From: Robertkochia solimangrovi
GTDB taxonomy: Bacteria; Bacteroidota; Bacteroidia; Flavobacteriales; Flavobacteriaceae
DNA length: 64,000 nucleotides
Assembly: GCF_007279655.1 (NCBI RefSeq)
Contig: NZ_QKWN01000013.1
Coordinates: 1-64,000, forward strand
Reading direction: 5' to 3'
Below the pieces are notes generated by a model, which was given only the letters and a program-made list of their open reading frames with translations, ran no database searches and had not been told where the DNA came from. The translations under genes were made by a program, and so were the position numbers. Below, in pieces: positions 1-64,000 of this stretch; position 1 is the stretch's first letter, and each line of letters begins with the position of its first letter.

Positions 1-51
1 CCTCGTTTCCTCGGCCGACCCTCGTGGCGTCTTTCGTTCTGAAAGCGGCTG

Positions 52-82
52 CAAAACTACAACCTTTTTTCATTCCTGCAAA
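52..82 (-). promoter_or_regulatory. Leftward stable-RNA-type promoter, copy 1
   Basis: Read on the minus strand this is TTTG, 19 bases, then TAGTTTTG, matching the Bacteroidota housekeeping promoter TTTG-N19-TAnnTTTG. The bases after the -7 element are CAGCCGC, the same kind of C-rich discriminator (CACCCGC) found after the tRNA-Lys promoter at 20454. Transcription would run off the left edge, so an rRNA or tRNA operon lying there is inferred, not seen. Confidence 0.7.
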
Positions 83-176
83 TCTTTTTTTGAATTTTTT
101 TTCAACCTCCAATTCGCATCTCAAAACCTCTTCAGAACTTCGCCGCCGCCGTAACTTTCGTTTCAGTAGCGGGGTG

Positions 177-206
177 CAAAACTACAACCATTTTTTGATC
201 TCGCAA
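177..206 (-). promoter_or_regulatory. Leftward stable-RNA-type promoter, copy 2
   Basis: On the minus strand: TTG, 19 bases, TAGTTTTG, followed by CACCCCGC. It lies 125 bases upstream of copy 1, and the T/A-rich flank resembles that of copy 1, so the two look like diverged duplicates. Confidence 0.65.
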
Positions 207-323
207 GAACTTTTTGGAAAAAATTTTCAATCCCTTCTCAACCTCTCTGCACCACTCTGTAAATGAACGTCTTTCCTCGTAAATACCGCTCTTAACAAGC
301 GACCTTCAACCCGAAAGCGGCTG

Positions 324-355
324 CAAATATAGAACTATTTTTTCCATACTTCCAA
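324..355 (-). promoter_or_regulatory. Leftward stable-RNA-type promoter, copy 3
   Basis: On the minus strand: TTG, 21 bases, TATATTTG, followed by CAGCCGC. It is the outermost of three tandem promoters that fire leftward out of the window. Confidence 0.65.
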
Positions 356-454
356 CCCTTTTATCCATCTTTTTTTAAAATAATTCCTAAGCCCTTTATT
401 CCATGCGATTTACCTTTTGAGAAAAATTCAAAACAGGAAACGGAATACAGAAAA

Positions 455-930
455 CAGTGAACGGAATACAGTTTACTGTTTTACTGCTTCACTGCATTAC
501 TACGTTACTACTATCACTAAAACCCCTTCCTCGTTTTACCCCGACCCTAAAGGGAGACGAGGATTAGCAGTATGATTACTCAATAGATAGTAGCACCCCA
601 TACATTAAAACTCAATTTTCAATTCTCAATTCTCAATGAGATCGACGCCAGAAGTTCGAATACAGTGAACGGAATACAGTTTACTGTATTACTGCATAAC
701 TGCTTTACTATATTACCGCGTTATTACTATCACTAAACACCCCTTCCTCGTTTTACCCCGACCCTAAAGGGAGACGAGGAAAAGCAGTATGATTACTCAA
801 TATATAGTAGCACCCCACACATTATAGCTCAATTTTCAATTCTCAATTCTCAATTAGATCAACGCCAGAAGTTAGAATACAGTGAACGGAATACGGAATA
901 CAGAAAACGGAAAACAGTTTACTGCATTAC
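455..930. repeat. 217-bp tandem repeat, about 2.2 copies
   Basis: Landmarks recur exactly 217 bases apart: CCCCTTCCTCG at 523 and 740, GAGACGAGGA at 554 and 771, AATTTTCAATTC at 614 and 831, CGCCAGAAGTT at 646 and 863, GAATACAGTGAACGG at 658 and 875. Each full unit holds an imperfect palindrome (TCCTCGT near 527 and 744 against ACGAGGA near 557 and 774, with an inner CCCT/AGGG pair) and runs of CAATTCT and of TTACTG-type words. The whole stretch 356-974 has no credible reading frame; I see only this repeat and its low-complexity flanks. Confidence 0.85.
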
Positions 931-974
931 TGTGTTACTGTGTTACTGCTTCACACTATATTAATATAATACTA

Positions 975-1005
975 TTGTACGCATCACTACTTCCTCTTAT
1001 CTTTG
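975..1005 (+). promoter_or_regulatory. Promoter of thrS operon
   Basis: TTG at 975-977, 20 bases, then TATCTTTG at 998-1005. This puts transcription start near 1011 and leaves a leader of about 15 bases before the thrS ATG at 1027. It rules out the upstream TTG at 1003 as a start codon because that TTG is part of the -7 element. Confidence 0.75.
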
Positions 1006-1026
1006 CAATCCTTAAATACATTTAAA

Positions 1027-2967
1027 ATGATAAAGATTACATTACCCGACGGTTCTGTCAGGGAGTATGAAGACAACAGCACTCCAATGGACGTGGCTAA
1101 CAGTATTAGTGCCGGACTCGCCCGTAACGTTATTTCAGCAAATTTTAACGGAACAAAGGTTGAAACCACCACCCCACTGACCACCGACGGTAATCTTACA
1201 TTATATACATGGAATGATGATGAAGGGAAAAAGGCTTTCTGGCATTCCACATCTCACATCATGGCTCAGGCTATCGAAGAGCTCTACCCGGGAGTTAAGT
1301 TAACTATTGGTCCGGCTATCGACAACGGATTCTATTACGATGTTGATTTCGGAGACCAATCTATCTCGGAGAAAGACTTCCCTGCCATCGAAGCAAAAAT
1401 GCTGGAGATCGCCCGAGGGAAGCATGATTTCAAAATGAGATCTGTAAGCAAAAGTGATGCTTTAAAATTCTATAAAGATCAGAATAACCCTTTCAAGGTT
1501 GAACTTATCGAGAATCTGGAAGATGGAACCATCACCTTTTGTGATCATGATACCTTTACCGACCTTTGCCGAGGCGGACATATCCCGAACACCAGTATTG
1601 TTAAGGCGGTAAAACTATTATCCGCTGCCGGTGCTTACTGGCGTGGTGATGAGAATAAGCCACAGCTTACCCGTATTTATGGTATCTCCTTCCCAAAACA
1701 AAAGGATCTTAAGGAGTATCTTGAACTTCTTGAAGAAGCCAAGAAACGCGATCACCGTAAACTCGGAAAGGAACTTGAACTCTTTACCTTCTCCCCAAAA
1801 GTAGGTCAAGGTTTACCGTTATGGCTGCCTAAAGGTGCTGCCCTTCGTGAACGCCTGGAGTCTTTCCTGAAGAAAGCTCAGAAGAAAGCAGGATACGAAC
1901 AAGTAGTAACTCCCCATATCGGACAGAAAGAACTCTATGTTACCTCCGGGCACTATGCTAAATATGGAGAAGACAGTTTTAAACCGATTCATACGCCTAA
2001 GGAAGATGAAGAATTCCTTTTGAAACCTATGAACTGTCCGCACCACTGTGAAATCTACAATTCACGGCCATGGAGTTATAAGGAACTACCGAAACGTTAT
2101 GCCGAATTCGGTACTGTATACCGTTATGAGCAAAGTGGAGAATTACATGGACTTACCAGAGTTCGTGGATTTACTCAAGATGATGCACACATATTCTGTA
2201 CTCCGGATCAGCTTGATGAGGAATTTAAAAATGTAATCGATCTGGTACTCTATGTATTCGGTTCGCTGGGTTTTGAAAACTTCACAACACAGGTTTCACT
2301 CAGAGACCCTGAAAATCCGGATAAATACATAGGAAGTGATGACGTTTGGGAAAAAGCCGAAGCCGCGATCCTGAAAGCAACACAGGAAAAAGGACTTGAT
2401 TATGTTATCGAAACCGGCGAAGCTGCCTTCTACGGCCCTAAACTGGACTTTATGGTTAAGGATGCACTGGGAAGAAGCTGGCAGTTAGGTACCATCCAGG
2501 TAGACTATAACCTACCCGAGCGTTTTGACCTATATTATAAAGGAAGTGATGATAAATTACACCGTCCGGTAATGATCCACCGTGCACCATTCGGAAGTAT
2601 GGAACGATTTGTTGCGATCCTTCTGGAGCACACCGGGGGTAACTTCCCGCTGTGGTTGATGCCAGATCAGGCTATCATATTGTCTATCAGTGAGAAATAT
2701 GAAAAATATGCCGAAAAAGTTTTAAATTTATTAGAAAATAACGAAATTCGCGCCCTCGTTGACAACAGAAATGAGACGATCGGTAAAAAAATCCGTGATG
2801 CGGAGATGAAAAAGATCCCTTATATGTTGATTGTAGGGGAGAATGAAGAGCAAGAAAGTACCATTTCAGTTCGTCAGCACGGCAAGGGTGATATCGGAAC
2901 CATAACCGTCGAAGAATTCAGCGATTTGATAAATTCAGAAATCAATCGTACATTAAAGACGTTTTAA
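1027..2967 (+). CDS. thrS: Threonyl-tRNA synthetase
   Basis: Cytoplasmic class II aminoacyl-tRNA synthetase that charges tRNA-Thr. The 646-residue product has an N-terminal TGS domain (starts [11 protein letters not shown]), the editing SAD domain with HSTSHIM, the catalytic core with zinc-site MNCPHHC, motif 2 around [19 protein letters not shown], motif 3 [11 protein letters not shown], and a C-terminal anticodon-binding domain. Length is normal for the family. The ATG at 1027 is preferred over the in-frame TTG at 1003 because the family begins with MIKITLP and the TTG lies in the promoter. It heads thrS-infC-rpmI-rplT, the same order as in many bacteria including E. coli. Confidence 0.97.
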
Positions 2968-2995
2968 AAGAAAGTATAATTAAAATCGAATAGCC

Positions 2996-3550
2996 ATAGC
3001 AATTAAAAGATTTAACAGAAACGTTCAAAGAAGAGAGAACAAGAACCCACATCGAATCAATTCAGAAATCCGTGTACCGGAAGTCCGTTTAGTGGGGGAT
3101 AATGTAGAAATGGGAGTTTATCCTACAAGAACAGCTCTAACTAAAGCTGAAGAACTAAACTTAGATTTAGTTGAGATTTCACCCAACGCTGCACCTCCTG
3201 TTTGTAAGATTATGGACTATAAAAAGTTCCTTTACGAACAGAAGAAAAGAGACAAAGCCCTAAAGGCTAAAGCCTCAAAAGTTACCGTGAAGGAAATTCG
3301 TTTCGGTCCTAACACGGATGATCACGATTACGATTTTAAAAAGAAACATGCAGAGAAGTTCCTTAAAGAAGGAGCGAAATTAAAAGCATATGTTTTCTTC
3401 AAAGGTCGTTCGATCGTCTATAAAGATAAAGGTGAGATCCTGCTTCTTAAACTTGCTTCAGAACTGGAAGATCTGGGGAAAGTGGAGCAAATGCCGAAAC
3501 TTGAAGGTAAGCGTATGACCATGTTCATCGCTCCTAAGAAAACAAAATAA
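2996..3550 (+). CDS. infC: Translation initiation factor IF-3 (apparent AUA start)
   Basis: IF-3 binds the 30S subunit and proofreads start-codon choice. The core from 3062 ([15 protein letters not shown], then [25 protein letters not shown]) is unmistakable. The first in-frame conventional start, GTG at 3092, would cut off about 32 conserved N-terminal residues. Reading upstream, the frame stays open to a TAA at 2981 and contains no ATG, GTG or TTG; the sequence from 2996 reads ATA-GCA-ATT-AAA-AGA-TTT, i.e. (M)AIKRF, like family N-termini, and yields 184 residues, normal for IF-3. I therefore infer a start at AUA 2996, with AUU 3002 as the alternative. Non-AUG starts are known for infC (AUU in E. 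coli), where IF-3 represses its own synthesis. Confidence 0.93.
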
Positions 3551-3603
3551 GACTGCAAAGCAGTTAAAAATACTAAGCGAGATAATTATAAATATTAGGA
3601 ACT

Positions 3604-3801
3604 ATGCCTAAAATGAAAACCAAATCCAGTGCTAAAAAGCGTTTTAAGCTTACAGGTACCGGTAAAATTAAAAGAAAGCACGCTTATAAGAGTCACATTC
3701 TTACTAAGAAATCTAAAAAGCGTAAGCTAGCGCTGACTCATGCCACTCTTGTTGACAAGGCGGATGAGAACAGCATCAAAGAACAATTACGACTTAAGTA
3801 A
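3604..3801 (+). CDS. rpmI: 50S ribosomal protein L35
   Basis: Small basic large-subunit protein of 65 residues, normal length, starting [20 protein letters not shown] and rich in Lys/Arg (KKSKKRK). It sits 53 bases after infC and 92 before rplT in the classic IF-3/L35/L20 operon, so it is almost certainly cotranscribed with both. Confidence 0.97.
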
Positions 3802-3893
3802 TCGTTCGACGGTTAAAACAATTGTATAACCCTGGAGACAGGCTCAACAAAAGTGGCCTTTAATGGTCCGCCTGCTACAAAACATTTAAAATT

Positions 3894-4238
3894 ATGCCAA
3901 GATCAGTAAATTCAGTAGCTTCAAGAGCACGTAGAAAAAAAGTGTTGAAGCAAGCTAAAGGCTACTACGGTAGACGTAAAAACGTTTGGACAGTTGCCAA
4001 GAATGCGGTTGATAAAGCAATGCTTTATTCTTACAGAGACCGTAGAAATAAGAAAAGAACTTTCAGAGCACTTTGGATCACCCGTATTAACGCTGGTGCC
4101 AGACTGCACGGAATGTCTTACTCTCAATTCATGGGACAAATCAAAGCAAATGATATCGAATTGAACCGTAAGGTTCTTGCCGACCTTGCTATGAACCACC
4201 CTGAAGCATTCAAAGCAATCGTTGAGAAAATAAAGTAA
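3894..4238 (+). CDS. rplT: 50S ribosomal protein L20
   Basis: Large-subunit assembly protein of 114 residues with the family signature [27 protein letters not shown] and [19 protein letters not shown]. It is last in the thrS-infC-rpmI-rplT operon and is followed by a clear terminator. The 92-base spacer before it is long for this operon and could hold an L20-responsive structure as in other bacteria, but I could not fold it convincingly. Confidence 0.97.
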
Positions 4239-4265
4239 ACGTTTAACAATATATTATCCGCTTAG

Positions 4266-4298
4266 AAAAGCCTGACCTAAACGTCAGGCTTTTGTTTT
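4266..4298 (+). terminator. Intrinsic terminator of thrS-rplT operon
   Basis: Perfect stem GCCTGAC/GTCAGGC (extended by A-T pairs) with a 6-base loop, followed by TTTTGTTTTT. It lies 28 bases after the rplT stop. Confidence 0.85.
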
Positions 4299-4367
4299 TC
4301 CTTAAATAACAAACCATTAACTTAAAACTCACGGTTAAATCTTAAATTTGCCTCTTATTTCATTTAT

Positions 4368-5177
4368 ATGGATCTATCTAAAGTAAAACTGGTGGTCTCC
4401 GATATGGACGGCACCCTTCTAAATACAAACGGCAAAGTAAGTGATGATTTCTTTGAACTCTTTGAATCACTGAAATCCCATAACATTCATTTCGTAGCGG
4501 CAAGTGGAAGACAATACGATAGTATTACCAATAAACTGGCACGTATAAAAGATGAAATCACCATTATCGCAGAAAATGGTGGCGTCGCAAAACAAGGTGA
4601 AAAGGAACTTCTGTTTACGAAACTTCCCGAAAATTATATCATAAGCATTATCGAACAACTCCGTAAACTGGATCATGTTCACACCGTACTTTGTGGCAAG
4701 GATGAAGCGTATATCGAATCAACCGATCCGGATTTTATCAAAATGTTCAGCGAATATTATAAGAGCTTTCAATCTGTTGAAGACCTGACTAAGGTTGACT
4801 TCAGTAACCTTTTAAAGATCGCCGTTTTTCATCCGGAAAGTTCGGAGGAATTTATCTACCCTACAGTGAAACATCTGGAATCAGAATTACAGGTTAAGGT
4901 ATCCGGAAAAAACTGGCTGGACCTTTCTCACCCAAATGCAAACAAAGGTTATGCGCTGAAATTGCTTCAGGAACAACTCGGAATCCAAAGGGAAGAAACC
5001 ATGGTTTTTGGTGATTATAATAATGACCTGGAAATGCTTGACCTCGCCTATTTCAGTTATGCCATGGAAAACGCACATCCTAATGTCGTTAAGGCTGCGA
5101 AATTTCAAACAAGAAGTAATGATAATGGAGGGGTAGAATACATCCTGAACCAATTGTTAGCCGCTAAAAAGGTTTGA
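4368..5177 (+). CDS. HAD superfamily hydrolase, Cof type
   Basis: Cytosolic phosphatase of the Cof/YbhA-like branch, probably acting on small phosphorylated metabolites; the substrate cannot be read from sequence. Motif I is DMDGTL near residue 12, motif II is the Ser of AASGRQYD, the conserved Lys lies in NKGYALK, and motif IV is GDYNNDLEML. The 269-residue length fits subfamily IIB with an inserted cap between motifs II and III. The gene stands alone between the rplT terminator and a convergent yjbQ-like gene. A TAAATTTG element upstream of the ATG could be the -7 promoter box. Confidence 0.9.
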   Translation: MDLSKVKLVVSDMDGTLLNTNGKVSDDFFELFESLKSHNIHFVAASGRQYDSITNKLARIKDEITIIAENGGVAKQGEKELLFTKLPENYIISIIEQLRKLDHVHTVLCGKDEAYIESTDPDFIKMFSEYYKSFQSVEDLTKVDFSNLLKIAVFHPESSEEFIYPTVKHLESELQVKVSGKNWLDLSHPNANKGYALKLLQEQLGIQREETMVFGDYNNDLEMLDLAYFSYAMENAHPNVVKAAKFQTRSNDNGGVEYILNQLLAAKKV

Positions 5178-5211
5178 TCCCTGATGAAACCTGACTGATC
5201 GTAAGCTTTGC

Positions 5212-5634
5212 TTAAACTCCGTATAGCGTCAACACAATCTTACGGCTACCTCCATGGTCTCTGTGTTCACACAAATAGACCCCCTGCCAGATACCGAGGT
5301 TCAGTCGGCCATTGGTAACGGGAACCTGAACTGAAGCACCCAATAAAGAAGACTTAATATGGGCCGGCATATCATCCGGCCCTTCATAAGTATGAATAAA
5401 ATACGGTGTATCCTCCGGCACCAGTTCATTAAAATGACTTTCAAAATCAACTCTCACCGTGGGATCTGCATTTTCATTTATAGTAAGTGATGCTGAAGTA
5501 TGTTTAATAAAGATCTGAAGCAATCCGGCCTGTATCCCACGAATCTCCGGAATTTCCCGCATCACTTCTTCAGTGATCAGATGAAATCCTCTTTTACGCG
5601 GTCTCAGACTAAATTCCTTTTGTATAATCTTCAT
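5212..5634 (-). CDS. YjbQ/UPF0047 family protein
   Basis: 140-residue single-domain protein of the YjbQ family (secondary thiamine-phosphate synthase activity has been reported for members). Visible signatures are HTSASLTINENADPTVR near the centre and the C-terminal GIWQGVYLCEHRDHGG, which carry the conserved His and Glu residues of the family's metal-binding pocket. It lies 16 bases downstream of the GH20 gene on the same strand and so may be expressed with it, though no functional link is evident. Confidence 0.9.
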   Translation of the reverse strand: MKIIQKEFSLRPRKRGFHLITEEVMREIPEIRGIQAGLLQIFIKHTSASLTINENADPTVRVDFESHFNELVPEDTPYFIHTYEGPDDMPAHIKSSLLGASVQVPVTNGRLNLGIWQGVYLCEHRDHGGSRKIVLTLYGV

Positions 5635-5650
5635 TTAAGAACTTTAACTT

Positions 5651-7381
5651 TTATTCTGCTTCCGTTTGTGCTGCGTCGGTGGCCACATCCTCTGAACGTA
5701 CCGGATAATCGGCATAATTATACCCTTTTCTCTTCAGCAATTCAAAGAAATCCGGCAGACGTTCTGTAAAATTCTGATAGTCTCTGTCGGCTTCCTTACT
5801 CCATACAACTTCCGACAAAGCTGACATTCTTGGCAAAACCATATATTCTACATACGATTCCTCAGTCATATATTCCGTCCATACATTTCCTTGTGCTCCC
5901 AGAATATATGCATCCTTATCTTGTTCAAGGGCATCAGGAGTAGGTTGTAACCCGTATACTTTCTCAGCCGTCAGCAAACCTCCGATATTTTTAACACCGC
6001 TTAAACCCTCTTCCTGATGATAATCAAAATAACAATGAGAAGTAGGAGTCATAATCACATCATGATCCTGGTTCGCAGCGGTGATTCCACCTTCCATACC
6101 ACGCCAGGACATAACGGTAGCATTCGGAGCAAGTCCTCCTTCCAGGATCTCATCCCAACCAATGATCTTTTTTCCTTTTGTATTCAGGTATTTTTCGATT
6201 CGCTGAACGAAATAACTCTGCAATTCATGCTCATCAGCAAGTCCTTCCTCCTTCATACGTTGCTGGCAAAGCGGACACCGCTTCCAGTTTCCTTTCGGAC
6301 ATTCATCTCCTCCTATATGGATATATTCAGAAGGAAACAGTTCAACTACTTCATCCAGTACGGTTTCTAAAAAGGTAAATGTCTCTTCTTTTCCTCCACA
6401 ATAAACATCATCCATGACTCCCCATACTTCCTGAACGACCTTAGGGTGCCCTTCAGCCTGCTGAATCTGACTTTGCTGTGAAAAAACACCGCCATACGTC
6501 AGTGAAGGTTCTTCTGGAAAACAACTCAGGTTAGGGTAAGCCGCGATCGCTGCACTGCTATGTCCCGGTAATTCGATCTCCGGAATTACTGTTATATGTC
6601 TTGAAGCAGCATAAGCCACCACATCTTTTATCTCTTCCTGTGTATAAAATCCACCATGTTTGGTGTTATCATTCTCGGCCCAGGGTCTTGTTCCGACTAC
6701 GGTTCCATTTCGGTAAGCTCCAACTTTTGTAAGCTCAGGCAATGCTTTAATCTCGATTCTCCATCCCTGGTCCTCGGTTAAATGCCAATGAAAAGTATTC
6801 ATCTTATGAAGTGCGATAAGATCGATATATTTCTTCACGAAAGAGACCGGAAAGAAATGACGTGCCACATCCAGATGCATTCCCCGGTATGTATATCTGG
6901 GATAATCTTCAAGATTGACCGCAGGAATAGTTGTACCTGATAGTTGATTTTCAGGATCTCCTTCGAATTTCAACAGTTGCTGTAATGACTGAATGCCATA
7001 AAAAACACCTTTAGCGGATTTTGCACTAATCTTAATCTGCTGACGGTCGACAAGCAGACGATAACCTTCATCATTTTTAACGCCTTCATCATTCACTAAA
7101 AATATAACATTGGAACTGGCAGAGGCCGCAGGATCGAATTCTACCTGTAAACCACTGAATTCATTTAGCAGATCACGAAGATAGACGGCTTCATTTTCAA
7201 AGTTGGCTTCTGCTATGATAACGGTATTTTCATCCAGTTTAAAACGTCCCGTTTCTTTATTCAATGTAACGGGTTGGGGAATTATTGCATAGTCATCTGC
7301 AGAATTCTGATAATCGCTGAGCGGATCATTGCAGGATACTCCTAATGCAACAAGAAACAAATAACAAAGTTTTCTTATCAT
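5651..7381 (-). CDS. Beta-N-acetylhexosaminidase, GH20 lipoprotein
   Basis: Exo-acting hexosaminidase that removes terminal GlcNAc/GalNAc by substrate-assisted catalysis. The 576-residue product starts with a lipoprotein signal (cleavage before Cys17 in LGVSC), then a GH20b domain (about 30-150) and a GH20 TIM barrel (about 155-510). The catalytic Asp-Glu pair is D359-E360 in HIGGDE; RGMHLDVARHF and HWHLTEDQGWRIE are typical substrate-pocket segments. It is probably anchored in the periplasm or outer membrane for chitin- or peptidoglycan-derived sugars. The C-terminal tail (DVATDAAQTEAE) looks unstructured. No PUL genes flank it. Confidence 0.95.
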   Translation of the reverse strand: MIRKLCYLFLVALGVSCNDPLSDYQNSADDYAIIPQPVTLNKETGRFKLDENTVIIAEANFENEAVYLRDLLNEFSGLQVEFDPAASASSNVIFLVNDEGVKNDEGYRLLVDRQQIKISAKSAKGVFYGIQSLQQLLKFEGDPENQLSGTTIPAVNLEDYPRYTYRGMHLDVARHFFPVSFVKKYIDLIALHKMNTFHWHLTEDQGWRIEIKALPELTKVGAYRNGTVVGTRPWAENDNTKHGGFYTQEEIKDVVAYAASRHITVIPEIELPGHSSAAIAAYPNLSCFPEEPSLTYGGVFSQQSQIQQAEGHPKVVQEVWGVMDDVYCGGKEETFTFLETVLDEVVELFPSEYIHIGGDECPKGNWKRCPLCQQRMKEEGLADEHELQSYFVQRIEKYLNTKGKKIIGWDEILEGGLAPNATVMSWRGMEGGITAANQDHDVIMTPTSHCYFDYHQEEGLSGVKNIGGLLTAEKVYGLQPTPDALEQDKDAYILGAQGNVWTEYMTEESYVEYMVLPRMSALSEVVWSKEADRDYQNFTERLPDFFELLKRKGYNYADYPVRSEDVATDAAQTEAE

Positions 7382-7441
7382 GGTTGGTTAAAATATTGGT
7401 GTTTGTAAAGTTTAATGGTGTTTGATAAATATAGAAAGTAT

Positions 7442-8749
7442 TTAAGTTTTTTGCTTTTTCTTCCTGGCAGCCGGAAACAGGACATTATTGAGAATCAGAC
7501 GATATCCCGGAGAGGTGGGATGCAATTCTAATTCGGTTTTCGGATCTCCTACCCTGTGCTGATAATCTTCCGGGTCATGCCCTCCATAGAATGTAAAAAA
7601 ACCTTTCCCTTTAATACCATGGATATAACGCGCTTCCCCATTTACCTTATTCGTTGCCATTATGAGTACTGTTGGCTTGATGGTATTCGGATCATAAGCT
7701 GTTGTTTGTCCCATGAACCCTTTGATAATCGCCGTATGGTTTTGACAAAGCATCGTGGGAACCGGATCCCATTTAGCGGAGAATTCCATAAGTGTAAAGT
7801 AATCTGTATCTCTGGACACTACAGATCTTTTGGAAGTCATATCGATACTGGAGAATTCATAGATCATCGGATTTCTTTCCAACATATAATCGGTAAAGGC
7901 AAAGGTGTTACTAAAGTCGATCCGTGATTGATAGGCTGCATCGGAAGGGTCTCCATCAAACATCGGCTCACAAATATCTACACCATCAGCAGAAAGAGCG
8001 ATATCGAAACTATCGGTAGCGGAGCACATAGCGAACATAAAACCACCACCAACTACGTAATCCCGTATCTTTCTGGCTACGGCCAGTTTTTCCTGAGACA
8101 CTTTCTCATATCCGAGTTTCGCAGCCATCGCCTCAGCGTCCTGTTTTTCACGAATATACCAGGGCGTTGCCCGGTAAGCACCATAGAACTTACCATACTG
8201 ACCGGTAAAATCTTCATGATGAAGATGAAGCCAATCGTACAGCAAGAGTTCATCACTGAGAACTTCTTCATCATAAACAGTTTCATAAGGAATTTCAGCA
8301 TAGGTAAGCACCATGGTCACTGCATCATCCCAGGGTTGATTTCCCTTTGGAGAATAAACGGCAATCTTAGGTGCTTTTTCTAGTATGACCGCATCCTGAT
8401 TTCTTGAAGGACTTTCGATTTCCGCCAGGATACTTTCGCTCTTTGCATCGGATAAAACTTCAAATGAAACGCCTCTGATCTGGCATTCTCTTCGTACCTC
8501 CTCAGTATCGGGCATTAAAAATGCTCCTCCCCTGTAATTCAACAACCATTTAACCTTTAATTCCTTTTCGAGAACCCAGTAGGTCAACCCATATGCTTTG
8601 AGATGATTTTCCTGAGTTTCTGCATCCATCGGGATCAGAATATAAGAGGCCATACAAAAATTAAGGCTGAGCAGCACAAGGAAAGTTGTGACTGTCAGCC
8701 TTAATTTTACGGTACTAATTTTATATTTAGAACGGTACGTCGTCGTCAT
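7442..8749 (-). CDS. Conserved exported Bacteroidota protein, function unknown
   Basis: 435-residue protein with an N-terminal signal (hydrophobic stretch LTVTTFLVLLSLNFCMA, then SYILIPMDAETQ). I recognise it as a family conserved across Flavobacteriia that databases often call 'asparagine synthetase B'; I see no Ntn-glutaminase or PP-loop ATPase motif that would support that name. Conserved-looking blocks are YSPKGNQPWDDAVTMVLTYA, DWLHLHHEDFTGQYG, VGGGFMFAMCSATDSFDIAL and FFTFYGGHDPEDYQHRVGDP; the Cys/Asp/His-rich middle suggests an enzyme or a class I glutamine-amidotransferase-like fold, which is inference. The ATG lies inside the last codons of dnaB (23-base overlap), implying translational coupling. 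Confidence 0.75.
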   Translation of the reverse strand: MTTTYRSKYKISTVKLRLTVTTFLVLLSLNFCMASYILIPMDAETQENHLKAYGLTYWVLEKELKVKWLLNYRGGAFLMPDTEEVRRECQIRGVSFEVLSDAKSESILAEIESPSRNQDAVILEKAPKIAVYSPKGNQPWDDAVTMVLTYAEIPYETVYDEEVLSDELLLYDWLHLHHEDFTGQYGKFYGAYRATPWYIREKQDAEAMAAKLGYEKVSQEKLAVARKIRDYVVGGGFMFAMCSATDSFDIALSADGVDICEPMFDGDPSDAAYQSRIDFSNTFAFTDYMLERNPMIYEFSSIDMTSKRSVVSRDTDYFTLMEFSAKWDPVPTMLCQNHTAIIKGFMGQTTAYDPNTIKPTVLIMATNKVNGEARYIHGIKGKGFFTFYGGHDPEDYQHRVGDPKTELELHPTSPGYRLILNNVLFPAARKKKQKT

Positions 8750-10277
8750 CTGGGTTAAAATCGTTGTTCAGCGAACTGCCGAAAGCTTCATCGGCACTTG
8801 GCAGATCACGCGTGATAAATGGATTATCATCACCTGAATTCATCTTCGATTGGAATTCAAAAGGTGAATCGAAATCATCTAAGTTATCAAATTTACCGAG
8901 CTGACCAATGAATTTTAACCTAATATTTTCAAGTCCACCGTTACGGTGTTTCGCAACGATGAATTCTGCCTGTCCCTGAGTCGGACTTCTCTCTTCATCA
9001 TCCCATTCTTCGATTTTATAATATTCGGGACGGTAGATGAAGGAAACAATATCCGCATCCTGCTCGATCGCTCCCGATTCCCTAAGGTCGGAAAGCAATG
9101 GTCGTTTACTTCCACCACGGGTTTCTACCGCACGGGATAACTGTGAAAGTGCGATCACCGGTACATCGAGTTCCTTAGCCAGTGCCTTAAGGTTTCGTGA
9201 GATCGTCGAGATCTCCTGTTCACGGTTTCCTCCTCCTTTTTGAGTACCTCCCGCCGTCATCAACTGAAGGTAGTCAATGATAATCATACGGATTCCGTGC
9301 TGAGAAGCGAGTCGTCTCGCCTTTGCCCTAAGGTCAAAAATTGAAAGCGACGGTGTATCATCTATGAATAAAGGTGCAGATTCAAGGTTCTTGACCTTAA
9401 CATTCAACTGTTCCCATTCATGTTTTTCCAGTTTTCCGGTTCTAAGTTTCTCTGATGACAAACCTGTTTCAGATGAAATAAGACGCGTAATAAGCTGTAC
9501 AGAAGACATCTCCAGTGAGAAGAACGCTACCGGAATATTAGAGTTAACCGCAATGTTTCTCGCCATCGATAAGGTAAGAGCCGTCTTACCCATACCCGGA
9601 CGTGCTGCAACGATGATAAGGTCACTGGGTTGCCAACCAGAGGTTAGTTTATCGAGCTTATCGAATCCGGAAGGAATACCTGACAGACCTTCTTTGTTAG
9701 AGATCTCTTCAATCTTTTTCTTCGCCTGCATCACAAGACTTTGAGCAGATTCGGAAGATTTCTTGATATTCCCCTGGGTTACTTCATATAATTTGGCTTC
9801 GGCACTGTCCAGCAGATCGAAAACATCCGTTGTTTCATCATAGGCCTCTTCGATGATCTCACTGGAAATCTTGATAAGGCTTCGCTGGATGAATTTCTGA
9901 AGTATGATTCGTGCATGGAACTCAATATGCGCTGAAGACGATATTTTTTTTGTGAGTTGGATCAAATAAAAGTCACCTCCCACCTGATCCAATCTTCCGT
10001 TCTTGCGGAGCTGAGAGGAAACTGTTAATAAATCTATCGGTTCTGAAGATTCGAATAACTGTACAACTGCCTCAAAAATCGATTTATGTGCTTCTTTATA
10101 GAAGGCATCCGGGTGTAAAATATCGATCACCTCATCCACACCCTTCTTGTCGATCATCATCGCACCAAGCACAGCCTCCTCTAAATCAAGGGCCTGCGGC
10201 GGCACTTTGCCTTTTTCAAGCTGTATAATATTCGATTTATCGATTCTTACTCCGGGTATTGGATTGACTTTCTCCAT
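8727..10277 (-). CDS. dnaB: Replicative DNA helicase DnaB
   Basis: Hexameric 5'-3' helicase of the replication fork. The 516-residue protein has the N-terminal DnaB domain (PPQALDLEEAVLGAMMID onward), a linker, and a RecA-like C-terminal domain with Walker A ARPGMGKTALTLSMA, Walker B RMIIIDYLQLM, and later SQLSRAVETR and SDLRESGAIEQDADIV. An acidic tail ends in DDDDVPF, and its coding sequence contains the start codon of the downstream exported protein. Upstream (10304-10335) an AACAACC/GGTTGTT inverted repeat could form a leader hairpin. Confidence 0.97.
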   Translation of the reverse strand: MEKVNPIPGVRIDKSNIIQLEKGKVPPQALDLEEAVLGAMMIDKKGVDEVIDILHPDAFYKEAHKSIFEAVVQLFESSEPIDLLTVSSQLRKNGRLDQVGGDFYLIQLTKKISSSAHIEFHARIILQKFIQRSLIKISSEIIEEAYDETTDVFDLLDSAEAKLYEVTQGNIKKSSESAQSLVMQAKKKIEEISNKEGLSGIPSGFDKLDKLTSGWQPSDLIIVAARPGMGKTALTLSMARNIAVNSNIPVAFFSLEMSSVQLITRLISSETGLSSEKLRTGKLEKHEWEQLNVKVKNLESAPLFIDDTPSLSIFDLRAKARRLASQHGIRMIIIDYLQLMTAGGTQKGGGNREQEISTISRNLKALAKELDVPVIALSQLSRAVETRGGSKRPLLSDLRESGAIEQDADIVSFIYRPEYYKIEEWDDEERSPTQGQAEFIVAKHRNGGLENIRLKFIGQLGKFDNLDDFDSPFEFQSKMNSGDDNPFITRDLPSADEAFGSSLNNDFNPDDDDVPF

Positions 10278-10390
10278 AACTGCGAATGTAATTAAATAAG
10301 CAGAACAACCTAAAAATTATAACCCTTCGGTTGTTCACCTGTCATCAACAATATAACTGTTAATAACTTGATTTTGTTGTTAATAAAGGT

Positions 10391-10418
10391 AAAAAAAACC
10401 GAAGCGCGAACTTCGGTC
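10391..10418 (-). terminator. Intrinsic terminator downstream of accA
   Basis: On the minus strand ACCGAAG, a 6-base loop, CTTCGGT, then an unbroken T tract (the A run at 10391-10398 on the plus strand). It lies about 30 bases after the accA stop and separates accA from dnaB. Confidence 0.85.
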
Positions 10419-10446
10419 TTAACAATAAGGTAACAAATACAAGGTC

Positions 10447-11400
10447 TTAGCCGTTGAAGACACCCATATTTGAATATTTATCCATTCTTTGCTTTACAAG
10501 ATCCTCTGGGGATAACTTTTTCAAGGCATTATATGCTTTGGTAATTTCCTTTTCCACAGTCTTAAAAGTGGTTTCTCTGTCAGAATGTGCTCCTCCAAGA
10601 GGCTCCTTGATGATATCATCAACAAGGTGTAGTTTTTTCATATCCTTAGCGGTAAGCTTTAAGGCTTCTGCCGCTTGTTCTTTATATTCCCAACTTCTCC
10701 AGAGAATAGAAGAACATGATTCTGGTGAGATCACCGAATACCAGGTATTTTCCAGCATCATTACTCTATCGCCCACTCCTATTCCAAGCGCACCTCCAGA
10801 AGCTCCTTCACCAATGATAATCACGATGATCGGTACCTTAAGCCTGGTCATTTCCAGGATATTTCTTGCGATCGCTTCTCCTTGTCCGCGTTCTTCAGCT
10901 TCGATACCCGGATAGGCTCCCGGAGTATCGATCAGGGAAACAACGGGTAACCCGAACTTCTCGGCCATTTTCATAAGACGAAGTGCCTTACGGTATCCTT
11001 CAGGATTAGCCATACCGAAGTTGCGATACTGCCTGGTCTTGGTATTATAACCTTTTTGTTGTCCGATGAACATAAAAGACTGATTTCCGACTTTCCCAAG
11101 TCCGCCGATCATGGCTTTATCATCTTTGACGTTACGGTCTCCGTGGAGCTCGAGAAAAGTATCTCCGCAAATCGCTTTTATATAATCGAGAGTATATGGT
11201 CTTGAAGGATGTCTTGACAACTGAACGCGTTGCCAGTCGGTAAGATTCTTGTAAATCTCCTTTTTAGTCTTCTCAAGTTTCTGCTCGATCTGTGTACAAG
11301 TATCGGTAACATCAACGTCACTTTCCTTTCCAAGTACTTTACACTTACCTAATTGCTCTTCCAGCTCTTTAATCGGTAACTCAAAATCTAAATACTCCAT
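10447..11400 (-). CDS. accA: Acetyl-CoA carboxylase carboxyltransferase subunit alpha
   Basis: Alpha subunit of the carboxyltransferase that makes malonyl-CoA for fatty acid synthesis; the partner AccD is not in this window. The 317 residues match the family length. Key segments are [12 protein letters not shown] near residue 61, [53 protein letters not shown] and [15 protein letters not shown], which form the crotonase-like CoA-binding fold. It is a single-gene unit with its own -7 promoter element upstream and a terminator downstream. Confidence 0.97.
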
Positions 11401-11428
11401 GAGTCTAAATTAGTTTTTTGTAAGGCTA

Positions 11429-11436
11429 CAAATATA
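11429..11436 (-). promoter_or_regulatory. -7 promoter element of accA
   Basis: Minus-strand TATATTTG lies 29 bases upstream of the accA ATG. No good TTG box is visible 19-21 bases further upstream, so only half of the promoter is supported. Confidence 0.45.
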
Positions 11437-11446
11437 AAACATTCTG

Positions 11447-12349
11447 TTATTCGACCCTTTTAATCGGGACTTTTCTTTTAAGTGTATTCTTCAATACGCC
11501 ATTTGCTACAACAGTGGCTAAAATAATCAGTGCTCCAAAATAAAATGCAGGGCGCATTTTCTCGCTGTCTCCCAGTATCATAAAGGCCAGCATGGTACCA
11601 TAAACAGGTTCCAGATTAATTGTCAGCATTACGGTATATGGACTTATGAAACGCATAACTTTAACCGAGGCGAAGAACGCATACGCGGTACAGATGCTGG
11701 CAAGTATCAATAAATACATCCAGTCTGTTGGCGACAATCTGAAAAACTCTGCTGTAAATGAACCATTGAATAATAGGTATAGTGTTATAAAGCCAACTCC
11801 ACTTCCCAACTCATAGAAAGAGATCACACCAGCCTCATGATTTTGAGCCAGTTTACCGTTGATCAAAGAGAATAGTGCTGAAAGCAAAGCAGAGATGAGC
11901 GCTATGATGATTCCTTCCTTATATTGAACTTCCACATTGAAGATCACCAGAAGACCTCCGATCACAATCAGGCCAAACATGATCTCATACCAGATCACCT
12001 TTCTGCGGTAAAACAATGGCTCCAGCAGTGCTGTAAAGAAAGCACCGGTGGAAATCGTCGCAAGTGTCACCGAAACATTGGAAACCTTGATCGCCTTAAA
12101 AAAAGTAATCCAGTGCAAGGCGATCACCAGTCCGGCAAAGACCATGGCCAATAGCGTCTTTCGCTGCACACGCAGATCGAACTTTCTATAACGCACATAA
12201 CCATAAACAAAGATCACAGCGATCAACATTCTGTACCATACCAGCGGGATTGCATCGATCTTGATCAAGGCACCCAAAACAGCAGTAAACCCCCAAATGA
12301 ACACTATCAGGTGCAGATGGAGATAGTTCTTTAATTTATCGTTTAGCAT
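11447..12349 (-). CDS. DMT superfamily transporter, EamA family
   Basis: 300-residue inner-membrane protein with about ten hydrophobic helices arranged as two EamA repeats (about 10-140 and 150-290), typical of drug/metabolite exporters. The C-terminal repeat shows the usual SPYTVMLTINLEPVYGTMLAF segment. The cargo cannot be predicted. The start codon overlaps the last 14 bases of the LptG-like gene, so the two are translated from one message, together with tgt upstream. Confidence 0.9.
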   Translation of the reverse strand: MLNDKLKNYLHLHLIVFIWGFTAVLGALIKIDAIPLVWYRMLIAVIFVYGYVRYRKFDLRVQRKTLLAMVFAGLVIALHWITFFKAIKVSNVSVTLATISTGAFFTALLEPLFYRRKVIWYEIMFGLIVIGGLLVIFNVEVQYKEGIIIALISALLSALFSLINGKLAQNHEAGVISFYELGSGVGFITLYLLFNGSFTAEFFRLSPTDWMYLLILASICTAYAFFASVKVMRFISPYTVMLTINLEPVYGTMLAFMILGDSEKMRPAFYFGALIILATVVANGVLKNTLKRKVPIKRVE

Positions 12350-13415
12350 TTCTCAACAGGAAGAACGCGATGAAGGCGAAAATAATGTTAGGTAAAGCTA
12401 CGGCGAGTAGCGGAGAAAAGTCGGACTGTTCAGCCAGGATTGCAAAAACCTTATCAAAGAAGATAAAGATAAATGCCAGGGATATTCCCAATGCCAGGTT
12501 TACTCCCATCCCTCCGCGTCGTTTCATAGAAGATACGGCTACCGCGATCAAAGTCAGGATAAAAGCTGATACCGGTAAACTCCAGCGTTTGTATTTCACC
12601 ACCAGATAACGGCTGACATTCGGAGATCCTTTTTTACGCTCTTTCTCTATGAACTCATTGAGTTCGAAAAGATTTTTGGTTTCCGCAACATAGGATACCG
12701 GCGTAAGGTCATCCAGATTAAAATTAAAAAGTGTATCATGTCTTCGTTTGGTCTCCACGATATCACCATTCTTGCCTATGATTCTTTTCTCATAGGAAGC
12801 GAGACGGAAAGTACTATCGGCCTTGACCCATCTGATATTTCCGGCAGTTATCTTATGTTTTAGTTCTGTACCTTCAAAATGCTCCAGCGTGAAATTGAAT
12901 CCCGTCTGGGTGGAAGGCGTAAAACTACTCACATATACGATCTCATTATCATTGATCTGATTAAAAATATTATTCGTTTCCCGGTGTTTATCATGACCGG
13001 CTTTCAGATATTTAATTCTGAAATCGTTATAACCCTCACTCGCATCCGGCACAATGAACATTCCCATAACAAAGGAAAAGATCGCGATGATACTCGCACC
13101 GATCAGATACGGTCTTAAGAATCTCCAGAAGGAAATACCAGAACTCAGAATTGCGATCACCTCGGTATTGTTGGCTAATTTGGAAGTAAACCAGATAATG
13201 GACAGGAACAGAAATATCGGGAATAAAAGATTCGCGAAATAAAAGGTAAAATCTACATAATATTGAAGAATAGCAGCAGTACCCGCCTGATTCTCTATCA
13301 TTTTATCAACCTTTTCCGATAGATCGACCATGATCCCGATAGGAACAAAAAGGATGATCATCGTAAAGAAGGTAATCAAATACTTCTTTAGTATATAGCG
13401 ATCTATTATTTTCAA
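12336..13415 (-). CDS. LptF/LptG family permease (YjgP/YjgQ)
   Basis: Inner-membrane component of the LPS export ABC transporter LptB2FG. The 359 residues show three N-terminal helices (starting MKIIDRYILKKYLITFFTMI, a canonical LptFG opening), a periplasmic beta-jellyroll region (about 110-260) and three C-terminal helices ending LRNAKR. The gene starts one base after the tgt stop, as in other Bacteroidota where tgt and this permease are adjacent. Whether it serves as LptF or LptG is not decidable here. Confidence 0.92.
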   Translation of the reverse strand: MKIIDRYILKKYLITFFTMIILFVPIGIMVDLSEKVDKMIENQAGTAAILQYYVDFTFYFANLLFPIFLFLSIIWFTSKLANNTEVIAILSSGISFWRFLRPYLIGASIIAIFSFVMGMFIVPDASEGYNDFRIKYLKAGHDKHRETNNIFNQINDNEIVYVSSFTPSTQTGFNFTLEHFEGTELKHKITAGNIRWVKADSTFRLASYEKRIIGKNGDIVETKRRHDTLFNFNLDDLTPVSYVAETKNLFELNEFIEKERKKGSPNVSRYLVVKYKRWSLPVSAFILTLIAVAVSSMKRRGGMGVNLALGISLAFIFIFFDKVFAILAEQSDFSPLLAVALPNIIFAFIAFFLLRNAKR

Positions 13416-13416
13416 A

Positions 13417-14547
13417 TTACAAGCGCTTATCCATTTGTTTTACCATCTGAGTCTTCCACTCACCAAAATCTCCGGCTAATATATGTTTTCTTGCTTCACG
13501 AACCAACCAAAGATAGAATCCCAGGTTATGTATCGTAGCAATTTGTTTGCCAAGATATTCATTCGAAGCGAATAAATGTCTCAGATATGCCTTTGTATAA
13601 TAGGTATCGACATAGGTAATACCCATTTCATCGATGGGAGAAAAATCGTCTTCCCATTTTTTATTCTTTATATTGATGGTGCCATGGGCAGTAAACAACA
13701 TTCCATTTCTGGCATTCCTGGTAGGCATCACACAATCGAACATATCGATTCCAAGTGCGATATTCTCAAGAATATTAATCGGAGTTCCTACTCCCATAAG
13801 ATATCGCGGCTTTTCTTCCGGAAGAATTTCGCAAACCACTTCGGTCATGGCATACATCTCCTCCGCAGGCTCCCCAACTGAGAGTCCGCCGATCGCATTT
13901 CCAAAAGCACCGGCATTGGCTATATATTCAGCAGACTGTCTTCTTAGATCCTTATATACCGACCCCTGTACAATAGGAAACAATTGCTGCTCATAACCAT
14001 ATTTATCCGGAGTTTCATGGAATCTTTTTATACAACGGTCTAGCCAGCGATGTGTCATATGCATCGAACGTCTCGCATAATTATATTCACACGGATAGGG
14101 AGTGCATTCATCGAAAGCCATAATGATATCTGCACCTATGGTTCTCTGAATATCCATAACATTCTCCGGTGTAAAGAAATGGTAGGATCCATCGATATGG
14201 CTTTTAAATTTCACTCCTTCTTCCTTGATCTTACGATTTCCGGAAAGGGAATACACCTGATATCCACCACTATCTGTGAGGATGTTTCTGTCCCAGTTGA
14301 TGAACTTATGGAGGCCTCCTGCTTTTTCAATGATATCCGTCTGCGGACGAAGGTAAAGATGATAGGTATTCCCCAATATGATATCCGGATTGATATCCTC
14401 TTTGAGTTCGCGCTGATGAACCCCTTTAACCGTACCCGCTGTACCTACGGGCATGAAGATGGGAGTCTGTATCGCTCCGTGATCGGTGGTAAGGGTTGCG
14501 GCCCTGGCTTTGGTGGCCTTATCTTTAGCTTCTAGTGTGAATTTCAT
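13417..14547 (-). CDS. tgt: tRNA-guanine transglycosylase
   Basis: Exchanges guanine-34 for preQ1 in tRNAs with GUN anticodons during queuosine synthesis. I place the start at the ATG giving MKFTLEAKDKATKARA (376 residues, normal); the longer frame to 14616 would add 23 residues with no family match. Signatures: FMPVGTAGTVKGV, LGNTYHL, LTDSGGYQVYSLS (catalytic Asp region), FDECTPYP, GGLSVGEP, MGVGTP and FDCVMPTRNARNG (second catalytic Asp). The classical C-terminal CxC..C..H zinc site is not visible in the ending YVDTYYTKAYLRHLFASNE, where Cys are replaced by Asp, Tyr and other residues. A CAAAGATA (minus-strand TATCTTTG) at 14566-14573 is a likely -7 element. Confidence 0.95.
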   Translation of the reverse strand: MKFTLEAKDKATKARAATLTTDHGAIQTPIFMPVGTAGTVKGVHQRELKEDINPDIILGNTYHLYLRPQTDIIEKAGGLHKFINWDRNILTDSGGYQVYSLSGNRKIKEEGVKFKSHIDGSYHFFTPENVMDIQRTIGADIIMAFDECTPYPCEYNYARRSMHMTHRWLDRCIKRFHETPDKYGYEQQLFPIVQGSVYKDLRRQSAEYIANAGAFGNAIGGLSVGEPAEEMYAMTEVVCEILPEEKPRYLMGVGTPINILENIALGIDMFDCVMPTRNARNGMLFTAHGTINIKNKKWEDDFSPIDEMGITYVDTYYTKAYLRHLFASNEYLGKQIATIHNLGFYLWLVREARKHILAGDFGEWKTQMVKQMDKRL

Positions 14548-14653
14548 GGAAATTATTCTTGGGGGGCAAAGATAAGCAACTATTCTACTCAACCGTAGAA
14601 ATTTATCCCAAAACACAGCATGAAGAAACCTTAAAAAAAGTAGTTAGGTTTGT

Positions 14654-14684
14654 TTTGTCAGGGTTTTGTAATGGTTTATTTTTG
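14654..14684 (+). promoter_or_regulatory. Promoter of transketolase genes
   Basis: TTTG at 14654-14657, 19 bases, then TATTTTTG at 14677-14684, a full match to the Bacteroidota consensus, 26 bases before the ATG. Confidence 0.75.
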
Positions 14685-14710
14685 CCAAAACTTAATTTTA
14701 TCGTAGACAA

Positions 14711-15556
14711 ATGCCAGACACACAACAATTAAAGGATTTAGCCACCCAGGTGCGAAGAGACATTGTAAGAATGGTACACAAGGTAAATTCCGGACACCCC
14801 GGAGGATCGCTTGGGTGTACTGAGTTTTTTGTTGCTCTTTACAATGAGGTTATGGACCTGAAGGAGGGATTTGATATGGACGGTATCGGTGAGGATCTAT
14901 TCTTCCTTTCCAACGGACATATTTCACCTGTATTCTACAGCGTACTTGCCAGAAAGGGATATTTCCCTGTGGAAGAACTAAACACTTTCAGATTGATCGA
15001 CTCCAGACTACAAGGCCACCCTACCACCCATGAAGGACTTCCAGGTGTTCGTGTAGCGTCAGGTTCGCTAGGACAAGGAATGTCTGTAGCGATCGGTGCA
15101 GCGCTTGCTAAAAAGCTGAACAATGATGATCATCTGATCTACAGCTTACACGGAGACGGTGAGCTTCAGGAAGGACAGAACTGGGAAGCGATCATGTATG
15201 CTGCGGGTAATAAAGTAGACAACCTTATCGCTACCATTGACCTTAACGGACAGCAGATCGATGGTTCTACTGATCAGGTATTACCAATGGGAGACCTAAG
15301 AGCTAAGTTCGAGGCATTCGGATGGGATGTTATGGAGATCGAAAAAGGAAACGATATCGAGGCAGTGATCGCCGGATTAAAAGAAGCTAAAACAAGAACC
15401 GGAAAAGGAAAGCCGGTATGTATTCTTATGCATACGATCATGGGACATGGTGTAGACTTTATGATGTACACCCACGCATGGCACGGAAAAGCTCCTAACG
15501 ACGAACAGTTGGCAGTAGCGCTTGCTCAGAACCCGGAAACCCTTGGCGATTACTAG
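14711..15556 (+). CDS. Transketolase, N-terminal subunit
   Basis: Thiamine-diphosphate-binding half of a split transketolase in the non-oxidative pentose phosphate pathway. The 281 residues carry GHPGGSLGCTEFF near residue 28, GSLGQGMSVAIGAALA and the ThDP motif GDGELQEGQNWEA (ending in the conserved N). The C-terminal half is the next gene, 48 bases downstream; both must be made for an active enzyme. Splitting of this enzyme is common in Bacteroidota. Confidence 0.95.
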   Translation: MPDTQQLKDLATQVRRDIVRMVHKVNSGHPGGSLGCTEFFVALYNEVMDLKEGFDMDGIGEDLFFLSNGHISPVFYSVLARKGYFPVEELNTFRLIDSRLQGHPTTHEGLPGVRVASGSLGQGMSVAIGAALAKKLNNDDHLIYSLHGDGELQEGQNWEAIMYAAGNKVDNLIATIDLNGQQIDGSTDQVLPMGDLRAKFEAFGWDVMEIEKGNDIEAVIAGLKEAKTRTGKGKPVCILMHTIMGHGVDFMMYTHAWHGKAPNDEQLAVALAQNPETLGDY

Positions 15557-15604
15557 TATTTACCTGAATCACGTTCCTTAAACGGATCACCTAAAGTTTA
15601 CAAA

Positions 15605-16558
15605 ATGAAGAAATACACATACGAAAAGAAAATAGATACACGTAGCGGATTTGGTGCCGGACTGGCAGAACTTGGAAGAACAAACCCTAATGTTGTTGCC
15701 CTCTGTGCAGACCTTGTAGGTTCGCTTAAAATGGAAACTTTCATCAAAGAAAATCCGGAAAGGTTTTTCCAGATCGGTATTGCCGAAGCAAATATGATGG
15801 GGATTGCGGCAGGACTAACCATCGGTGGTAAAATTCCTTTTACCGGTACTTTCGCGAACTTTTCCACAGGCCGTGTTTATGACCAGATCAGACAATCGAT
15901 CGCATATTCAGGTAAAAATGTAAAGATCTGTGCTTCTCACGCAGGACTTACGCTAGGAGAAGACGGCGCTACGCACCAGATCCTTGAAGATATCGGATTG
16001 ATGAAAATGCTTCCGGGTATGACTGTGATCAATCCTTGTGATTACAACCAGACCAAGGCGGCTACTATTGCTATCGCAGAACATGACGGACCTGTATACC
16101 TTAGATTCGGACGACCAGCGGTACCGGTATTCACCCCTGAAGATCAAAAATTCGAGATCGGTAAAGCTGTCCAGATCAATGAAGGATCAGATGTAACGAT
16201 CATCGCAACCGGACATCTTGTATGGGAGGCTATTCTGGCAGGAGAGAAATTAGCAGAACAGGGAATTTCTGCAGATATCCTGGATATGCACACCATCAAA
16301 CCCCTGGATGATGCAGCTATTCTTAAATCAGTAGCTAAGACCGGATGTGTGGTTACTGCCGAAGAGCATAACTACCTGGGAGGATTAGGAGAAAGTGTTG
16401 CTCGTGTACTTGCTGAAAACCATCCTGCACCTCAGGAGTTCATCGCTACCAAAGATACTTTCGGAGAAAGCGGCACCCCTGCTCAATTGATGGACAAGTA
16501 TGGTCTGAACAGTGAAAGCATTGTTAACGCTGTTATAAAAGTGTTAAAAAGGAAATAA
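15605..16558 (+). CDS. Transketolase, C-terminal subunit
   Basis: 317-residue pyrimidine-binding and C-terminal domains of the split transketolase. The catalytic Glu that activates ThDP lies in FFQIGIAEANMMGIAAG; SHAGLTLGEDGATHQ and YLRFGRPAVPVF are typical, followed by the Rossmann-like C-terminal domain (VTIIATGHLVWEAI). It is cotranscribed with the preceding subunit. A hairpin-prone spacer at 16569-16596 (AGAAAGTTTA against TAAACTTCT) separates it from the next gene. Confidence 0.95.
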   Translation: MKKYTYEKKIDTRSGFGAGLAELGRTNPNVVALCADLVGSLKMETFIKENPERFFQIGIAEANMMGIAAGLTIGGKIPFTGTFANFSTGRVYDQIRQSIAYSGKNVKICASHAGLTLGEDGATHQILEDIGLMKMLPGMTVINPCDYNQTKAATIAIAEHDGPVYLRFGRPAVPVFTPEDQKFEIGKAVQINEGSDVTIIATGHLVWEAILAGEKLAEQGISADILDMHTIKPLDDAAILKSVAKTGCVVTAEEHNYLGGLGESVARVLAENHPAPQEFIATKDTFGESGTPAQLMDKYGLNSESIVNAVIKVLKRK

Positions 16559-16608
16559 TCTTCGGTTTAGAAAGTTTATATTAACGTAAACTTCTAAAAC
16601 GAATATTT

Positions 16609-17196
16609 ATGAGAAAAGCAATTGTGCTGGTATTTTTACTGGCAGGTTTAACCACCTTTGCCCAATCCGGTTCCGGATTTGGTATTAAAGGTGGTTTAAA
16701 TTTTAATAGCGGTGGTGATCTAAATATCAACAACATCGAAGACAATGTAAATGCCGATGGTCAGGTCGGTTATCACCTGGGTATCTTTTATAAGTTTGGC
16801 GGCGAGAGCCTCTTTTATTTGCGCCCGGAACTCATGTACACGAAAATCAAATCTAAATACGAATATAATACCGTTAAGAGAGATTTCGATATGAGTAAAA
16901 TCGATCTTCCCGTACTCGTAGGAATAAACATCCTGGGACCTATTCATGCATTTGCAGGTCCGTCGTTTCAGTATATCCTGGACACAGACTTCGACGATAT
17001 AAGTATTGGTGATGTGGAAAACGATTTTACGATTGGACTACAACTTGGCGCAGGCGTTAATCTTGGAGCTCTTGGAATCGATTTCAGATACGAAAGAGGT
17101 CTAAGTGACAACGAGGTAGAATTCACCGGACTCAATGATGGAAGAGTGGATACCAGACCTTCTCAATTCATCTTAGGATTGTCCTACCGACTATAG
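16609..17196 (+). CDS. Outer-membrane beta-barrel protein, PorT/OMP_b-brl family
   Basis: 195-residue protein with a Sec signal peptide (MRKAIVLVFLLAGLTTFAQ) and alternating hydrophobic strands (FGIKGGLNFN, QVGYHLGIFYKF, LFYLRPELMYTKI, FTIGLQLGAGVNLG, LGIDFRYERGL) ending in the aromatic-containing strand FILGLSYRL, as expected of an eight-stranded barrel. Families of this type are abundant in Flavobacteriia and mostly have no assigned role. It has a terminator right after it and may be read partly from the transketolase promoter. Confidence 0.85.
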   Translation: MRKAIVLVFLLAGLTTFAQSGSGFGIKGGLNFNSGGDLNINNIEDNVNADGQVGYHLGIFYKFGGESLFYLRPELMYTKIKSKYEYNTVKRDFDMSKIDLPVLVGINILGPIHAFAGPSFQYILDTDFDDISIGDVENDFTIGLQLGAGVNLGALGIDFRYERGLSDNEVEFTGLNDGRVDTRPSQFILGLSYRL

Positions 17197-17220
17197 TCGA
17201 ACAAACCTACATACAATAAA

Positions 17221-17254
17221 AAATCCCGGAGCAGAAACTTCGGGATTTTTTTAT
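17221..17254 (+). terminator. Intrinsic terminator after the barrel protein gene
   Basis: AATCCCG, a 12-base loop, CGGGATT, then seven T residues. It lies 25 bases after the stop. The flanking A run on its left could let it also stop the convergent FKBP transcript. Confidence 0.8.
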
Positions 17255-17361
17255 ATAATCTTATTTGTTGCATTACCAATGCTTTAATTTTAGTCCCTTA
17301 GAAAGAGGAACTGTTACTTTGAAGCAGTGATTCTGCCAACAGCTTTCTTTAACCCATGGAA

Positions 17362-18291
17362 TTAATTGGATACCGGATAAGTAGGATCGAGATAGTCAGG
17401 GATTCCATTTCCATTGGAATCATCCGGAATACCATCTTCATCTTTATCATACTCATAAATCGTATAGATACCATCTCCGTCATCATCGGCATCGAGGTAA
17501 TTCGGAACTCCATCTCCATCGGTATCATCATTACCCGGCCATCCATCACCGTCAACATCCTCCAGATGTGAAGGAATTCCATCAGGTGAAGAAACGGTAG
17601 TAGAACTCACAACGATATAGTCTTCATCAACATCTGAATACTGCAACATCTCAACTTTAAAGATCAGGTTTACATATCGGTAAGCACTTCCTGATGAACT
17701 GTAATATCCTAACCCGGCAGGAAGGAAAACCATTCCTATTCCGAAATCCTGATTCCAGCTGATCGTTCCGTCTCCATTCTCAGTATATCCAGTTCCGATC
17801 CCCAGACGTGTACAGATCTCACCAAAGCCTCGCACCACACTCAGTGTATTGAAGGTAGCCGGATAATTATAGGTGCGATCGAACACCGTTCCATCGGTAA
17901 GGGTACCTTCGTAATTGCAAACCACGCGTTGCCCGAAAGCAGGAATCTGTTCCGTATCACCATCTCTGACAACAAGTGTATACAACTTATAAGTGACATC
18001 ATCACTCTCCACATAGATCTCATCGGTAACCACCTGATCATATATAGGAGTCTTATCAGCATTCACCCCATCGATAGTATCGATTACGATCTTATAATCA
18101 AAATCTGCAGGAGGATTTTCGAATTCCTCGTAATTATAAAAGTGAGTACTCATATATTCCACAAGATCTGCATCATTTTCAGCTTCCACTTCAGCAGGAT
18201 CTCTGACTTCTATGGCAGTACCAGAGTCATCATCCTTTTTACAGGATGCAAGTATTGCTAAAACGGCAAGGAATGGGAATAATCGCTTCAT
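17362..18291 (-). CDS. FKBP-type peptidyl-prolyl isomerase lipoprotein with Ca-binding tail
   Basis: Predicted periplasmic or surface lipoprotein. The start at 18291 gives MKRLFPFLAVLAILASC, a clean lipobox; the longer frame to 18357 would bury the signal. Residues from about 125 to 240 form a divergent FKBP domain (GQRVVCNYEGTLTDGTVFD, GFGEICTRLGIGTGYTENG, GIGMVFLPAGLGYYS). The last 70 residues are DxDxDG-type repeats (DVDGDGWPGNDD, DTDGDGVPNYLD, DDDGDGIYTIYE, DEDGIPDD, NGNGIPDYLD), as in thrombospondin type 3 repeats, which bind calcium. The combination of isomerase and calcium repeats in one lipoprotein is unusual. Several FKBP active-site aromatics appear changed, so catalysis is uncertain. 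Confidence 0.85.
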   Translation of the reverse strand: MKRLFPFLAVLAILASCKKDDDSGTAIEVRDPAEVEAENDADLVEYMSTHFYNYEEFENPPADFDYKIVIDTIDGVNADKTPIYDQVVTDEIYVESDDVTYKLYTLVVRDGDTEQIPAFGQRVVCNYEGTLTDGTVFDRTYNYPATFNTLSVVRGFGEICTRLGIGTGYTENGDGTISWNQDFGIGMVFLPAGLGYYSSSGSAYRYVNLIFKVEMLQYSDVDEDYIVVSSTTVSSPDGIPSHLEDVDGDGWPGNDDTDGDGVPNYLDADDDGDGIYTIYEYDKDEDGIPDDSNGNGIPDYLDPTYPVSN

Positions 18292-18376
18292 ATACATCGT
18301 TCGGAATTTTAGATGCGCAAGATAGTATTTTCTAGTATTTTTGCTTATGCCTTTCACTAATTTTTAAACCTTAACA

Positions 18377-18760
18377 ATGCGAATTGACAAGTTCTTATGG
18401 TGTACCCGATATTATAAAACCCGTAACATGGCCACTGAAGCCTGTAAAAAGGGGCATATCAGGGTAAATGAGCAATCGGTCAAACCCTCCAGAGATGTCT
18501 ATCCGGGTGACAAAATCACCTTGCGAAAGAATCAGATCGACTATAAACTGGAAGTAATTAACATACCTGAAAACCGTGTCGGGGCAAAGATCGTTGATCT
18601 GTACAGAAAGGACACCACCCCCAAGGAGGCTTTTGAACATGCCGATCTTTTGAAATACTCCAAGGATTATTACCGAAAAAAAGGAACCGGACGCCCTACG
18701 AAAAAAGACCGAAGGGATATCGATGACTATCTTGACGATGAACAAGAAACTGCCGAATGA
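18377..18760 (+). CDS. S4-domain RNA-binding protein, Hsp15-like
   Basis: 127-residue protein with an N-terminal S4 domain (MRIDKFLWCTRYYKTR, ACKKGHIRVNEQSVKPSRDV, GDKITLRK) and a charged tail (KKGTGRPTKKDRRDIDDYL), as in Hsp15/YrfH-type proteins that act on stalled 50S subunits carrying nascent peptide-tRNA. It is first of a three-gene operon; its stop overlaps the next start as ATGA. A TATTTTTG element about 35 bases upstream is a plausible -7 box. Confidence 0.9.
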   Translation: MRIDKFLWCTRYYKTRNMATEACKKGHIRVNEQSVKPSRDVYPGDKITLRKNQIDYKLEVINIPENRVGAKIVDLYRKDTTPKEAFEHADLLKYSKDYYRKKGTGRPTKKDRRDIDDYLDDEQETAE

Positions 18761-19338
18761 AAGAAACAACAGCATATTGGGAGACGCGATATCGCAACAA
18801 CGAAACCGGATGGGATATCGGATACCCCTCCCCTCCTCTTAAAGACTATATCGATCAACTAAAAGATAAGAGCATCCGTATCCTGATCCCCGGTGCGGGA
18901 AACGGTTACGAGGCAGAATATCTTTTCAGAAATGGGTTCACAGACATCACTGTTCTGGATGTTGCCGCTGCTCCGCTGAACAATTTAAAGGAAAGAATCC
19001 CGGAATTTCCGGCAGATAACCTTATACAGGAGAATTTTTTCGAACACTCAGGGCAATACCAACTGATTATCGAGCAAACCTTTTTTTGCGCCCTCGATCC
19101 GAATTTACGTTCTGCGTATGCCGAAAAAATGCATGAATTAATGATGTCCGGAGCTAAACTGGCCGGTTTATTGTTTGATTTTCCGTTAACGGAATCCGGA
19201 CCACCCTTCGGAGGTTGCAAGGAAGAATATCTGGAATATTTCAGGGATCTATTCAGGATTCTCACTCTTGAAAACTGTTATAATTCGATAAAACCAAGAC
19301 AGGGAAAAGAACTCTTTTTTATATTTGAAAAAAACTAA
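18757..19338 (+). CDS. SAM-dependent methyltransferase, thiopurine methyltransferase family
   Basis: 193-residue class I methyltransferase of the TPMT-like group. The opening YWETRYRNNETGWDIGYPSP and glycine-rich SAM motif IPGAGNGYEAEYL (about residue 48) are diagnostic, followed by the acidic loop ITVLDVAAAPL and the C-terminal FGGCKEEYLEYF. The natural substrate in bacteria is usually unknown (thiol-, selenium- or tellurium-containing small molecules in some). Start overlaps the S4 gene by four bases; the next gene begins two bases after its stop. Confidence 0.9.
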   Translation: MKETTAYWETRYRNNETGWDIGYPSPPLKDYIDQLKDKSIRILIPGAGNGYEAEYLFRNGFTDITVLDVAAAPLNNLKERIPEFPADNLIQENFFEHSGQYQLIIEQTFFCALDPNLRSAYAEKMHELMMSGAKLAGLLFDFPLTESGPPFGGCKEEYLEYFRDLFRILTLENCYNSIKPRQGKELFFIFEKN

Positions 19339-19340
19339 GC

Positions 19341-19844
19341 ATGGAAGTTGCAGGCAATAAAATACTGGGGCATGATGAGATCCAGCATAAGATCAGAAGA
19401 ATCGCCTATCAGATCTATGAAACCTTTGTAGATGAAGAAGAGATCATTCTCGCCGGGATTCCGAGTGGAGGAATGGAACTCGCGAAAAAGATTGAAAAAG
19501 TTTTTAATGAGATCTCCGATATTAAAACCGTTTTATGTGAGATCCGGATCGATAAAGAAAACCTGCAGCATCCTGCCGAGACTTCGTTAAAGCCCGAAGA
19601 ATACACCAACAAATGTCTGATCCTTGTAGATGACGTCTTAAATTCCGGGGGTACCCTTATCTATGGCGTTAAGCACTTTCTTGCGGTGCCACTTAGAAAA
19701 TTCAAGACCGTGGTATTTGTAGACAGAAACCATAAACGTTATCCGGTAAAGGCCGATTTCAAAGGTATTTCATTATCCACATCGATTCAGGAGCATGTGA
19801 CCGTGGATCTGAACGGTACCGACGATGCCGTGTACCTAAATTAA
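19341..19844 (+). CDS. Phosphoribosyltransferase family protein
   Basis: 167-residue type I PRTase fold protein with the PRPP-binding motif CLILVDDVLNSGGTL and an upstream PPi-loop-like segment AGIPSGGMELAKK. It resembles PyrR-like uracil phosphoribosyltransferases, but the nucleobase cannot be assigned. It ends a tight operon with an S4 protein and a methyltransferase, and its last nine bases overlap the convergent aroK. Confidence 0.88.
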   Translation: MEVAGNKILGHDEIQHKIRRIAYQIYETFVDEEEIILAGIPSGGMELAKKIEKVFNEISDIKTVLCEIRIDKENLQHPAETSLKPEEYTNKCLILVDDVLNSGGTLIYGVKHFLAVPLRKFKTVVFVDRNHKRYPVKADFKGISLSTSIQEHVTVDLNGTDDAVYLN

Positions 19845-20345
19845 TGCAGCGATCTCTCCGGCGATCGCTGCCGGTGATTTTCTATCGGTGGTTATAACAT
19901 TCGGTGAACGCATATAGTAGAAATTCCTTTCAAATAAATGTTTTCTTATAAAATCAGACAGGTCTTGGTCATCGATGGCACTGATCAGCGGTCTGTGTGA
20001 TTTTTCAGGTAATAAACGTTCCACCAGAAATTCTATTCCTGCCTTCAAATAAAATACGTTATCGGAAGCTTCCAGGATGTTGTCCATATTATTACCAAAA
20101 CACGGAGTTCCACCTCCGAGGGAGATCACAGCATCGGGAGATTCCTGCAATAAGGTTTGAAGACATGAACTTTCTATCTTTCTGAAGTAAATTTCTCCCT
20201 TAGAACTAAAGATCTCCGGAATACTCATTCCTTCACTTTTTTCGATATAATCATCGAAATCCATGAATTCGATCTTCATTTCAGATGCTAGAATTTTACC
20301 GACAGTTGATTTCCCACTGCCCATATAGCCTATCAAAATTACCAT
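19836..20345 (-). CDS. aroK: Shikimate kinase
   Basis: Phosphorylates shikimate in the aromatic amino acid pathway. The 169 residues start with Walker A MVILIGYMGSGKSTVGKIL, contain the shikimate-binding DFDDYIEK (D-x-D motif), FRKIES with the conserved Arg, ISLGGGTPC (Walker-B-like GGG), and the lid region RPLIS. Its 3' end overlaps that of the phosphoribosyltransferase gene. A minus-strand TAAATTTG at 20404-20411 may be its -7 element, back to back with the tRNA promoter. Confidence 0.96.
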   Translation of the reverse strand: MVILIGYMGSGKSTVGKILASEMKIEFMDFDDYIEKSEGMSIPEIFSSKGEIYFRKIESSCLQTLLQESPDAVISLGGGTPCFGNNMDNILEASDNVFYLKAGIEFLVERLLPEKSHRPLISAIDDQDLSDFIRKHLFERNFYYMRSPNVITTDRKSPAAIAGEIAALI

Positions 20346-20424
20346 AGTTAGGGGTTCAAATTATTAATTTTCATTCATTTATAAATCCGCCACAAAAAAA
20401 AGACAAATTTATATTAAAAACCGC

Positions 20425-20454
20425 TTGAAATATAAATAAATGGTTTTATATTTG
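20425..20454 (+). promoter_or_regulatory. Promoter of the tRNA cluster
   Basis: TTG at 20425-20427, 19 bases, TATATTTG at 20447-20454, followed by CACCCGC. The C-rich discriminator matches the three leftward promoters at 52-355. Confidence 0.8.
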
Positions 20455-20501
20455 CACCCGCCTACGGGAAGATGGGCAAGCACTGAAAAGCGCTAATTTT
20501 T

Positions 20502-20574
20502 GACTCGATAGCTCAGTTGGTAGAGCACAACACTTTTAATGTTGGGGTCCTGGGTTCGAGCCCCAGTCGGGTCA
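20502..20574 (+). tRNA. tRNA-Lys (TTT), copy 1
   Basis: 73-nt cloverleaf: acceptor GACTCGA/TCGGGTC (one G-T pair), D arm with AGCTCAGTTGGTAGAGC, anticodon stem CAACA/TGTTG with loop CTTTTAA (anticodon TTT at 20535-20537), T loop TTCGAGC, discriminator A. CCA is not encoded. Confidence 0.97.
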
Positions 20575-20586
20575 CTAATCTTCCTT

Positions 20587-20613
20587 ATAATAGCCTCGTG
20601 CTATTATTTTTTT
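20587..20613 (+). terminator. Terminator-like hairpin between the two tRNA-Lys genes
   Basis: ATAATAG, a 7-base loop, CTATTAT, then a run of T. It could end some transcripts after the first tRNA or act as a processing signal; the stem is A/T-rich and therefore weak. Confidence 0.5.
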
Positions 20614-20614
20614 C

Positions 20615-20687
20615 GACTCGATAGCTCAGTTGGTAGAGCACAACACTTTTAATGTTGGGGTCCTGGGTTCGAGCCCCAGTCGGGTCA
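20615..20687 (+). tRNA. tRNA-Lys (TTT), copy 2
   Basis: Base-for-base identical to the copy at 20502-20574 with the same TTT anticodon. The period is 113 bases, consistent with a recent tandem duplication. Confidence 0.97.
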
Positions 20688-20751
20688 CTGAGTTATGCTT
20701 TTTGCTATACTGAATTTTTATGTCACTCGATCACAACCTGATCGATGTCAC

Positions 20752-20835
20752 ACCGAGATGCTGGAATTGGTAGACAGGCATGGTTGAGGGCCATGTGTCC
20801 ATTAGGGCGTGTGGGTTCGACTCCCATTCTCGGTA
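20752..20835 (+). tRNA. tRNA-Leu (GAG)
   Basis: 84-nt class II tRNA: acceptor ACCGAGA/TCTCGGT, anticodon stem CATGG/CCATG with loop TTGAGGG (anticodon GAG at 20786-20788), long variable arm (TGTCCATTAGGGCGT), T loop TTCGACT, discriminator A. Confidence 0.96.
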
Positions 20836-20841
20836 CGATGC

Positions 20842-20872
20842 AAGCCGATGGTAGTCCCTTCGGCTTTTTTAT
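20842..20872 (+). terminator. Intrinsic terminator of tRNA cluster
   Basis: AAGCCGA, an 11-base loop, TCGGCTT, followed by TTTTT. It begins six bases after tRNA-Leu. Confidence 0.85.
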
Positions 20873-21001
20873 TTCTCCTATTTTTGACTTACAGTTATCA
20901 GTTTACAGAAAACAGTCCACTAATTCCCATTACTTATTATTGATTTATTAGTAGTTGGTATTTACTGACATTCTGTAATTTTACTCCAAAGTCATGGACA
21001 T

Positions 21002-21583
21002 ATGAAGCAGTCTCTTACGGATAAGCAAACATCCAATATCCACCTGCAACTTTTTATCTCTTTTATCAAAATGGGTTTTTTTATGTTTGGAGGAGGATAT
21101 GCAATGATCCCCCTTTTGGAAAAAGAACTTATAGAAAGACGAAAATGGATCGATAATGATGATCTCGTCGAGATCATTTCTTTCTCCCAAATGACGCCCG
21201 GAACAATCGCTATCAATGCAGCGACACATATCGGAAATACAAAAGGAAAAGTGCTGGGAGGAATCGTAGCCTCTTTAGGCGTAATCTTCCCTTCTCTTCT
21301 GGTTATAACAATCATCTTCTATACAGCCGGAGATCACTTCGATACTCCGTACATCCAAAATGCCTTTATCGGTATTAGAGCCTGTCTCGTTGCTATGATC
21401 TGCAAATCAGTCTATCTAATGATACGATCTGCGAATGGTAAAGCGATCTTCTATGCGATCTTATTGCTATCAGTCACCGGACTGATGTTTGGACTCAACC
21501 CAATCATGATCATTATTATCGGAGGTGCACTGGGGATTTTGATCTGGGGTAATCTTTTCAATAATCATAAAAAAAGCTCATAA
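21002..21583 (+). CDS. Chromate transporter family protein, half-size (first)
   Basis: 193-residue inner-membrane protein with one CHR domain: FIKMGFFMFGGGYAMIPLLE near residue 20, the proline-rich SFSQMTPGTIAINAATHIG, then several hydrophobic helices. Full-length ChrA has two CHR domains; here they are split between this gene and the next, two bases downstream. Such pairs are thought to work as heterodimers and some give chromate resistance, but the true substrate in flavobacteria is not known. I see no chromate-responsive regulator nearby. Confidence 0.9.
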   Translation: MKQSLTDKQTSNIHLQLFISFIKMGFFMFGGGYAMIPLLEKELIERRKWIDNDDLVEIISFSQMTPGTIAINAATHIGNTKGKVLGGIVASLGVIFPSLLVITIIFYTAGDHFDTPYIQNAFIGIRACLVAMICKSVYLMIRSANGKAIFYAILLLSVTGLMFGLNPIMIIIIGGALGILIWGNLFNNHKKSS

Positions 21584-21585
21584 CC

Positions 21586-22134
21586 ATGCTTAGTAATCTC
21601 TGGAAATTATTTCTGGTTTTCTTTAAGATCGGACTTTTTAGTTTTGGAGGCGGACTTGCGATGGTTCCGCTTTTTATCACTGAATTTGAGAAACATGGAT
21701 GGATGACACGCCATGAATTCTTCAATGTACTCTCACTGGCCCAAATGACTCCCGGTGCCATAGCCATGAATTCTTCAACCTATGTGGGAAACCATGTCGC
21801 AGGGGTGATCGGTGGGATTATAGCCACATTTTCACTGGCTGCTCCTTCTGTTATCATCATGCTGTTCATGTCACGATTCCTGATTAAGGTAAAACACCAT
21901 CCTGCCAAGATCGCTATATTCAAAGGGCTCAACCCTGCTACAATAGGACTTATAGCGTACGCTGGAATACAGATCGCTCATACTACTTTCTTCAAGAATG
22001 ACTATTCAGTCATTCACTGGAAAGCACTGGTAATCTTTGCCGCAATTTTTATTCTCCAGTTTATGATCAAAAAAGTAAATCCCATTTTCATGATCATCCT
22101 GGCAGCAGGTGCCGGTATTTTATTAGGGAGTTGA
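21586..22134 (+). CDS. Chromate transporter family protein, half-size (second)
   Basis: 182-residue partner of the preceding gene, with the same CHR signature: FKIGLFSFGGGLAMVPLFI and SLAQMTPGAIAMNSSTYVGN, followed by four or five membrane helices and a hydrophobic C-terminus (FMIILAAGAGILLGS). It is similar to but clearly diverged from its neighbour, which fits an old duplication with separate roles in a heterodimer. Confidence 0.9.
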   Translation: MLSNLWKLFLVFFKIGLFSFGGGLAMVPLFITEFEKHGWMTRHEFFNVLSLAQMTPGAIAMNSSTYVGNHVAGVIGGIIATFSLAAPSVIIMLFMSRFLIKVKHHPAKIAIFKGLNPATIGLIAYAGIQIAHTTFFKNDYSVIHWKALVIFAAIFILQFMIKKVNPIFMIILAAGAGILLGS

Positions 22135-22227
22135 GAAATACAGCAACAATTTCCCGAAGAATTACAAAAGCTGATACCGTAACGCAACCCAGTAATTTTT
22201 TCCGCATCTTAACTTTAAAGCTTAGAA

Positions 22228-22614
22228 ATGATTCGACACTTATTAATCGTATTCGCCTTTGCAGGAATCCTGGCTTGTTCTACTACTGATGATTCACCGC
22301 AACTCAACGGTACATGGATCTGGACAAGAACTACCGGTGGAATTGCCGGGCTAGACCAAACACCTGAATCTACCGATAATATCCAAAAATTAGAAATCAC
22401 GAGCGAAAACATCACCTATTTTGTAAATGGCGAAAAGACCAATACAACCCCATACACCCTTGAAGTCAGAACCTCAGGCATATATCAAAAAGAGGTGCCT
22501 ATGCTAATATTTGAGAATGGAAATCAATTGATCTATGCATTGAATAAAGATACCCTCACATTAACTGATGACCTGGTTGATGGTTTTATGCATTCCTACA
22601 CCCGGGAAAGGTAA
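22228..22614 (+). CDS. Small lipoprotein, lipocalin-like
   Basis: 128-residue predicted lipoprotein: signal MIRHLLIVFAFAGILAC with the lipobox ending at Cys17. The mature part begins with LNGTWIWTRTTGG and has beta-rich segments that end in hydrophobic/charged alternations (LIYALNKDTLTLTDDLVDG), as in small lipocalin-like proteins of Bacteroidota. I do not recognise a specific function. It stands alone between the ChrA pair and a convergent acetyltransferase gene. Confidence 0.75.
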   Translation: MIRHLLIVFAFAGILACSTTDDSPQLNGTWIWTRTTGGIAGLDQTPESTDNIQKLEITSENITYFVNGEKTNTTPYTLEVRTSGIYQKEVPMLIFENGNQLIYALNKDTLTLTDDLVDGFMHSYTRER

Positions 22615-22642
22615 AATTCTCGGTGACCTCAGGATATAGGTA

Positions 22643-23146
22643 TCAAACCTGTTTTGTCAGATCGTACTGCATCTGAATATTACAGCGTTTATAGGGTGTT
22701 TCATAGCCCGTTACTTCCTCAAATCCGAGTTTGCGATATAATTTAATAGCCGGTTCAAGAATAGTATTACTCTCCAGGTACAATACCTTACCCCCCATAG
22801 CCTTTGCGGTCTCGATAATCTTCTTTCCTAACCTCCAGCCAATATGTTTGCCTCTGGCCTCGGGTGCCACTGCCATCTTTGCCATTTCAAAATCGAAAGG
22901 TCCTTCCTCCTGCCTGATAAGGGCACAAACCCCTACAGGCTCATCATTTATCAAAGCTACCAAAATGCGGCCACCCTTCTCCAGAATATAGGCTTCAGGG
23001 GAGTCCAATGCTTTAAAATCGGAAGGCTCCATTTCAAAGTATTGAGAGATCCACGCAACATTCAGGTCACGATATGCTTTTTTATACTGTTGCTCAAAGT
23101 CAACAATTCGAACTTCCTTTTCGTAATTTGTATTCGGTTGCTCCAT
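22643..23146 (-). CDS. GNAT family N-acetyltransferase
   Basis: 167-residue acetyl-CoA-dependent acyltransferase. Motif A is visible as EMAKMAVAPEARGKHIGWRLGKKIIETA (the R/Q-x-x-G-x-G/A pyrophosphate loop is RGKHIGWRLG), and motif B as VLYLESNTILEPAIKLYRKLGFEEV. The acceptor is unknown. Its 3' end faces the small lipoprotein gene; no partner gene is evident. Confidence 0.9.
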   Translation of the reverse strand: MEQPNTNYEKEVRIVDFEQQYKKAYRDLNVAWISQYFEMEPSDFKALDSPEAYILEKGGRILVALINDEPVGVCALIRQEEGPFDFEMAKMAVAPEARGKHIGWRLGKKIIETAKAMGGKVLYLESNTILEPAIKLYRKLGFEEVTGYETPYKRCNIQMQYDLTKQV

Positions 23147-23248
23147 ATTTAAACGATAATCACTTCCTATATCAGAGTAGGCACAAATTTAAATGAATTC
23201 CGTGAAAAGAAGGGGTTCGACCCGCATGTTGACTCCAGAAATTTCAGG

Positions 23249-24031
23249 CTATAAAATCTTTCCGGTGGGAATATCCAATTCATTTATCTGTGCTTTATAA
23301 TCTGAAGGAAGCAGTACGCTTTTAATCGGTTTGTCCATTTTCAGGTACTTACATAGTTTATAAACCGGTACGGCGGGGATAAGCATGGAATACGATTTGA
23401 ATCTGAGTAATATAGCAACCTTTTCAGGCACCACTAGTTTTTGTCCTTCGATCAATAACCGGTAGCGAAAATTTCCCAGGTGTTTTTTATACTGCAGAAA
23501 AAGATCATCTGTATATTCACTATACGCGAGATCATTCGCGAGATGCTGTTTACGAACTGATAACCAGGATGCATAATTTTCCGGTAACTCCCTGAGTCCC
23601 ATTCCCAGTCCAACCCGGTAAAAGACGTTGTAAACTTCCTCTTTTTCTTCTGGGTTTAGTTTTCTCTCCAGCAATTCAAAGGCCGCTATTGAATAGTAGA
23701 TAAGCATGAACAAAACATCCCGATAAGCCCAATCGGGAATAACATCTCCACGATTTGCCTCGACGGATCGATGGATATCCCGCATACGACCGATTGCCCT
23801 ATTCGCCTCCTCCTCAGGAGCAAATACAATTTTTCTGGCATAACTTACTGTAGAGAAAAGCCGTCCTAAGGGATCAGCGGGTAATTTCCCTGTAAAATAC
23901 AGCCAGTCAACCGCCTTGTTCAGGGCAAACTCTGCGGCCCCACCTGCGAAAATGAAGAGAACCGTGTCACTCTTTCCCCATATCTTACGTACTACAGAAT
24001 CATATTTCACAAAGGGTTTCATCGGCTGCAA
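23249..24031 (-). CDS. DUF2236 (MpaB/rubber-oxygenase-like) family protein
   Basis: 260-residue protein of the oxygenase MpaB / DUF2236 family. Indicative features are the opening with a GGAAEFALN segment, the IGRMRDIHRSV block (a conserved His of the haem pocket in the family), DVLFMLIYYSIAAFELLERKL and a late YRVGLGMGLRELPENYASW segment. Some members bind haem b and cleave hydrocarbons, but many bacterial members are uncharacterised, and the substrate is not predictable here. A second possible start (Met4) lies nine bases downstream. No signal peptide is obvious. Confidence 0.75.
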   Translation of the reverse strand: MQPMKPFVKYDSVVRKIWGKSDTVLFIFAGGAAEFALNKAVDWLYFTGKLPADPLGRLFSTVSYARKIVFAPEEEANRAIGRMRDIHRSVEANRGDVIPDWAYRDVLFMLIYYSIAAFELLERKLNPEEKEEVYNVFYRVGLGMGLRELPENYASWLSVRKQHLANDLAYSEYTDDLFLQYKKHLGNFRYRLLIEGQKLVVPEKVAILLRFKSYSMLIPAVPVYKLCKYLKMDKPIKSVLLPSDYKAQINELDIPTGKIL

Positions 24032-24148
24032 TTAAGTTGTTTATAAAAATATGAATTAAATAAATTGCAAATTAAAGATGGTGTTCCCTCCCACAATTTA
24101 CATTTATACTGAAAGGCAAGATCAATTCGGTATATTTTTTCGGAAACG

Positions 24149-24691
24149 CTATTTAGAAAGAAGTATTGACAGCAACATAATTGCAAGTATATCTTTACCG
24201 GCCTGCTCCCTTAGAAATGAATAAGCCCGCTTCATCTGCGTCTTAACTGTATTGACTGAAATACCTTCAACTTCCGCAATCTGACTATAGGTAAGTCCTT
24301 CCACGACATAGGCTATAAAGATGTTTCTTCTGGATTCAGGCAGTTTATTCAAAAGTTCATTTAATTTAAGAACTTTTGGATTGGAGTCATTTTCAGAGAA
24401 TTCAACTTCTTCTCCGTTATCCGGAATCACACTATTATCGATCGATATTTTCTTCTTGAGCTTCTCAAGATATTGAATACTTAAATTTTTGACTGCCTTT
24501 GCTGCATAGGCCTGGAAAGAAGTCGATATTAGGGTATGCTCTCTGTTCTTCCAGAACGAAGTGAAAAAATCCTGAACAATATCCTTTGCTACATCCTGAT
24601 CTTTAGTCACCTGAAAAGCCTTTAAACATAAAAATGTGTAATTTTCACGAAACACCTTTTCAAATTGTTGAAGTTCAGAAATCGTTGTCAT
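24149..24691 (-). CDS. ECF RNA polymerase sigma factor (locus 1)
   Basis: 180-residue sigma-70 family protein with region 2 (FLCLKAFQVTKDQDVAKDIVQDFFTSFWKNR) and region 4 (LPESRRNIFIAYVVEGLTYSQIAEVEGISVNTVKTQMKRAYSFLR). It should direct transcription of the neighbouring fecR-susC-susD genes when released by FecR. Unusually it is divergent from fecR, with 179 bases between the two starts, where most Bacteroidota loci have sigma then fecR in the same direction. The hydrophobic C-terminus (DILAIMLLSILLSK) is a common feature of this group. Confidence 0.93.
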   Translation of the reverse strand: MTTISELQQFEKVFRENYTFLCLKAFQVTKDQDVAKDIVQDFFTSFWKNREHTLISTSFQAYAAKAVKNLSIQYLEKLKKKISIDNSVIPDNGEEVEFSENDSNPKVLKLNELLNKLPESRRNIFIAYVVEGLTYSQIAEVEGISVNTVKTQMKRAYSFLREQAGKDILAIMLLSILLSK

Positions 24692-24870
24692 AAGCTATTA
24701 ATTCCAGTCAAAAATAGAAATCTAATTTTGATAACGACGGTCTAATATCGCTAAAAGTAGCAGTTTATAAAGCTAAATAACTATAGTTTTTGATAAAAGA
24801 ATAAATTTTATTTAAAAATTGTCACCCTGTTTTAACCTTTTCCTAACCTATAAGAAACAATCGATTCTAA

Positions 24871-26007
24871 ATGAGTAGAACAATTATCATAAAAGAGGTA
24901 CTCGAACATATCGGAGAAACCGGAGATATCTCATCCATAGAGAAGATGAATCTATCCGAAGATGAGAAGGAGCTCATAAAAGATATCGTCGATGATCAAC
25001 TGATCGAAGAGGCGCTCCAAATGTTAAAAGTACTCGATCCTGATGATGTACTGAAATCGATTAGAACTGATCTTCAAATCACTGAAGATCTAAGGCCGAA
25101 ATGGAGATCCTATCTTAAATATGCAGCTATACTTATACTCATGCTGGCTAGTGGCCTTATGCTATTAAAAACAAGTTTCAGAAGTGATGAAATTCTTCAG
25201 ATAGAGCATAAAGCGATCACCTTGGAGATGGAAGACGGCACTATAAAAGAGATCGATCTTCAAGACTCTCAATCAATTGCCGATAAACATGGTAACGTTA
25301 TCGGAAATCAACATACTAATCAAATCACCTACAATTCCAGTTCAGAATATGAAGAATTAGTCTTCAACACTTTGAATGTTCCTTATGGTAAGACCTTTGA
25401 ATTACAATTGTCAGATGGCACTAAGGTTCATTTAAACTCAGGTAGTTCCTTACGCTATCCTGTACATTTTTTGAAGGAACGAAATCGCAACGTCTATCTC
25501 GATGGTGAAGGCTATTTCGAAGTGAGCAAGGATCCGGAACATCCATTTCTAGTGAATACAGGCAACTATAAAGTTGAAGTATTGGGTACTCAGTTTAATG
25601 TTATGAATTATAATGATGAACTGGAAACAAAAGTTGTTCTGGTCGAAGGTTCGGTGAAATTCTTCAACCCGGAATATTCCAATGAGGTATTGCTTTCACC
25701 TGCTATGATGGCAACAGCCAATAAATTGACCCCGGCTTCAAAAATCGAACTTACCAAAGTCAACACTCAATTATATACTGCCTGGATCGATGGTAGATTT
25801 ATCTACAGAGATATGCCCTTCAGCCAGATTATAAAAAAGCTCGAAAGGAAATATAATGTTCAGATCGTCAATAACAATAAAGATTTAGAAAATCAACCTT
25901 TCAGTGGAAATTTAGGGGATGAATCCATCGAAGATGTTCTCTCTTTCTTTAACGAAGTTCACGGTCTGAACTATGAAATAAAAGACAACACCATTCATAT
26001 TAACTAA
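24871..26007 (+). CDS. FecR family anti-sigma/sigma regulator (locus 1)
   Basis: 378-residue inner-membrane signal transducer. It has a cytoplasmic N-terminal region (1-75) that should hold the ECF factor, one membrane helix (about 84-102, YAAILILMLASGLMLL), a periplasmic FecR domain (FNTLNVPYGKTFELQLSDGTKVHLNSGS, then VYLDGEGYFEVSKDPEHPFLV) and a C-terminal DUF4974 segment (MPFSQIIKKLERKYNVQI). In this design the STN domain of the downstream SusC contacts the periplasmic part and signals substrate binding. Spacing to susC is 145 bases and includes a hairpin. Confidence 0.93.
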   Translation: MSRTIIIKEVLEHIGETGDISSIEKMNLSEDEKELIKDIVDDQLIEEALQMLKVLDPDDVLKSIRTDLQITEDLRPKWRSYLKYAAILILMLASGLMLLKTSFRSDEILQIEHKAITLEMEDGTIKEIDLQDSQSIADKHGNVIGNQHTNQITYNSSSEYEELVFNTLNVPYGKTFELQLSDGTKVHLNSGSSLRYPVHFLKERNRNVYLDGEGYFEVSKDPEHPFLVNTGNYKVEVLGTQFNVMNYNDELETKVVLVEGSVKFFNPEYSNEVLLSPAMMATANKLTPASKIELTKVNTQLYTAWIDGRFIYRDMPFSQIIKKLERKYNVQIVNNNKDLENQPFSGNLGDESIEDVLSFFNEVHGLNYEIKDNTIHIN

Positions 26008-26070
26008 CTAAAAACCTATTCTTCTATGACCTAAAAAATATTACCTCAACAAAGAACATAATACAAAAAA

Positions 26071-26099
26071 ACCGGAAAGTAGTGCGAATACAATCCGGT
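26071..26099 (+). promoter_or_regulatory. Hairpin in fecR-susC spacer
   Basis: ACCGGA at 26071-26076 is complementary to TCCGGT at 26094-26099, with a 17-base loop and A-rich flanks. There is no T tract on the plus strand, so it is not a standard terminator. It may stabilise the susC mRNA end after processing; this is inference. Confidence 0.35.
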
Positions 26100-26152
26100 G
26101 ATTTTAAAGTGATTATAAAAAATTAACCACTAAATTACGATGCATTAAAAGT

Positions 26153-29100
26153 ATGAAAAATAATTTTACGAATTATGTGCGAATAATTCCTTTACCCAAT
26201 TTTGATTTAAAGATGAAGCTCTTCTTTATGTTTTTATTATGTGCCATGTTTGGCTTACAGGCAAATGAAGGATATGCACAAAAAACCAGGCTTACACTGG
26301 ATTTTACCAATACTGAGATCAGCAAGATCATCGATGAGATTGAATTAACTACTGAATTTAAATTTTTTTATAAATCTGATGAAATAGATCTGGAACGAAG
26401 GATCAACCTGAATGTTCAAAAAGAGAAGATTCAAACAATTCTTGAACGCATGTTCTGGAATACTGATATAACATACAATGTTCACGAGTCGCAAATCATT
26501 CTGAAGAGAAACAATACAGAATCGAAGAAGAATCATTTGGAATCCATTAATCAAAACTTCAAAAAAGTATCCGGCAAGATCACGGATTCAGAAGGTATCC
26601 CGCTAACTGGAGTCACGATCATGACTATGGATGGTATCTATGGGGTTACTTCTGATTTTGAAGGAATATTTGAAATGAATGTCCCGGTTGATACTAAAGA
26701 AATCATTGTTAACTATATCGGATTCAAAACTCAAAAAATTGACCTGACCAATATTCAAGATCTAAGAAATCTGAACATCAGCCTTATAGAAGACATCAAT
26801 GAACTTGATGAAGTGGTGGTTACCGGTTATCAAACGCTGGCTAAAGAAAGGGCGGTCGGTTCTTTTTCTCAGGTAAATGAGGAGCAAATTCAAATGAGAC
26901 CGGCAACCGGGAATATTATTGAGCGTATAGAAGGTACCGTTGCAGGCTTAAATATTGACTCAGAAGGGGCCGTAACTATTCGTGGCGGTAGCTCGATCAA
27001 TTTAAGTAACCAACCTTTAATCGTTGTAGATGGTTTCCCTATTGCAGACAACTCACTTCAAGCGATCAACCCGGAGGATGTTAAATCGATCAACATCTTA
27101 AAAGATGCTTCCGCTGCTTCGATTTGGGGAGTACGAGCCAGTAACGGTGTCATTGTAATCACCACCAAAAAAGGTAATAAGGATCAAAAATTAACGATTC
27201 GCGCTTCTGCTTTTACCAGTATCACTGAAAAAATTGATTACAGCGACATAGGACTCTTAAGTACCAGTGATCAAATTGATATGGAACTTGAGATTCTGGA
27301 AAAGAATTGGTACAATGAAAGCACATTCCGTACATATCTGACTAATTCGAACTCATTCAGTCTTGTCAATGAAGCGATGGTCTATAAATTAGGGATGGCA
27401 CCCAACGGTGATGTATGGACACAATCTCAATTTGATGATTATATCAATTCCTTACGTACACGTAGTGCGGAAGAAGATTGGCAAAAATACCTACTGAGAA
27501 ATGCTACTAACGCTACCTATAACATTTCCTTATCAACGGGTAGTGAAAAAAATACCACTTATGCTTCTCTGGTTTATAACTTAAATAAGGAAGCTGCTAT
27601 CGGAAACGCAGATAACAGAATAATTTTCAACATTAACGATACGTATCATTTTAGTGATAAACTGGAATTTAATGCTGCTTTAATTGCTACGTTAACCAAT
27701 GCAACCTACAACGGTACTGATTACAGAGCGATCCTTGCAGAAGATGCCTATAATTCCCTGGTTGATGAATATGGTAACACCATACAATACTCTCCGTATT
27801 ACCATCGTTGGGCCACACAGGAAAGAAGTGATATTACTGGAATCTCTCAGTATTACAATGAATTAGACCAGATACGGGCGAACGATAATAGTAGTCAGGG
27901 GGTTAACATTCGTTCCAGATTTGGATTAAAAGCCACTTTGATAGATGGTCTTGATTTCAGATCCAACTTTCAATATGAAAAAGGATTTAGTGAAACCGAT
28001 GAATTCCAAAGTATGGATCATTATGATCAGCGTGATCGAATTGGAAAATTATATGTAGACGGAGTTTATCAGCTTCCTTTAGGCACAAGATATTTGTACC
28101 GGCGAAACACCTTTGATGCCTGGTATTTTCGAAATACACTAAACTTCGATAAAACCTTTGGTAAACATGCAATAACATTATTTGCAGGTACTGATATAAC
28201 ACGAAGAACCAGTGAAGGTATCAAAGACAGAAAATATGGATACGACAAACAAACCAGAATACATGTTCCTGTAGATGAAGCAGCCTTGCAAGGTCGTGAA
28301 TACCGTGACTGGAGAGGTTTCAGATATTATGAGGGGAATGCCTTCACCAATGCCAATTCCGATGTAAGAGAAATGTCCTGGTATGGAAATGCCGCCTATG
28401 AATTCAATAAAAAATACAGCCTTAACGGAAGTTTCCGAATCGATCAAAAGAACCTGTTTGGAAGCGATCCGAAATACCGTTATAAACCCTTATGGTCTGC
28501 CGGAGTTGCCTGGAATCTGAACAATGAAGATTTCTTCAATGTTTCCTGGGTGAATCGATTGAGATTTAGAGCTACAATAGGTATTAATGGTAATGCCAGT
28601 GAAAGTTCCTCTCCCTATGCACAGGCTGCCCCGTATTTATATGCCTACGGGAGAAGCTACAGCTATCTGGATCTTACAAGTCCGCCAAACCCACAGCTAA
28701 GGTGGGAATCAACCAGAGTAACCAATTATGGCCTTGATTTTAATCTGTTCAATAACAGAGTTGGAGGATCCATTGAATATTACATTAAGAACAGTACCGA
28801 TCTTCTGGGAAACAGAGCTCTGGATCCAACGAATGGTTTCAACAGTGCAGAGGTAAACTATGCCTCTATGACCAACAAAGGGATCGAGGTAACGCTGAAT
28901 GCTGATATTGTAAGGAGTAAGGATTTTATCTGGAATGTAAATGCGAATATAAGCTACAACAAAAATGAGGTGACCGACCTTGAAATAGGAGAACAATCGG
29001 TGAGAGACATTATTCGATATGGAAAATTCGAGGTTGGAGAACCTTTATATAATGTGTGGAGTTATAACTATGCAGGGTTGGACAATGCGGGTAATGTACT

Positions 29101-29734
29101 TTTACACAATAACGATGGTACTACGAAAAGCTGGCAGGACGGAGCTACAGAAGAAGAGCTCATCAATCAAGGGGTTTTAATCGCACCATGGTATGGTGGT
29201 TTAACGAATACTTTTAGATTCAAAGGGTTTGACCTTACTGCCAATTTGGTTTATAAATTCGGAAATGTTTTCAATCACAATTACGGAATTGGTTACGATA
29301 CCCGGAACACACATATGTTTGATGTTTGGAAAGATCGTTGGATGCAACCCGGGGATGAAGCGACTACTCGTATCCCTAAATTAGCTTACAATGGGGTGAA
29401 TCCATACAATGGAGAAACTGAAAGAAGTAATTACAGTTCATCTGCCGACCATTTCTGGCAATATTCTCAGGATAATATTCTACCGGGTGGATTCATTCGG
29501 GTTAGAGATATCATTCTTGGATACACACTTCCTAAAACGGTAACTGACCTTACATTCTTTAGTGATCTAAGACTAACCTTTCAGGCAAGAAATCCATTTA
29601 TCTGGACGGAGAATGACCGGGGTCTGGACCCCGATGCAATGTTATATTCACCAGTTGGCGGCGTTGACCTAACTAATGCAAACTATTATACCAATCTCAG
29701 ATCCTTCACTTTTGGAGTAAGAGCAACATTTTAA
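26153..29734 (+). CDS. SusC/RagA TonB-linked outer-membrane protein with STN domain (locus 1)
   Basis: 1193-residue outer-membrane importer. After a long N-terminus and signal (MKLFFMFLLCAMFGLQANEG), there is an STN signalling domain (about 45-125: LTLDFTNTEISKIIDEIE), a carboxypeptidase-D-like domain (KVSGKITDSEGIPLTGVTI), the TonB box region (ELDEVVVTGYQTL), a plug (RIEGTVAGLNI, IRGGSSINLSNQPLIVVDG, VKSINILKDASAASIWGVRA) and a beta-barrel ending FGVRATF. The STN domain means it signals to FecR. It starts the canonical SusC-SusD pair and, with the M16 peptidase downstream, probably imports peptides. Confidence 0.96.
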   Translation: MKNNFTNYVRIIPLPNFDLKMKLFFMFLLCAMFGLQANEGYAQKTRLTLDFTNTEISKIIDEIELTTEFKFFYKSDEIDLERRINLNVQKEKIQTILERMFWNTDITYNVHESQIILKRNNTESKKNHLESINQNFKKVSGKITDSEGIPLTGVTIMTMDGIYGVTSDFEGIFEMNVPVDTKEIIVNYIGFKTQKIDLTNIQDLRNLNISLIEDINELDEVVVTGYQTLAKERAVGSFSQVNEEQIQMRPATGNIIERIEGTVAGLNIDSEGAVTIRGGSSINLSNQPLIVVDGFPIADNSLQAINPEDVKSINILKDASAASIWGVRASNGVIVITTKKGNKDQKLTIRASAFTSITEKIDYSDIGLLSTSDQIDMELEILEKNWYNESTFRTYLTNSNSFSLVNEAMVYKLGMAPNGDVWTQSQFDDYINSLRTRSAEEDWQKYLLRNATNATYNISLSTGSEKNTTYASLVYNLNKEAAIGNADNRIIFNINDTYHFSDKLEFNAALIATLTNATYNGTDYRAILAEDAYNSLVDEYGNTIQYSPYYHRWATQERSDITGISQYYNELDQIRANDNSSQGVNIRSRFGLKATLIDGLDFRSNFQYEKGFSETDEFQSMDHYDQRDRIGKLYVDGVYQLPLGTRYLYRRNTFDAWYFRNTLNFDKTFGKHAITLFAGTDITRRTSEGIKDRKYGYDKQTRIHVPVDEAALQGREYRDWRGFRYYEGNAFTNANSDVREMSWYGNAAYEFNKKYSLNGSFRIDQKNLFGSDPKYRYKPLWSAGVAWNLNNEDFFNVSWVNRLRFRATIGINGNASESSSPYAQAAPYLYAYGRSYSYLDLTSPPNPQLRWESTRVTNYGLDFNLFNNRVGGSIEYYIKNSTDLLGNRALDPTNGFNSAEVNYASMTNKGIEVTLNADIVRSKDFIWNVNANISYNKNEVTDLEIGEQSVRDIIRYGKFEVGEPLYNVWSYNYAGLDNAGNVLLHNNDGTTKSWQDGATEEELINQGVLIAPWYGGLTNTFRFKGFDLTANLVYKFGNVFNHNYGIGYDTRNTHMFDVWKDRWMQPGDEATTRIPKLAYNGVNPYNGETERSNYSSSADHFWQYSQDNILPGGFIRVRDIILGYTLPKTVTDLTFFSDLRLTFQARNPFIWTENDRGLDPDAMLYSPVGGVDLTNANYYTNLRSFTFGVRATF

Positions 29735-29746
29735 CACTTAAAAACC

Positions 29747-31147
29747 ATGAAATACAAAATATTAATATTAATCATAATTACGGCAGTATTCGGTGCTTGT
29801 AATCCCGATGAGTTTTTAGATGTGTACCCTACCGGAACCACCATTCCCGAAACGATTGAGGATTTTGATATGCTTCTGGAAAATTTCGCTTTTGCCGCTA
29901 ACCAAACCGGACAGAATATGACCTTCATGGATCCGGATATTCAGATTCCCGACAGTTATTTTGAAGGCTATAATGCCCTGATCCAGGGACAATATATCTG
30001 GAGTGAAAACACCTATTTCGATGATTCTTATGTCGATTATGATTGGAACTACAGATATGAAAGCATTATGGTTTTCAACACCATATTACAGGACATCGAT
30101 AAGGCCGATACCGGAAACCGTACCGAAGCCGACAGATCACGGGTGAAAGGTGAAGCATTAGCTCAAAGAGCTTATGAGCTATTTCTTTTGGTTACTGAGT
30201 ATGGAACTGCCTACCAATCGGGTAATCTGGATGCCCCGGGTATTCCTATGCCTCTGGAAGTGGATCTAACCGCACAATTATCCCGAAGCACCGTAGGTGA
30301 AGTTTATGCACAGATCGAAAAGGATCTTGCACTGGCAGAAAACTTGTTATCCGGCACTAGTGCTATAAATATAGAGGCTAATTTCAGACCTGGGATTGCC
30401 TCAGTATATGGGCTGCAATCTTTAGTAGCATTAACCAAAGGTGATTTTGTGACCGCCGGTACTTATGCAGACAGGGCATTGAATTTATATGACTTCCTGT
30501 ATGACCTGACTTCAGTTACCAATAATACGGAAGGCAATGCATGGAGTGGACTACCCTTCGAAGATCTGGATTACTCGACAACCACTGAAAATGTTGTCTG
30601 GAATCGGGAAAACCGCGATAATTACCAACAAATAAATATTTTTTATAGCGATGAATTGTTAAACATATTCGATCAGGAGAACGACCAGCGTTATGTTTTA
30701 TTCCAAAGTGATGAATCCTATAATGGAGTATCTGTAAGTCCGTATACCGTTTATGCCAGTTACAGACGGACGGTTCAAACCGGACTTACCGTACCGGATC
30801 TCTACCTGATCAGTGCTGAAGCTAAAATACGCAACAGTGATGCCAATGGGGCCATTGATAGATTGAATACCCTTTTGGAAAAACGGCTATTGAATTTCAC
30901 ACCCTATTCTGCTTCATCCTTCAGTGATAACAATGAAATTCTAGCACTTGTAAAAGACGAAAGGCGAAAGGAATTTGCTGCTACCGGTAAAAACTTCCTG
31001 GATCTTAAACGCTATATCGCTTACGGAGATCAGGTACCGACATTCCAAAGGATCGTTTACGGACAAACCTATAATCTTTCTCCAAATACGGATGGTTATG
31101 TTGTTCCGATATCGATGCAGATCAAATCATTAAATCCGAATCTTTAA
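29747..31147 (+). CDS. SusD/RagB family lipoprotein (locus 1)
   Basis: 466-residue surface lipoprotein that forms the lid of the SusC pore and binds the substrate. Lipobox VFGAC at residue 18 follows signal MKYKILILIIITAVFGA. The mature part has the helical TPR-like framework (GEALAQRAYELFLLVTEYG, VYGLQSLVALTKGDFVTAGTYADRAL, LYLISAEAKIRNSDANGAIDRLNTLLEKR) and the closing VKDERRKEFAATGKNFLDLKRY signature. It begins 12 bases after susC. The ligand cannot be read from sequence. Confidence 0.95.
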   Translation: MKYKILILIIITAVFGACNPDEFLDVYPTGTTIPETIEDFDMLLENFAFAANQTGQNMTFMDPDIQIPDSYFEGYNALIQGQYIWSENTYFDDSYVDYDWNYRYESIMVFNTILQDIDKADTGNRTEADRSRVKGEALAQRAYELFLLVTEYGTAYQSGNLDAPGIPMPLEVDLTAQLSRSTVGEVYAQIEKDLALAENLLSGTSAINIEANFRPGIASVYGLQSLVALTKGDFVTAGTYADRALNLYDFLYDLTSVTNNTEGNAWSGLPFEDLDYSTTTENVVWNRENRDNYQQINIFYSDELLNIFDQENDQRYVLFQSDESYNGVSVSPYTVYASYRRTVQTGLTVPDLYLISAEAKIRNSDANGAIDRLNTLLEKRLLNFTPYSASSFSDNNEILALVKDERRKEFAATGKNFLDLKRYIAYGDQVPTFQRIVYGQTYNLSPNTDGYVVPISMQIKSLNPNL

Positions 31148-31164
31148 TTTAAACAAGACCCACT

Positions 31165-32148
31165 ATGAAAATTATAATTTATGTTCAAAGAGTAATATTC
31201 GTTTGCGTTTTGGCTTTTATGGTTCAGGCCTGTAATAATGACGGATTTGAAGACCCAGTAAACGAAGCCCCGACATCAGAAGATATGCCATGGCAGGCAA
31301 ACACAATGCTAAAGGTAACAGCTGACTCGTTACAATACGCATTCATTTGGGAAAGAGACCTGTTGACCTATAATGAATATTGGAAAAATGAAGAGGTAAT
31401 CCTACATATGAAACTGGAGTCTGTTTTGACTTCAAAGCAATTGGATAAAGTTGAATTTTATATCAATGCTGAAGAAAAGGATGGGTATAATGCGCAAGCA
31501 CCCTACGACAAGGCTAACTTTTTAATCGAAACTATAACTGATTTTAATGATGAGCGTTCATTTGACCTTGTTATTCCTGCTCCTACTGTATATGATCTAT
31601 TTAAAAATAAATTTGAATACAATCGCAATACCCAATTAGCAAGAGAAGGCGACATCTTTGAAATCAAATGGGTGATCTATGCCAAAGATGGTTCTGTAAT
31701 AGACACCAGAGAATCTTCATCCATAGACAATCGCTTTGGATTTGCAACCATATTTCAGGATTTTGCCCCACCAGTTTGGGCAGGGGACTTTGCATACGAA
31801 TGGATCGATATGGGATGGGGAATCTCCTATTATGATCCTTCCATAGTCATTGGAACCACTGGAATTATGACTATTCAACAAGTAGATGCCAGTAATTATA
31901 CGATATCCAACATTCATTTTGGACATAGTTCAGGAAGAGCCGGGACCCTCTATTATGAATTCGATACCGGATTGGTTGAATCTGAAAGCACGCTAAACGA
32001 CACATGGGTGATATCCAATATAGATGGTGCTTCTCTAGACATTGCATTCACCAATAACTGGTCCAGTGGATACGGGTATTGGGGTACTGTGAGACTTACC
32101 CGAACTGACGGAGCCAACTGGCCTTCAAATATTCATACCGCAGAGTAA
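31165..32148 (+). CDS. Unrecognised lipoprotein of the SusCD-peptidase locus
   Basis: 327-residue predicted lipoprotein (signal ending FMVQAC, Cys23). I do not recognise the family. The N-terminal half (about 40-190) is charged and mixed; it includes WKNEEVILHMKLESVLTSKQ and a beta-rich YAKDGSVIDTRESSSID stretch. The C-terminal third (about 210-320) is Gly/Trp/Tyr-rich (WIDMGWGISYYDPS, WSSGYGYWGTVRLTR), as in small beta-sandwich or lipocalin-like binding domains. It starts 17 bases after susD and so should be a surface-exposed accessory binding protein of the same uptake system, the role such third genes usually play. Confidence 0.7.
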   Translation: MKIIIYVQRVIFVCVLAFMVQACNNDGFEDPVNEAPTSEDMPWQANTMLKVTADSLQYAFIWERDLLTYNEYWKNEEVILHMKLESVLTSKQLDKVEFYINAEEKDGYNAQAPYDKANFLIETITDFNDERSFDLVIPAPTVYDLFKNKFEYNRNTQLAREGDIFEIKWVIYAKDGSVIDTRESSSIDNRFGFATIFQDFAPPVWAGDFAYEWIDMGWGISYYDPSIVIGTTGIMTIQQVDASNYTISNIHFGHSSGRAGTLYYEFDTGLVESESTLNDTWVISNIDGASLDIAFTNNWSSGYGYWGTVRLTRTDGANWPSNIHTAE

Positions 32149-32289
32149 TTAATTGAGTTAGCATATTAGTAAAATCAGAAGGGAGGGGAATACATCTTCC
32201 CTTCTGTTCTCAATTGGAACTTGCCAACATGGCAACCTTCTATCTCTGCCTATATCCAAACAAATTTTAATACTAAAAAATATATTGTA

Positions 32290-35106
32290 ATGCGTTTAAT
32301 CCGAATTTCACGAATGCTGATGAACTTGATGCTGCTGAGCATATTATTTATAACTGGAAAAACGCTCCATGCACAAATTGATCCATTAGCATTAGATTCC
32401 ACAATAACAACTGGAGCACTTAGAAATGGTATGACCTATTTTATCAAGCATAATCAGGAGCCAAAAAACAGGGTGTCTTTTTATTTTGCTCAAAATGTAG
32501 GTTCTGTTCTTGAAAATGATAACCAAAGAGGCCTTGCACATTTTCTGGAACATATGGCATTCAACGGAACTGAGAACTTTCGGGATAAAGGGATGTTGAA
32601 CTACCTCGAAAAATATGGGATCAAATTCGGTTCAGAAATCAATGCTTTCACCTCCTTTGACCGCACTGTATACAACATTAATGATGTACCTACTTCCAAC
32701 GAAAGGCTTATTGATTCTGTGTTACTGATCCTTCATGACTGGTCTGGATCACTGCTGCTGCTCGACGAGGAGATCGACAAGGAAAGAGGAGTTGTAAATG
32801 AAGAATGGCGAATGCGAAACACCCCCTTACAAAGAGCCGGTGAGATAATCTTTTCTGAAGGGTTGGTGAAAGGTTCGATCTACGAAAAAAGATTACCGAT
32901 CGGATCGATGGAGGTCATCAATAATTTCAAATATGATGAACTAAGAGATTATTATAAAAAATGGTATCGTCCGGATCAGCAATCTGTTATTATAGTTGGT
33001 GATATCGATCCAGCCGAAATTGAAAAAAAAATAATCAATACCTTTTCCTCTATTCCCCTTTCTGAGAACAAAGTGGAACGACCGGTTTTCAATACACCTA
33101 TAAACGAAGAACTTGTTTTCATAGAATCTTTGGATGATGAATTAAGAAGTCCAACGATTCACTATTATATAAAATCTGCTAAGGAAAATATCCCATTAGA
33201 AGATTATCTGAATAATAAGACGATCTCCGGTTTAGCAATCGGTATTTTCAATAACCGAATGTCCGAACTATTAAATGAAGAGGATAGTCCGGCATACTCG
33301 ATAAAACTGGATTTCGAAAATCAGGTAAGACCTTTGGATGCGCTGAGTCTTACGATTACACCGAAAAAAGACCAAACCAAAGAGGCATTTGAATTTGCCT
33401 TAACTGAGCTCGCCAGATATGCCAAATTCGGTGCTACATCAGGTGAATTGGAAAGAGCCAAGAAGAAACGGCTTAGCAGTTATGATATGAGTCTGAACAA
33501 TCTGAATAAAATTAGTAGTAAATCGTATGCTAAGAAAATTTACGAATATGCGCTTGAAGGCACCCCTTTCCCAAATTATGAATGGTTTGGCAAAGAAGTA
33601 TTAAAACGCTTGTCCGACTATACCAATGAAGAGATTCTCAAGTTCATCAATAACAAATTCAAGTACAAAAATCAAATGTTCGGATTAACGGGCTCAACCG
33701 ATAAAACCTATATCACCAAAATAGAGGTACTTGATATAATCGAAAAGGTTAAAACCAGTAGCCCCGAACCATTTGAAGACAAATTCAAGGATGAACCACT
33801 CATTACATCAGCGCTCAAAGGAGGACAAATAACTTCAACCTTTAAAATAGACGGCGTATCTGCCAAAGGTTTTGTACTTGAAAATGGGGCCAGATTGATT
33901 CTCTACCCTACAGAATTCGCGAATAGTAATATTCAATTTAAAGTATATAGTCCGGGAGGTATATCGATGCTGGATAATGATCTGTTAAGTGCTTCCGGGA
34001 TGACCACACAATTGATCTCCGAATCCGGAGTAGGAAACTTCGATGAAATGTCACTAGCGAAGAAATTGGCAGGGGTTAATCAAAGCTATTATATGTACCT
34101 GCATGAAACCGATGAAGGTATTATGGGACGTACCGCTAAAAATGATCTCGAAACTTTATTTAAAAGATTCTACTTAAGCTTCACAGCTCCCCGGTTCGAC
34201 GAAACCACTTTTGAAGCAAAAATTAAAAGCTGGAAACAGGGGGTAAAAACGAAATATAAAAATAAGAGCACGCGGTTCAATGAAGCCGTACGACTGGCTA
34301 AGACCGATTCAAATAAGCGTACCCTGATCTTCGATGATTCACTTCTGAATACGATAACGATCCAGAATGTTAAGAATATCTATCACCAACGATTCGATAA
34401 CCCAGGAGACTTTACATTCCTAATGGTAGGTGATATCGATGAGCAGCAAATAGTGGATCTATTTAAAGAATATATCGGAAGTATACCTTCAACAGGTAAG
34501 AAGGAAAAATTCAGAAATCATAACTTGAATCCTGCAAAGGGAAAGACCGAAGTACACCTGCAGGAGGAAATGGAAACACCTCAGACTACCGTACAGATTT
34601 TCCTGGAAGATCAAATGGACTATACTCAGAAGAATTATTTAAAGATGAAAGTCGCCGGACAACTCCTTATGAAGAGATATATGGAGGAAATAAGAGAAAA
34701 AGAGGGTGGAAGTTATAGTGTGGGTGCTTATGGTTATATGCGCCCAACTCCGGAAAACAGATATTATTTACAGGTTAAATTTAATTGTAATCCTGAAATG
34801 ACTGAAAAACTGGTAGGTATCGTTTATGCAGAATTCAAAAGACTTGAAACAAAAGTGAATGAGGATCAATTGAATGAGATTAAAAATCACCTTATCAAAA
34901 AACACAACGAAGAAATAGAAGGAAATACTTTTTGGCTCGATGCGATCTATGACTTTGACATGAATGGACTGGAAATACTATCGCCGAAAGAATATGAAGC
35001 ATTGGTAAATTCAATTACCGCAGGGGATATCAAAGTTTTAATGAAGGAAATAAACAAGAATGCGGATCTCATTGAAGGAATTCTTGAACCCCAAAAACCA
35101 TTATAA
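32290..35106 (+). CDS. M16 (insulinase) family zinc peptidase, exported
   Basis: 938-residue periplasmic or outer-membrane-facing metallopeptidase. The start at 32290 gives MRLIRISRMLMNLMLLSIL, a signal with cleavage near HAQ28; the upstream frame to 32221 has no signal. The inverted zinc motif HFLEH is at residues 84-88, with the third ligand expected in the following EIDKERGVVNEEWRMR segment. Two M16 halves are visible, the second inactive-type half from about residue 530 (FVLENGARLILYPTEFANSN). It closes the sigma/FecR/SusCD/lipoprotein locus and most likely degrades oligopeptides that SusCD brings in. Confidence 0.93.
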   Translation: MRLIRISRMLMNLMLLSILFITGKTLHAQIDPLALDSTITTGALRNGMTYFIKHNQEPKNRVSFYFAQNVGSVLENDNQRGLAHFLEHMAFNGTENFRDKGMLNYLEKYGIKFGSEINAFTSFDRTVYNINDVPTSNERLIDSVLLILHDWSGSLLLLDEEIDKERGVVNEEWRMRNTPLQRAGEIIFSEGLVKGSIYEKRLPIGSMEVINNFKYDELRDYYKKWYRPDQQSVIIVGDIDPAEIEKKIINTFSSIPLSENKVERPVFNTPINEELVFIESLDDELRSPTIHYYIKSAKENIPLEDYLNNKTISGLAIGIFNNRMSELLNEEDSPAYSIKLDFENQVRPLDALSLTITPKKDQTKEAFEFALTELARYAKFGATSGELERAKKKRLSSYDMSLNNLNKISSKSYAKKIYEYALEGTPFPNYEWFGKEVLKRLSDYTNEEILKFINNKFKYKNQMFGLTGSTDKTYITKIEVLDIIEKVKTSSPEPFEDKFKDEPLITSALKGGQITSTFKIDGVSAKGFVLENGARLILYPTEFANSNIQFKVYSPGGISMLDNDLLSASGMTTQLISESGVGNFDEMSLAKKLAGVNQSYYMYLHETDEGIMGRTAKNDLETLFKRFYLSFTAPRFDETTFEAKIKSWKQGVKTKYKNKSTRFNEAVRLAKTDSNKRTLIFDDSLLNTITIQNVKNIYHQRFDNPGDFTFLMVGDIDEQQIVDLFKEYIGSIPSTGKKEKFRNHNLNPAKGKTEVHLQEEMETPQTTVQIFLEDQMDYTQKNYLKMKVAGQLLMKRYMEEIREKEGGSYSVGAYGYMRPTPENRYYLQVKFNCNPEMTEKLVGIVYAEFKRLETKVNEDQLNEIKNHLIKKHNEEIEGNTFWLDAIYDFDMNGLEILSPKEYEALVNSITAGDIKVLMKEINKNADLIEGILEPQKPL

Positions 35107-35130
35107 TATTTTGATTTGTTAGTTTAGTCA

Positions 35131-35166
35131 AAAGGAGCAGGCGTCAAAAGCCCTGCTCCTTTTTTA
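35131..35166 (+). terminator. Strong intrinsic terminator of the peptidase locus
   Basis: AAAGGAGCAGG paired with CCTGCTCCTTT around a 10-base loop, followed by a T tract. It starts about 25 bases after the M16 stop. Confidence 0.9.
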
Positions 35167-35490
35167 TTCAAGATTAAATCTGTTTACATCCGCTTTATCC
35201 ATCCATATCACGAAAAATTACTCCGTGTTAAAATCGCAATTAATTCAGAAAATACAACGATAACGAGGTCTTCTCTTACGATATTCGTCATCGTTATTTA
35301 CAAGCTTCCAAAGAATCGTTAAAGTAAAAAAAATTAACTAAATTAATACTTTTAATTACTTGTTAAACAGTACTTTAAAGCAATAATACTCCTAACCTAT
35401 CGTTATTGATATTGCCTCCATATACTTATGTCTTCTCCGCAATGCTTTTTGATATTTCACGGTGTATAAACTTTGAGCTTATTTCGATTT
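35167..35490. other. Non-coding spacer before gldJ
   Basis: About 320 bases of A/T-rich sequence. I see no gene, repeat or RNA. A TATAAACTTTG just before the gldJ start resembles the -7 element but has the wrong spacing (TA, then one extra base), so the promoter is unassigned. Confidence 0.5.
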
Positions 35491-37131
35491 ATGAGGTGTT
35501 TTTCAATCAGAACTTTTGGCAATTTACTGATAGTACTACTAATGCTTACCGGATGCGACAGACTCAGGTCGGCGAAAGATGTATCCCAAGCCACTGGCTG
35601 GACGATCAATGACAGAGATGGTGGTTTTCAATACAATACCCGCTACAAGGAACAGGAAACCCCACCAGGTATGGTATTTATCGAAGGGGGCACTTTTATC
35701 AAAGGTAAAGTTCAGGACGATGTGATGCACGACTGGAACAATACACCTACCCAAATGCACGTACAATCCTTCTACATGGATGAAACGGAGGTCACCAACA
35801 TTATGTATCTCGAATACCTGAGCTGGTTAAAGAGCGTGTATCCCCCCGAGGAACCGGCTTACAGAAACATTTATACAGGGGCATTACCCGACACACTGGT
35901 ATGGAGAAATCCCCTTGAAAACAATGAGGTCTTAGTGAATAACTATCTGCGTCACCCGGCCTATGCCGAATATCCCGTAGTCGGAGTGAACTGGCTTCAG
36001 GCCGTACAATTCTGTGAATGGCGAACCGATCGGGTAAACGAGAATATCCTGGAACGTGAAGGATATCTGGCGAAGAACACTAAATATGCAGTAACCAGCA
36101 GAGAAGTCGATGGTGCTTTTAATACAGAAACCTACCTGATGAGTCCTTCCTCTACTTTTGACGGCAGAATCGATTCGCTTCAGGGAAAGTTTAAAAGAGA
36201 TTCGGTGAACGTATTCGCCAAAAGAACCAGTGGAATCATTCTCCCTGATTACAGACTCCCAACGGAAGCAGAATGGGAATATGCCGCACAGGCCATGGTC
36301 AGCAACCGGGAATACAACAACTACCGGGGAAGAAAAAAATATCCATGGGAAAGTAACTATACCCGATATGGTCGAGGACGTACCCGGGGTGATCAACGGG
36401 CCAATTTTAAACTTGCAAAAGGAGATTACGGCGGAATCGCCGGATGGTCAGATGATGGAGGTGATATAACGGTAAAGGTAAAAACCTATGAACCCAATGC
36501 ATTCGGACTCTATAATATGGCCGGAAATGTAGCTGAATGGGTGGCTGATGTCTACAGACCTATTGTCGATGATGAATTCAATGACTTTAATTACTATCGT
36601 GGTAATGTCTATATGAAAACAGCCATCAATAAAGATGGTTCGGTTGAAATGATCAATAGACAGAACATCGCCTTCGACACCTTGCCTAACGGGAAACTGA
36701 TCCCTAAGAATCTACCTGGTAAACTTTCTATGGTTCCTGTCGACGATAATGATACTTTTCTCAGGCCAAATTTTACGAGAAGCGACAACCGGGATTACAG
36801 GGATGGTGACAAAAGCTCCAGCAGAAACTATTATGATAAGTTCAGTGAAGACAATGAAGAAGGTCGCTACAATGCACCTCAACATAAAGTTAAAGCAGAT
36901 TCTCTGGGCAACCTTATTCTGGAATACGATAAATCAAACGAACGCACAACCCTGATAAATAATGAGGTTCGCGTATTCAAAGGCGGATCCTGGCGCGACC
37001 GCGCTTATTGGCTTGACCCGGCGCAGAGAAGATATTATCCTCAATATCTCGCTACCGATTACATCGGATTCAGATGTGCAATGTCAAGAGTAGGCTCCAA
37101 ATCAAAGAATCGCAAAAGCAAAACGCATTGA
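35491..37131 (+). CDS. gldJ: Gliding motility lipoprotein GldJ
   Basis: Outer-membrane lipoprotein of the flavobacterial gliding/type IX secretion machinery. The start at 35491 gives MRCFSIRTFGNLLIVLLMLTGC with lipobox Cys22; the TTG start upstream is not needed. The mature protein is a formylglycine-generating-enzyme (SUMF1-like) fold without evident catalytic Cys, running from PPGMVFIEGGTFIKG to the C-terminus. GldJ-like stretches are VQDDVMHDWNNTPTQMHVQSFYMDETEV, ANFKLAKGDYGGIAGWSDDGGD, MAGNVAEWVADVYRPIVDD and FKGGSWRDRAYWLDPAQRR. At 546 residues it matches known GldJ. GldK is the closest alternative but opens differently. No other gld or por gene is in the window. Confidence 0.92.
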   Translation: MRCFSIRTFGNLLIVLLMLTGCDRLRSAKDVSQATGWTINDRDGGFQYNTRYKEQETPPGMVFIEGGTFIKGKVQDDVMHDWNNTPTQMHVQSFYMDETEVTNIMYLEYLSWLKSVYPPEEPAYRNIYTGALPDTLVWRNPLENNEVLVNNYLRHPAYAEYPVVGVNWLQAVQFCEWRTDRVNENILEREGYLAKNTKYAVTSREVDGAFNTETYLMSPSSTFDGRIDSLQGKFKRDSVNVFAKRTSGIILPDYRLPTEAEWEYAAQAMVSNREYNNYRGRKKYPWESNYTRYGRGRTRGDQRANFKLAKGDYGGIAGWSDDGGDITVKVKTYEPNAFGLYNMAGNVAEWVADVYRPIVDDEFNDFNYYRGNVYMKTAINKDGSVEMINRQNIAFDTLPNGKLIPKNLPGKLSMVPVDDNDTFLRPNFTRSDNRDYRDGDKSSSRNYYDKFSEDNEEGRYNAPQHKVKADSLGNLILEYDKSNERTTLINNEVRVFKGGSWRDRAYWLDPAQRRYYPQYLATDYIGFRCAMSRVGSKSKNRKSKTH

Positions 37132-37175
37132 AGAAAGTAACCAATTCTATCGGTCATAAAACCAGTTGATTTTAG

Positions 37176-37183
37176 TAATTTTG
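37176..37183 (+). promoter_or_regulatory. -7 element upstream of truncated haemoglobin
   Basis: TAATTTTG followed by CTCCCCG, about 38 bases before the first ATG. No TTG is visible 19-21 bases upstream, so the promoter is only half supported. Confidence 0.4.
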
Positions 37184-37221
37184 CTCCCCGAAAGCATTTC
37201 TGAAAACGCTTCCCGGAAGCA

Positions 37222-37638
37222 GTGCAGAATGCCCTAAATGCAACACTCATGCAACAACCTATAGCTAGTTTAGAAGATATCAAGAACCTGGTCGATAATT
37301 TTTATGGCCGTGTTCAAAAGGATGAATTGATCGGCCCTGTTTTCAATAAAGTGATCGGAGATCGCTGGCCCGAGCACTTGTCGAAGATGTATACTTTCTG
37401 GCAAACCGTTCTGTTGCAAGAGCACACCTATTCGGGCTCTCCTTTCCCTCCCCATGTAAAATTACCGGTATCTAAGGATCACTTTGATCGATGGATGATG
37501 CTCTTCGAACAAACCGTCGATGAACAATTCATCGGTGAGAAGGCGGAAGAAGCCAAATGGAGAGCTGGAAAAATGGCTGAAATGTTCCAATATAAGATCG
37601 AATATTTCCGAAATAACGGAGTAAAACCACTTATCTGA
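37222..37638 (+). CDS. Truncated haemoglobin, group III
   Basis: 138-residue 2-on-2 globin (from the first ATG; Met10 at 37249 is an equally good start). Group III features: LVDNFYGRVQKDELIGPVF near the N-terminus, WPEHLSKMYTFWQTVLL, the HVKLPVSKDHFDRWMMLFEQTV helix with the proximal His in DHFDRW, and the C-terminal MAEMFQYKIEYFR. Group III globins occur in microaerobic proteobacteria and many flavobacteria; ligand detoxification (NO, peroxide) is suggested but not shown. It stands alone between gldJ and a repeat-rich spacer. Confidence 0.9.
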   Translation: MQNALNATLMQQPIASLEDIKNLVDNFYGRVQKDELIGPVFNKVIGDRWPEHLSKMYTFWQTVLLQEHTYSGSPFPPHVKLPVSKDHFDRWMMLFEQTVDEQFIGEKAEEAKWRAGKMAEMFQYKIEYFRNNGVKPLI

Positions 37639-37650
37639 TTCACAGGTGCT

Positions 37651-37701
37651 GTCACAATGTTACTTGTTACATTGTTACATTGTTACTTGTTACATTGTGA
37701 C
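37651..37701. repeat. Short low-complexity repeat with inverted ends
   Basis: GTCACAATGT at 37651 and its complement ACATTGTGAC at 37692 enclose a run of TTACTTGT and TTACATTGT words. The rest of the 385-base spacer up to 38023 is A/T-rich with no gene that I can support. Confidence 0.7.
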
Positions 37702-38023
37702 ATTGTGACGCTAGAAGTGATACTGTAGGCTGTTTTTCTCACTTTAACTAAAACTAATAGCCTACAATTTTCAACTCACCAAATACCACTTATCCGCTAC
37801 ATCTCCCCCGCTGTAAACTATTCAGACAAAAGCTCTACTAACGGATAGTGTCGGCTTGAAATTATCGATCAATTATATATACTCACGTAAATTCACAAAG
37901 AAATTAATAAATGATAATTTCACACTTATTTTTTTAATAATACTTCAAATATGAAATCTTATGCTTATATTTTCGATCTGACAGAACCAATTGACTAACC
38001 AAACACCAAATTCAGGTTGAAAT

Positions 38024-41000
38024 ATGACCTACGGAAAATTAAAAGCCAACTTTCCCTCTTCAGTAGTGCTGTTAATTTTACTATTCATTATACAGCATAC
38101 TGCCTTTGCCCAAAATAAATCAGTTCTAAACTTTGATATATCAAAAGGCCTCGCTCATAATTCCGTACGCAGTATCATACAGGATCATGATGGTTTTATT
38201 TGGGTTGGGACCTATGACGGACTCAATAAATTTGATGGATATGAATTTAAGATATACCGAAATTCATTAACCGATTCAACCTCCATCCCCCATAATTATA
38301 TTTACAAAATTCTTGAAGATGTCCACCAAAACCTCTGGATAGGTACCGGGCAAGGAATCTGTAAACTGGATAAAAGTCGTGCTGTTTTTGAACCTGTCTA
38401 TTATTTCGATAAAAACGGAAACAAGCTAAAAATCGATGTCCCCATACTCAGTGTTGCCAGCGATAATAAGGGCAAATTATATATAGGCACCTCAGGAAAC
38501 GGATTTCTGATTCTCAATAGCGGAGATAGTATTGCGAAAAGACATAAGCTTCCCAATATACCTGATTCAGCAAATTTGAGTATCTCCTGTATCGCAAAAG
38601 ATCCATCAGATGGAAAAATTCTGTTAAGCGACGGTTATAATCTTTTTAAATATGATCCGATCACAGATAAAATAAAATTCGAGATCAAAGTTGACCATTA
38701 TATAGCTGCCATGGCTTTTAAAGATAATATACTATGGATAGGGACTTCCTATGGCCTGTATAAATATGACCTTTCTGATCATCAAATCCTGAAAAAAATC
38801 ACTACCGCTAACAGTAAGCTTTCTCAAAACGTGATCGAAACGCTCTTCCTCTCCAGAAATGAAGAATTATGGATCGGTACCCAGGGAAAAGGTTTTGATA
38901 TTTTGAATCTCCAGACTGAAGAGATCGATCCTGAAAATGAATATACTTCAGATTCTGGATTCAAAGATGATTTTGTTTACGCAATTATCGAAGATGACAA
39001 AGACCAAAAATGGATCGGCACAAAAGAAGAGGGCGTTAAACTCATCACCAATAGAAAACATAAATTTCAAACGGTTAGCCACATCCCTTATAAGGCTAAT
39101 AGTCTGACCAATGATTTTCCTATTACTTTCTATGAAGATGCACAAAGTAAATTATGGATCGGCACAGAAGGCGGGGGGTTTAGCATTTGGGATCGAAAAC
39201 GTAATAATTTCCAAAATTTTAAAGCCGATGATCCGAAAGGTGCAGGGTTGAGCTATCCTATCGTTAGTGGCATCAAAAAAGATCAATCGGGAAAAATATG
39301 GATCTCAACCTATGGAGGAGGTATCAACACTTTTGATGTAAAAAGTAATACTTTCACCAAATATGAATGCAGGAACCCACTTGAAGGAATCATCAATAAA
39401 AATGTAAACCAACTCTATATCGATCATAATGGAGATATTTGGGCTTCGACCTATGGTAATGGCCGCTTGTATCAATTCGATAAAAAAAAGGATGAATTTA
39501 AGGTTCTGGACCAACAGTTGACGGACCTCAACATTATTCAAGAAGATGAATCCGGTACTCTTTGGGCAGGAAATTCTCATCAATTGATCAGGATTGACAG
39601 AACGAATAACAATCATACTTTCTATGAAATAGGAAAACCGGTGAGAGCTGTTTACACCGATGTTGACGGGAAATTTTGGATTGGCTCAGAAGGTGGAGGA
39701 CTTTTATTATTCGACAGGAAATCCGGACAGATCAAAGCCCGATATTCTACTTCAGACGGTCTTTGCAATAATTCGGCACTCTGCATTCTTGAAGATAATT
39801 CAGGCTACCTTTGGTTAAGCACTTTCAATGGACTTTCCCGATTTAACAAAGCAGAAAAGACATTTGAAAACTTCTATCAGGAAAACGGGCTGCAAAGCAA
39901 TCAATTTCTTTATCGCTCAGCTCTTAAACTGAAGAGTGGTGAACTTGTTTTTGGAGGTGTCAAAGGTTTCAATATCTTTAATCCTGACAGTATTTGTGAA
40001 GCCAGCAGCTTTACCCCTCCCCTTTACATTACCGATATTACCATTGATTCTGAAAACATAAACAGTATCCATGATTATGTCATGGAAACATCGGATGAAG
40101 GTGCTGTAACAAAATTAAAAGTACCCTATAACAAGGCAAATCTATCCTTTAAATTTGCAGCACTGGAATTCTTCGATCCTTCTTCCATAAAATATGCGTA
40201 CTTTCTGGAAGGATGGGATCAAAAATGGCAGTACACCGATACCTATCGCTATGCAAACTACTCCAATTTACGAGAAGGTAATTACATTCTTCATATCAAA
40301 TCATCATTACCCGACGGATCCTGGGCACAGAATGAAGTAACTACAAAAATATCCATTCTCCCCCCATGGTATCGATCCTGGTGGGCTTATACCTTTTATC
40401 TTCTGATCCTATTAATTACCATCAAGTTATATAGCGAATACCATAGAAGACAAGACCGTTTGAAACACAGGCTTGAAATCACGGAAATGGAAATGGAAAA
40501 GGAAAAAGAACTCAATGAAAAAAAGCTTTCCTTTTTCACCAATATCTCCCATGAATTCCGAACGCCGTTGTCCCTGATCATTGCTCCGATGAAGGATTTC
40601 CTTAACAGTAAGGACAGTCATGTAGATATTAAGGAACTGATCATCATATACCGTAATGCCCGAAGATTATTAAGCCTCGTGGATCAATTATTGATTTTCA
40701 GAAATTCGGATGCTAATGACCTCAAACGCTCTCAATTTGATATTGTTTCCTTTAGTAAAGAAGTTTTTTCATGCTTCTTACAACAGGCACGTATCAAAAA
40801 GATAAAATTTGATTTTGTCACGAAAATTGAAGCACTCTCAGTTGAAGCGGATCGGGAAAAAATAGAAGTGTGTCTTTTTAATTTATTATCCAATGCTTTT
40901 AAATATACCGAAGATGAAGGCAAAATCGAACTGCATCTAAAGATCAAGCCTGAAACAGATTTATTAATCGTAGAAGTAAAAGATACCGGCAAAGGTATTG

Positions 41001-42139
41001 ATCCATCGGAAGGTGAAAAGATCTTTGAAAATTTCTATCAGGTCAAAGACACAAATAGTAAACCAAAAGGATTTGGAATCGGACTCCATCTTATCAAAAA
41101 GATTGCTGAACAACACAAAGGATCTATTACCTATAAAAGTATTCCTGAAGAAGGAACCACATTCATTCTGGAACTACCGATCATTAAAGATTCATCCGAT
41201 GTTACCATAGATCAGAAAAATACCGCAATATCATCCGATTTCATAGAAAAGATCGTCAGTACCACCCAAGCAGAGACCATATCAGTTCATAGTGCCGGCG
41301 TGAAATCCAAAAGTGAAATGATTACAGACAGACAAACTATAATGATCGTCGATGATAATGTAGAACTTCGTAGTTATATAAAGAGTGTATTTTATGAAAA
41401 CTATCTGGTGAAGGAGGCTTCAGGTACAGAAGAAGCATCCCAACTCATCAATGAAGAGCTACCCGATATCATTATCACTGACATTGTTATGAGGGATTCC
41501 GACAGCGGACTTGTGTTATGTGAAAGGATCAAAAAGGATCCCGACCTTGCTCATATACCAGTAATTTTACTGACTTCTAGTACTTCAGCTGAAGTGAAAT
41601 TGAAAGGCATTGAAGGCGGGGCAGATGACTTTATCACAAAACCATTTGATAAGGAAATACTTAAAGCCAGAGTAAGCAATCTGCTTAAAAGCAGGAATCA
41701 TATGCATCGTCATTTTTACAATCAGATCACACTCAAGATCGATGATTATAAGATTTCTGATGATCTTAAGGAATTTCTGGATTCCTGTATTCGTATTACA
41801 GAACAGCATATAAAAGATCCGGATTTTAACGTAAAAACCCTGGCGGAGGAACTCGACATGAGTCATTCTGCGCTCTATAGAAAGGTAAAACTGGTTTCTG
41901 GAAAATCGGTGAACGAATTTATCAGATTTATCAAATTGCGTAAAGCTGCTCAGTTATTGATCGACACCGAATGTAATATCAGTGAAAGTGCATATATGGC
42001 TGGATTCAATGATATAGGTTATTTCAGACAGCAATTTAAAAAGGTATTCGGAATGAACCCTTCCAAGTATGCCCGACAATTCAGAAACGCTGCCCAAAAA
42101 TCCTATAAGATCAATCAAAATGGAATCTTTATGAATTGA
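38024..42139 (+). CDS. Hybrid two-component system regulator (HTCS)
   Basis: 1371-residue one-protein sensor and regulator of the adjacent PUL. After a signal (PSSVVLLILLFIIQHTAFAQ) there are about fourteen reg_prop propeller repeats in two blades (GFIWVGTYDGLNKFDG, NLWIGTGQGICK, KLWIGTEGGGFSIWD, KFWIGSEGGGLLLFD), a Y_Y_Y domain (about 700-780), a membrane helix near 786-806, a histidine kinase with His843 in NISHEFRTP, N box NLLSNAFKYT and G boxes, a receiver with phospho-acceptor Asp1153 (IIITDIVM), and a C-terminal AraC HTH (KTLAEELDMSHSALYRKV). The periplasmic part should bind an oligosaccharide. It converges with the last gene of the PUL operon. Confidence 0.96.
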   Translation: MTYGKLKANFPSSVVLLILLFIIQHTAFAQNKSVLNFDISKGLAHNSVRSIIQDHDGFIWVGTYDGLNKFDGYEFKIYRNSLTDSTSIPHNYIYKILEDVHQNLWIGTGQGICKLDKSRAVFEPVYYFDKNGNKLKIDVPILSVASDNKGKLYIGTSGNGFLILNSGDSIAKRHKLPNIPDSANLSISCIAKDPSDGKILLSDGYNLFKYDPITDKIKFEIKVDHYIAAMAFKDNILWIGTSYGLYKYDLSDHQILKKITTANSKLSQNVIETLFLSRNEELWIGTQGKGFDILNLQTEEIDPENEYTSDSGFKDDFVYAIIEDDKDQKWIGTKEEGVKLITNRKHKFQTVSHIPYKANSLTNDFPITFYEDAQSKLWIGTEGGGFSIWDRKRNNFQNFKADDPKGAGLSYPIVSGIKKDQSGKIWISTYGGGINTFDVKSNTFTKYECRNPLEGIINKNVNQLYIDHNGDIWASTYGNGRLYQFDKKKDEFKVLDQQLTDLNIIQEDESGTLWAGNSHQLIRIDRTNNNHTFYEIGKPVRAVYTDVDGKFWIGSEGGGLLLFDRKSGQIKARYSTSDGLCNNSALCILEDNSGYLWLSTFNGLSRFNKAEKTFENFYQENGLQSNQFLYRSALKLKSGELVFGGVKGFNIFNPDSICEASSFTPPLYITDITIDSENINSIHDYVMETSDEGAVTKLKVPYNKANLSFKFAALEFFDPSSIKYAYFLEGWDQKWQYTDTYRYANYSNLREGNYILHIKSSLPDGSWAQNEVTTKISILPPWYRSWWAYTFYLLILLITIKLYSEYHRRQDRLKHRLEITEMEMEKEKELNEKKLSFFTNISHEFRTPLSLIIAPMKDFLNSKDSHVDIKELIIIYRNARRLLSLVDQLLIFRNSDANDLKRSQFDIVSFSKEVFSCFLQQARIKKIKFDFVTKIEALSVEADREKIEVCLFNLLSNAFKYTEDEGKIELHLKIKPETDLLIVEVKDTGKGIDPSEGEKIFENFYQVKDTNSKPKGFGIGLHLIKKIAEQHKGSITYKSIPEEGTTFILELPIIKDSSDVTIDQKNTAISSDFIEKIVSTTQAETISVHSAGVKSKSEMITDRQTIMIVDDNVELRSYIKSVFYENYLVKEASGTEEASQLINEELPDIIITDIVMRDSDSGLVLCERIKKDPDLAHIPVILLTSSTSAEVKLKGIEGGADDFITKPFDKEILKARVSNLLKSRNHMHRHFYNQITLKIDDYKISDDLKEFLDSCIRITEQHIKDPDFNVKTLAEELDMSHSALYRKVKLVSGKSVNEFIRFIKLRKAAQLLIDTECNISESAYMAGFNDIGYFRQQFKKVFGMNPSKYARQFRNAAQKSYKINQNGIFMN

Positions 42140-42196
42140 TTTGAAGCCTTTGCCAAATTTCGATTACCCGGATAGGTTCATTCCGATTACAATTTT

Positions 42197-44047
42197 TTAA
42201 TTGTTTTCCTTTTCCATCATCTCTTTGTAGTAATCCTGTAAGATGTAAAAAGCAAGTTTCTTATTTCCCTTATCATCGATAAGTCCTTTGCGGTTCCAGC
42301 CTTCCTGATATTCAGGATTATTTCTTCTCGGCGAACGGAAGTCTGCAAGTATCCATGGGGAAAGTCCGCTGAAATTAGCTGGAAATCGTGTTTTAAACAT
42401 ATTCACCTGTTCCTTATAATACCATTCCTGGAATTCTTCACTGAAACGCATTTCCTTAACATCATGGAAGCCGCCTTTAGCTCCGGCACCGGTTTCACTG
42501 ATAAAAAAAGGCTTTTTGTATTTAGTTTCCCATTTAGCGGTTTGACAGGCATCTGGTAATGCTCCGTACCAGCCCAGATACTCATTCAGGGAAACGATGT
42601 CGGTATATGCTCCCAAGGGGTCATCTACATAATTTACTCCGGCATTATAGCTAACTTCCAGAGCAGCTGAAATCAATCGTGTAGCATCCATACTTCTGGC
42701 CTTTTTCACCAGAGTACTCATAAAATTGGTTCTCGTTTCACTAACAGGAGTTTCATTTCCTACGGACCAGATGATCACGGAAGCTCGATTACGGTCGCGG
42801 GAGATCATTTCCTCCAGTTGTTTCTCTGCCTTCTTCAATACTTCCTTATTTCCAAAATCAATGGTCCAGTATACCGGGATCTCTGTCCATACGAGAATCC
42901 CCAGAGAATCTGCAAGGCGTGGCATATATTCATTATGTGGATAATGTGCCAAACGAACCATATTCGCATTCAATTCCTTCACCCATCCGAATAATTGAGT
43001 AGCATCTGCCGCACTGTTAGCACGGCGCACTTCCTGAGGAATTTCCTCATGGATACTGATCCCTCTTAGGAATAGCTGCTTCCCGTTCAACAGGATCTTC
43101 TCTCCTTCCACAGCGATCTTACGGAATCCTATCTTATCCTTGATGGTATGATCATTAAAGGTTAGATTTACCTCATAAAGTTTAGGACTCGATGTTGACC
43201 AAAGCTTCATTTTTCGGGCTTCAAAAGCCAGAGAAACCGAATCTCCGGTAACCCTCACCTCTTCCTTCAATTTCAATTCCGGTATTTCCAGCGTCACAAT
43301 ACCCTCCGATACCGGGTTATTCAATTTGATCCACCCTTTTATCTGAAATCTTTTTTTACTGGATGCTTTTACGACATCCTGCTCCGGATCCAGTTGTACA
43401 TGGTATTGACGTATAAAGGTTTCTGGTACAACAACCAGCTTTACATCACGAGTGATTCCTCCAAAATTCCACCAGTCGGTATTTACCGTTGGGATCTCCT
43501 CCGGATGCCTTTTGTTATCGACCTTTACCACAAGATAATTTCCTTCTTCCATCAAAACCTCTTTAGGAATCTTAAAATTGAAAGGCGTAAATCCACCTTT
43601 ATGCATTCCCAGTTTCTTTCCGTTCAGGTAAACATGTGCCTCATAGTTGACCGCTCCGAAATATAAATAGACCGATTCATCGTCTTTTAAAGCAGGAGCA
43701 TCGAATTCTCGCTGATACCAAACGGTTCCCTCATAATATTCGAAAATACGATCCTGGGAATTCCAGTCTCCCGGTACTTGTATCGTATACGGATCCTTAT
43801 ACCCATGTTCTGTCCAGTCGGTTTTCTTTGTCAATACGGGCCGGTTCCAGTAAGCGCCACCGTCACCCTCGTTTCTTTCTTTAAATCGATAATCATAAAA
43901 CCCGGTCTCATACGGATCGATAATATAATGCCAGGTTCCGTTCAGGGAGATAGAATTCCTGCCCTGTGTGTTGATAATAATATCTTCCTGGGCATAAAGA
44001 CATACGCCAGTGATCAGGTAAGTCAGCGCCAGTAATAACTTATTCAT
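42197..44047 (-). CDS. GH2 family beta-glucuronidase
   Basis: 616-residue exported glycosidase (signal MNKLLLALTYLITGVCLYAQ). It has the GH2 sugar-binding domain (about 30-200), immunoglobulin-like domain (200-300) and TIM barrel. The acid/base is Glu432 in WSVGNE and the nucleophile Glu518 in FISETGAGA. The NxK motif that binds the uronate carboxylate in E. coli GusA and relatives is present as Asn585-Arg586-Lys587 (WNRKGLI). This makes beta-glucuronidase the best call; galactosidases lack it. It is the last gene of the leftward PUL operon, 28 bases after the GH88 gene, and should remove terminal GlcA from products of the other enzymes. Confidence 0.9.
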   Translation of the reverse strand: MNKLLLALTYLITGVCLYAQEDIIINTQGRNSISLNGTWHYIIDPYETGFYDYRFKERNEGDGGAYWNRPVLTKKTDWTEHGYKDPYTIQVPGDWNSQDRIFEYYEGTVWYQREFDAPALKDDESVYLYFGAVNYEAHVYLNGKKLGMHKGGFTPFNFKIPKEVLMEEGNYLVVKVDNKRHPEEIPTVNTDWWNFGGITRDVKLVVVPETFIRQYHVQLDPEQDVVKASSKKRFQIKGWIKLNNPVSEGIVTLEIPELKLKEEVRVTGDSVSLAFEARKMKLWSTSSPKLYEVNLTFNDHTIKDKIGFRKIAVEGEKILLNGKQLFLRGISIHEEIPQEVRRANSAADATQLFGWVKELNANMVRLAHYPHNEYMPRLADSLGILVWTEIPVYWTIDFGNKEVLKKAEKQLEEMISRDRNRASVIIWSVGNETPVSETRTNFMSTLVKKARSMDATRLISAALEVSYNAGVNYVDDPLGAYTDIVSLNEYLGWYGALPDACQTAKWETKYKKPFFISETGAGAKGGFHDVKEMRFSEEFQEWYYKEQVNMFKTRFPANFSGLSPWILADFRSPRRNNPEYQEGWNRKGLIDDKGNKKLAFYILQDYYKEMMEKENN

Positions 44048-44075
44048 AATGCAGTTTTAGTAGTGTTCTTGATTT

Positions 44076-45290
44076 CTATTTTAAGTTTTTATATCGAAGC
44101 ATGGCTTCCACGAGATAATAATCTCCATAAGATAAGGGAGTATCGACCTCGGTATTATTCGGCATATTCCCTACTCCGTGCTTTAACAGGAAGCCACCAT
44201 TCTCCCCTACCTCAGCCAGATATTCCGGTTTCAACAGATTTTTCAGCATGGTTTCAGCAGCCTGTATATATCGTTGGGAATTTTCTCCATCGGTATATGT
44301 GGATAATTCCAATAAAGCGGATGCGATGATCGCTGCCGCAGAAGAATCTCTCAAAGCATCCGGAATTCCCGGTGCATTAAAGTCCCAGTAAGGGATCATA
44401 TCCTCCGGCAGGTTTGGATGTGACAGCAAATAATCGGCGATATGTTTTGCTTGCTCGAGGTATTTGGAATCTCCGGTCGCTCTGTACATTACCGTATACC
44501 CATATAATCCCCACGATTGTCCTCTCGCCCATGAGGAAGAATCAGCAGCTCCCTGATTGGTAATATGCATTTTGGCCTCACCTGTTTTTTCATCATAGAT
44601 CACCTCATGAAAGGAACTATAATCAGGTCTGAAATGATTGTCTATGGTAGTATTCGCATGATTCACCGCAATGTTATAATACGTGCTGTCTTGACTATGT
44701 TCAGTGGCCCAGAAAAGCAATTCGAGATTCATCATATTATCGATGATAACCACAAGATCACCATCACCTCCTTTATTCCAGGATGCATTGTCCCAGGAAC
44801 GAATCGCTTTAACAGTATCATTGTATCGGGTGGAAAGCGATTTGGCACTATTCATCAAAATCGATTCGTATTCGGGATTCGGTTGCAATCTTTCCGCATT
44901 TCCAAAACTACAGAACATCATAAATCCGAGATCGTGGGTGGTCGTATTAAACTGTTCTTTGGCCAGGTCTTTTAAAAATGCATCCGTTTCTTCCTTTAAA
45001 ACTGAAGATGAATTGTTCTCGTTCAGATATAACATCGTTCCCGGATAGAATCCGCTACACCACCATCCGGAATTACTCGTTTCCAGTTTATCTCCCTCTT
45101 TGTGATAGGTCTTTGGATACTGACCGGGTTCAACCTTTTCACTGAGATATTCATATTGACGGGTAGCCTGTATCAATACCGAATCAATAGTAGTTTCAAG
45201 CGTGTCCTCTGTAACTACTTCCTCTTTCTTTTGCTCTTTGCAGGCAAAAAGAGATAACAGAGATACCGCTACAATCATCTTTACTTTCAT
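44076..45290 (-). CDS. GH88 unsaturated glucuronyl hydrolase lipoprotein
   Basis: 404-residue lipoprotein (signal MKVKMIVAVSLLSLFAC, Cys17) with an (alpha/alpha)6 barrel. The family hydrates the enol of 4,5-unsaturated uronates left by polysaccharide lyases. Candidate catalytic Asp residues are Asp120 in THDLGFMMF and Asp174 in IIDNMMNLELLFWA; SWARGQSWGLYGY and TPLSYGDYYLVEA are also typical. Its presence implies a lyase in the pathway. It sits between the BNR_4 and GH2 genes, 7 and 28 bases away, all in one operon. Confidence 0.94.
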   Translation of the reverse strand: MKVKMIVAVSLLSLFACKEQKKEEVVTEDTLETTIDSVLIQATRQYEYLSEKVEPGQYPKTYHKEGDKLETSNSGWWCSGFYPGTMLYLNENNSSSVLKEETDAFLKDLAKEQFNTTTHDLGFMMFCSFGNAERLQPNPEYESILMNSAKSLSTRYNDTVKAIRSWDNASWNKGGDGDLVVIIDNMMNLELLFWATEHSQDSTYYNIAVNHANTTIDNHFRPDYSSFHEVIYDEKTGEAKMHITNQGAADSSSWARGQSWGLYGYTVMYRATGDSKYLEQAKHIADYLLSHPNLPEDMIPYWDFNAPGIPDALRDSSAAAIIASALLELSTYTDGENSQRYIQAAETMLKNLLKPEYLAEVGENGGFLLKHGVGNMPNNTEVDTPLSYGDYYLVEAMLRYKNLK

Positions 45291-45297
45291 ATTTAGT

Positions 45298-46614
45298 CTA
45301 TTTTAAGGGAATATTTTTTACTTCTATGATCTTAACCGGTTGTGGAGGAATGTCGGTTAAACCCTCCCCATCAACCTGAATAACCTGCTGTGAAAATACG
45401 TGTAATTTCCTGTTCTTTTTCCATAATTCCACATCGATGTTGGGTTCCCACTGACCAAGATTCTCTTCTGAAAGATCGATCCTGCTCCATGAATTTCCAT
45501 TCACCGTCCTTTTAGCGAGTGTTATACGATTATCGTTCTCCTCATCCCGAAACAACAAGCAGATCATGTTTCCCTTAAGAAAGATGACCGGTCTCGAGAT
45601 AGGGATACGCTTTGTTCCTCCACCTCCAAGATGGAATGGCTCCTTATGAAAATTTGTATCGATCATCTCCCATTGTCCATTCATCCGGAAGATCACCTTG
45701 TATTGAGGTATGCCATCGGTTTCCCAATAGGTTGTGATAAAAGGTTCGCTATTCTCTGAAACCGTCATGGAGGTCTGGTTGATCAGGCTTGAATTCTGAT
45801 TGATCTTCCAGGCAATCTCTGCGGTTTCTGCCTTGATCGGCAACTCATATTTTTCACCATTGGAACGTTCCCATGATTTTCCCCCATCATGAGAAACTGC
45901 GAAACACATATCATGATTTGTAGATACATCCCAGGTTTCTCTCCACACCCATGACAGATATAGAGAACCTTCGGGACCTACAGCGGTTTGCCAGTAAGCG
46001 CTTCTTTGCTCTTCTCCATCGATGAGATTATCCTGTATTTGCTTCCATTTACCGGTCACCGGATCATAAGAATTAATCACCAGATTACCCCTTCCAGACT
46101 CACCGGAACGATACAGAAACAATAACTTCCCGTCAGGAAGGTTCTGGAATTCCGGGTAGGTTACCCTTTCCTCCTGCAAACCTGTCATAGGGAGTTCTTC
46201 GGTAAGTTCCAACCCAAAAGGTGCTGTACTTTTTACATAGCGCAAGGGTTCATTATGCTGATCCCAGCTTATATGCAAGTAACCATCCGAATCGACCGCT
46301 AAACTAATACTGTTGTGTGCATCTTTCACATTTCCGGAATAAGGAGTCTCCTTTATTTCCCAGTTTTCTGTACCAACTTTTCTTTTTGCCAGCACCATTT
46401 TCCCCTTCTCATTATAGTAAGCCGTAAATTGTATATTTTCAAAAGTGGTTACTGCCTTACCTCTGAAAATTACTGTATTCACAGAATTATTGCTCCAACC
46501 ATTACCCAGTGCAATGTTCGAAATCTTCAACCCTGCACAGGAGGAAAACAGTAAAAAGAAAGTGAAAACTAATGAAAGTGTTCTTGAGTAAAGATTCTTA
46601 GTAAACAAACTCAT
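45298..46614 (-). CDS. BNR_4 propeller protein, possible polysaccharide lyase
   Basis: 438-residue lipoprotein (signal LVFTFFLLFSSC, Cys26) with a seven-bladed BNR/sialidase-like propeller. Segments AHNSISLAVDSDGYLHISWD, TYPEFQNLPDGKLLFLYRSG and STNHDMCFAVSHDGGKSWER match BNR_4 proteins, a group that includes the ulvan lyases PL24 and PL25. Two His, His100 and His120, sit 20 apart in the first segment, as I recall for the catalytic His pair of PL25; the Tyr/Arg pair may be Tyr168/Arg169. The candidate Tyr of a later motif appears as Phe218, so activity is uncertain. Start overlaps the preceding stop as ATGA. In this operon it is the best candidate for the lyase that feeds GH88. Confidence 0.72.
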   Translation of the reverse strand: MSLFTKNLYSRTLSLVFTFFLLFSSCAGLKISNIALGNGWSNNSVNTVIFRGKAVTTFENIQFTAYYNEKGKMVLAKRKVGTENWEIKETPYSGNVKDAHNSISLAVDSDGYLHISWDQHNEPLRYVKSTAPFGLELTEELPMTGLQEERVTYPEFQNLPDGKLLFLYRSGESGRGNLVINSYDPVTGKWKQIQDNLIDGEEQRSAYWQTAVGPEGSLYLSWVWRETWDVSTNHDMCFAVSHDGGKSWERSNGEKYELPIKAETAEIAWKINQNSSLINQTSMTVSENSEPFITTYWETDGIPQYKVIFRMNGQWEMIDTNFHKEPFHLGGGGTKRIPISRPVIFLKGNMICLLFRDEENDNRITLAKRTVNGNSWSRIDLSEENLGQWEPNIDVELWKKNRKLHVFSQQVIQVDGEGLTDIPPQPVKIIEVKNIPLK

Positions 46615-48584
46615 TCTGCATTTAATCGTTTAACAATTACATTTTTTGCCGATAAAGAAGCATGTTCCAGATCCCCGGCCTTACCGGAAGATCCTTCCAT
46701 CTGCAAGTTAATGATCAGCCAAAAAGCTTTATTTGAAAAATCTGTGTAATGAATTCCGGTTTGCTCGTCATCTATAAAATAAGATATCGTTGTATGTTTT
46801 TCATCCTGATATTCCATTCTGATCTTATAGGTGTGCCAGTTATCGGAACCACCGGATACTTCTTTTTGAATGGTCGTTACCTCAGACGGTGTCATAAAAG
46901 TATTCTGCCAGTTAATAGTATTGCCTTTGAATTCCATAATATCCGTTTCCGGTGGCCATCCATCAACCGCTGTCATCCAGAAAGCAGGCCAGGTCCCGGA
47001 AAGATACGGCACTTTAAATTCTCCTGAGATCTCATATACCGGATTTTGTGCGGATACCGTGATCGTTTGTTGGGCATGGATCGCTCCTGATCGGTAACGA
47101 ATAGGTAAATAAGGTGAAGATTTACTTTTCCCTTCCGATTTATCCAGTAATTCCGCATGAAGTTCCACTACTCCTTTCTCTAAAATAACATTTGATTTAT
47201 CCATGCGAGCAGTACCATTATGATCACTTCCCCAAGGGTATAGAGTATTCCAGTAATTTCTGAAAATCCCTTTTTTATCAAAGGAAGTCACCGGAATCAG
47301 GGTATCCCATTTCATTTTTTTATTGCTGTAATCTCCAGGATAAAACGCATGATCTGCCTTTGCCATACCCCCGCTCCAAATTTGTTTTTGGGTCCAGGGT
47401 CTGCCGGGAGCCGACCAGTATGGAGTTTGTTGTGGTAGTCCGAGTACCAGAAAAGCGGTAGAACAGAGGTACAGACTCCCTGTTGAGATATAGGGTTCTG
47501 CAATCTCGCGCTGATGACCATAGAAACCGATAGTCAACCAGCCATTTTCATCAAAAGTTCCAGGCACACTCATCTGGTTTTTAATAACTGCAAAAAGTCC
47601 TTCTCTAACCTGGGCGGGTGCGATCTGATGGGGAAGTTTTTGAAAAAAGGCTATCTGTGAAAGCATCTGGAATGCCCCGCATCTGTAGGCAAGTGATCTT
47701 CCAATCGGAGGAAATGTACCTTCCGGAGAAATGAGCCGTTCCTGTATGGCTGCATAGCGTTGAGCCCTTTCCAGAAAGACACCGGCATCATCGATAAATT
47801 TATTCCGGTATCGGTAATTCGATAAAGATTCTTTTTTATCTCCAAGAACATTGACAATATCCAGGATCATCGGTTGAATAACATAGCTGTTATAATAATC
47901 CCAATGGAAATCAGGACCATCTCCATATATACCATCGCCGAGGTACCACTCATCATGTTTCAGAAGTGCATATTCGATACGCATCATATCCGCATCTCCT
48001 GTAAATTTCAGCAGTGCGGCCTCTACCATTCCGCTAAATAGCAACCAGTTCATATAAGGAGGGGATATACTTCTTGTACTTTTAAGCTCGCGTATTACAT
48101 TCTCTCTGGTAGTTTCATCAAGATTACCCCATAATTGCTCAGGAGCTCTGATCAGTGCCTCCGCCAGAAATGCTGCATCCACCAAGGGTTGCCCTCCCTC
48201 TGTGAAATTCATGTAATCTGCTGCATTAGGGTCTGTTGCATTTTCAATACCCTTCACTGCAAGTGTAATGTATCTTTCGCGAAGCTTCCCTTCTTCGGTA
48301 TCATCTGGACCAAGTTCCAGCCAGGGTGCCATCCCTGCAAGTAATCTGCCAAAAGCTTCGAGATAGGTTACCTGCTCCCTCCCTCCATAAGGATCGATCG
48401 CCTTTTCCACCGGCATTTTATATTTAAGCGAATCATTTGCCAGATTACTCAGTACCGGATCAGCGATCTTTGAGAGCATTTTTACCATCTCCCGGCGTTG
48501 TTCCAGCCCATTTTTATCATTTTGAGATCGAGAATAAAAGAAATTTAGTGATAACAGAAGAATAAGTAATATTCGAAAATTCAT
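46611..48584 (-). CDS. DUF2264 (GH154-like) plus GH16-like fusion enzyme
   Basis: 657-residue exported protein. The start at 48584 gives MNFRILLILLLSLNFFYS, a signal; the longer frame to 48680 is unlikely. Residues from about 30 to 390 are DUF2264 (YLEAFGRLLAGMAPWLELG, FTEGGQPLVDAAFLAEAL, YLGDGIYGDGPDFHWDYYNS), the domain I associate with family GH154 beta-glucuronidases. About 390-480 is a beta-rich linker. The C-terminal 170 residues look like GH16: GTWPAFWMTAVDGWPPETD and the catalytic ExDxxE pattern as Glu546-Thr-Asp548-Ile-Met-Glu551. I cannot tell whether the GH16 part is active or only a binding module. It follows SusD and overlaps BNR_4. Confidence 0.75.
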   Translation of the reverse strand: MNFRILLILLLSLNFFYSRSQNDKNGLEQRREMVKMLSKIADPVLSNLANDSLKYKMPVEKAIDPYGGREQVTYLEAFGRLLAGMAPWLELGPDDTEEGKLRERYITLAVKGIENATDPNAADYMNFTEGGQPLVDAAFLAEALIRAPEQLWGNLDETTRENVIRELKSTRSISPPYMNWLLFSGMVEAALLKFTGDADMMRIEYALLKHDEWYLGDGIYGDGPDFHWDYYNSYVIQPMILDIVNVLGDKKESLSNYRYRNKFIDDAGVFLERAQRYAAIQERLISPEGTFPPIGRSLAYRCGAFQMLSQIAFFQKLPHQIAPAQVREGLFAVIKNQMSVPGTFDENGWLTIGFYGHQREIAEPYISTGSLYLCSTAFLVLGLPQQTPYWSAPGRPWTQKQIWSGGMAKADHAFYPGDYSNKKMKWDTLIPVTSFDKKGIFRNYWNTLYPWGSDHNGTARMDKSNVILEKGVVELHAELLDKSEGKSKSSPYLPIRYRSGAIHAQQTITVSAQNPVYEISGEFKVPYLSGTWPAFWMTAVDGWPPETDIMEFKGNTINWQNTFMTPSEVTTIQKEVSGGSDNWHTYKIRMEYQDEKHTTISYFIDDEQTGIHYTDFSNKAFWLIINLQMEGSSGKAGDLEHASLSAKNVIVKRLNAE

Positions 48585-48712
48585 AATTCTAATTGTCGTT
48601 GTTTTCAAAGATAGTCGGAATCCGTTTAATATATCAAACCTGATGCTTCGATGGATGAAATCGAAGATCAGGTTTGGCAAAACACATAACCAACTAACTG
48701 TGTGTTTATATA

Positions 48713-50314
48713 TTAATATCCGGGATTCTGTTCCAGTTCTGCATCCTTATTTAATTGGATTTCGGTTATTGGAATGGGGAATAAAAGGTTCTTTTCAGAA
48801 ATACCTTCTATTTTCATATTTTCGGGTGCGTCATCATTTAAATATACCCGATCCAATAAGGTTCCGGTTCGCATCAATTCCAAACGTCTGTTTTCCTCGC
48901 CGAGTAGTTCTCGTACCCTTTCATCAAGAATAAAATCCATATCGATATCGGAAGCATCCACCAGCGGTGCATTTGCTCTTGTTCTCAAGGCATTGATCGA
49001 TGCTGCAGCACCCTCAAGATCTCCCTGCATAAACTGGGCTTCAGCTTTTAACAGGTAAGTTTCTCCTAATCGCATCAGGATAAAATCCTTCCACATCCCA
49101 TATCCAAAAACATCTCTGGGATCAAACTGCCCCCATTTTAAGGTATACGGATTAATAATGAAAAGTGTATCCGGGCCTTCGTAAGGAACATCCTGGCCAT
49201 AAAGATCCGGTGTATTCGGGTTGTTATATTTGAATCTTCTATGGATGCTATACTTGGAATTTCTCATATCAGAATTATCATAAAGATCATAGAGAACCCA
49301 ATTATTCAGGCGCATTCTGGATAACCCTCTTCCTCCCAAAGAATCTGCGGGTATCATACCATTTCTGTTGTGGTAGGCACCCCCCCAAACCCTTCTTTGC
49401 TGGGGACTTCCACTACTTCCGCCTCTTACGTCACTCGGATTCTCATTTTCAAGAACCCAGATCGCCTCAGAATTTCCCTGAGATCTTCTTTGGTTACCCA
49501 CCAAAAACATATCTGAAAAAGCATCACCCTCTTCACCTGCCTTAACTCCGTAACGGTTAGATACCAGAGCGATCGAAGGATTATCGATCAGGATATCACA
49601 TTGCGCTTCCGCCTGTGCATAATCTCCCATTCTTAGATAAACTTTTGCTAACAACTGACTCGCTGCAGCACTACTCACTCTTTGTTCCTCAACGGTTTGT
49701 CCGATCGCAGGTAAATTGGAAATCGCAAATAGAAGGTCAGATTCTATCAGCGCATTGATCTCCTGTAGACTTGCTCTCACGAAATCAGTTCTCGGTTCTT
49801 TAATAGGTTCGGTAACCAACGGTACTCCACCAAATAAGGTTGCCATTTCATTATAAGCCCGGGCTCTGAAGAATTTTGCTTCAGCACTGAACTGTAATTT
49901 CTCTGCTTCGGTCATATCGGATATTTGATCACCGTTTACATCGATGGCATAGATCACATTGTTCGAATTTTCGATGATATTATAATCCAGCGACCAGATC
50001 CTGAGTGCTACTCCGTTATCTGAGGTCAATGTATTATAGCGATAAAAAGGTATTTCAGCTCCCTGGGGTTGTGTCGGCCAGGTGATATCTGTACCAACCT
50101 GCCAAACACAAAGCCATCCTTGCTCTCCTGAATAGGTATAATAGTTACTGATCTGTTGATACAAACCGATCAAAGCGGCATTCAAACTTAGTTTGTCAGT
50201 CACATTACTTGCCGAATATGCGTCCTGTACTTCCTCATCCAAAAAGGAATCACTACACGAAGTGACAAGGCTCAGCGACCATAAAATTGCTATGAATGTT
50301 ATATATTTTCTCAT
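48713..50314 (-). CDS. SusD/RagB family lipoprotein (PUL)
   Basis: 533-residue surface glycan-binding lipoprotein (signal MRKYITFIAILWSLSLVTSC, Cys20). It shows the SusD helical core (FRARAYNEMATLFGGVPLVTEP, SSAAASQLLAKVYLRMGDYAQAEA, GETYLLKAEAQFMQGDLEGAAASINALR) and the C-terminal ERVRELLGEENRRLELMRTG and LLFPIPITEIQLN, which are standard. It starts 19 bases after susC and completes the outer-membrane import pair of the PUL. The next gene begins 128 bases downstream. Confidence 0.96.
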   Translation of the reverse strand: MRKYITFIAILWSLSLVTSCSDSFLDEEVQDAYSASNVTDKLSLNAALIGLYQQISNYYTYSGEQGWLCVWQVGTDITWPTQPQGAEIPFYRYNTLTSDNGVALRIWSLDYNIIENSNNVIYAIDVNGDQISDMTEAEKLQFSAEAKFFRARAYNEMATLFGGVPLVTEPIKEPRTDFVRASLQEINALIESDLLFAISNLPAIGQTVEEQRVSSAAASQLLAKVYLRMGDYAQAEAQCDILIDNPSIALVSNRYGVKAGEEGDAFSDMFLVGNQRRSQGNSEAIWVLENENPSDVRGGSSGSPQQRRVWGGAYHNRNGMIPADSLGGRGLSRMRLNNWVLYDLYDNSDMRNSKYSIHRRFKYNNPNTPDLYGQDVPYEGPDTLFIINPYTLKWGQFDPRDVFGYGMWKDFILMRLGETYLLKAEAQFMQGDLEGAAASINALRTRANAPLVDASDIDMDFILDERVRELLGEENRRLELMRTGTLLDRVYLNDDAPENMKIEGISEKNLLFPIPITEIQLNKDAELEQNPGY

Positions 50315-50332
50315 CTTTAAGCTTCTTTAAGT

Positions 50333-53300
50333 TTATAGTGATACATTCAATCCCAGTGATATTGTTCGTACCAAAGGATAGTTATTTGTCCAGTCACCGG
50401 ATCCTCTGTAGGATTGAGAACTTTCCGGGTCCCATCCGATCCAGTCGGTGAAAGTATACAGGTTTCTTCCCGCTACATATAACATCAGACTCTGAATATT
50501 ATATTTCTCTAAAACGGCAGCGGGAACATTATAACTCAATCGGATATCTTTAATTCGGGTATAACTTGCATCCTTAGGAAACCAATACCCTTTATTATTC
50601 TGATATGCCACGAGTGAAGGCCATTCATTGCTCGCATTTTCAGGAGTCCAGTACTGGAAATCTGCGGGAACATTTCTTCTTCCTACCTCATCTCCGTAGT
50701 TGATATCCGGATTTCCTTTAACGATGCCTTGCGCAGTTTGAATAAAAAAGCTGAAGGTAAAGTTCTTATAGCTAAAGGTATTGGTGATACCACCGGTCCA
50801 GTCAGGTAATGAATTTCCCTGGATCACCCGGTCATTCTCAGAATCGATCTGACCATCACCATTGATATCTGCAAATTTGATATCTCCCGGACGTGCTGTA
50901 GGATCCCAATTGGAAGGATCTTCACCCTCCTGCCAGACCCCTACTTTTTTATAGGTGTACACTGAGTTCAATGACTCTCCAAGAAACCATCCATTGGCTA
51001 TATCATCTTCTCCATCGCCATAGATCTCTACGAGCTCGTTCTTATAGGTGGAGAAATTGATACCTGTTTCCCATTTGAAATCATTAGCGTTAACATTTAC
51101 GGTGTTCAGGGTGATTTCCAGACCCTGGTTTTCCATCTTACCGATATTGTCCCAAATTGAAGTGAAACCTGTAATATTTGGAATATTTCTTCTTAGGAGA
51201 ATATCCTTGGTTTTGCTTTTATATACCTCAACAGTACCAGAAATGCGGTTATCAAAGAATCCGAAATCCACCCCAAGGTTAGCCGATGTGGTTGTTTCCC
51301 ATTGCAGGTTCGCATTCCCCATCCCATTGATATACGTTCCTACCAGCGCTGAGCCACCGAACGGATATAATACGGTACCTGCAGTACTCTGTGTTTGATT
51401 TGGATCGATCGCCTGGTTACCTGTTTCTCCATAGGAAAAACGGAGTTTCAATTGGTTGATTTTTGATGCATTTTCCATAAAACTTTCATTGGCGATATTC
51501 CAACCTAAAGCTACAGAAGGGAACAACCCGTATTTATCTGTATTCGCACCAAATGCTGAGTATCCATCCCTACGTGCCGTTAACGTTAACAGGTATCTGC
51601 TGTCATAGGAATAATTCAATCTCGCCATTTGTGACAATAAAGTGGTTTTATTACTCGCAGATGCACCACTGATGTTACTTGCTGATTCTATTCCATGGTA
51701 GGAAAGCGCATCACTCAAGAAACCAACTCCTGTAATTGATGAATTTTGATAATTCGTCTCTTGTGCACTGTAGAGTAACGTCACATCAAAATGATGCTTT
51801 TCAATATCCTTTGTATACGTCAACAGGTTTTCTATGATCCAGTTCTTGGTTTCTGCATTATAGATATAAGCCGTACCATTATTATCGTTTGCCGCACGTC
51901 CTTCATAGGTCGCATTAAATCTGGGATTGATATAATAAGAGGCATTGATCCTGTATTGTAGCCCATCGATCCAGGGTTTAACAATTGCATAGGCAGTACC
52001 TGAAAAATTACGAATATGGTCAACCCGATCTGTGGTTAGTCCTAACAACGGATTTTCATAAAGCTGTTCGGGTGACATCGGATAAATATCGTATTCTCCA
52101 TTTTCATCATAAGGTACAGAATAGGGGCTCATCGCTGTTGCATTTAAGAGGTTAGCTCTTCCCCCGTCATAATTATTGTTTGCAAAAAACACAGTTACCC
52201 CGGTTGTTAACCAATCTGTAATGTCCAGATCTAGATTTGACCGAAAATTAAAGCGATTGTACTGATACCCTTTTACAACACCTTTTTCATCGAGATAGCT
52301 TCCTGAAAGAAAATATTTAGCATTTTCAGTACCTCCTGAAAAACTTATGTTGTGTTCCTGTATCACACCTGTCTGTGTCACCTCATCCAGCCAATTTGCC
52401 ATTCTGCCTGCGTTATAATTATCTATCTCAGCGGTATTGGGTAAAACGTCGGTTTGTTCCAGTCCTCTTTGTTCCATATAATCTTCATATTTCTGAATAT
52501 AGGCTTCAGGACCCATCGGTTTCAATTTATGAGGTATGTCTTCAACGCCCGCATACGTACTATAATTGATCGTTGGCTTACCGGTTTTTCCTCGTTTCGT
52601 TGTGATCAGAATAACCCCGTTGGAACCTCTTGTACCATAGATCGCAACTGCTGAAGCATCTTTTAAAACCTCTATGGATTTAACATCCCGAGTGTTGATA
52701 TCATTCAGGGTTCCGTAAAAAGGAGTACCATCAACCACGATAAACGGACTTGTGTTCGCATTGATAGAATTGATTCCACGGATCTGAATACCTCCCTGAC
52801 TACCGGGTACCGAAGATCCTGTACTAATATTCAATCCGGCCGTAGTACCCTGAATTGCCTGAGTCAGGTTTGTCACCGGCAGGTTTTCCAATCGTTCGGA
52901 TGGAACTGATGTTACAGATCCCGTCACATCGGAACGCTTTTGAGTACCGTAACCAATCACAACTACCTCATCCAGTTGTGAGGTATCTTCGATCAATTGA
53001 ATACTGAATTGTGTCTTACCATTTAATGGAACCTCCTGTTGTGTAAAACCGATATAGGTAACGACGAGAACAGAATTAGGACCACTTACTTCCAAAGAAA
53101 AATTACCGTCGAAATCGGTAACTGTACCATTATCAGTTCCCTTTTCGATGACGGTTGCACCGTAAAGTGGAACTCCGTCTGACTGCGACGTAACTGTACC
53201 TGTAACCCGAAGGTTTTGAACCCAGGGAGATGACTCGGCATAACCGACCGAGACGCAGAAAAAGATAATAAACACGGATACTATTGCTTTAAACTTGTAC

Positions 53301-53335
53301 CGTGTCAGTAACTCATAGTTGATTAAGAAATCCAT
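50333..53335 (-). CDS. SusC/RagA TonB-linked outer-membrane protein (PUL)
   Basis: 1000-residue importer with signal FKAIVSVFIIFFCVSVGYA, a carboxypeptidase-D-like domain (VTGTVTSQSDGVPLYGATVI), TonB box region (TSQLDEVVVIGYGTQ), plug (NISTGSSVPGSQGGIQIRGI, PFIVVDGTPFYGTL, VKSIEVLKDASAVAIYGTRG) and a barrel ending TISLGLNVSL. Unlike the SusC at 26153 it has no STN domain, in line with control by the HTCS instead of an ECF sigma. It heads the leftward operon. Confidence 0.96.
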   Translation of the reverse strand: MDFLINYELLTRYKFKAIVSVFIIFFCVSVGYAESSPWVQNLRVTGTVTSQSDGVPLYGATVIEKGTDNGTVTDFDGNFSLEVSGPNSVLVVTYIGFTQQEVPLNGKTQFSIQLIEDTSQLDEVVVIGYGTQKRSDVTGSVTSVPSERLENLPVTNLTQAIQGTTAGLNISTGSSVPGSQGGIQIRGINSINANTSPFIVVDGTPFYGTLNDINTRDVKSIEVLKDASAVAIYGTRGSNGVILITTKRGKTGKPTINYSTYAGVEDIPHKLKPMGPEAYIQKYEDYMEQRGLEQTDVLPNTAEIDNYNAGRMANWLDEVTQTGVIQEHNISFSGGTENAKYFLSGSYLDEKGVVKGYQYNRFNFRSNLDLDITDWLTTGVTVFFANNNYDGGRANLLNATAMSPYSVPYDENGEYDIYPMSPEQLYENPLLGLTTDRVDHIRNFSGTAYAIVKPWIDGLQYRINASYYINPRFNATYEGRAANDNNGTAYIYNAETKNWIIENLLTYTKDIEKHHFDVTLLYSAQETNYQNSSITGVGFLSDALSYHGIESASNISGASASNKTTLLSQMARLNYSYDSRYLLTLTARRDGYSAFGANTDKYGLFPSVALGWNIANESFMENASKINQLKLRFSYGETGNQAIDPNQTQSTAGTVLYPFGGSALVGTYINGMGNANLQWETTTSANLGVDFGFFDNRISGTVEVYKSKTKDILLRRNIPNITGFTSIWDNIGKMENQGLEITLNTVNVNANDFKWETGINFSTYKNELVEIYGDGEDDIANGWFLGESLNSVYTYKKVGVWQEGEDPSNWDPTARPGDIKFADINGDGQIDSENDRVIQGNSLPDWTGGITNTFSYKNFTFSFFIQTAQGIVKGNPDINYGDEVGRRNVPADFQYWTPENASNEWPSLVAYQNNKGYWFPKDASYTRIKDIRLSYNVPAAVLEKYNIQSLMLYVAGRNLYTFTDWIGWDPESSQSYRGSGDWTNNYPLVRTISLGLNVSL

Positions 53336-53902
53336 ATAGTTTAATTTAAGTTAGTTTATCGAAATCGATTTCGTTTAAAGGCCGAACGATCGCACTTTTT
53401 AAGTTTAGAAACGCTACCGGATAGTGGAAATCTTCTTTCTGACATGACCGATCATATAGTGCTCTATGATTGGTTTGTTAACAAATTAATAACATATGGA
53501 AGAGAAAAATCAAGGATAAACTCGTCTAAAAAAAGGGGTAAATTCGTCAAAATCGACGATTCAGAACATCATTTGCGTCAATTATCAAATTCTCTTAATA
53601 AACAAACACCAATAACCAAATTCTTAAAAAAAGACTTTTACTTGTGAGAAAAATACAATTTATGCCCGATAAACAGGATATACCCCCTAGGAGAAATCAC
53701 GCTATTTTCTAAGAAAAACAAGGGTGAATTTCAGTTTGTTTCAACGCTTATTATTTCAACCTAATCTTTATTAATTTTAACAGGAAGTGAGATTGCATTC
53801 ATACGTTACAACTTCATATTACATCTTTGACAGTCGAATATCATTAGAAAGCTAAAATTTAAGTAACTTGTAGTATTTCAACAACATAGAAATTAATACA
53901 AA
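53336..53902. other. Non-coding spacer between PUL susC and araC-type gene
   Basis: 567 bases between divergent genes. It contains a 14-bp perfect palindrome at 53360-53373 and A/T-rich stretches. I find no TAnnTTTG element in the expected position for susC on the minus strand, so its promoter is probably activator-dependent. The 67-codon frame at 53444-53647 is not supported as a gene. Confidence 0.55.
53360..53373. promoter_or_regulatory. 14-bp palindrome upstream of PUL susC
   Basis: CGAAATCGATTTCG is perfectly self-complementary and lies 25-38 bases upstream of the susC ATG. Position and symmetry suit a regulator site or a leader hairpin; no protein is assigned. Confidence 0.4.
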
Positions 53903-54781
53903 ATGTTTGATTCCTATAAGCACTTTTTGGAAACGCCCGGATATCACAAGATCATCGGTGAGGATTACCTCATCGTTGAATTCAAATGCCCTATCAAGGA
54001 AGAACTTTTCAGTGCCTGGTCGGAATGCCATAGTATCGTTTATGTGCTGAACGGTCAGAAAAAATGGATCACTCCTTCCGGAGAATTTTTGGTTAAGGCC
54101 AATGAATCGATATTCGTCAGGAAAGGCGCCTTCAAAAATCAACAATATTTTGAAGAGAGTTTCTGTGTTCTGATGTTCTTTATGAAAGATGATTTCATCA
54201 GACGTTGTGTTGAGAATGACATCGAAAAGGAGATTCAAATCATGAAAAAGGTGGATCATCCCGAATTCATCTATCGTGTCAACGTTAGTGAAAGTCTTGA
54301 AATGCTTTATAATTCCTTTTTCTCCTATCTGAAACAAACGGTAAAGACACCTCAAAAGATCATCGAATTAAAATTCAGGGAGATGTTGATGAACATCTGC
54401 CTTGAATCTGAAAATTCAGAAATCAGGGATGTATTGTATACCCTTTCCAAAAATTCAGGAGGTTCGATAGAGCAGGTTATGGAAGAACAATACTTTTACA
54501 ATCTCAAAGTTGAAGAATATGCACGATTATGCGGTAAAAGCCTGTCATCCTTTAAAAGGGAATTTAAGCATCTCTATGAAACCACCCCGGGAAAATGGCT
54601 GCTGAAGAAACGGCTAAACCTCGCACGAGATCTTATGCATACCACCGATTTTACCATTCAGCAGATCTGCTATGATTGCGGCTTTGAAAGCGATTCCCAT
54701 TTTATACGTAGTTTCCGTTCGGAATTCGGTACTACCCCGAATAAATGGAGGAACCTTGATAGAAGTATGGTATCCCGTTAG
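53903..54781 (+). CDS. AraC family transcriptional regulator
   Basis: 292-residue regulator with an N-terminal cupin-like region (YVLNGQKKWITPSGEFLVKANESIFVRKGAF) and a C-terminal double HTH (VEEYARLCGKSLSSFKREFKH, FTIQQICYDCGFESDSHFIRSFRSEFGTTPNKW). It diverges from the PUL susC across 567 bases and may be a second regulator of that operon, although its location next to the rhodanese/DsrE pair also allows an unrelated role. It is followed by a terminator shared with the rhodanese gene. Confidence 0.9.
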   Translation: MFDSYKHFLETPGYHKIIGEDYLIVEFKCPIKEELFSAWSECHSIVYVLNGQKKWITPSGEFLVKANESIFVRKGAFKNQQYFEESFCVLMFFMKDDFIRRCVENDIEKEIQIMKKVDHPEFIYRVNVSESLEMLYNSFFSYLKQTVKTPQKIIELKFREMLMNICLESENSEIRDVLYTLSKNSGGSIEQVMEEQYFYNLKVEEYARLCGKSLSSFKREFKHLYETTPGKWLLKKRLNLARDLMHTTDFTIQQICYDCGFESDSHFIRSFRSEFGTTPNKWRNLDRSMVSR

Positions 54782-54795
54782 CTATGGAACCTAAT

Positions 54796-54822
54796 AAAAA
54801 TGCTCCACAAGGAAGCATTTTT
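54796..54822. terminator. Bidirectional terminator between araC-type and rhodanese genes
   Basis: AAAAATGCT pairs with AGCATTTTT, with an inner CC/GG. The symmetric A and T flanks can stop transcripts from either side. Confidence 0.75.
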
Positions 54823-54855
54823 ATACCGTATTGAATATATTCGTTTCTAAACAGG

Positions 54856-55230
54856 TCAGGAGACCTCAGCCTTTAATTTTTTCCAGGCCGCATGACCTCC
54901 CTCCAGATTAAAAACTTGTTGCATTCCACTTTCCTGTGCATGAATGGCTGCCATATATGATATCACTCCTCCGGTACAACAGAACAAAAAGGGTCCGGTG
55001 CTGTTTAAGAATGAATCCGGGTTCTCCGACCTTTCATCGATCTTCCTTTTGAGTTCTTCTAACGGTACATTCACCGCGGTTGGTATATTCCCCTGAGATG
55101 CTATTCCGCTTGCCGATCGTACATCAATGATCGTATAGGCTTCAGATGCGATAATACCATCGAGTTCGTCAGCAGTTACCTGTGTTATCAGCTCTTTTGA
55201 AAAATGAACATTTGATCTTTGAGTTTCCAT
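54856..55230 (-). CDS. Rhodanese-like domain protein
   Basis: 124-residue single rhodanese domain. It has the IDVRSASGIASQGNIPTAVNVP opening and an active-site loop FLFCCTGGVISYMAA with the catalytic Cys, though the usual loop Arg is absent. It probably carries sulfane sulfur in the cytoplasm. It lies 30 bases downstream of a DsrE-family gene on the same strand; rhodanese plus DsrE pairs are typical sulfur-relay modules. Confidence 0.9.
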   Translation of the reverse strand: METQRSNVHFSKELITQVTADELDGIIASEAYTIIDVRSASGIASQGNIPTAVNVPLEELKRKIDERSENPDSFLNSTGPFLFCCTGGVISYMAAIHAQESGMQQVFNLEGGHAAWKKLKAEVS

Positions 55231-55260
55231 GATGTTAGGTTTTATGTTGTGTGAATAGTA

Positions 55261-55641
55261 TCAGATCGAAATTGTTTCTGCACCTTCCAGGATCAACTGA
55301 TGCAATGCTGGTGATCCCACCAGTTCGATAGAATCGATCAGATCTTCGGGCGTATACCCTCTTACGGCAGAGCAAGGCGGACAAACCATAATCCGGCACT
55401 TGTTGTTCAGTACGGTTTCGATCATGTCTTTCATCGTTGGGTCTTTTGGATTCAGATGTGCATATTCAAATGCCCCTTTCCTAACCCAGTCCACTCCTGA
55501 GCTTACCAAAAAGATACTCACCTCTAAACCGGATTTGATCCCGCCGTTAGCTATGCTCCATGCTACAGATGCTCTTTCGTCATCCAAACCTTTGGTGATC
55601 AGTATCACCACTTTTTTCTTTGTTTCCATTTTGATTACCAT
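55261..55641 (-). CDS. DsrE family sulfur-carrier protein
   Basis: 126-residue DsrE/DsrF-like protein (122 from the alternative start METKKK at 55629). The fold signature is VVILITKGLDDERASVAWSIANGGIKSG, and the Cys pair region is CRIMVCPPCSAVRGY. It is the upstream partner of the rhodanese gene and should accept or store sulfane sulfur with it. Confidence 0.88.
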   Translation of the reverse strand: MVIKMETKKKVVILITKGLDDERASVAWSIANGGIKSGLEVSIFLVSSGVDWVRKGAFEYAHLNPKDPTMKDMIETVLNNKCRIMVCPPCSAVRGYTPEDLIDSIELVGSPALHQLILEGAETISI

Positions 55642-55776
55642 TTAATTGTTATTGATAATGCAAAGGAAAATCATCTTAAAAAGGATGTGTAGCCTTTAAG
55701 GCTCAATAAATTGACTGAGAAGCTCAAACTTTGGATTGCTGCAATATTTCAAAAGAAAACGAGACTTTACCCCATA

Positions 55777-55804
55777 AAAAAGCCGGGAATATTCCCGGCT
55801 TTTC
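55777..55804 (-). terminator. Intrinsic terminator after DUF4249 gene
   Basis: A perfect palindrome of AGCCGGGAA and its complement, flanked by A and T runs, 19 bases downstream of the DUF4249 stop. It separates this operon from the DsrE/rhodanese pair. Confidence 0.88.
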
Positions 55805-55822
55805 CTATACTATGTATTCAGG

Positions 55823-56647
55823 TCACTCTAAGATATAGACCACCTTTCTTGCCTGAGAAAGTCTGAAATATCCGTATGCGTAATTTTCCGGATCCGTTTC
55901 GTTGATAAAATTACCTCTCACATTGGATGGCGGTGTACCGAAGGGGTTGGCTGAAGCGCTCTGAAGGATCAACTCCATGTAATTAAAGGTTTGTAACGAT
56001 ATTCCTCTGAAATTGATTTCAACCACCTGACCCGGTTCAAGATCTTCATGAGAAAAATGTTCTTCCATTTCATTCCCGTTGAAGAAATCATCATTTGATA
56101 ACACATATTGAGGAAAGTTCAGAATTCCTGCGTTGAAATCGGTAAGATAGGAATTGACTTCCCCGGCAGCATCATCATAATAGATCGACACTTCCAGATC
56201 CTCATTTAAAAAACCACCGTCTGATCGCTGTTCAATACGTTTGATCTCAGGTGAAGGCACCATAATCTCAGTAGCGGTATACGTTTCATCATCCACGATA
56301 ACTTCCAGATAATATTGAGCGTTCAACACTGGGATAAAATCTGTGCAATGATAGGTCCCGCTTTCAGAAGTTTCTGAAAAAAGAAATTCGTTATCATTTG
56401 CATCGGTAACCTTAACGGATGCCCCAGACACTTTAGTGGTCGATTCGTTATAATAATCGGTCAGTCTGCTGATCTTAATGGTCTGTTGACTTCCATCAGT
56501 ATTGTCGAACCAAAGTATTTCAGCATCGATCACCAGACGCGCATCTCCGCTTTCCAGGTCTGCATCGATCACATCTTCACAGGACGTCATGACCGACATC
56601 ATAAACAATGCAAAAAATAGATTTCGATATAGGGATTGATATTTCAT
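55823..56647 (-). CDS. DUF4249 lipoprotein, partner of TonB receptor
   Basis: 274-residue lipoprotein (signal ending MSVMTSC, Cys23) of the DUF4249 family. The mature part starts EDVIDADLESGDARLVIDAEI and is all-beta, with a carboxypeptidase-like or CARDB-like first half. Members are almost always next to a TonB-dependent receptor; here the start is three bases after the receptor's stop. It probably acts like SusD as a surface lid or ligand binder, which is inference. Confidence 0.9.
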   Translation of the reverse strand: MKYQSLYRNLFFALFMMSVMTSCEDVIDADLESGDARLVIDAEILWFDNTDGSQQTIKISRLTDYYNESTTKVSGASVKVTDANDNEFLFSETSESGTYHCTDFIPVLNAQYYLEVIVDDETYTATEIMVPSPEIKRIEQRSDGGFLNEDLEVSIYYDDAAGEVNSYLTDFNAGILNFPQYVLSNDDFFNGNEMEEHFSHEDLEPGQVVEINFRGISLQTFNYMELILQSASANPFGTPPSNVRGNFINETDPENYAYGYFRLSQARKVVYILE

Positions 56648-56650
56648 GTG

Positions 56651-59263
56651 CTAGAATTTAAAATTATAGGATATACTCGGAAGAATTCCGAAGATCGATA
56701 AGCGTCGTGCTTCATTGGCTCCTGTATCGTCATTAGTCGTAAAGCGAATAGAGGCTGCATTTTTTCGGTTATAGATATTATAGATACTGAATACCCAATA
56801 GCTCTGCCATCCTTTTTTACGATCCGGTTTTGGGGTATAGGTCGCCGCCAAATCCAGGTGATGATATATCGGAAGCCGGTTTTCATTACGGAGAGCATAA
56901 TTAGGAACGGGAATACCTCCTATTTCATAATACCCATTTGGAAAGGTTACCGGTTGCCCTGATTGTAATGAAAAATTGGCGCTGAAAGACCATTTATCTG
57001 TATAGAAATAATTACCGGTGACGCTTAGGTTATGTAGCTTATCATAAGGAGAAAGGTACCAGTCACCATTAGCGATACCCGGTTCAGAAACATCTCTACC
57101 AGTCGTTTTTTGCTCAGCTCTTGACAGTGTATAAGCGATCCATCCGGTAAGATTTCCGGTATTTTTTCTCAATAGGAGTTCCAACCCATAGGCTCGGGCT
57201 TTTCCATTCAGTAATACCTGTTCCAGTTCGTTATTCGCTATAAGATCTGCACCATCAATATAGTCGATCCTGTTCTTGATCTTCTTATAAAAAACTTCCG
57301 TTTCCAGTGAAAAACGTTTCTCTGCAAAGTTCCTGAAATATCCGATAGCAAACTGATCCAGCAACTGTGGCTCTATGAAAGGACCACTGGGTGCCCAAAT
57401 ATTCACCGGAGTCGGAGACTGACTGTTCGAAATGATATGGAGGTATTGCACCATTCTGTTGTAACTGGCCTTAATCGAGGTCTCTTCGTTCATCACAAAG
57501 GATAAGGCAACCCGGGGTTCAAAATTCCTGAAACTGGAGATCACTTCTCCTTTACCATAGGAAATACTTCCGGTTGGCGTTGATTTCTCATAAATATCAT
57601 AGGTGGGATTATAGGTTACCGGACCATCCTCATAGGTGTTGATATCCTGTGCACCAAACCGATGAAACATACTGTATCGGAGTCCGTAGTTAAGATGTAA
57701 CTTTTCCGAGATCTGATGCTGCAGATCCAGATACATCGCCGATTCTAAAGCATATTTCTTATCGAGTTGCATAAAGTTAACCGAAGATTCTTCATTGGTC
57801 GGTACGAGTGTGCCCGGATTGAAATCATAGTATATCGATTCGATTCCATAATTCAACCGGAATCTTTCAGAAATACCATGTTGCCAGTCATATTTAAGAC
57901 CATAACTTTTGATTGCACTATCCCAGCCAAAATTCTGGGAGTTCAATGTGAGTCCGAATTGATAATCACTATAGAAAACGGTAAGATCGGTATTAAGTTC
58001 AGTACCGAAACGATGTTTCCAATTCAGTTTTCCCATGGTATTTCCATAAGTACTTAGAAAATTATCGCTAAGATCAAAGATGTCATTACCTTTATATCCG
58101 GAAAAATGAAGGCTGTTATTTTCGTTGATCTGATAGTTCAGTTTGGCATTGATATCATAGAAATAAGCCGAATTATCATTATCGGTCAATTTTAAAAAGA
58201 GATGGGCATAAGAAGTTCTACCTGCGACCATAAACGATCCTTTATCTCTTTGAAAAGGCCCGTCGAGCTGAAGTCGGCTGGATATAAGTCCGATACCTCC
58301 ATTAACACCAAATTCTCTAAGACTCCCATTCTGCTGTTGAACATCTAAAACGGAAGAGACTCTGCCGCCATATCTGGAAGGAATTCCCCCCTTATACAAG
58401 TCAAGTGAATTTACAGCATCGGCATTGAATACAGAGAAGAAACCAAAGAGGTGGGAATCGTTATAGACCGGAACATTATCAAGAAGCACGAGGTTTTGAT
58501 CGGCAGCCCCTCCTCTTACGTTAAATCCCGATGAGCCTTCCCCGGCATTGGTAACTCCCGGAAGAGTCAATAATGATTTTAAGGGATCCGGTTCTCCCAT
58601 GGCCACAGGGATCTGCTTGATCTCTTCCATGGAAAGTCGGTTTACACTCATCTGAGCCTTTTGAATATTCGTCGCCTTATTGTTTTGCGTTACAATCACC
58701 TCTTCCAACACTTCACCTCCTTCACTCAATTTGACATCGAGCTGCGTATCTTTATTCAGAACGATCTTCTTCTCTACCGTATCAAAACCTATATAACTGA
58801 TCGTAACAGTATACGTACCCTGTTGTAACTTTAAAGAAAACCTGCCCTCTATATCGGAGGTTGCTCCTTGTTGCAATTCCGGAATATAAATCGTTGCTCC
58901 CGGCAGCGGCAACCCTTCGGTATCCCGTATGATTCCGGAAAATCGAAAACTTTGTTGTTCCTCAGATGCCACAGGAATATTCTTTACCAATATATTATTA
59001 CCCACCAGAGAAAACCGATAAGGCAATTCTTTATTGAGCAGACCGACCAACTCAGAAGTCCCTATATTCTGAAAACTCAAGGCTTTATTCAGGTGTTTAT
59101 TTACGTCTATATTATCATTGAAAGCCATTTTATACTCCGACTGGCTTTCGATCTGTCGGAAAAGTACATTAAGGCTTTGATCTTCTTTAAGCTGTATGGT
59201 TACATGCTGCGCATGAGCTTTGAGACCAAGAGCCATAAAACATGAAATAATGAAATACTTCAT
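56651..59263 (-). CDS. TonB-dependent receptor with STN domain (locus 2)
   Basis: 870-residue outer-membrane receptor. Signal MKYFIISCFMALGLKAHAQ is followed by STN (QLKEDQSLNVLFRQIESQSEY), carboxypeptidase-D-like (FSGIIRDTEGLPLPGATIYI), plug (EVLEEVIVTQNNKATNIQKAQ, MGEPDPLKSLLTLPGV, SSGFNVRGGAADQNLVLLDNVPVYN) and barrel. It is shorter than SusC and pairs with DUF4249, not SusD. STN plus the upstream sigma/FecR means it senses its own ligand; the ligand class (metal complex, siderophore or small peptide) is unknown. Confidence 0.95.
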   Translation of the reverse strand: MKYFIISCFMALGLKAHAQHVTIQLKEDQSLNVLFRQIESQSEYKMAFNDNIDVNKHLNKALSFQNIGTSELVGLLNKELPYRFSLVGNNILVKNIPVASEEQQSFRFSGIIRDTEGLPLPGATIYIPELQQGATSDIEGRFSLKLQQGTYTVTISYIGFDTVEKKIVLNKDTQLDVKLSEGGEVLEEVIVTQNNKATNIQKAQMSVNRLSMEEIKQIPVAMGEPDPLKSLLTLPGVTNAGEGSSGFNVRGGAADQNLVLLDNVPVYNDSHLFGFFSVFNADAVNSLDLYKGGIPSRYGGRVSSVLDVQQQNGSLREFGVNGGIGLISSRLQLDGPFQRDKGSFMVAGRTSYAHLFLKLTDNDNSAYFYDINAKLNYQINENNSLHFSGYKGNDIFDLSDNFLSTYGNTMGKLNWKHRFGTELNTDLTVFYSDYQFGLTLNSQNFGWDSAIKSYGLKYDWQHGISERFRLNYGIESIYYDFNPGTLVPTNEESSVNFMQLDKKYALESAMYLDLQHQISEKLHLNYGLRYSMFHRFGAQDINTYEDGPVTYNPTYDIYEKSTPTGSISYGKGEVISSFRNFEPRVALSFVMNEETSIKASYNRMVQYLHIISNSQSPTPVNIWAPSGPFIEPQLLDQFAIGYFRNFAEKRFSLETEVFYKKIKNRIDYIDGADLIANNELEQVLLNGKARAYGLELLLRKNTGNLTGWIAYTLSRAEQKTTGRDVSEPGIANGDWYLSPYDKLHNLSVTGNYFYTDKWSFSANFSLQSGQPVTFPNGYYEIGGIPVPNYALRNENRLPIYHHLDLAATYTPKPDRKKGWQSYWVFSIYNIYNRKNAASIRFTTNDDTGANEARRLSIFGILPSISYNFKF

Positions 59264-59299
59264 TCAGTTGAAATTTAGGTTATGTTCTTAGATAGATGA

Positions 59300-60157
59300 T
59301 TAGTTGGTCTGATGCATCGATGTGAATCGAATGGTCCCCGAGGTGCTGTCAAGAGAATAGTCAAGATTATAGAGCGCTCCCAATGTTTTACAGATGGTAT
59401 TCGGATCTTCCTTTCTTCCGATACGAAGGGTCACGGTCTTTTTCAAATATTCAGGGGAGATTATCACTTTAAATCCATATTCTCTTAGTAGATGATCAAA
59501 GACACTGGATAGTTGCTGATCATCAAAATCGACGTATCGTTCAAAAGACTGTACCGAAACTCCTGTACCGGCATATACGATCTCTTCTCCGGGAGCCAAT
59601 AACCAATTTTTTGGCTCATTCCTGAGTTTCATTCTAATACTACCTTCATACAATTGAATATTCACCTGACCTGTTGTAGATTCCCGAATATTAAATGCTG
59701 TACCCAGAACCGTAGTTACAGTTTCATCACAAACCACAGAAAATGGATGTTCCCTGTCTTTAGCGACTTCAAAATATGCTTCCCCATACAGCTGGAGGTT
59801 CCGGTTATTCCTGAAATTTTCGGCGAATTCAATTCTGGATCCCGGTTGTAATATTATTCTGCTACTATCGGACAGCACTACTGATTTCGAAGTGATGCCC
59901 GGATTGGTGATCACCATAAGTTTTTTGGTATTCTCCTGAACCGGGTCTGTTTCCTGCTGCAGCAGCATTCCTGTAGCACTGCCTGTTAACAGTAGGATCG
60001 CGGCAGCATATCTCCACAACTTTCGGAAGGTCCTTTTCCTTTCAGTAAAGGCAGTACCACAAAACTTCTCCCAGGACTCACATTTGCGTGATTCCGGGTT
60101 CTGTGGCGCTTCTTCCTGCCAGGATTTTTTAAATTTATCTTCGAATTTCTGATCCAT
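59300..60157 (-). CDS. FecR family regulator (locus 2)
   Basis: 285-residue FecR-type protein. The start at 60157 (MDQKFEDKFKKSW) overlaps the stop of the small gene as TGATG, so it is preferred over the frame to 60184. It has a cytoplasmic segment, one helix (RYAAAILLLTGSATGMLL), a FecR domain (SRIILQPGSRIEFAENFR, LYGEAYFEVAKDREHPFSV) and a DUF4974-like end. It should transduce a signal from the STN receptor to the ECF factor. The receptor begins 36 bases downstream. Confidence 0.93.
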   Translation of the reverse strand: MDQKFEDKFKKSWQEEAPQNPESRKCESWEKFCGTAFTERKRTFRKLWRYAAAILLLTGSATGMLLQQETDPVQENTKKLMVITNPGITSKSVVLSDSSRIILQPGSRIEFAENFRNNRNLQLYGEAYFEVAKDREHPFSVVCDETVTTVLGTAFNIRESTTGQVNIQLYEGSIRMKLRNEPKNWLLAPGEEIVYAGTGVSVQSFERYVDFDDQQLSSVFDHLLREYGFKVIISPEYLKKTVTLRIGRKEDPNTICKTLGALYNLDYSLDSTSGTIRFTSMHQTN

Positions 60158-60387
60158 CAGGAAAATGCATATAGCGGTGAACATTCGAATCCTTCCGAAC
60201 GCATGGTACTGATAAGCATCTCTGAGATCGGGCGGTTACTGGTAGCTACAAGTAGACTGTCTTGTGGTCGAAGATCGAAATCGAGCTCACAATCGGCTAG
60301 TTTAAACAAGAGGATTTTTAACAGATAGAGAATATCGGTCTGAGATTTCACATTGGTGGTATAAATTTCCACATTCATAGCGATCAT
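60157..60387 (-). CDS. Small protein coupled to fecR, family not recognised
   Basis: 76 residues (73 from the second Met at 60378). The stop codon TGA overlaps the fecR ATG as TGATG, and the gene starts 35 bases after the sigma-factor stop, so it is a bona fide operon member. The sequence runs VEIYTTNVKSQTDILYLLKI, then FDLRPQDSLLVATSN, then ISEMLISTMRSEGFECSPL. The pattern strand-helix-strand-strand-helix-strand suggests a ferredoxin-like fold like heavy-metal-associated domains, but there is no CxxC. A role in modulating sigma or FecR is plausible but only inference. Confidence 0.7.
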   Translation of the reverse strand: MIAMNVEIYTTNVKSQTDILYLLKILLFKLADCELDFDLRPQDSLLVATSNRPISEMLISTMRSEGFECSPLYAFS

Positions 60388-60422
60388 TATTTTTTAGATA
60401 ACAATCGGGATGGAAAAAGTTC

Positions 60423-60947
60423 CTAAGCTTTTTTCAATTTTTTTTTGAGAAATGTATTGGCCAGATAAATATGGTTAGCGATCGTCTTATGCGAAAGGTT
60501 GGTCATCGTTGCGATTTCATCGTAACTATAACTCTCCAGCTTGTGAAGTCGAAAAATAAGCTGTCGTTGTGGTGGAAGTTGATCGATAAGCTGCAGTAAC
60601 CATTCCTGATCTGACTCCTCTTCCGTATCAGCAGTCTCTTCAAAGGAATCAGACAGATGCAGGGGCTGCAGGGGAATTACCTTATTCTCCCGGTTCAAAT
60701 GATTAAGAATAATATTCCGACAAATGACAAAAAGCTGCTTATCCAAAAGTACATCTTCCTTAAGCTGATGCCTGTTCTTATGAACCTGTAAAAATGTTTC
60801 CTGTATAAAATCTTCGGGAGTCAGAAATTTGAAATCAAATCGCTTCGCCATATGGATGAGCTTATCATAATAGGAAAAGTACAGCGTTTTAAAAGCAGAC
60901 TTATCTGCTTTTTTTAACTTCCTGATCAATATTGAATTGTCGCTCAT
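60423..60947 (-). CDS. ECF RNA polymerase sigma factor (locus 2)
   Basis: 174-residue sigma factor starting MSDNSILIRKLKKADKSAFK; the longer frame to 60986 adds residues unlike the family. Region 2 spans about 20-85 (FKFLTPEDFIQETFLQVHKNR) and region 4 about 120-170 (LPPQRQLIFRLHKLESYSYDEIATMTNLSHKTIANHI). It heads sigma, small protein, fecR, receptor, DUF4249 in the usual co-directional order. Confidence 0.92.
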   Translation of the reverse strand: MSDNSILIRKLKKADKSAFKTLYFSYYDKLIHMAKRFDFKFLTPEDFIQETFLQVHKNRHQLKEDVLLDKQLFVICRNIILNHLNRENKVIPLQPLHLSDSFEETADTEEESDQEWLLQLIDQLPPQRQLIFRLHKLESYSYDEIATMTNLSHKTIANHIYLANTFLKKKLKKA

Positions 60948-61464
60948 GCAGTTAGGGAAAACCTTTACAAAAAATCCCCAAAGCAACTACAAAGTAAGGA
61001 CATTCGCAAAATTTTAGAATTTAATTAAGATAATTGATGGGCAACGCTATTTATAGAGGTTCAGTATTTAGTGATACCAGGGCTATCAGTGACACTGGTA
61101 ACACTAGTATTTTTCATAGCAACGTATATTCATTTTCAATTCTCATTCAACGTAAGTTACTTTGTGAAGCAGTGAAGCAGTGAAGCAGTAGGCTGTAGGC
61201 TGTAGGCAACTGTTAACTGTTTTCCGTTTTCTGTAACCTGTAACGCTGTAACGGTGTCACCTTGTAAAACAGGAATGCAATAACACAGGAATGCAGTAGG
61301 CTGTGGGCTGTAGGCAACGGTTAACTGTTTTCTGTCTTCTGACTTCGGTTTTCAATTCTCAATTCTCAATTCTCAATTCTTAATTCCTGGAAATGCATGC
61401 CTATCCGATAAACCAATTATTTTCAGTAACTTAATTCAGTAGAACCAACTCAACCATTACCATC
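60948..61464. repeat. Repeat-rich spacer
   Basis: 517 bases without a gene. From about 61150 to 61385 it is built from repeats: GAAGCAGT three times, TAGGCTG/TAGGCTGT several times, GTTAACTGTTTTC twice, and four CAATTCT units. One 21-base stretch, 61215-61235, is the exact reverse complement of 899-919, and the CAATTCT runs match 614-637 and 831-854. It is thus the same intergenic family as the left-end repeat. No RNA or regulatory element is recognised. Confidence 0.8.
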
Positions 61465-61902
61465 ATGAAAAATACTATTCAGGGATTCATTATTGTGACT
61501 TTACTTTTTTTTACTGCAGCCGGTTCAATGGCGCAGGCACTGGATGCGGAAACCGTAACTGATCTTCAAAAGACTCCAAAATTTGCCTTCGGGGTCAGCG
61601 ATGAATTTCATTTTAAATCTGTTCTTGGAATGTATGACAGGTTCGTGGAAAGCGGCATCGAAATCGCTGCCTTTGAGATCATTGTTAAAGGGCCTTTGGT
61701 GTCCGATCTCGTAAAGGGTTCAGAACTGGAAACTTTCTTTGAAAAATATCGCTCGAAAGTGCGTGTCAGTGTTTGCAGCTTTGCTATGGAAAAACGGAAG
61801 GTGACCAAAGAACAGTTATTTCCCGGACTGGATGTGGTGGCAACCGCTTCTATACGTATGCTGCAACTGCAAGCCCTGGGATATAATACATTGACTTATT
61901 GA
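61465..61902 (+). CDS. Exported DsrE-like protein
   Basis: 145-residue DsrE/DsrF-like protein with a signal peptide (FIIVTLLFFTAAGSMAQ), so probably periplasmic. The conserved core is GIEIAAFEIIVKGPLVSDLVKG and the single Cys motif VRVSVCSFAMEKRKV, similar to the C-x-x-A-M pattern of such sulfur-related proteins; the C-terminal VVATASIRMLQLQALGYN is typical too. Members are poorly characterised. It faces a decayed regulator gene on the other strand. Confidence 0.85.
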   Translation: MKNTIQGFIIVTLLFFTAAGSMAQALDAETVTDLQKTPKFAFGVSDEFHFKSVLGMYDRFVESGIEIAAFEIIVKGPLVSDLVKGSELETFFEKYRSKVRVSVCSFAMEKRKVTKEQLFPGLDVVATASIRMLQLQALGYNTLTY

Positions 61903-61907
61903 ACATT

Positions 61908-62287
61908 TTATATTCCTATATAATCCTGTAATTTATTTTTAAAAGAATTCCCGATCGGGATGTAATGAACAATGGTTAAAATACGGTTGCCTCGATCACT
62001 TCGATGTGCTTCCGGGCAATTATGAAAGACTTATGCACCTGTATAAAATTCTGAGAAAGTAATAACTCCAAAAAGCAGGAGAATTTCACCTGTTATATCG
62101 ATTCATAAACAGTGATTCCCACGGGAATGAGAATACTGAAGAGAATAAGTGTTTTGAGAATAAACCAGTTGTTTCTCCTGAAAATGCGATCATTTCTCAA
62201 AAATAAGGCATCTTCCGCTATCCAAAAAAATGTGATGAACAGACTGGTTGGAAATATGAAACAATGCTTTCTAATGCTGAAAAGCAA
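61908..62287 (-). pseudogene. Decayed LytTR-domain membrane regulator
   Basis: On the minus strand, frame from 62287 encodes a short membrane-like piece (NNWFILKTLILFSILIPVGI) that ends at a TAA at 62093-62095. In the same frame downstream there is a clear LytTR C-terminal half: LLLSQNFIQVHKSFIIARKH, IEVIE. One base is then missing (near 61990), because GNRILTIVHYIPIGNSFKNK continues in the next frame to a stop at 61908. The pieces together match flavobacterial LytTR proteins with several N-terminal helices, but most of the membrane part is gone. It is a remnant with an internal stop, a frameshift and a deletion. Confidence 0.72.
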
Positions 62288-62335
62288 ATGGGATTCTGTG
62301 AATGAAACCCGATTTACTTACATATTTGTAAAGTG

Positions 62336-62998
62336 CTATTGCTGTTTTGAGATCAGGTCGACAAAATCCTCTTTAACCCCTTCACAGATATTCACCGAAT
62401 TATAGGTGCAGTTCTTCATATTCACCGGATCAAAACTATAAATCCTGATCTTTGAGGGTTTGTATTCCCTGCATTGTAAATGCGTAAACATATTCAAGGC
62501 TGCCTTCGCGGTAGAATACGCTGTAAGACTGTAACCGGAATAGCAGAACGTATCGTCTTTCATCTTACTGATATCCCCTAAAGAACTGGTGATATTAATG
62601 ATACGCGGGTCTTCGCTCAATTTAAGTAACGGATTAAAAAGCTGAATCATCCGAATGACAGCAAAGAAGTTTACTTCATAGACCTCCCTGACCTCCTTTA
62701 AATTCAACTGGTCGATCTTATGGCCAAACCCGTTGACGATCTCTGCGTTATTGACCAGCAGATCCAACTTGCCATAGGATTCATAAATGTTTTTTTTGAG
62801 TGTTACCAGGCTTTCCTCAGATGTGAAATCCACTTCGGTAAGCTTGTAGTAATCATGGCTTAATGCAGAAAGCTTATCATAGCTCTCTTTAGTTGCAGCC
62901 AGTACTACTTCATAATGGTTATCTGCCAGGATTCTTGCAAAATCTTTGCCTATTCCATTACCGGCTTCGGTAACAACGGCAACACTTTTCTCATTCAT
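62336..62998 (-). CDS. Short-chain dehydrogenase/reductase family protein
   Basis: 220-residue Rossmann-fold protein. The cofactor motif is TEAGNGIG (usual TGxxxGIG with the first Gly changed to Glu), the second is NNAE in place of NNAG, and the active site retains Ser (ITSSLG) with YSTAK supplying Tyr and Lys. Substrate is unknown; the two altered Gly suggest changed nucleotide binding. It lies 106 bases downstream of an AraC-type gene in the same direction. Confidence 0.85.
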   Translation of the reverse strand: MNEKSVAVVTEAGNGIGKDFARILADNHYEVVLAATKESYDKLSALSHDYYKLTEVDFTSEESLVTLKKNIYESYGKLDLLVNNAEIVNGFGHKIDQLNLKEVREVYEVNFFAVIRMIQLFNPLLKLSEDPRIINITSSLGDISKMKDDTFCYSGYSLTAYSTAKAALNMFTHLQCREYKPSKIRIYSFDPVNMKNCTYNSVNICEGVKEDFVDLISKQQ

Positions 62999-63104
62999 TA
63001 CAATCCATTTTTAAACATTTTACAAATTTAGTGTACAGTGCTTCATAGTTAAAAAAATTAGTTTCATATTTATTGGGTTGGTTTCAATACGGATCACTGA
63101 CCCT

Positions 63105-63992
63105 TTACGTTCTTCTGTATTGGTTAGGTGTTGTTCCACTCATATTTTTAAAGAACCTGGTAAAATGCGTAGGTTCCTGAAAATTGAGTCGATAGGCTAT
63201 TTCAGCGATATCCAATCCGGAATATTTCAATAAACTCTTGCTTTCCATCAATAGTCTTTCCTGAATAATATCCTTTGCACTTTTGCCCGTTAACTTTTTA
63301 ATCGTGGTCGTCAGATAATTCGGAGTGATGTTCAATTCCTGGGCATAATCACTGACATTCTTCGTATCCACATACATCTTATCTACCAAGGCTTCAAATC
63401 TGTTCGCTATGATTTGAGATCTGCTCAAATGATTTTCTGTCGTCTTATGTCTTTCATAGATAGCCTTACAGAAATACAACAACGAACTCAACATTCCTTC
63501 CAGCATTTTTTCCTGATAGGGATGCGGACTCTTAAATACCGAAAGCATTCTTTCGATATCAAAGTTAAGCGATTCATGTTCTTCGCGAGTCAGCATCATC
63601 ACGCTCTTTTCCGTCATTTTCAGAAAAGGAAAATCCTTATTGATATCGGGAAAGGAATTGATCAGAAACTCTTTTCTGAACATCACATACAATCCGGCCA
63701 TTCGCTCATCTCTTACCCAGGAGAATACCTGTCCGGGTACTACGAACCACAGCGGATATTCCTTAAGTTCCAGATCATCGGTATCAAGATTCAATCGACT
63801 GTCGCCGGTGTAGTTCAACAACCCAATCTGGTAAAAACTCTGCCTGTAGGGTGGCATACATCTTCTCGCGGTGACCCCCATATCTTCAACGGCAAAAACA
63901 TCAAAGTTGGGTATATGGCTTCTATGAGAAAACCCTGTTGCCTCATGCAGATCGTTCGTATTTTCAAAAACCGGTATCTCAGCTTTGCTCAT
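63105..63992 (-). CDS. AraC family transcriptional regulator
   Basis: 295-residue regulator with an N-terminal cupin-like sensor (ELKEYPLWFVVPGQVFSWV) and a C-terminal AraC HTH (NVSDYAQELNITPNYLTTTIKKLTGKSAKDI, LDIAEIAYRLNFQEPTHFTRFFKNMSGTTPNQYRR). Complete in the window: the ATG is eight bases from the right edge. It probably controls the adjacent SDR gene; the upstream region lies outside. Confidence 0.92.
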   Translation of the reverse strand: MSKAEIPVFENTNDLHEATGFSHRSHIPNFDVFAVEDMGVTARRCMPPYRQSFYQIGLLNYTGDSRLNLDTDDLELKEYPLWFVVPGQVFSWVRDERMAGLYVMFRKEFLINSFPDINKDFPFLKMTEKSVMMLTREEHESLNFDIERMLSVFKSPHPYQEKMLEGMLSSLLYFCKAIYERHKTTENHLSRSQIIANRFEALVDKMYVDTKNVSDYAQELNITPNYLTTTIKKLTGKSAKDIIQERLLMESKSLLKYSGLDIAEIAYRLNFQEPTHFTRFFKNMSGTTPNQYRRT

Positions 63993-64000
63993 ATATATTT

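Follow-up and report, generated by a model that had tools for sequence, protein, structure and literature searches.

The CAZy family GH154, to which DUF2264 corresponds according to the titles of Foldseek structure matches, was originally founded on BT3677 (BT_3677) of Bacteroides thetaiotaomicron, reported as an exo-beta-glucuronidase; the proposal to regard its members as dehydratases and not as hydrolases dates only from 2025 (PMC12269599, accessible portion). In that portion of the paper, the GH154 protein BcGDH of Bacteroides caccae, whose locus is one for chondroitin, is described as a beta-D-glucuronate dehydratase for which reliable hydrolase activity was not found; BT3677, only 22% identical to BcGDH, dehydrates too, and none of the compared structures has an active site built like that of a typical glycoside hydrolase. 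The same portion reports that aryl-glycosidase activity turned up inconsistently in early preparations of BcGDH, an activity which its authors did not ascribe to BcGDH, and that alanine mutants of ten BcGDH residues, assayed on a poor substrate, were inactive. A second related system is PUL5 of B. plebeius, which encodes GH145 (BACPLE00338), GH105 (BACPLE00337) and GH43_24 enzymes and deploys on the side chains of AGP a Rha-GlcA lyase together with an unsaturated uronyl hydrolase (PMC8406133, accessible portion), a pair also predicted for the locus described below.

The window, a stretch of 64,000 nucleotides from Robertkochia solimangrovi, contains a gene (P0001; 46611..48584, minus strand) whose 657-residue product consists of an N-terminal DUF2264 domain (PF10022) followed by a C-terminal GH16 domain. 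The reading frame starts with ATG at 48584, ends with a stop codon at 46611-46613 and has no internal stops, in agreement with the first-pass annotation, which had placed the frame correctly but given no strand. The fusion of DUF2264 with a GH16-like domain that it proposed is borne out by matches to PF10022 and PF00722, by a GH16 fold model and by the occurrence of the same two-domain frame in seven species; since these species share it, an assembly or frameshift artefact was ruled out as the origin of the fusion. Both families are known and the combination appears to be new: no description of a DUF2264-GH16 fusion was found in the titles and abstract openings of open-licence literature. By-eye comparison of the fusion N-termini revealed a signal sequence at approximately residues 1-21 (48522..48584, minus strand) without a lipobox cysteine. 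The protein is probably secreted, with a predicted periplasmic location.

The DUF2264 domain (residues 30-397; 47394..48497, minus strand) matches positions 2-353 of the 353-position PF10022 profile in Pfam (E 2.3e-120; 402 bits against a cut-off of 25), and its closest solved relatives are 8oi4 and BcGDH, whose chains 9o4u and 9nwf match with E 9.4e-103 and 6.7e-102; Foldseek gave target TM scores of 0.94-0.96 to 8oi4, 9o4u and 9nwf. The proposed catalytic residues Y229, R285 and Y289 of BcGDH correspond to Y231, R296 and Y300 of P0001 and are kept in all seven fusions. Among the other BcGDH residues with inactive mutants (E74, R78, N176, N177, W178, F181 and Y354), six of seven are identical in P0001, bringing the identical positions to nine of ten, and these nine are invariant in 7/7 fusions and 48/48 aligned unfused homologues. 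The exception, N176, is Met178 in P0001 and is variable among the 48 unfused homologues (N in 24, S in 21, and M, C and T in one each). P0001 shares with BcGDH a common fold, the catalytic Tyr/Arg/Tyr, six more active-site residues and a co-localized GH88 gene, but differs from it in this Asn-to-Met replacement and in continuing into a GH16 domain where the BcGDH chains (400-405 residues) stop at the dehydratase domain.

On sequence, fold and gene neighbourhood, the N-terminal half is very probably a beta-D-glucuronate dehydratase. The 'exo-uronidase' assignment of the first-pass annotation does not hold up well, dehydratase chemistry being the probable one for the family (PMC12269599, accessible portion) and the catalytic Tyr/Arg/Tyr being present in P0001. 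An exo-beta-glucuronidase acting by hydrolysis beside a GH16 endo-glycanase, a reading that draws on the original report for BT3677 and on the beta-galactosidase label of 8oi4, is improbable: the accessible portion of PMC12269599 has both BcGDH and BT3677 dehydrating, BcGDH without reliable hydrolase activity and the structures without a typical glycoside hydrolase active site, while the locus already contains a separate GH2 beta-glucuronidase-like gene and its adjoining GH88 gene suits an unsaturated product. Some observations count against the dehydratase reading: an alanine mutant of Asn176, the residue replaced by Met178, is inactive in BcGDH; 8oi4, a close solved relative, was published as a beta-galactosidase; and there is the inconsistent aryl-glycosidase activity of the early BcGDH preparations.

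BT3677 resembles P0001 in combining the dehydratase family with a second domain (PMC12269599, accessible portion), which we infer to be PF20938 (DUF2264_C). P0001 has no match to PF20938 at E up to 1, and the possibility that its C-terminus is DUF2264_C was rejected on this ground. Two of four long DUF2264 proteins of related loci (L071 and L031; a GH88 fusion left out) do carry PF20938.

The C-terminal domain (residues 421-657; 46614..47324, minus strand) matches PF00722 (GH16) at residues 522-608 (E 1.1e-4), a match that is marginal by Pfam alone because its 22.2 bits compare with a gathering score of 22. Its AlphaFold2 model is a jelly roll (pLDDT 95.4, pTM 0.92), and Foldseek searches with this model returned laminarinases, porphyranase, carrageenase and agarase, with 3azx as the best match (E 8.6e-16). 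Profile and fold searches thus pointed to catalytic GH16s instead of a non-catalytic concanavalin-like family, the first of two outcomes that the first-pass annotation had named as its refutation. The catalytic motif E546-T-D548-I-M-E551 (46932..46949, minus strand), whose E546, T547, D548 and E551 are read directly in the sequence GWPPETDIMEFKG, has the GH16 spacing described earlier; E546, D548 and E551 sit on strand 132-138 of the domain model. On the second outcome named, residues outside a GH16 active cleft, the alignment with solved GH16s places the triad on their E-x-D-x-x-E strand. The laminarinases 3azx (Thermotoga maritima) and 2vy0 (Pyrococcus furiosus) share the jelly-roll fold and this triad at 18-20% identity, whereas the P0001 domain is shorter by two residues ahead of the first Glu and shows E-F-K-G following it and Q-x-E-G in place of A-x-G-G. 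The C-terminal half is, with high probability, catalytically active. The two-headed protein envisaged by the first-pass annotation stands as far as its two domains and GH16-type C-terminus are concerned, while its exo-uronidase half gives way to a probable dehydratase.

An alignment of 23 members of the fusion's GH16 clade with 18 other GH16s, both sets picked by similarity to the domain, showed that E-x-D-x-x-E is kept in 23/23 and 18/18 proteins, respectively, which argues that the motif in P0001 is not there by chance. The Thr that had been remarked on in place of the usual Ile between Glu546 and Asp548 is indeed present and is normal for the clade: 18 of the 23 members have Ser or Thr at this position, so Thr547 is not a lesion, and an ordinary GH16 from locus L112 likewise reads ETDIME. 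Loss of function signalled by Thr547 was rejected on these grounds. The clade is set apart by Q628-M-E630-G (46692..46703, minus strand), with Q and E in all 23 members at the positions of A and G in all 18 other GH16s, A-x-G-G on this later strand being a feature of the 18-protein comparison set and no formal GH16 criterion. Q628 and E630 are presumed to lie in the substrate cleft; as they stand where every ordinary GH16 in the alignment keeps A and G, the cleft of the clade may be remodelled. The family models run here (Pfam and NCBIfam) gave the clade no confident name: a standalone paralogue in the same genome, 46% identical, scores 21.2 with PF00722, under the cut-off, and the clade member L118:9303-10472 has no PF00722 match at 0.001. 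On present sequences, this is a distinctive GH16 clade marked by Gln628/Glu630, placed on a long stem in the tree. That stem, the marginal Pfam score and the conserved Q628/E630 in place of A/G in the presumed cleft would also suit a GH16 half that has no catalytic role and serves as a carbohydrate-binding or scaffold module, directing the dehydratase to its target. Such a module is unlikely, given that drift would erode E546, D548, E551, W532, W536 and W543, all of which are invariant in 23/23 members, that 16 of these members are standalone proteins, and that GH16 genes adjoin two unfused dehydratases as well.

A search of DUF2264 proteins for a C-terminal GH16 domain, as had been suggested, recovered the same architecture in seven species of two NCBI phyla, counting DUF2264 joined to GH16 of this clade. 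The fusion is not an oddity confined to Flavobacteriaceae, since Gracilimonas (Balneolota) carries it too. Each of the seven fusion genes is followed by a PL42 (formerly GH145) gene and a GH88 gene. Among 73 loci with a DUF2264 frame, GH88 was present in 36 (adjoining in 26), GH16 in only 11 (five of them the fusions) and neither in 37; the GH88 figures speak for the reading proposed below, the last two counts against it. In related loci of Leeuwenhoekiella polynyae (L118/L015) and of Zunongwangia pacifica (L019), the dehydratase is unfused and, immediately upstream of it, lies a GH16 gene of its own, which supports the link to GH16. Another natural fusion, L075:8816-11140 from a Chitinophagaceae MAG, joins the dehydratase to a glycan enzyme as P0001 does, but its partner is the GH88 enzyme of the next uronate step on the N-terminal side, in contrast to the C-terminal GH16 of P0001.

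The gene following P0001 in the window, which overlaps it by four bases (45298..46614, minus strand), encodes a PL42 (former GH145, BNR_4) L-rhamnose-alpha-1,4-D-glucuronate lyase-like protein with matches to PF15892 and to 5mum, 5mvh, 5muk and 7esk; it scores 571 bits with NF052497, under the cut-off of 700, and also matches ulvan lyases weakly. When site residues were mapped to published PL42/GH145 numbers by alignment and spacing, by eye, the anterior-site His, Tyr and Arg of the lyase were kept in 8/8 aligned relatives, and the posterior His48 of GH145 rhamnosidases was Phe in the window protein and His in three of the eight. Next come a GH88 unsaturated uronyl hydrolase-like lipoprotein (44076..45290, minus strand; PF07470, 3wiw and 1vd5) and a GH2 beta-glucuronidase-like enzyme (42197..44047, minus strand; profile and structure matches), which carries N-R-K-G, of the N-x-K form, at residue 585. 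Upstream of P0001, family searches identified a SusD-like glycan-binding lipoprotein (48713..50314, minus strand) and a SusC-like TonB-dependent transporter (50333..53335, minus strand). The edges are formed by a hybrid two-component system regulator (38024..42139, plus strand), identified from its sequence, and an AraC-family regulator found by family search (53903..54781, plus strand). Compared with PUL5, the locus has GH88 for GH105 and, in addition, the dehydratase-GH16 fusion (PMC8406133, accessible portion). It is rather likely to be a polysaccharide utilization locus for an arabinogalactan-like polymer. Against this, GH43 and arabinofuranosidase genes, carried by some relatives, are absent from the window's locus.

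In the proposed pathway, the N-terminal head would dehydrate non-reducing-end GlcA to 4,5-unsaturated GlcA, by means of Tyr231 (base), Arg296 and Tyr300 (acid), and the GH88 enzyme, two genes downstream, would remove the unsaturated residue. From Rha-alpha-1,4-GlcA caps, the PL42 lyase, whose gene lies between these two, would generate the same unsaturated end, so that capped and uncapped GlcA ends would converge on a single GH88 step. The C-terminal head would act as a retaining GH16 endo-glycanase (Glu546 as nucleophile, Asp548, and Glu551 as acid/base) on the chain bearing these ends, most likely a galactan. BT3677 itself reportedly belongs to an AGP setting, and GH16 includes endo-galactanases.

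Type II arabinogalactan is the favoured target, with reasonable likelihood: PL42 adjoins the fusion in 7/7 loci, and enzymes resembling arabinofuranosidase, LacZ and galactan 1,3-beta-galactosidase are encoded in loci of relatives. Those loci include genes of the GH43, arabinofuranosidase, melibiase-like and LacZ-like GH2 types. In Gracilimonas (L004), the gene at the end of the examined stretch is similar to solved galactan 1,3-beta-galactosidases. Two labels point the other way: the best match of this L004 gene, 6eug, is labelled 'Beta-glucanase', and the closest chain to the GH43 gene of L007 is labelled xylanase. NCBIfam at 1e-30 matched the LacZ-type GH2 and a GH97 among ten genes of these loci and left the other eight (GH43, arabinofuranosidase and melibiase-like) unmatched. 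The GH16 head might instead be a beta-1,3(4)-glucanase or other non-galactan glycanase in a locus for a different acidic polymer, such as a microbial or algal GlcA-containing glycan: the nearest solved GH16s are mostly beta-1,3-glucanases (laminarinases), the closest match of the GH16 that adjoins the dehydratase in Zunongwangia is 6t2n, which comes from work on mucin O-glycanases, and the PL42-type neighbour has its weak ulvan lyase matches. This is the less probable target, as the arabinofuranosidase-, LacZ- and galactan 1,3-beta-galactosidase-like genes together with PL42 form a set used on AGP (PMC8406133, accessible portion). For the arabinogalactan reading, the galactan linkage cut by the GH16 half is only tentatively assigned, and so is the specific description of P0001 as a bifunctional uronate-dehydratase/endo-galactanase whose GH16 half is an unnamed subfamily with Q628/E630 in the substrate cleft. 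The broader reading, a dehydratase and a GH16 endo-glycanase in an arabinogalactan-type locus, with activities, order of action and location all predicted, is somewhat more secure.

The natural fusion ties one branch of GH154 to a GH16 partner, and its fixed PL42 and GH88 neighbours propose a pathway in which GlcA ends of arabinogalactan, whether Rha-capped or not, would share one unsaturated intermediate. In addition, it brings to light a coherent clade of GH16 proteins, some of them standalone, which is of interest for the study of specificity.

P0001, a 657-aa protein encoded on the minus strand at 46611-48584, combines a DUF2264 domain (residues 30-397, Pfam E 2.3e-120) with a marginally scoring GH16 domain (residues 522-608, E 1.1e-4, 22.2 bits against a Pfam cut-off of 22). 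Its gene belongs to a minus-strand run of six genes (SusC, SusD, the fusion, a BNR_4 protein, GH88, and GH2) and shares 4 bases (46611-46614) with the gene that follows it; the run is flanked on the plus strand by a two-component regulator, identified from reading the sequence only, and an AraC regulator. Elsewhere in the window, a 435-aa protein (7442-8749, minus strand) without a Pfam match at 0.001 adjoins an ORF (5651-7381) that by reading only resembles a GH20 beta-hexosaminidase.

The two-domain ORF described in the first-pass annotation is thus present, and its architecture is conserved in seven species. A scan of 84,980 species genomes gave at least 346 stretches with a relative, and among the best 80 of these loci the full fusion occurs in five: Galbibacter marinus (L003), Gracilimonas mengyeensis (L004), Sinomicrobium pectinilyticum (L005), Sinomicrobium sp. 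N-1-3-6 (L006), and Galbibacter orientalis (L007), with 57-71% identity in the best segment. Genome G297 (locus L120) and R. solimangrovi itself complete the seven. At E 0.001 the GH16 half had matches in 129 of the 299 genomes of the family; almost all were weak (E above 1e-9) and fell on ordinary GH16s, and strong ones (E below 1e-57) came from seven genomes. Four of the seven (R. solimangrovi itself, G030, G297, and G094) contain fused open frames of 658-711 aa, and the remaining three contain standalone copies. At E 1e-20, in genome sets that overlap one another and the family set, matches were found in 3 of 395 phylum genomes (its own, one fused, one standalone), 4 of 395 class genomes (its own and three standalone), 1 of 92 genomes of the family of G569, a Gracilimonas-type genome, and 12 of 195 genomes of the family of G540, whose open frames (274-471 aa) are too short to hold DUF2264 besides GH16. 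R. solimangrovi has a standalone copy in addition (L119:9614-10471, minus strand, contig C16); it is lipoprotein-like, 46% identical to the fused GH16, and neighbored by another SusCD pair, a LacZ-like GH2, and a two-component regulator.

In the phylogenetic trees, the GH16 halves of the seven fusions cluster together, a grouping of moderate support (83/80); their DUF2264 halves also cluster (100/99), joined there by a single unfused Muricauda protein (L008:9977-11251, plus strand), which nests in the fusion clade without a GH16 domain. One fusion event followed by one loss would fit both trees; two separate fusion events are a possible alternative. Neither a GH16 remnant (tblastn, best E 0.41) nor relatives of SusC, PL42, or GH88 were found in the 21 kb of the Muricauda stretch, where the missing GH16 is likely a secondary loss.

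The solved relatives of the DUF2264 half are 8oi4, 9o4u, and 9nwf, on which the model of full P0001 (pLDDT 93.2) could be overlaid at target TM 0.94-0.96. According to the study of Bacteroides caccae BcGDH (9o4u), this enzyme converts terminal beta-GlcA to 4,5-unsaturated GlcA; aryl-glycosidase activity was seen inconsistently in early preparations, but the authors finally found no hydrolase activity (PMC12269599). The same study reports dehydration by BT_3677 too, the protein on which GH154 was founded, and proposes reclassification of the whole family; ten active-site alanine mutants of BcGDH were inactive, a result that the authors qualify by the poor quality of chondrosine as a substrate (PMC12269599). 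P0001 has the BcGDH residue at nine of these ten positions (E76, R80, N179, W180, F183, Y231, R296, Y300, and Y365), all nine being invariant in the seven fusions and the 48 unfused relatives aligned, whereas BcGDH N176 is replaced by Met178, at a position that varies (fusions, M 4 and S 3; unfused, N 24, S 21, and one each of M, C, and T). Because of this chemistry and the retained residues, the half initially proposed to be an exo-uronidase is better regarded, until shown otherwise, as a predicted uronate dehydratase.

Within the reach of the analysis, the GH16 assignment of the C-terminal half held. An AlphaFold2 model from 41 aligned sequences (pLDDT 95.4, pTM 0.92) gave 50 listed Foldseek matches, of which 48 have titles that name GH16 or enzymes of this family (laminarinases, lichenases, porphyranases, carrageenases, agarases, and mucin O-glycanases); the titles of the other two (8ep4 and 8ew1) give only Bacple_01703. 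Glu546, Thr547, Asp548, and Glu551 are as first annotated, and five sequence alignments place E-T-D-I-M-E opposite the E-I-D-x-x-E of solved GH16s. The clade that contains the domain is well separated (support 100/100, stem 2.21 changes per column); it is represented here by 23 sequences, which were compared with 18 other GH16s. All 23 retain E-x-D-x-x-E, and a non-catalytic role is made less likely by the persistence of the triad in the 16 standalone proteins. The substitution of Thr for the usual Ile was confirmed: the first x is Ile in 15 of the 18 others (Val, Met, and Thr once each), while the clade has Ser 15, Thr 3, Ile 3, Val 1, and Leu 1. Q628 and E630, on a strand whose residues presumably face the cleft, as in Bacillus lichenase, occur in 23/23 clade members versus Ala and Gly in 18/18 others, and K553 in 23/23 versus 2/18; the W-P-P immediately preceding the Glu is also found in at least one non-clade protein (Phycisphaerales, L082). 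Adjoining standalone clade genes are two conserved homologues, 47% identical (L118:10488-11717 and L116:10049-11290, both plus strand), with no Pfam match for the former and only weak fn3-type matches for the latter; they carry an HEMAHxxGxxxH stretch, presumably a metalloprotease motif, and are possibly metalloproteases.

By eye, a lipobox cysteine is absent from all seven fusions, versus a plausible one in 12 of 16 standalone members (5 by script pattern, 7 more by eye); the fusion protein is therefore more likely a soluble enzyme of the periplasm, where it would act on oligosaccharides after their import. The BNR_4 protein (45298-46614, minus strand) has solved relatives 5mum, 5mvh, 4irt, 5muk, and 7esk, the last an L-rhamnose-alpha-1,4-D-glucuronate lyase. 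Two studies of its family, GH145, to be renamed PL42, describe an anterior His/Tyr/Arg site with lyase activity, by which Rha is released and an unsaturated GlcA remains for removal by a GH105, and a posterior His48 needed for rhamnosidase activity (PMC8406133, PMC8377490). By eye, the anterior residues are kept in all eight aligned relatives and the posterior His in three (F, T, F, Y, H, Y, H, H), the window protein, one of the eight, having Phe. As both products are unsaturated GlcA, lyase and dehydratase would yield an identical end group for GH88. The GH2 protein (42197-44047, minus strand) is closest to 6d1n (beta-galactosidase/beta-glucuronidase), also matches 7vqm (a beta-galacturonate enzyme), and has N-R-K-G at 585, which we assume to be the N-x-K uronidase signature.

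The relatives' loci additionally hold genes for an alpha-L-arabinofuranosidase domain protein, for GH43, and for melibiase-like and LacZ-like enzymes. For the gene that ends the Gracilimonas stretch (L004:19728-21794), the top matches are 6eug and 6euf, labeled 'Beta-glucanase', followed by 3vsf and by chains labeled galactan 1,3-beta-galactosidase (7bys) and exo-beta-1,3-galactanase (5flw); for the L007 GH43 gene the nearest chain is 3qz4, labeled xylanase. Reportedly, 6eug stems from the 2018 AGP study and 3qz4 from the AGP locus of B. thetaiotaomicron. GH2, GH27, GH43, and GH145 are named as pointing to AGP degradation in PMC8406133. Taken together, PL42, GH2, and the relatives' arabinofuranosidase, GH43, melibiase-, LacZ-, and galactanase-like genes suggest type II arabinogalactan as the target polymer, more weakly for this strain since its locus contains no GH43 or arabinofuranosidase gene.

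Co-localization of the dehydratase genes with GH88/GH105 is reported in PMC12269599. The order fusion, PL42, GH88 is found in all seven fusion loci (in Sinomicrobium sp. N-1-3-6, GH88 was missed by blastp and found by profile only). Among 73 loci with a DUF2264 ORF, 36 have a GH88 ORF, adjoining in 26, and 37 have neither GH88 nor GH16, some on account of the short stretch examined. A Chitinophagaceae MAG encodes a natural GH88-DUF2264 fusion (L075:8816-11140, plus strand), uniting in one chain the hydrolase and the dehydratase that serve a common step. Zunongwangia pacifica (L019) has related SusC (68%, cut by the stretch end), SusD (59%), PL42 (50%), and GH88 (65%), and an unfused dehydratase (9908-11137) with a separate GH16 directly upstream (9056-9904, plus strand), whose best solved relative by sequence is 6t2n, from a mucin O-glycanase study. 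In Leeuwenhoekiella polynyae (L015 and L118, taken as a single contig because their lengths are equal), the upstream GH16 gene (L015:9075-9980, plus strand) overlaps the dehydratase gene and GH88 then follows; the same cluster includes a standalone GH16 of the fused-type clade, PL42, a LacZ-like GH2, and GH97. At 58.8 and 60.5 bits, well above the Pfam cut-off, these adjacent GH16s are ordinary ones, of another type than the fused one, so dehydratase and GH16 have been brought together in at least two ways. As a GH16 ORF is present in only 11 of the 73 loci, five of them the fusions, the association is a feature of this branch and not of the DUF2264 family. P0001 would represent known families in a new, conserved combination.
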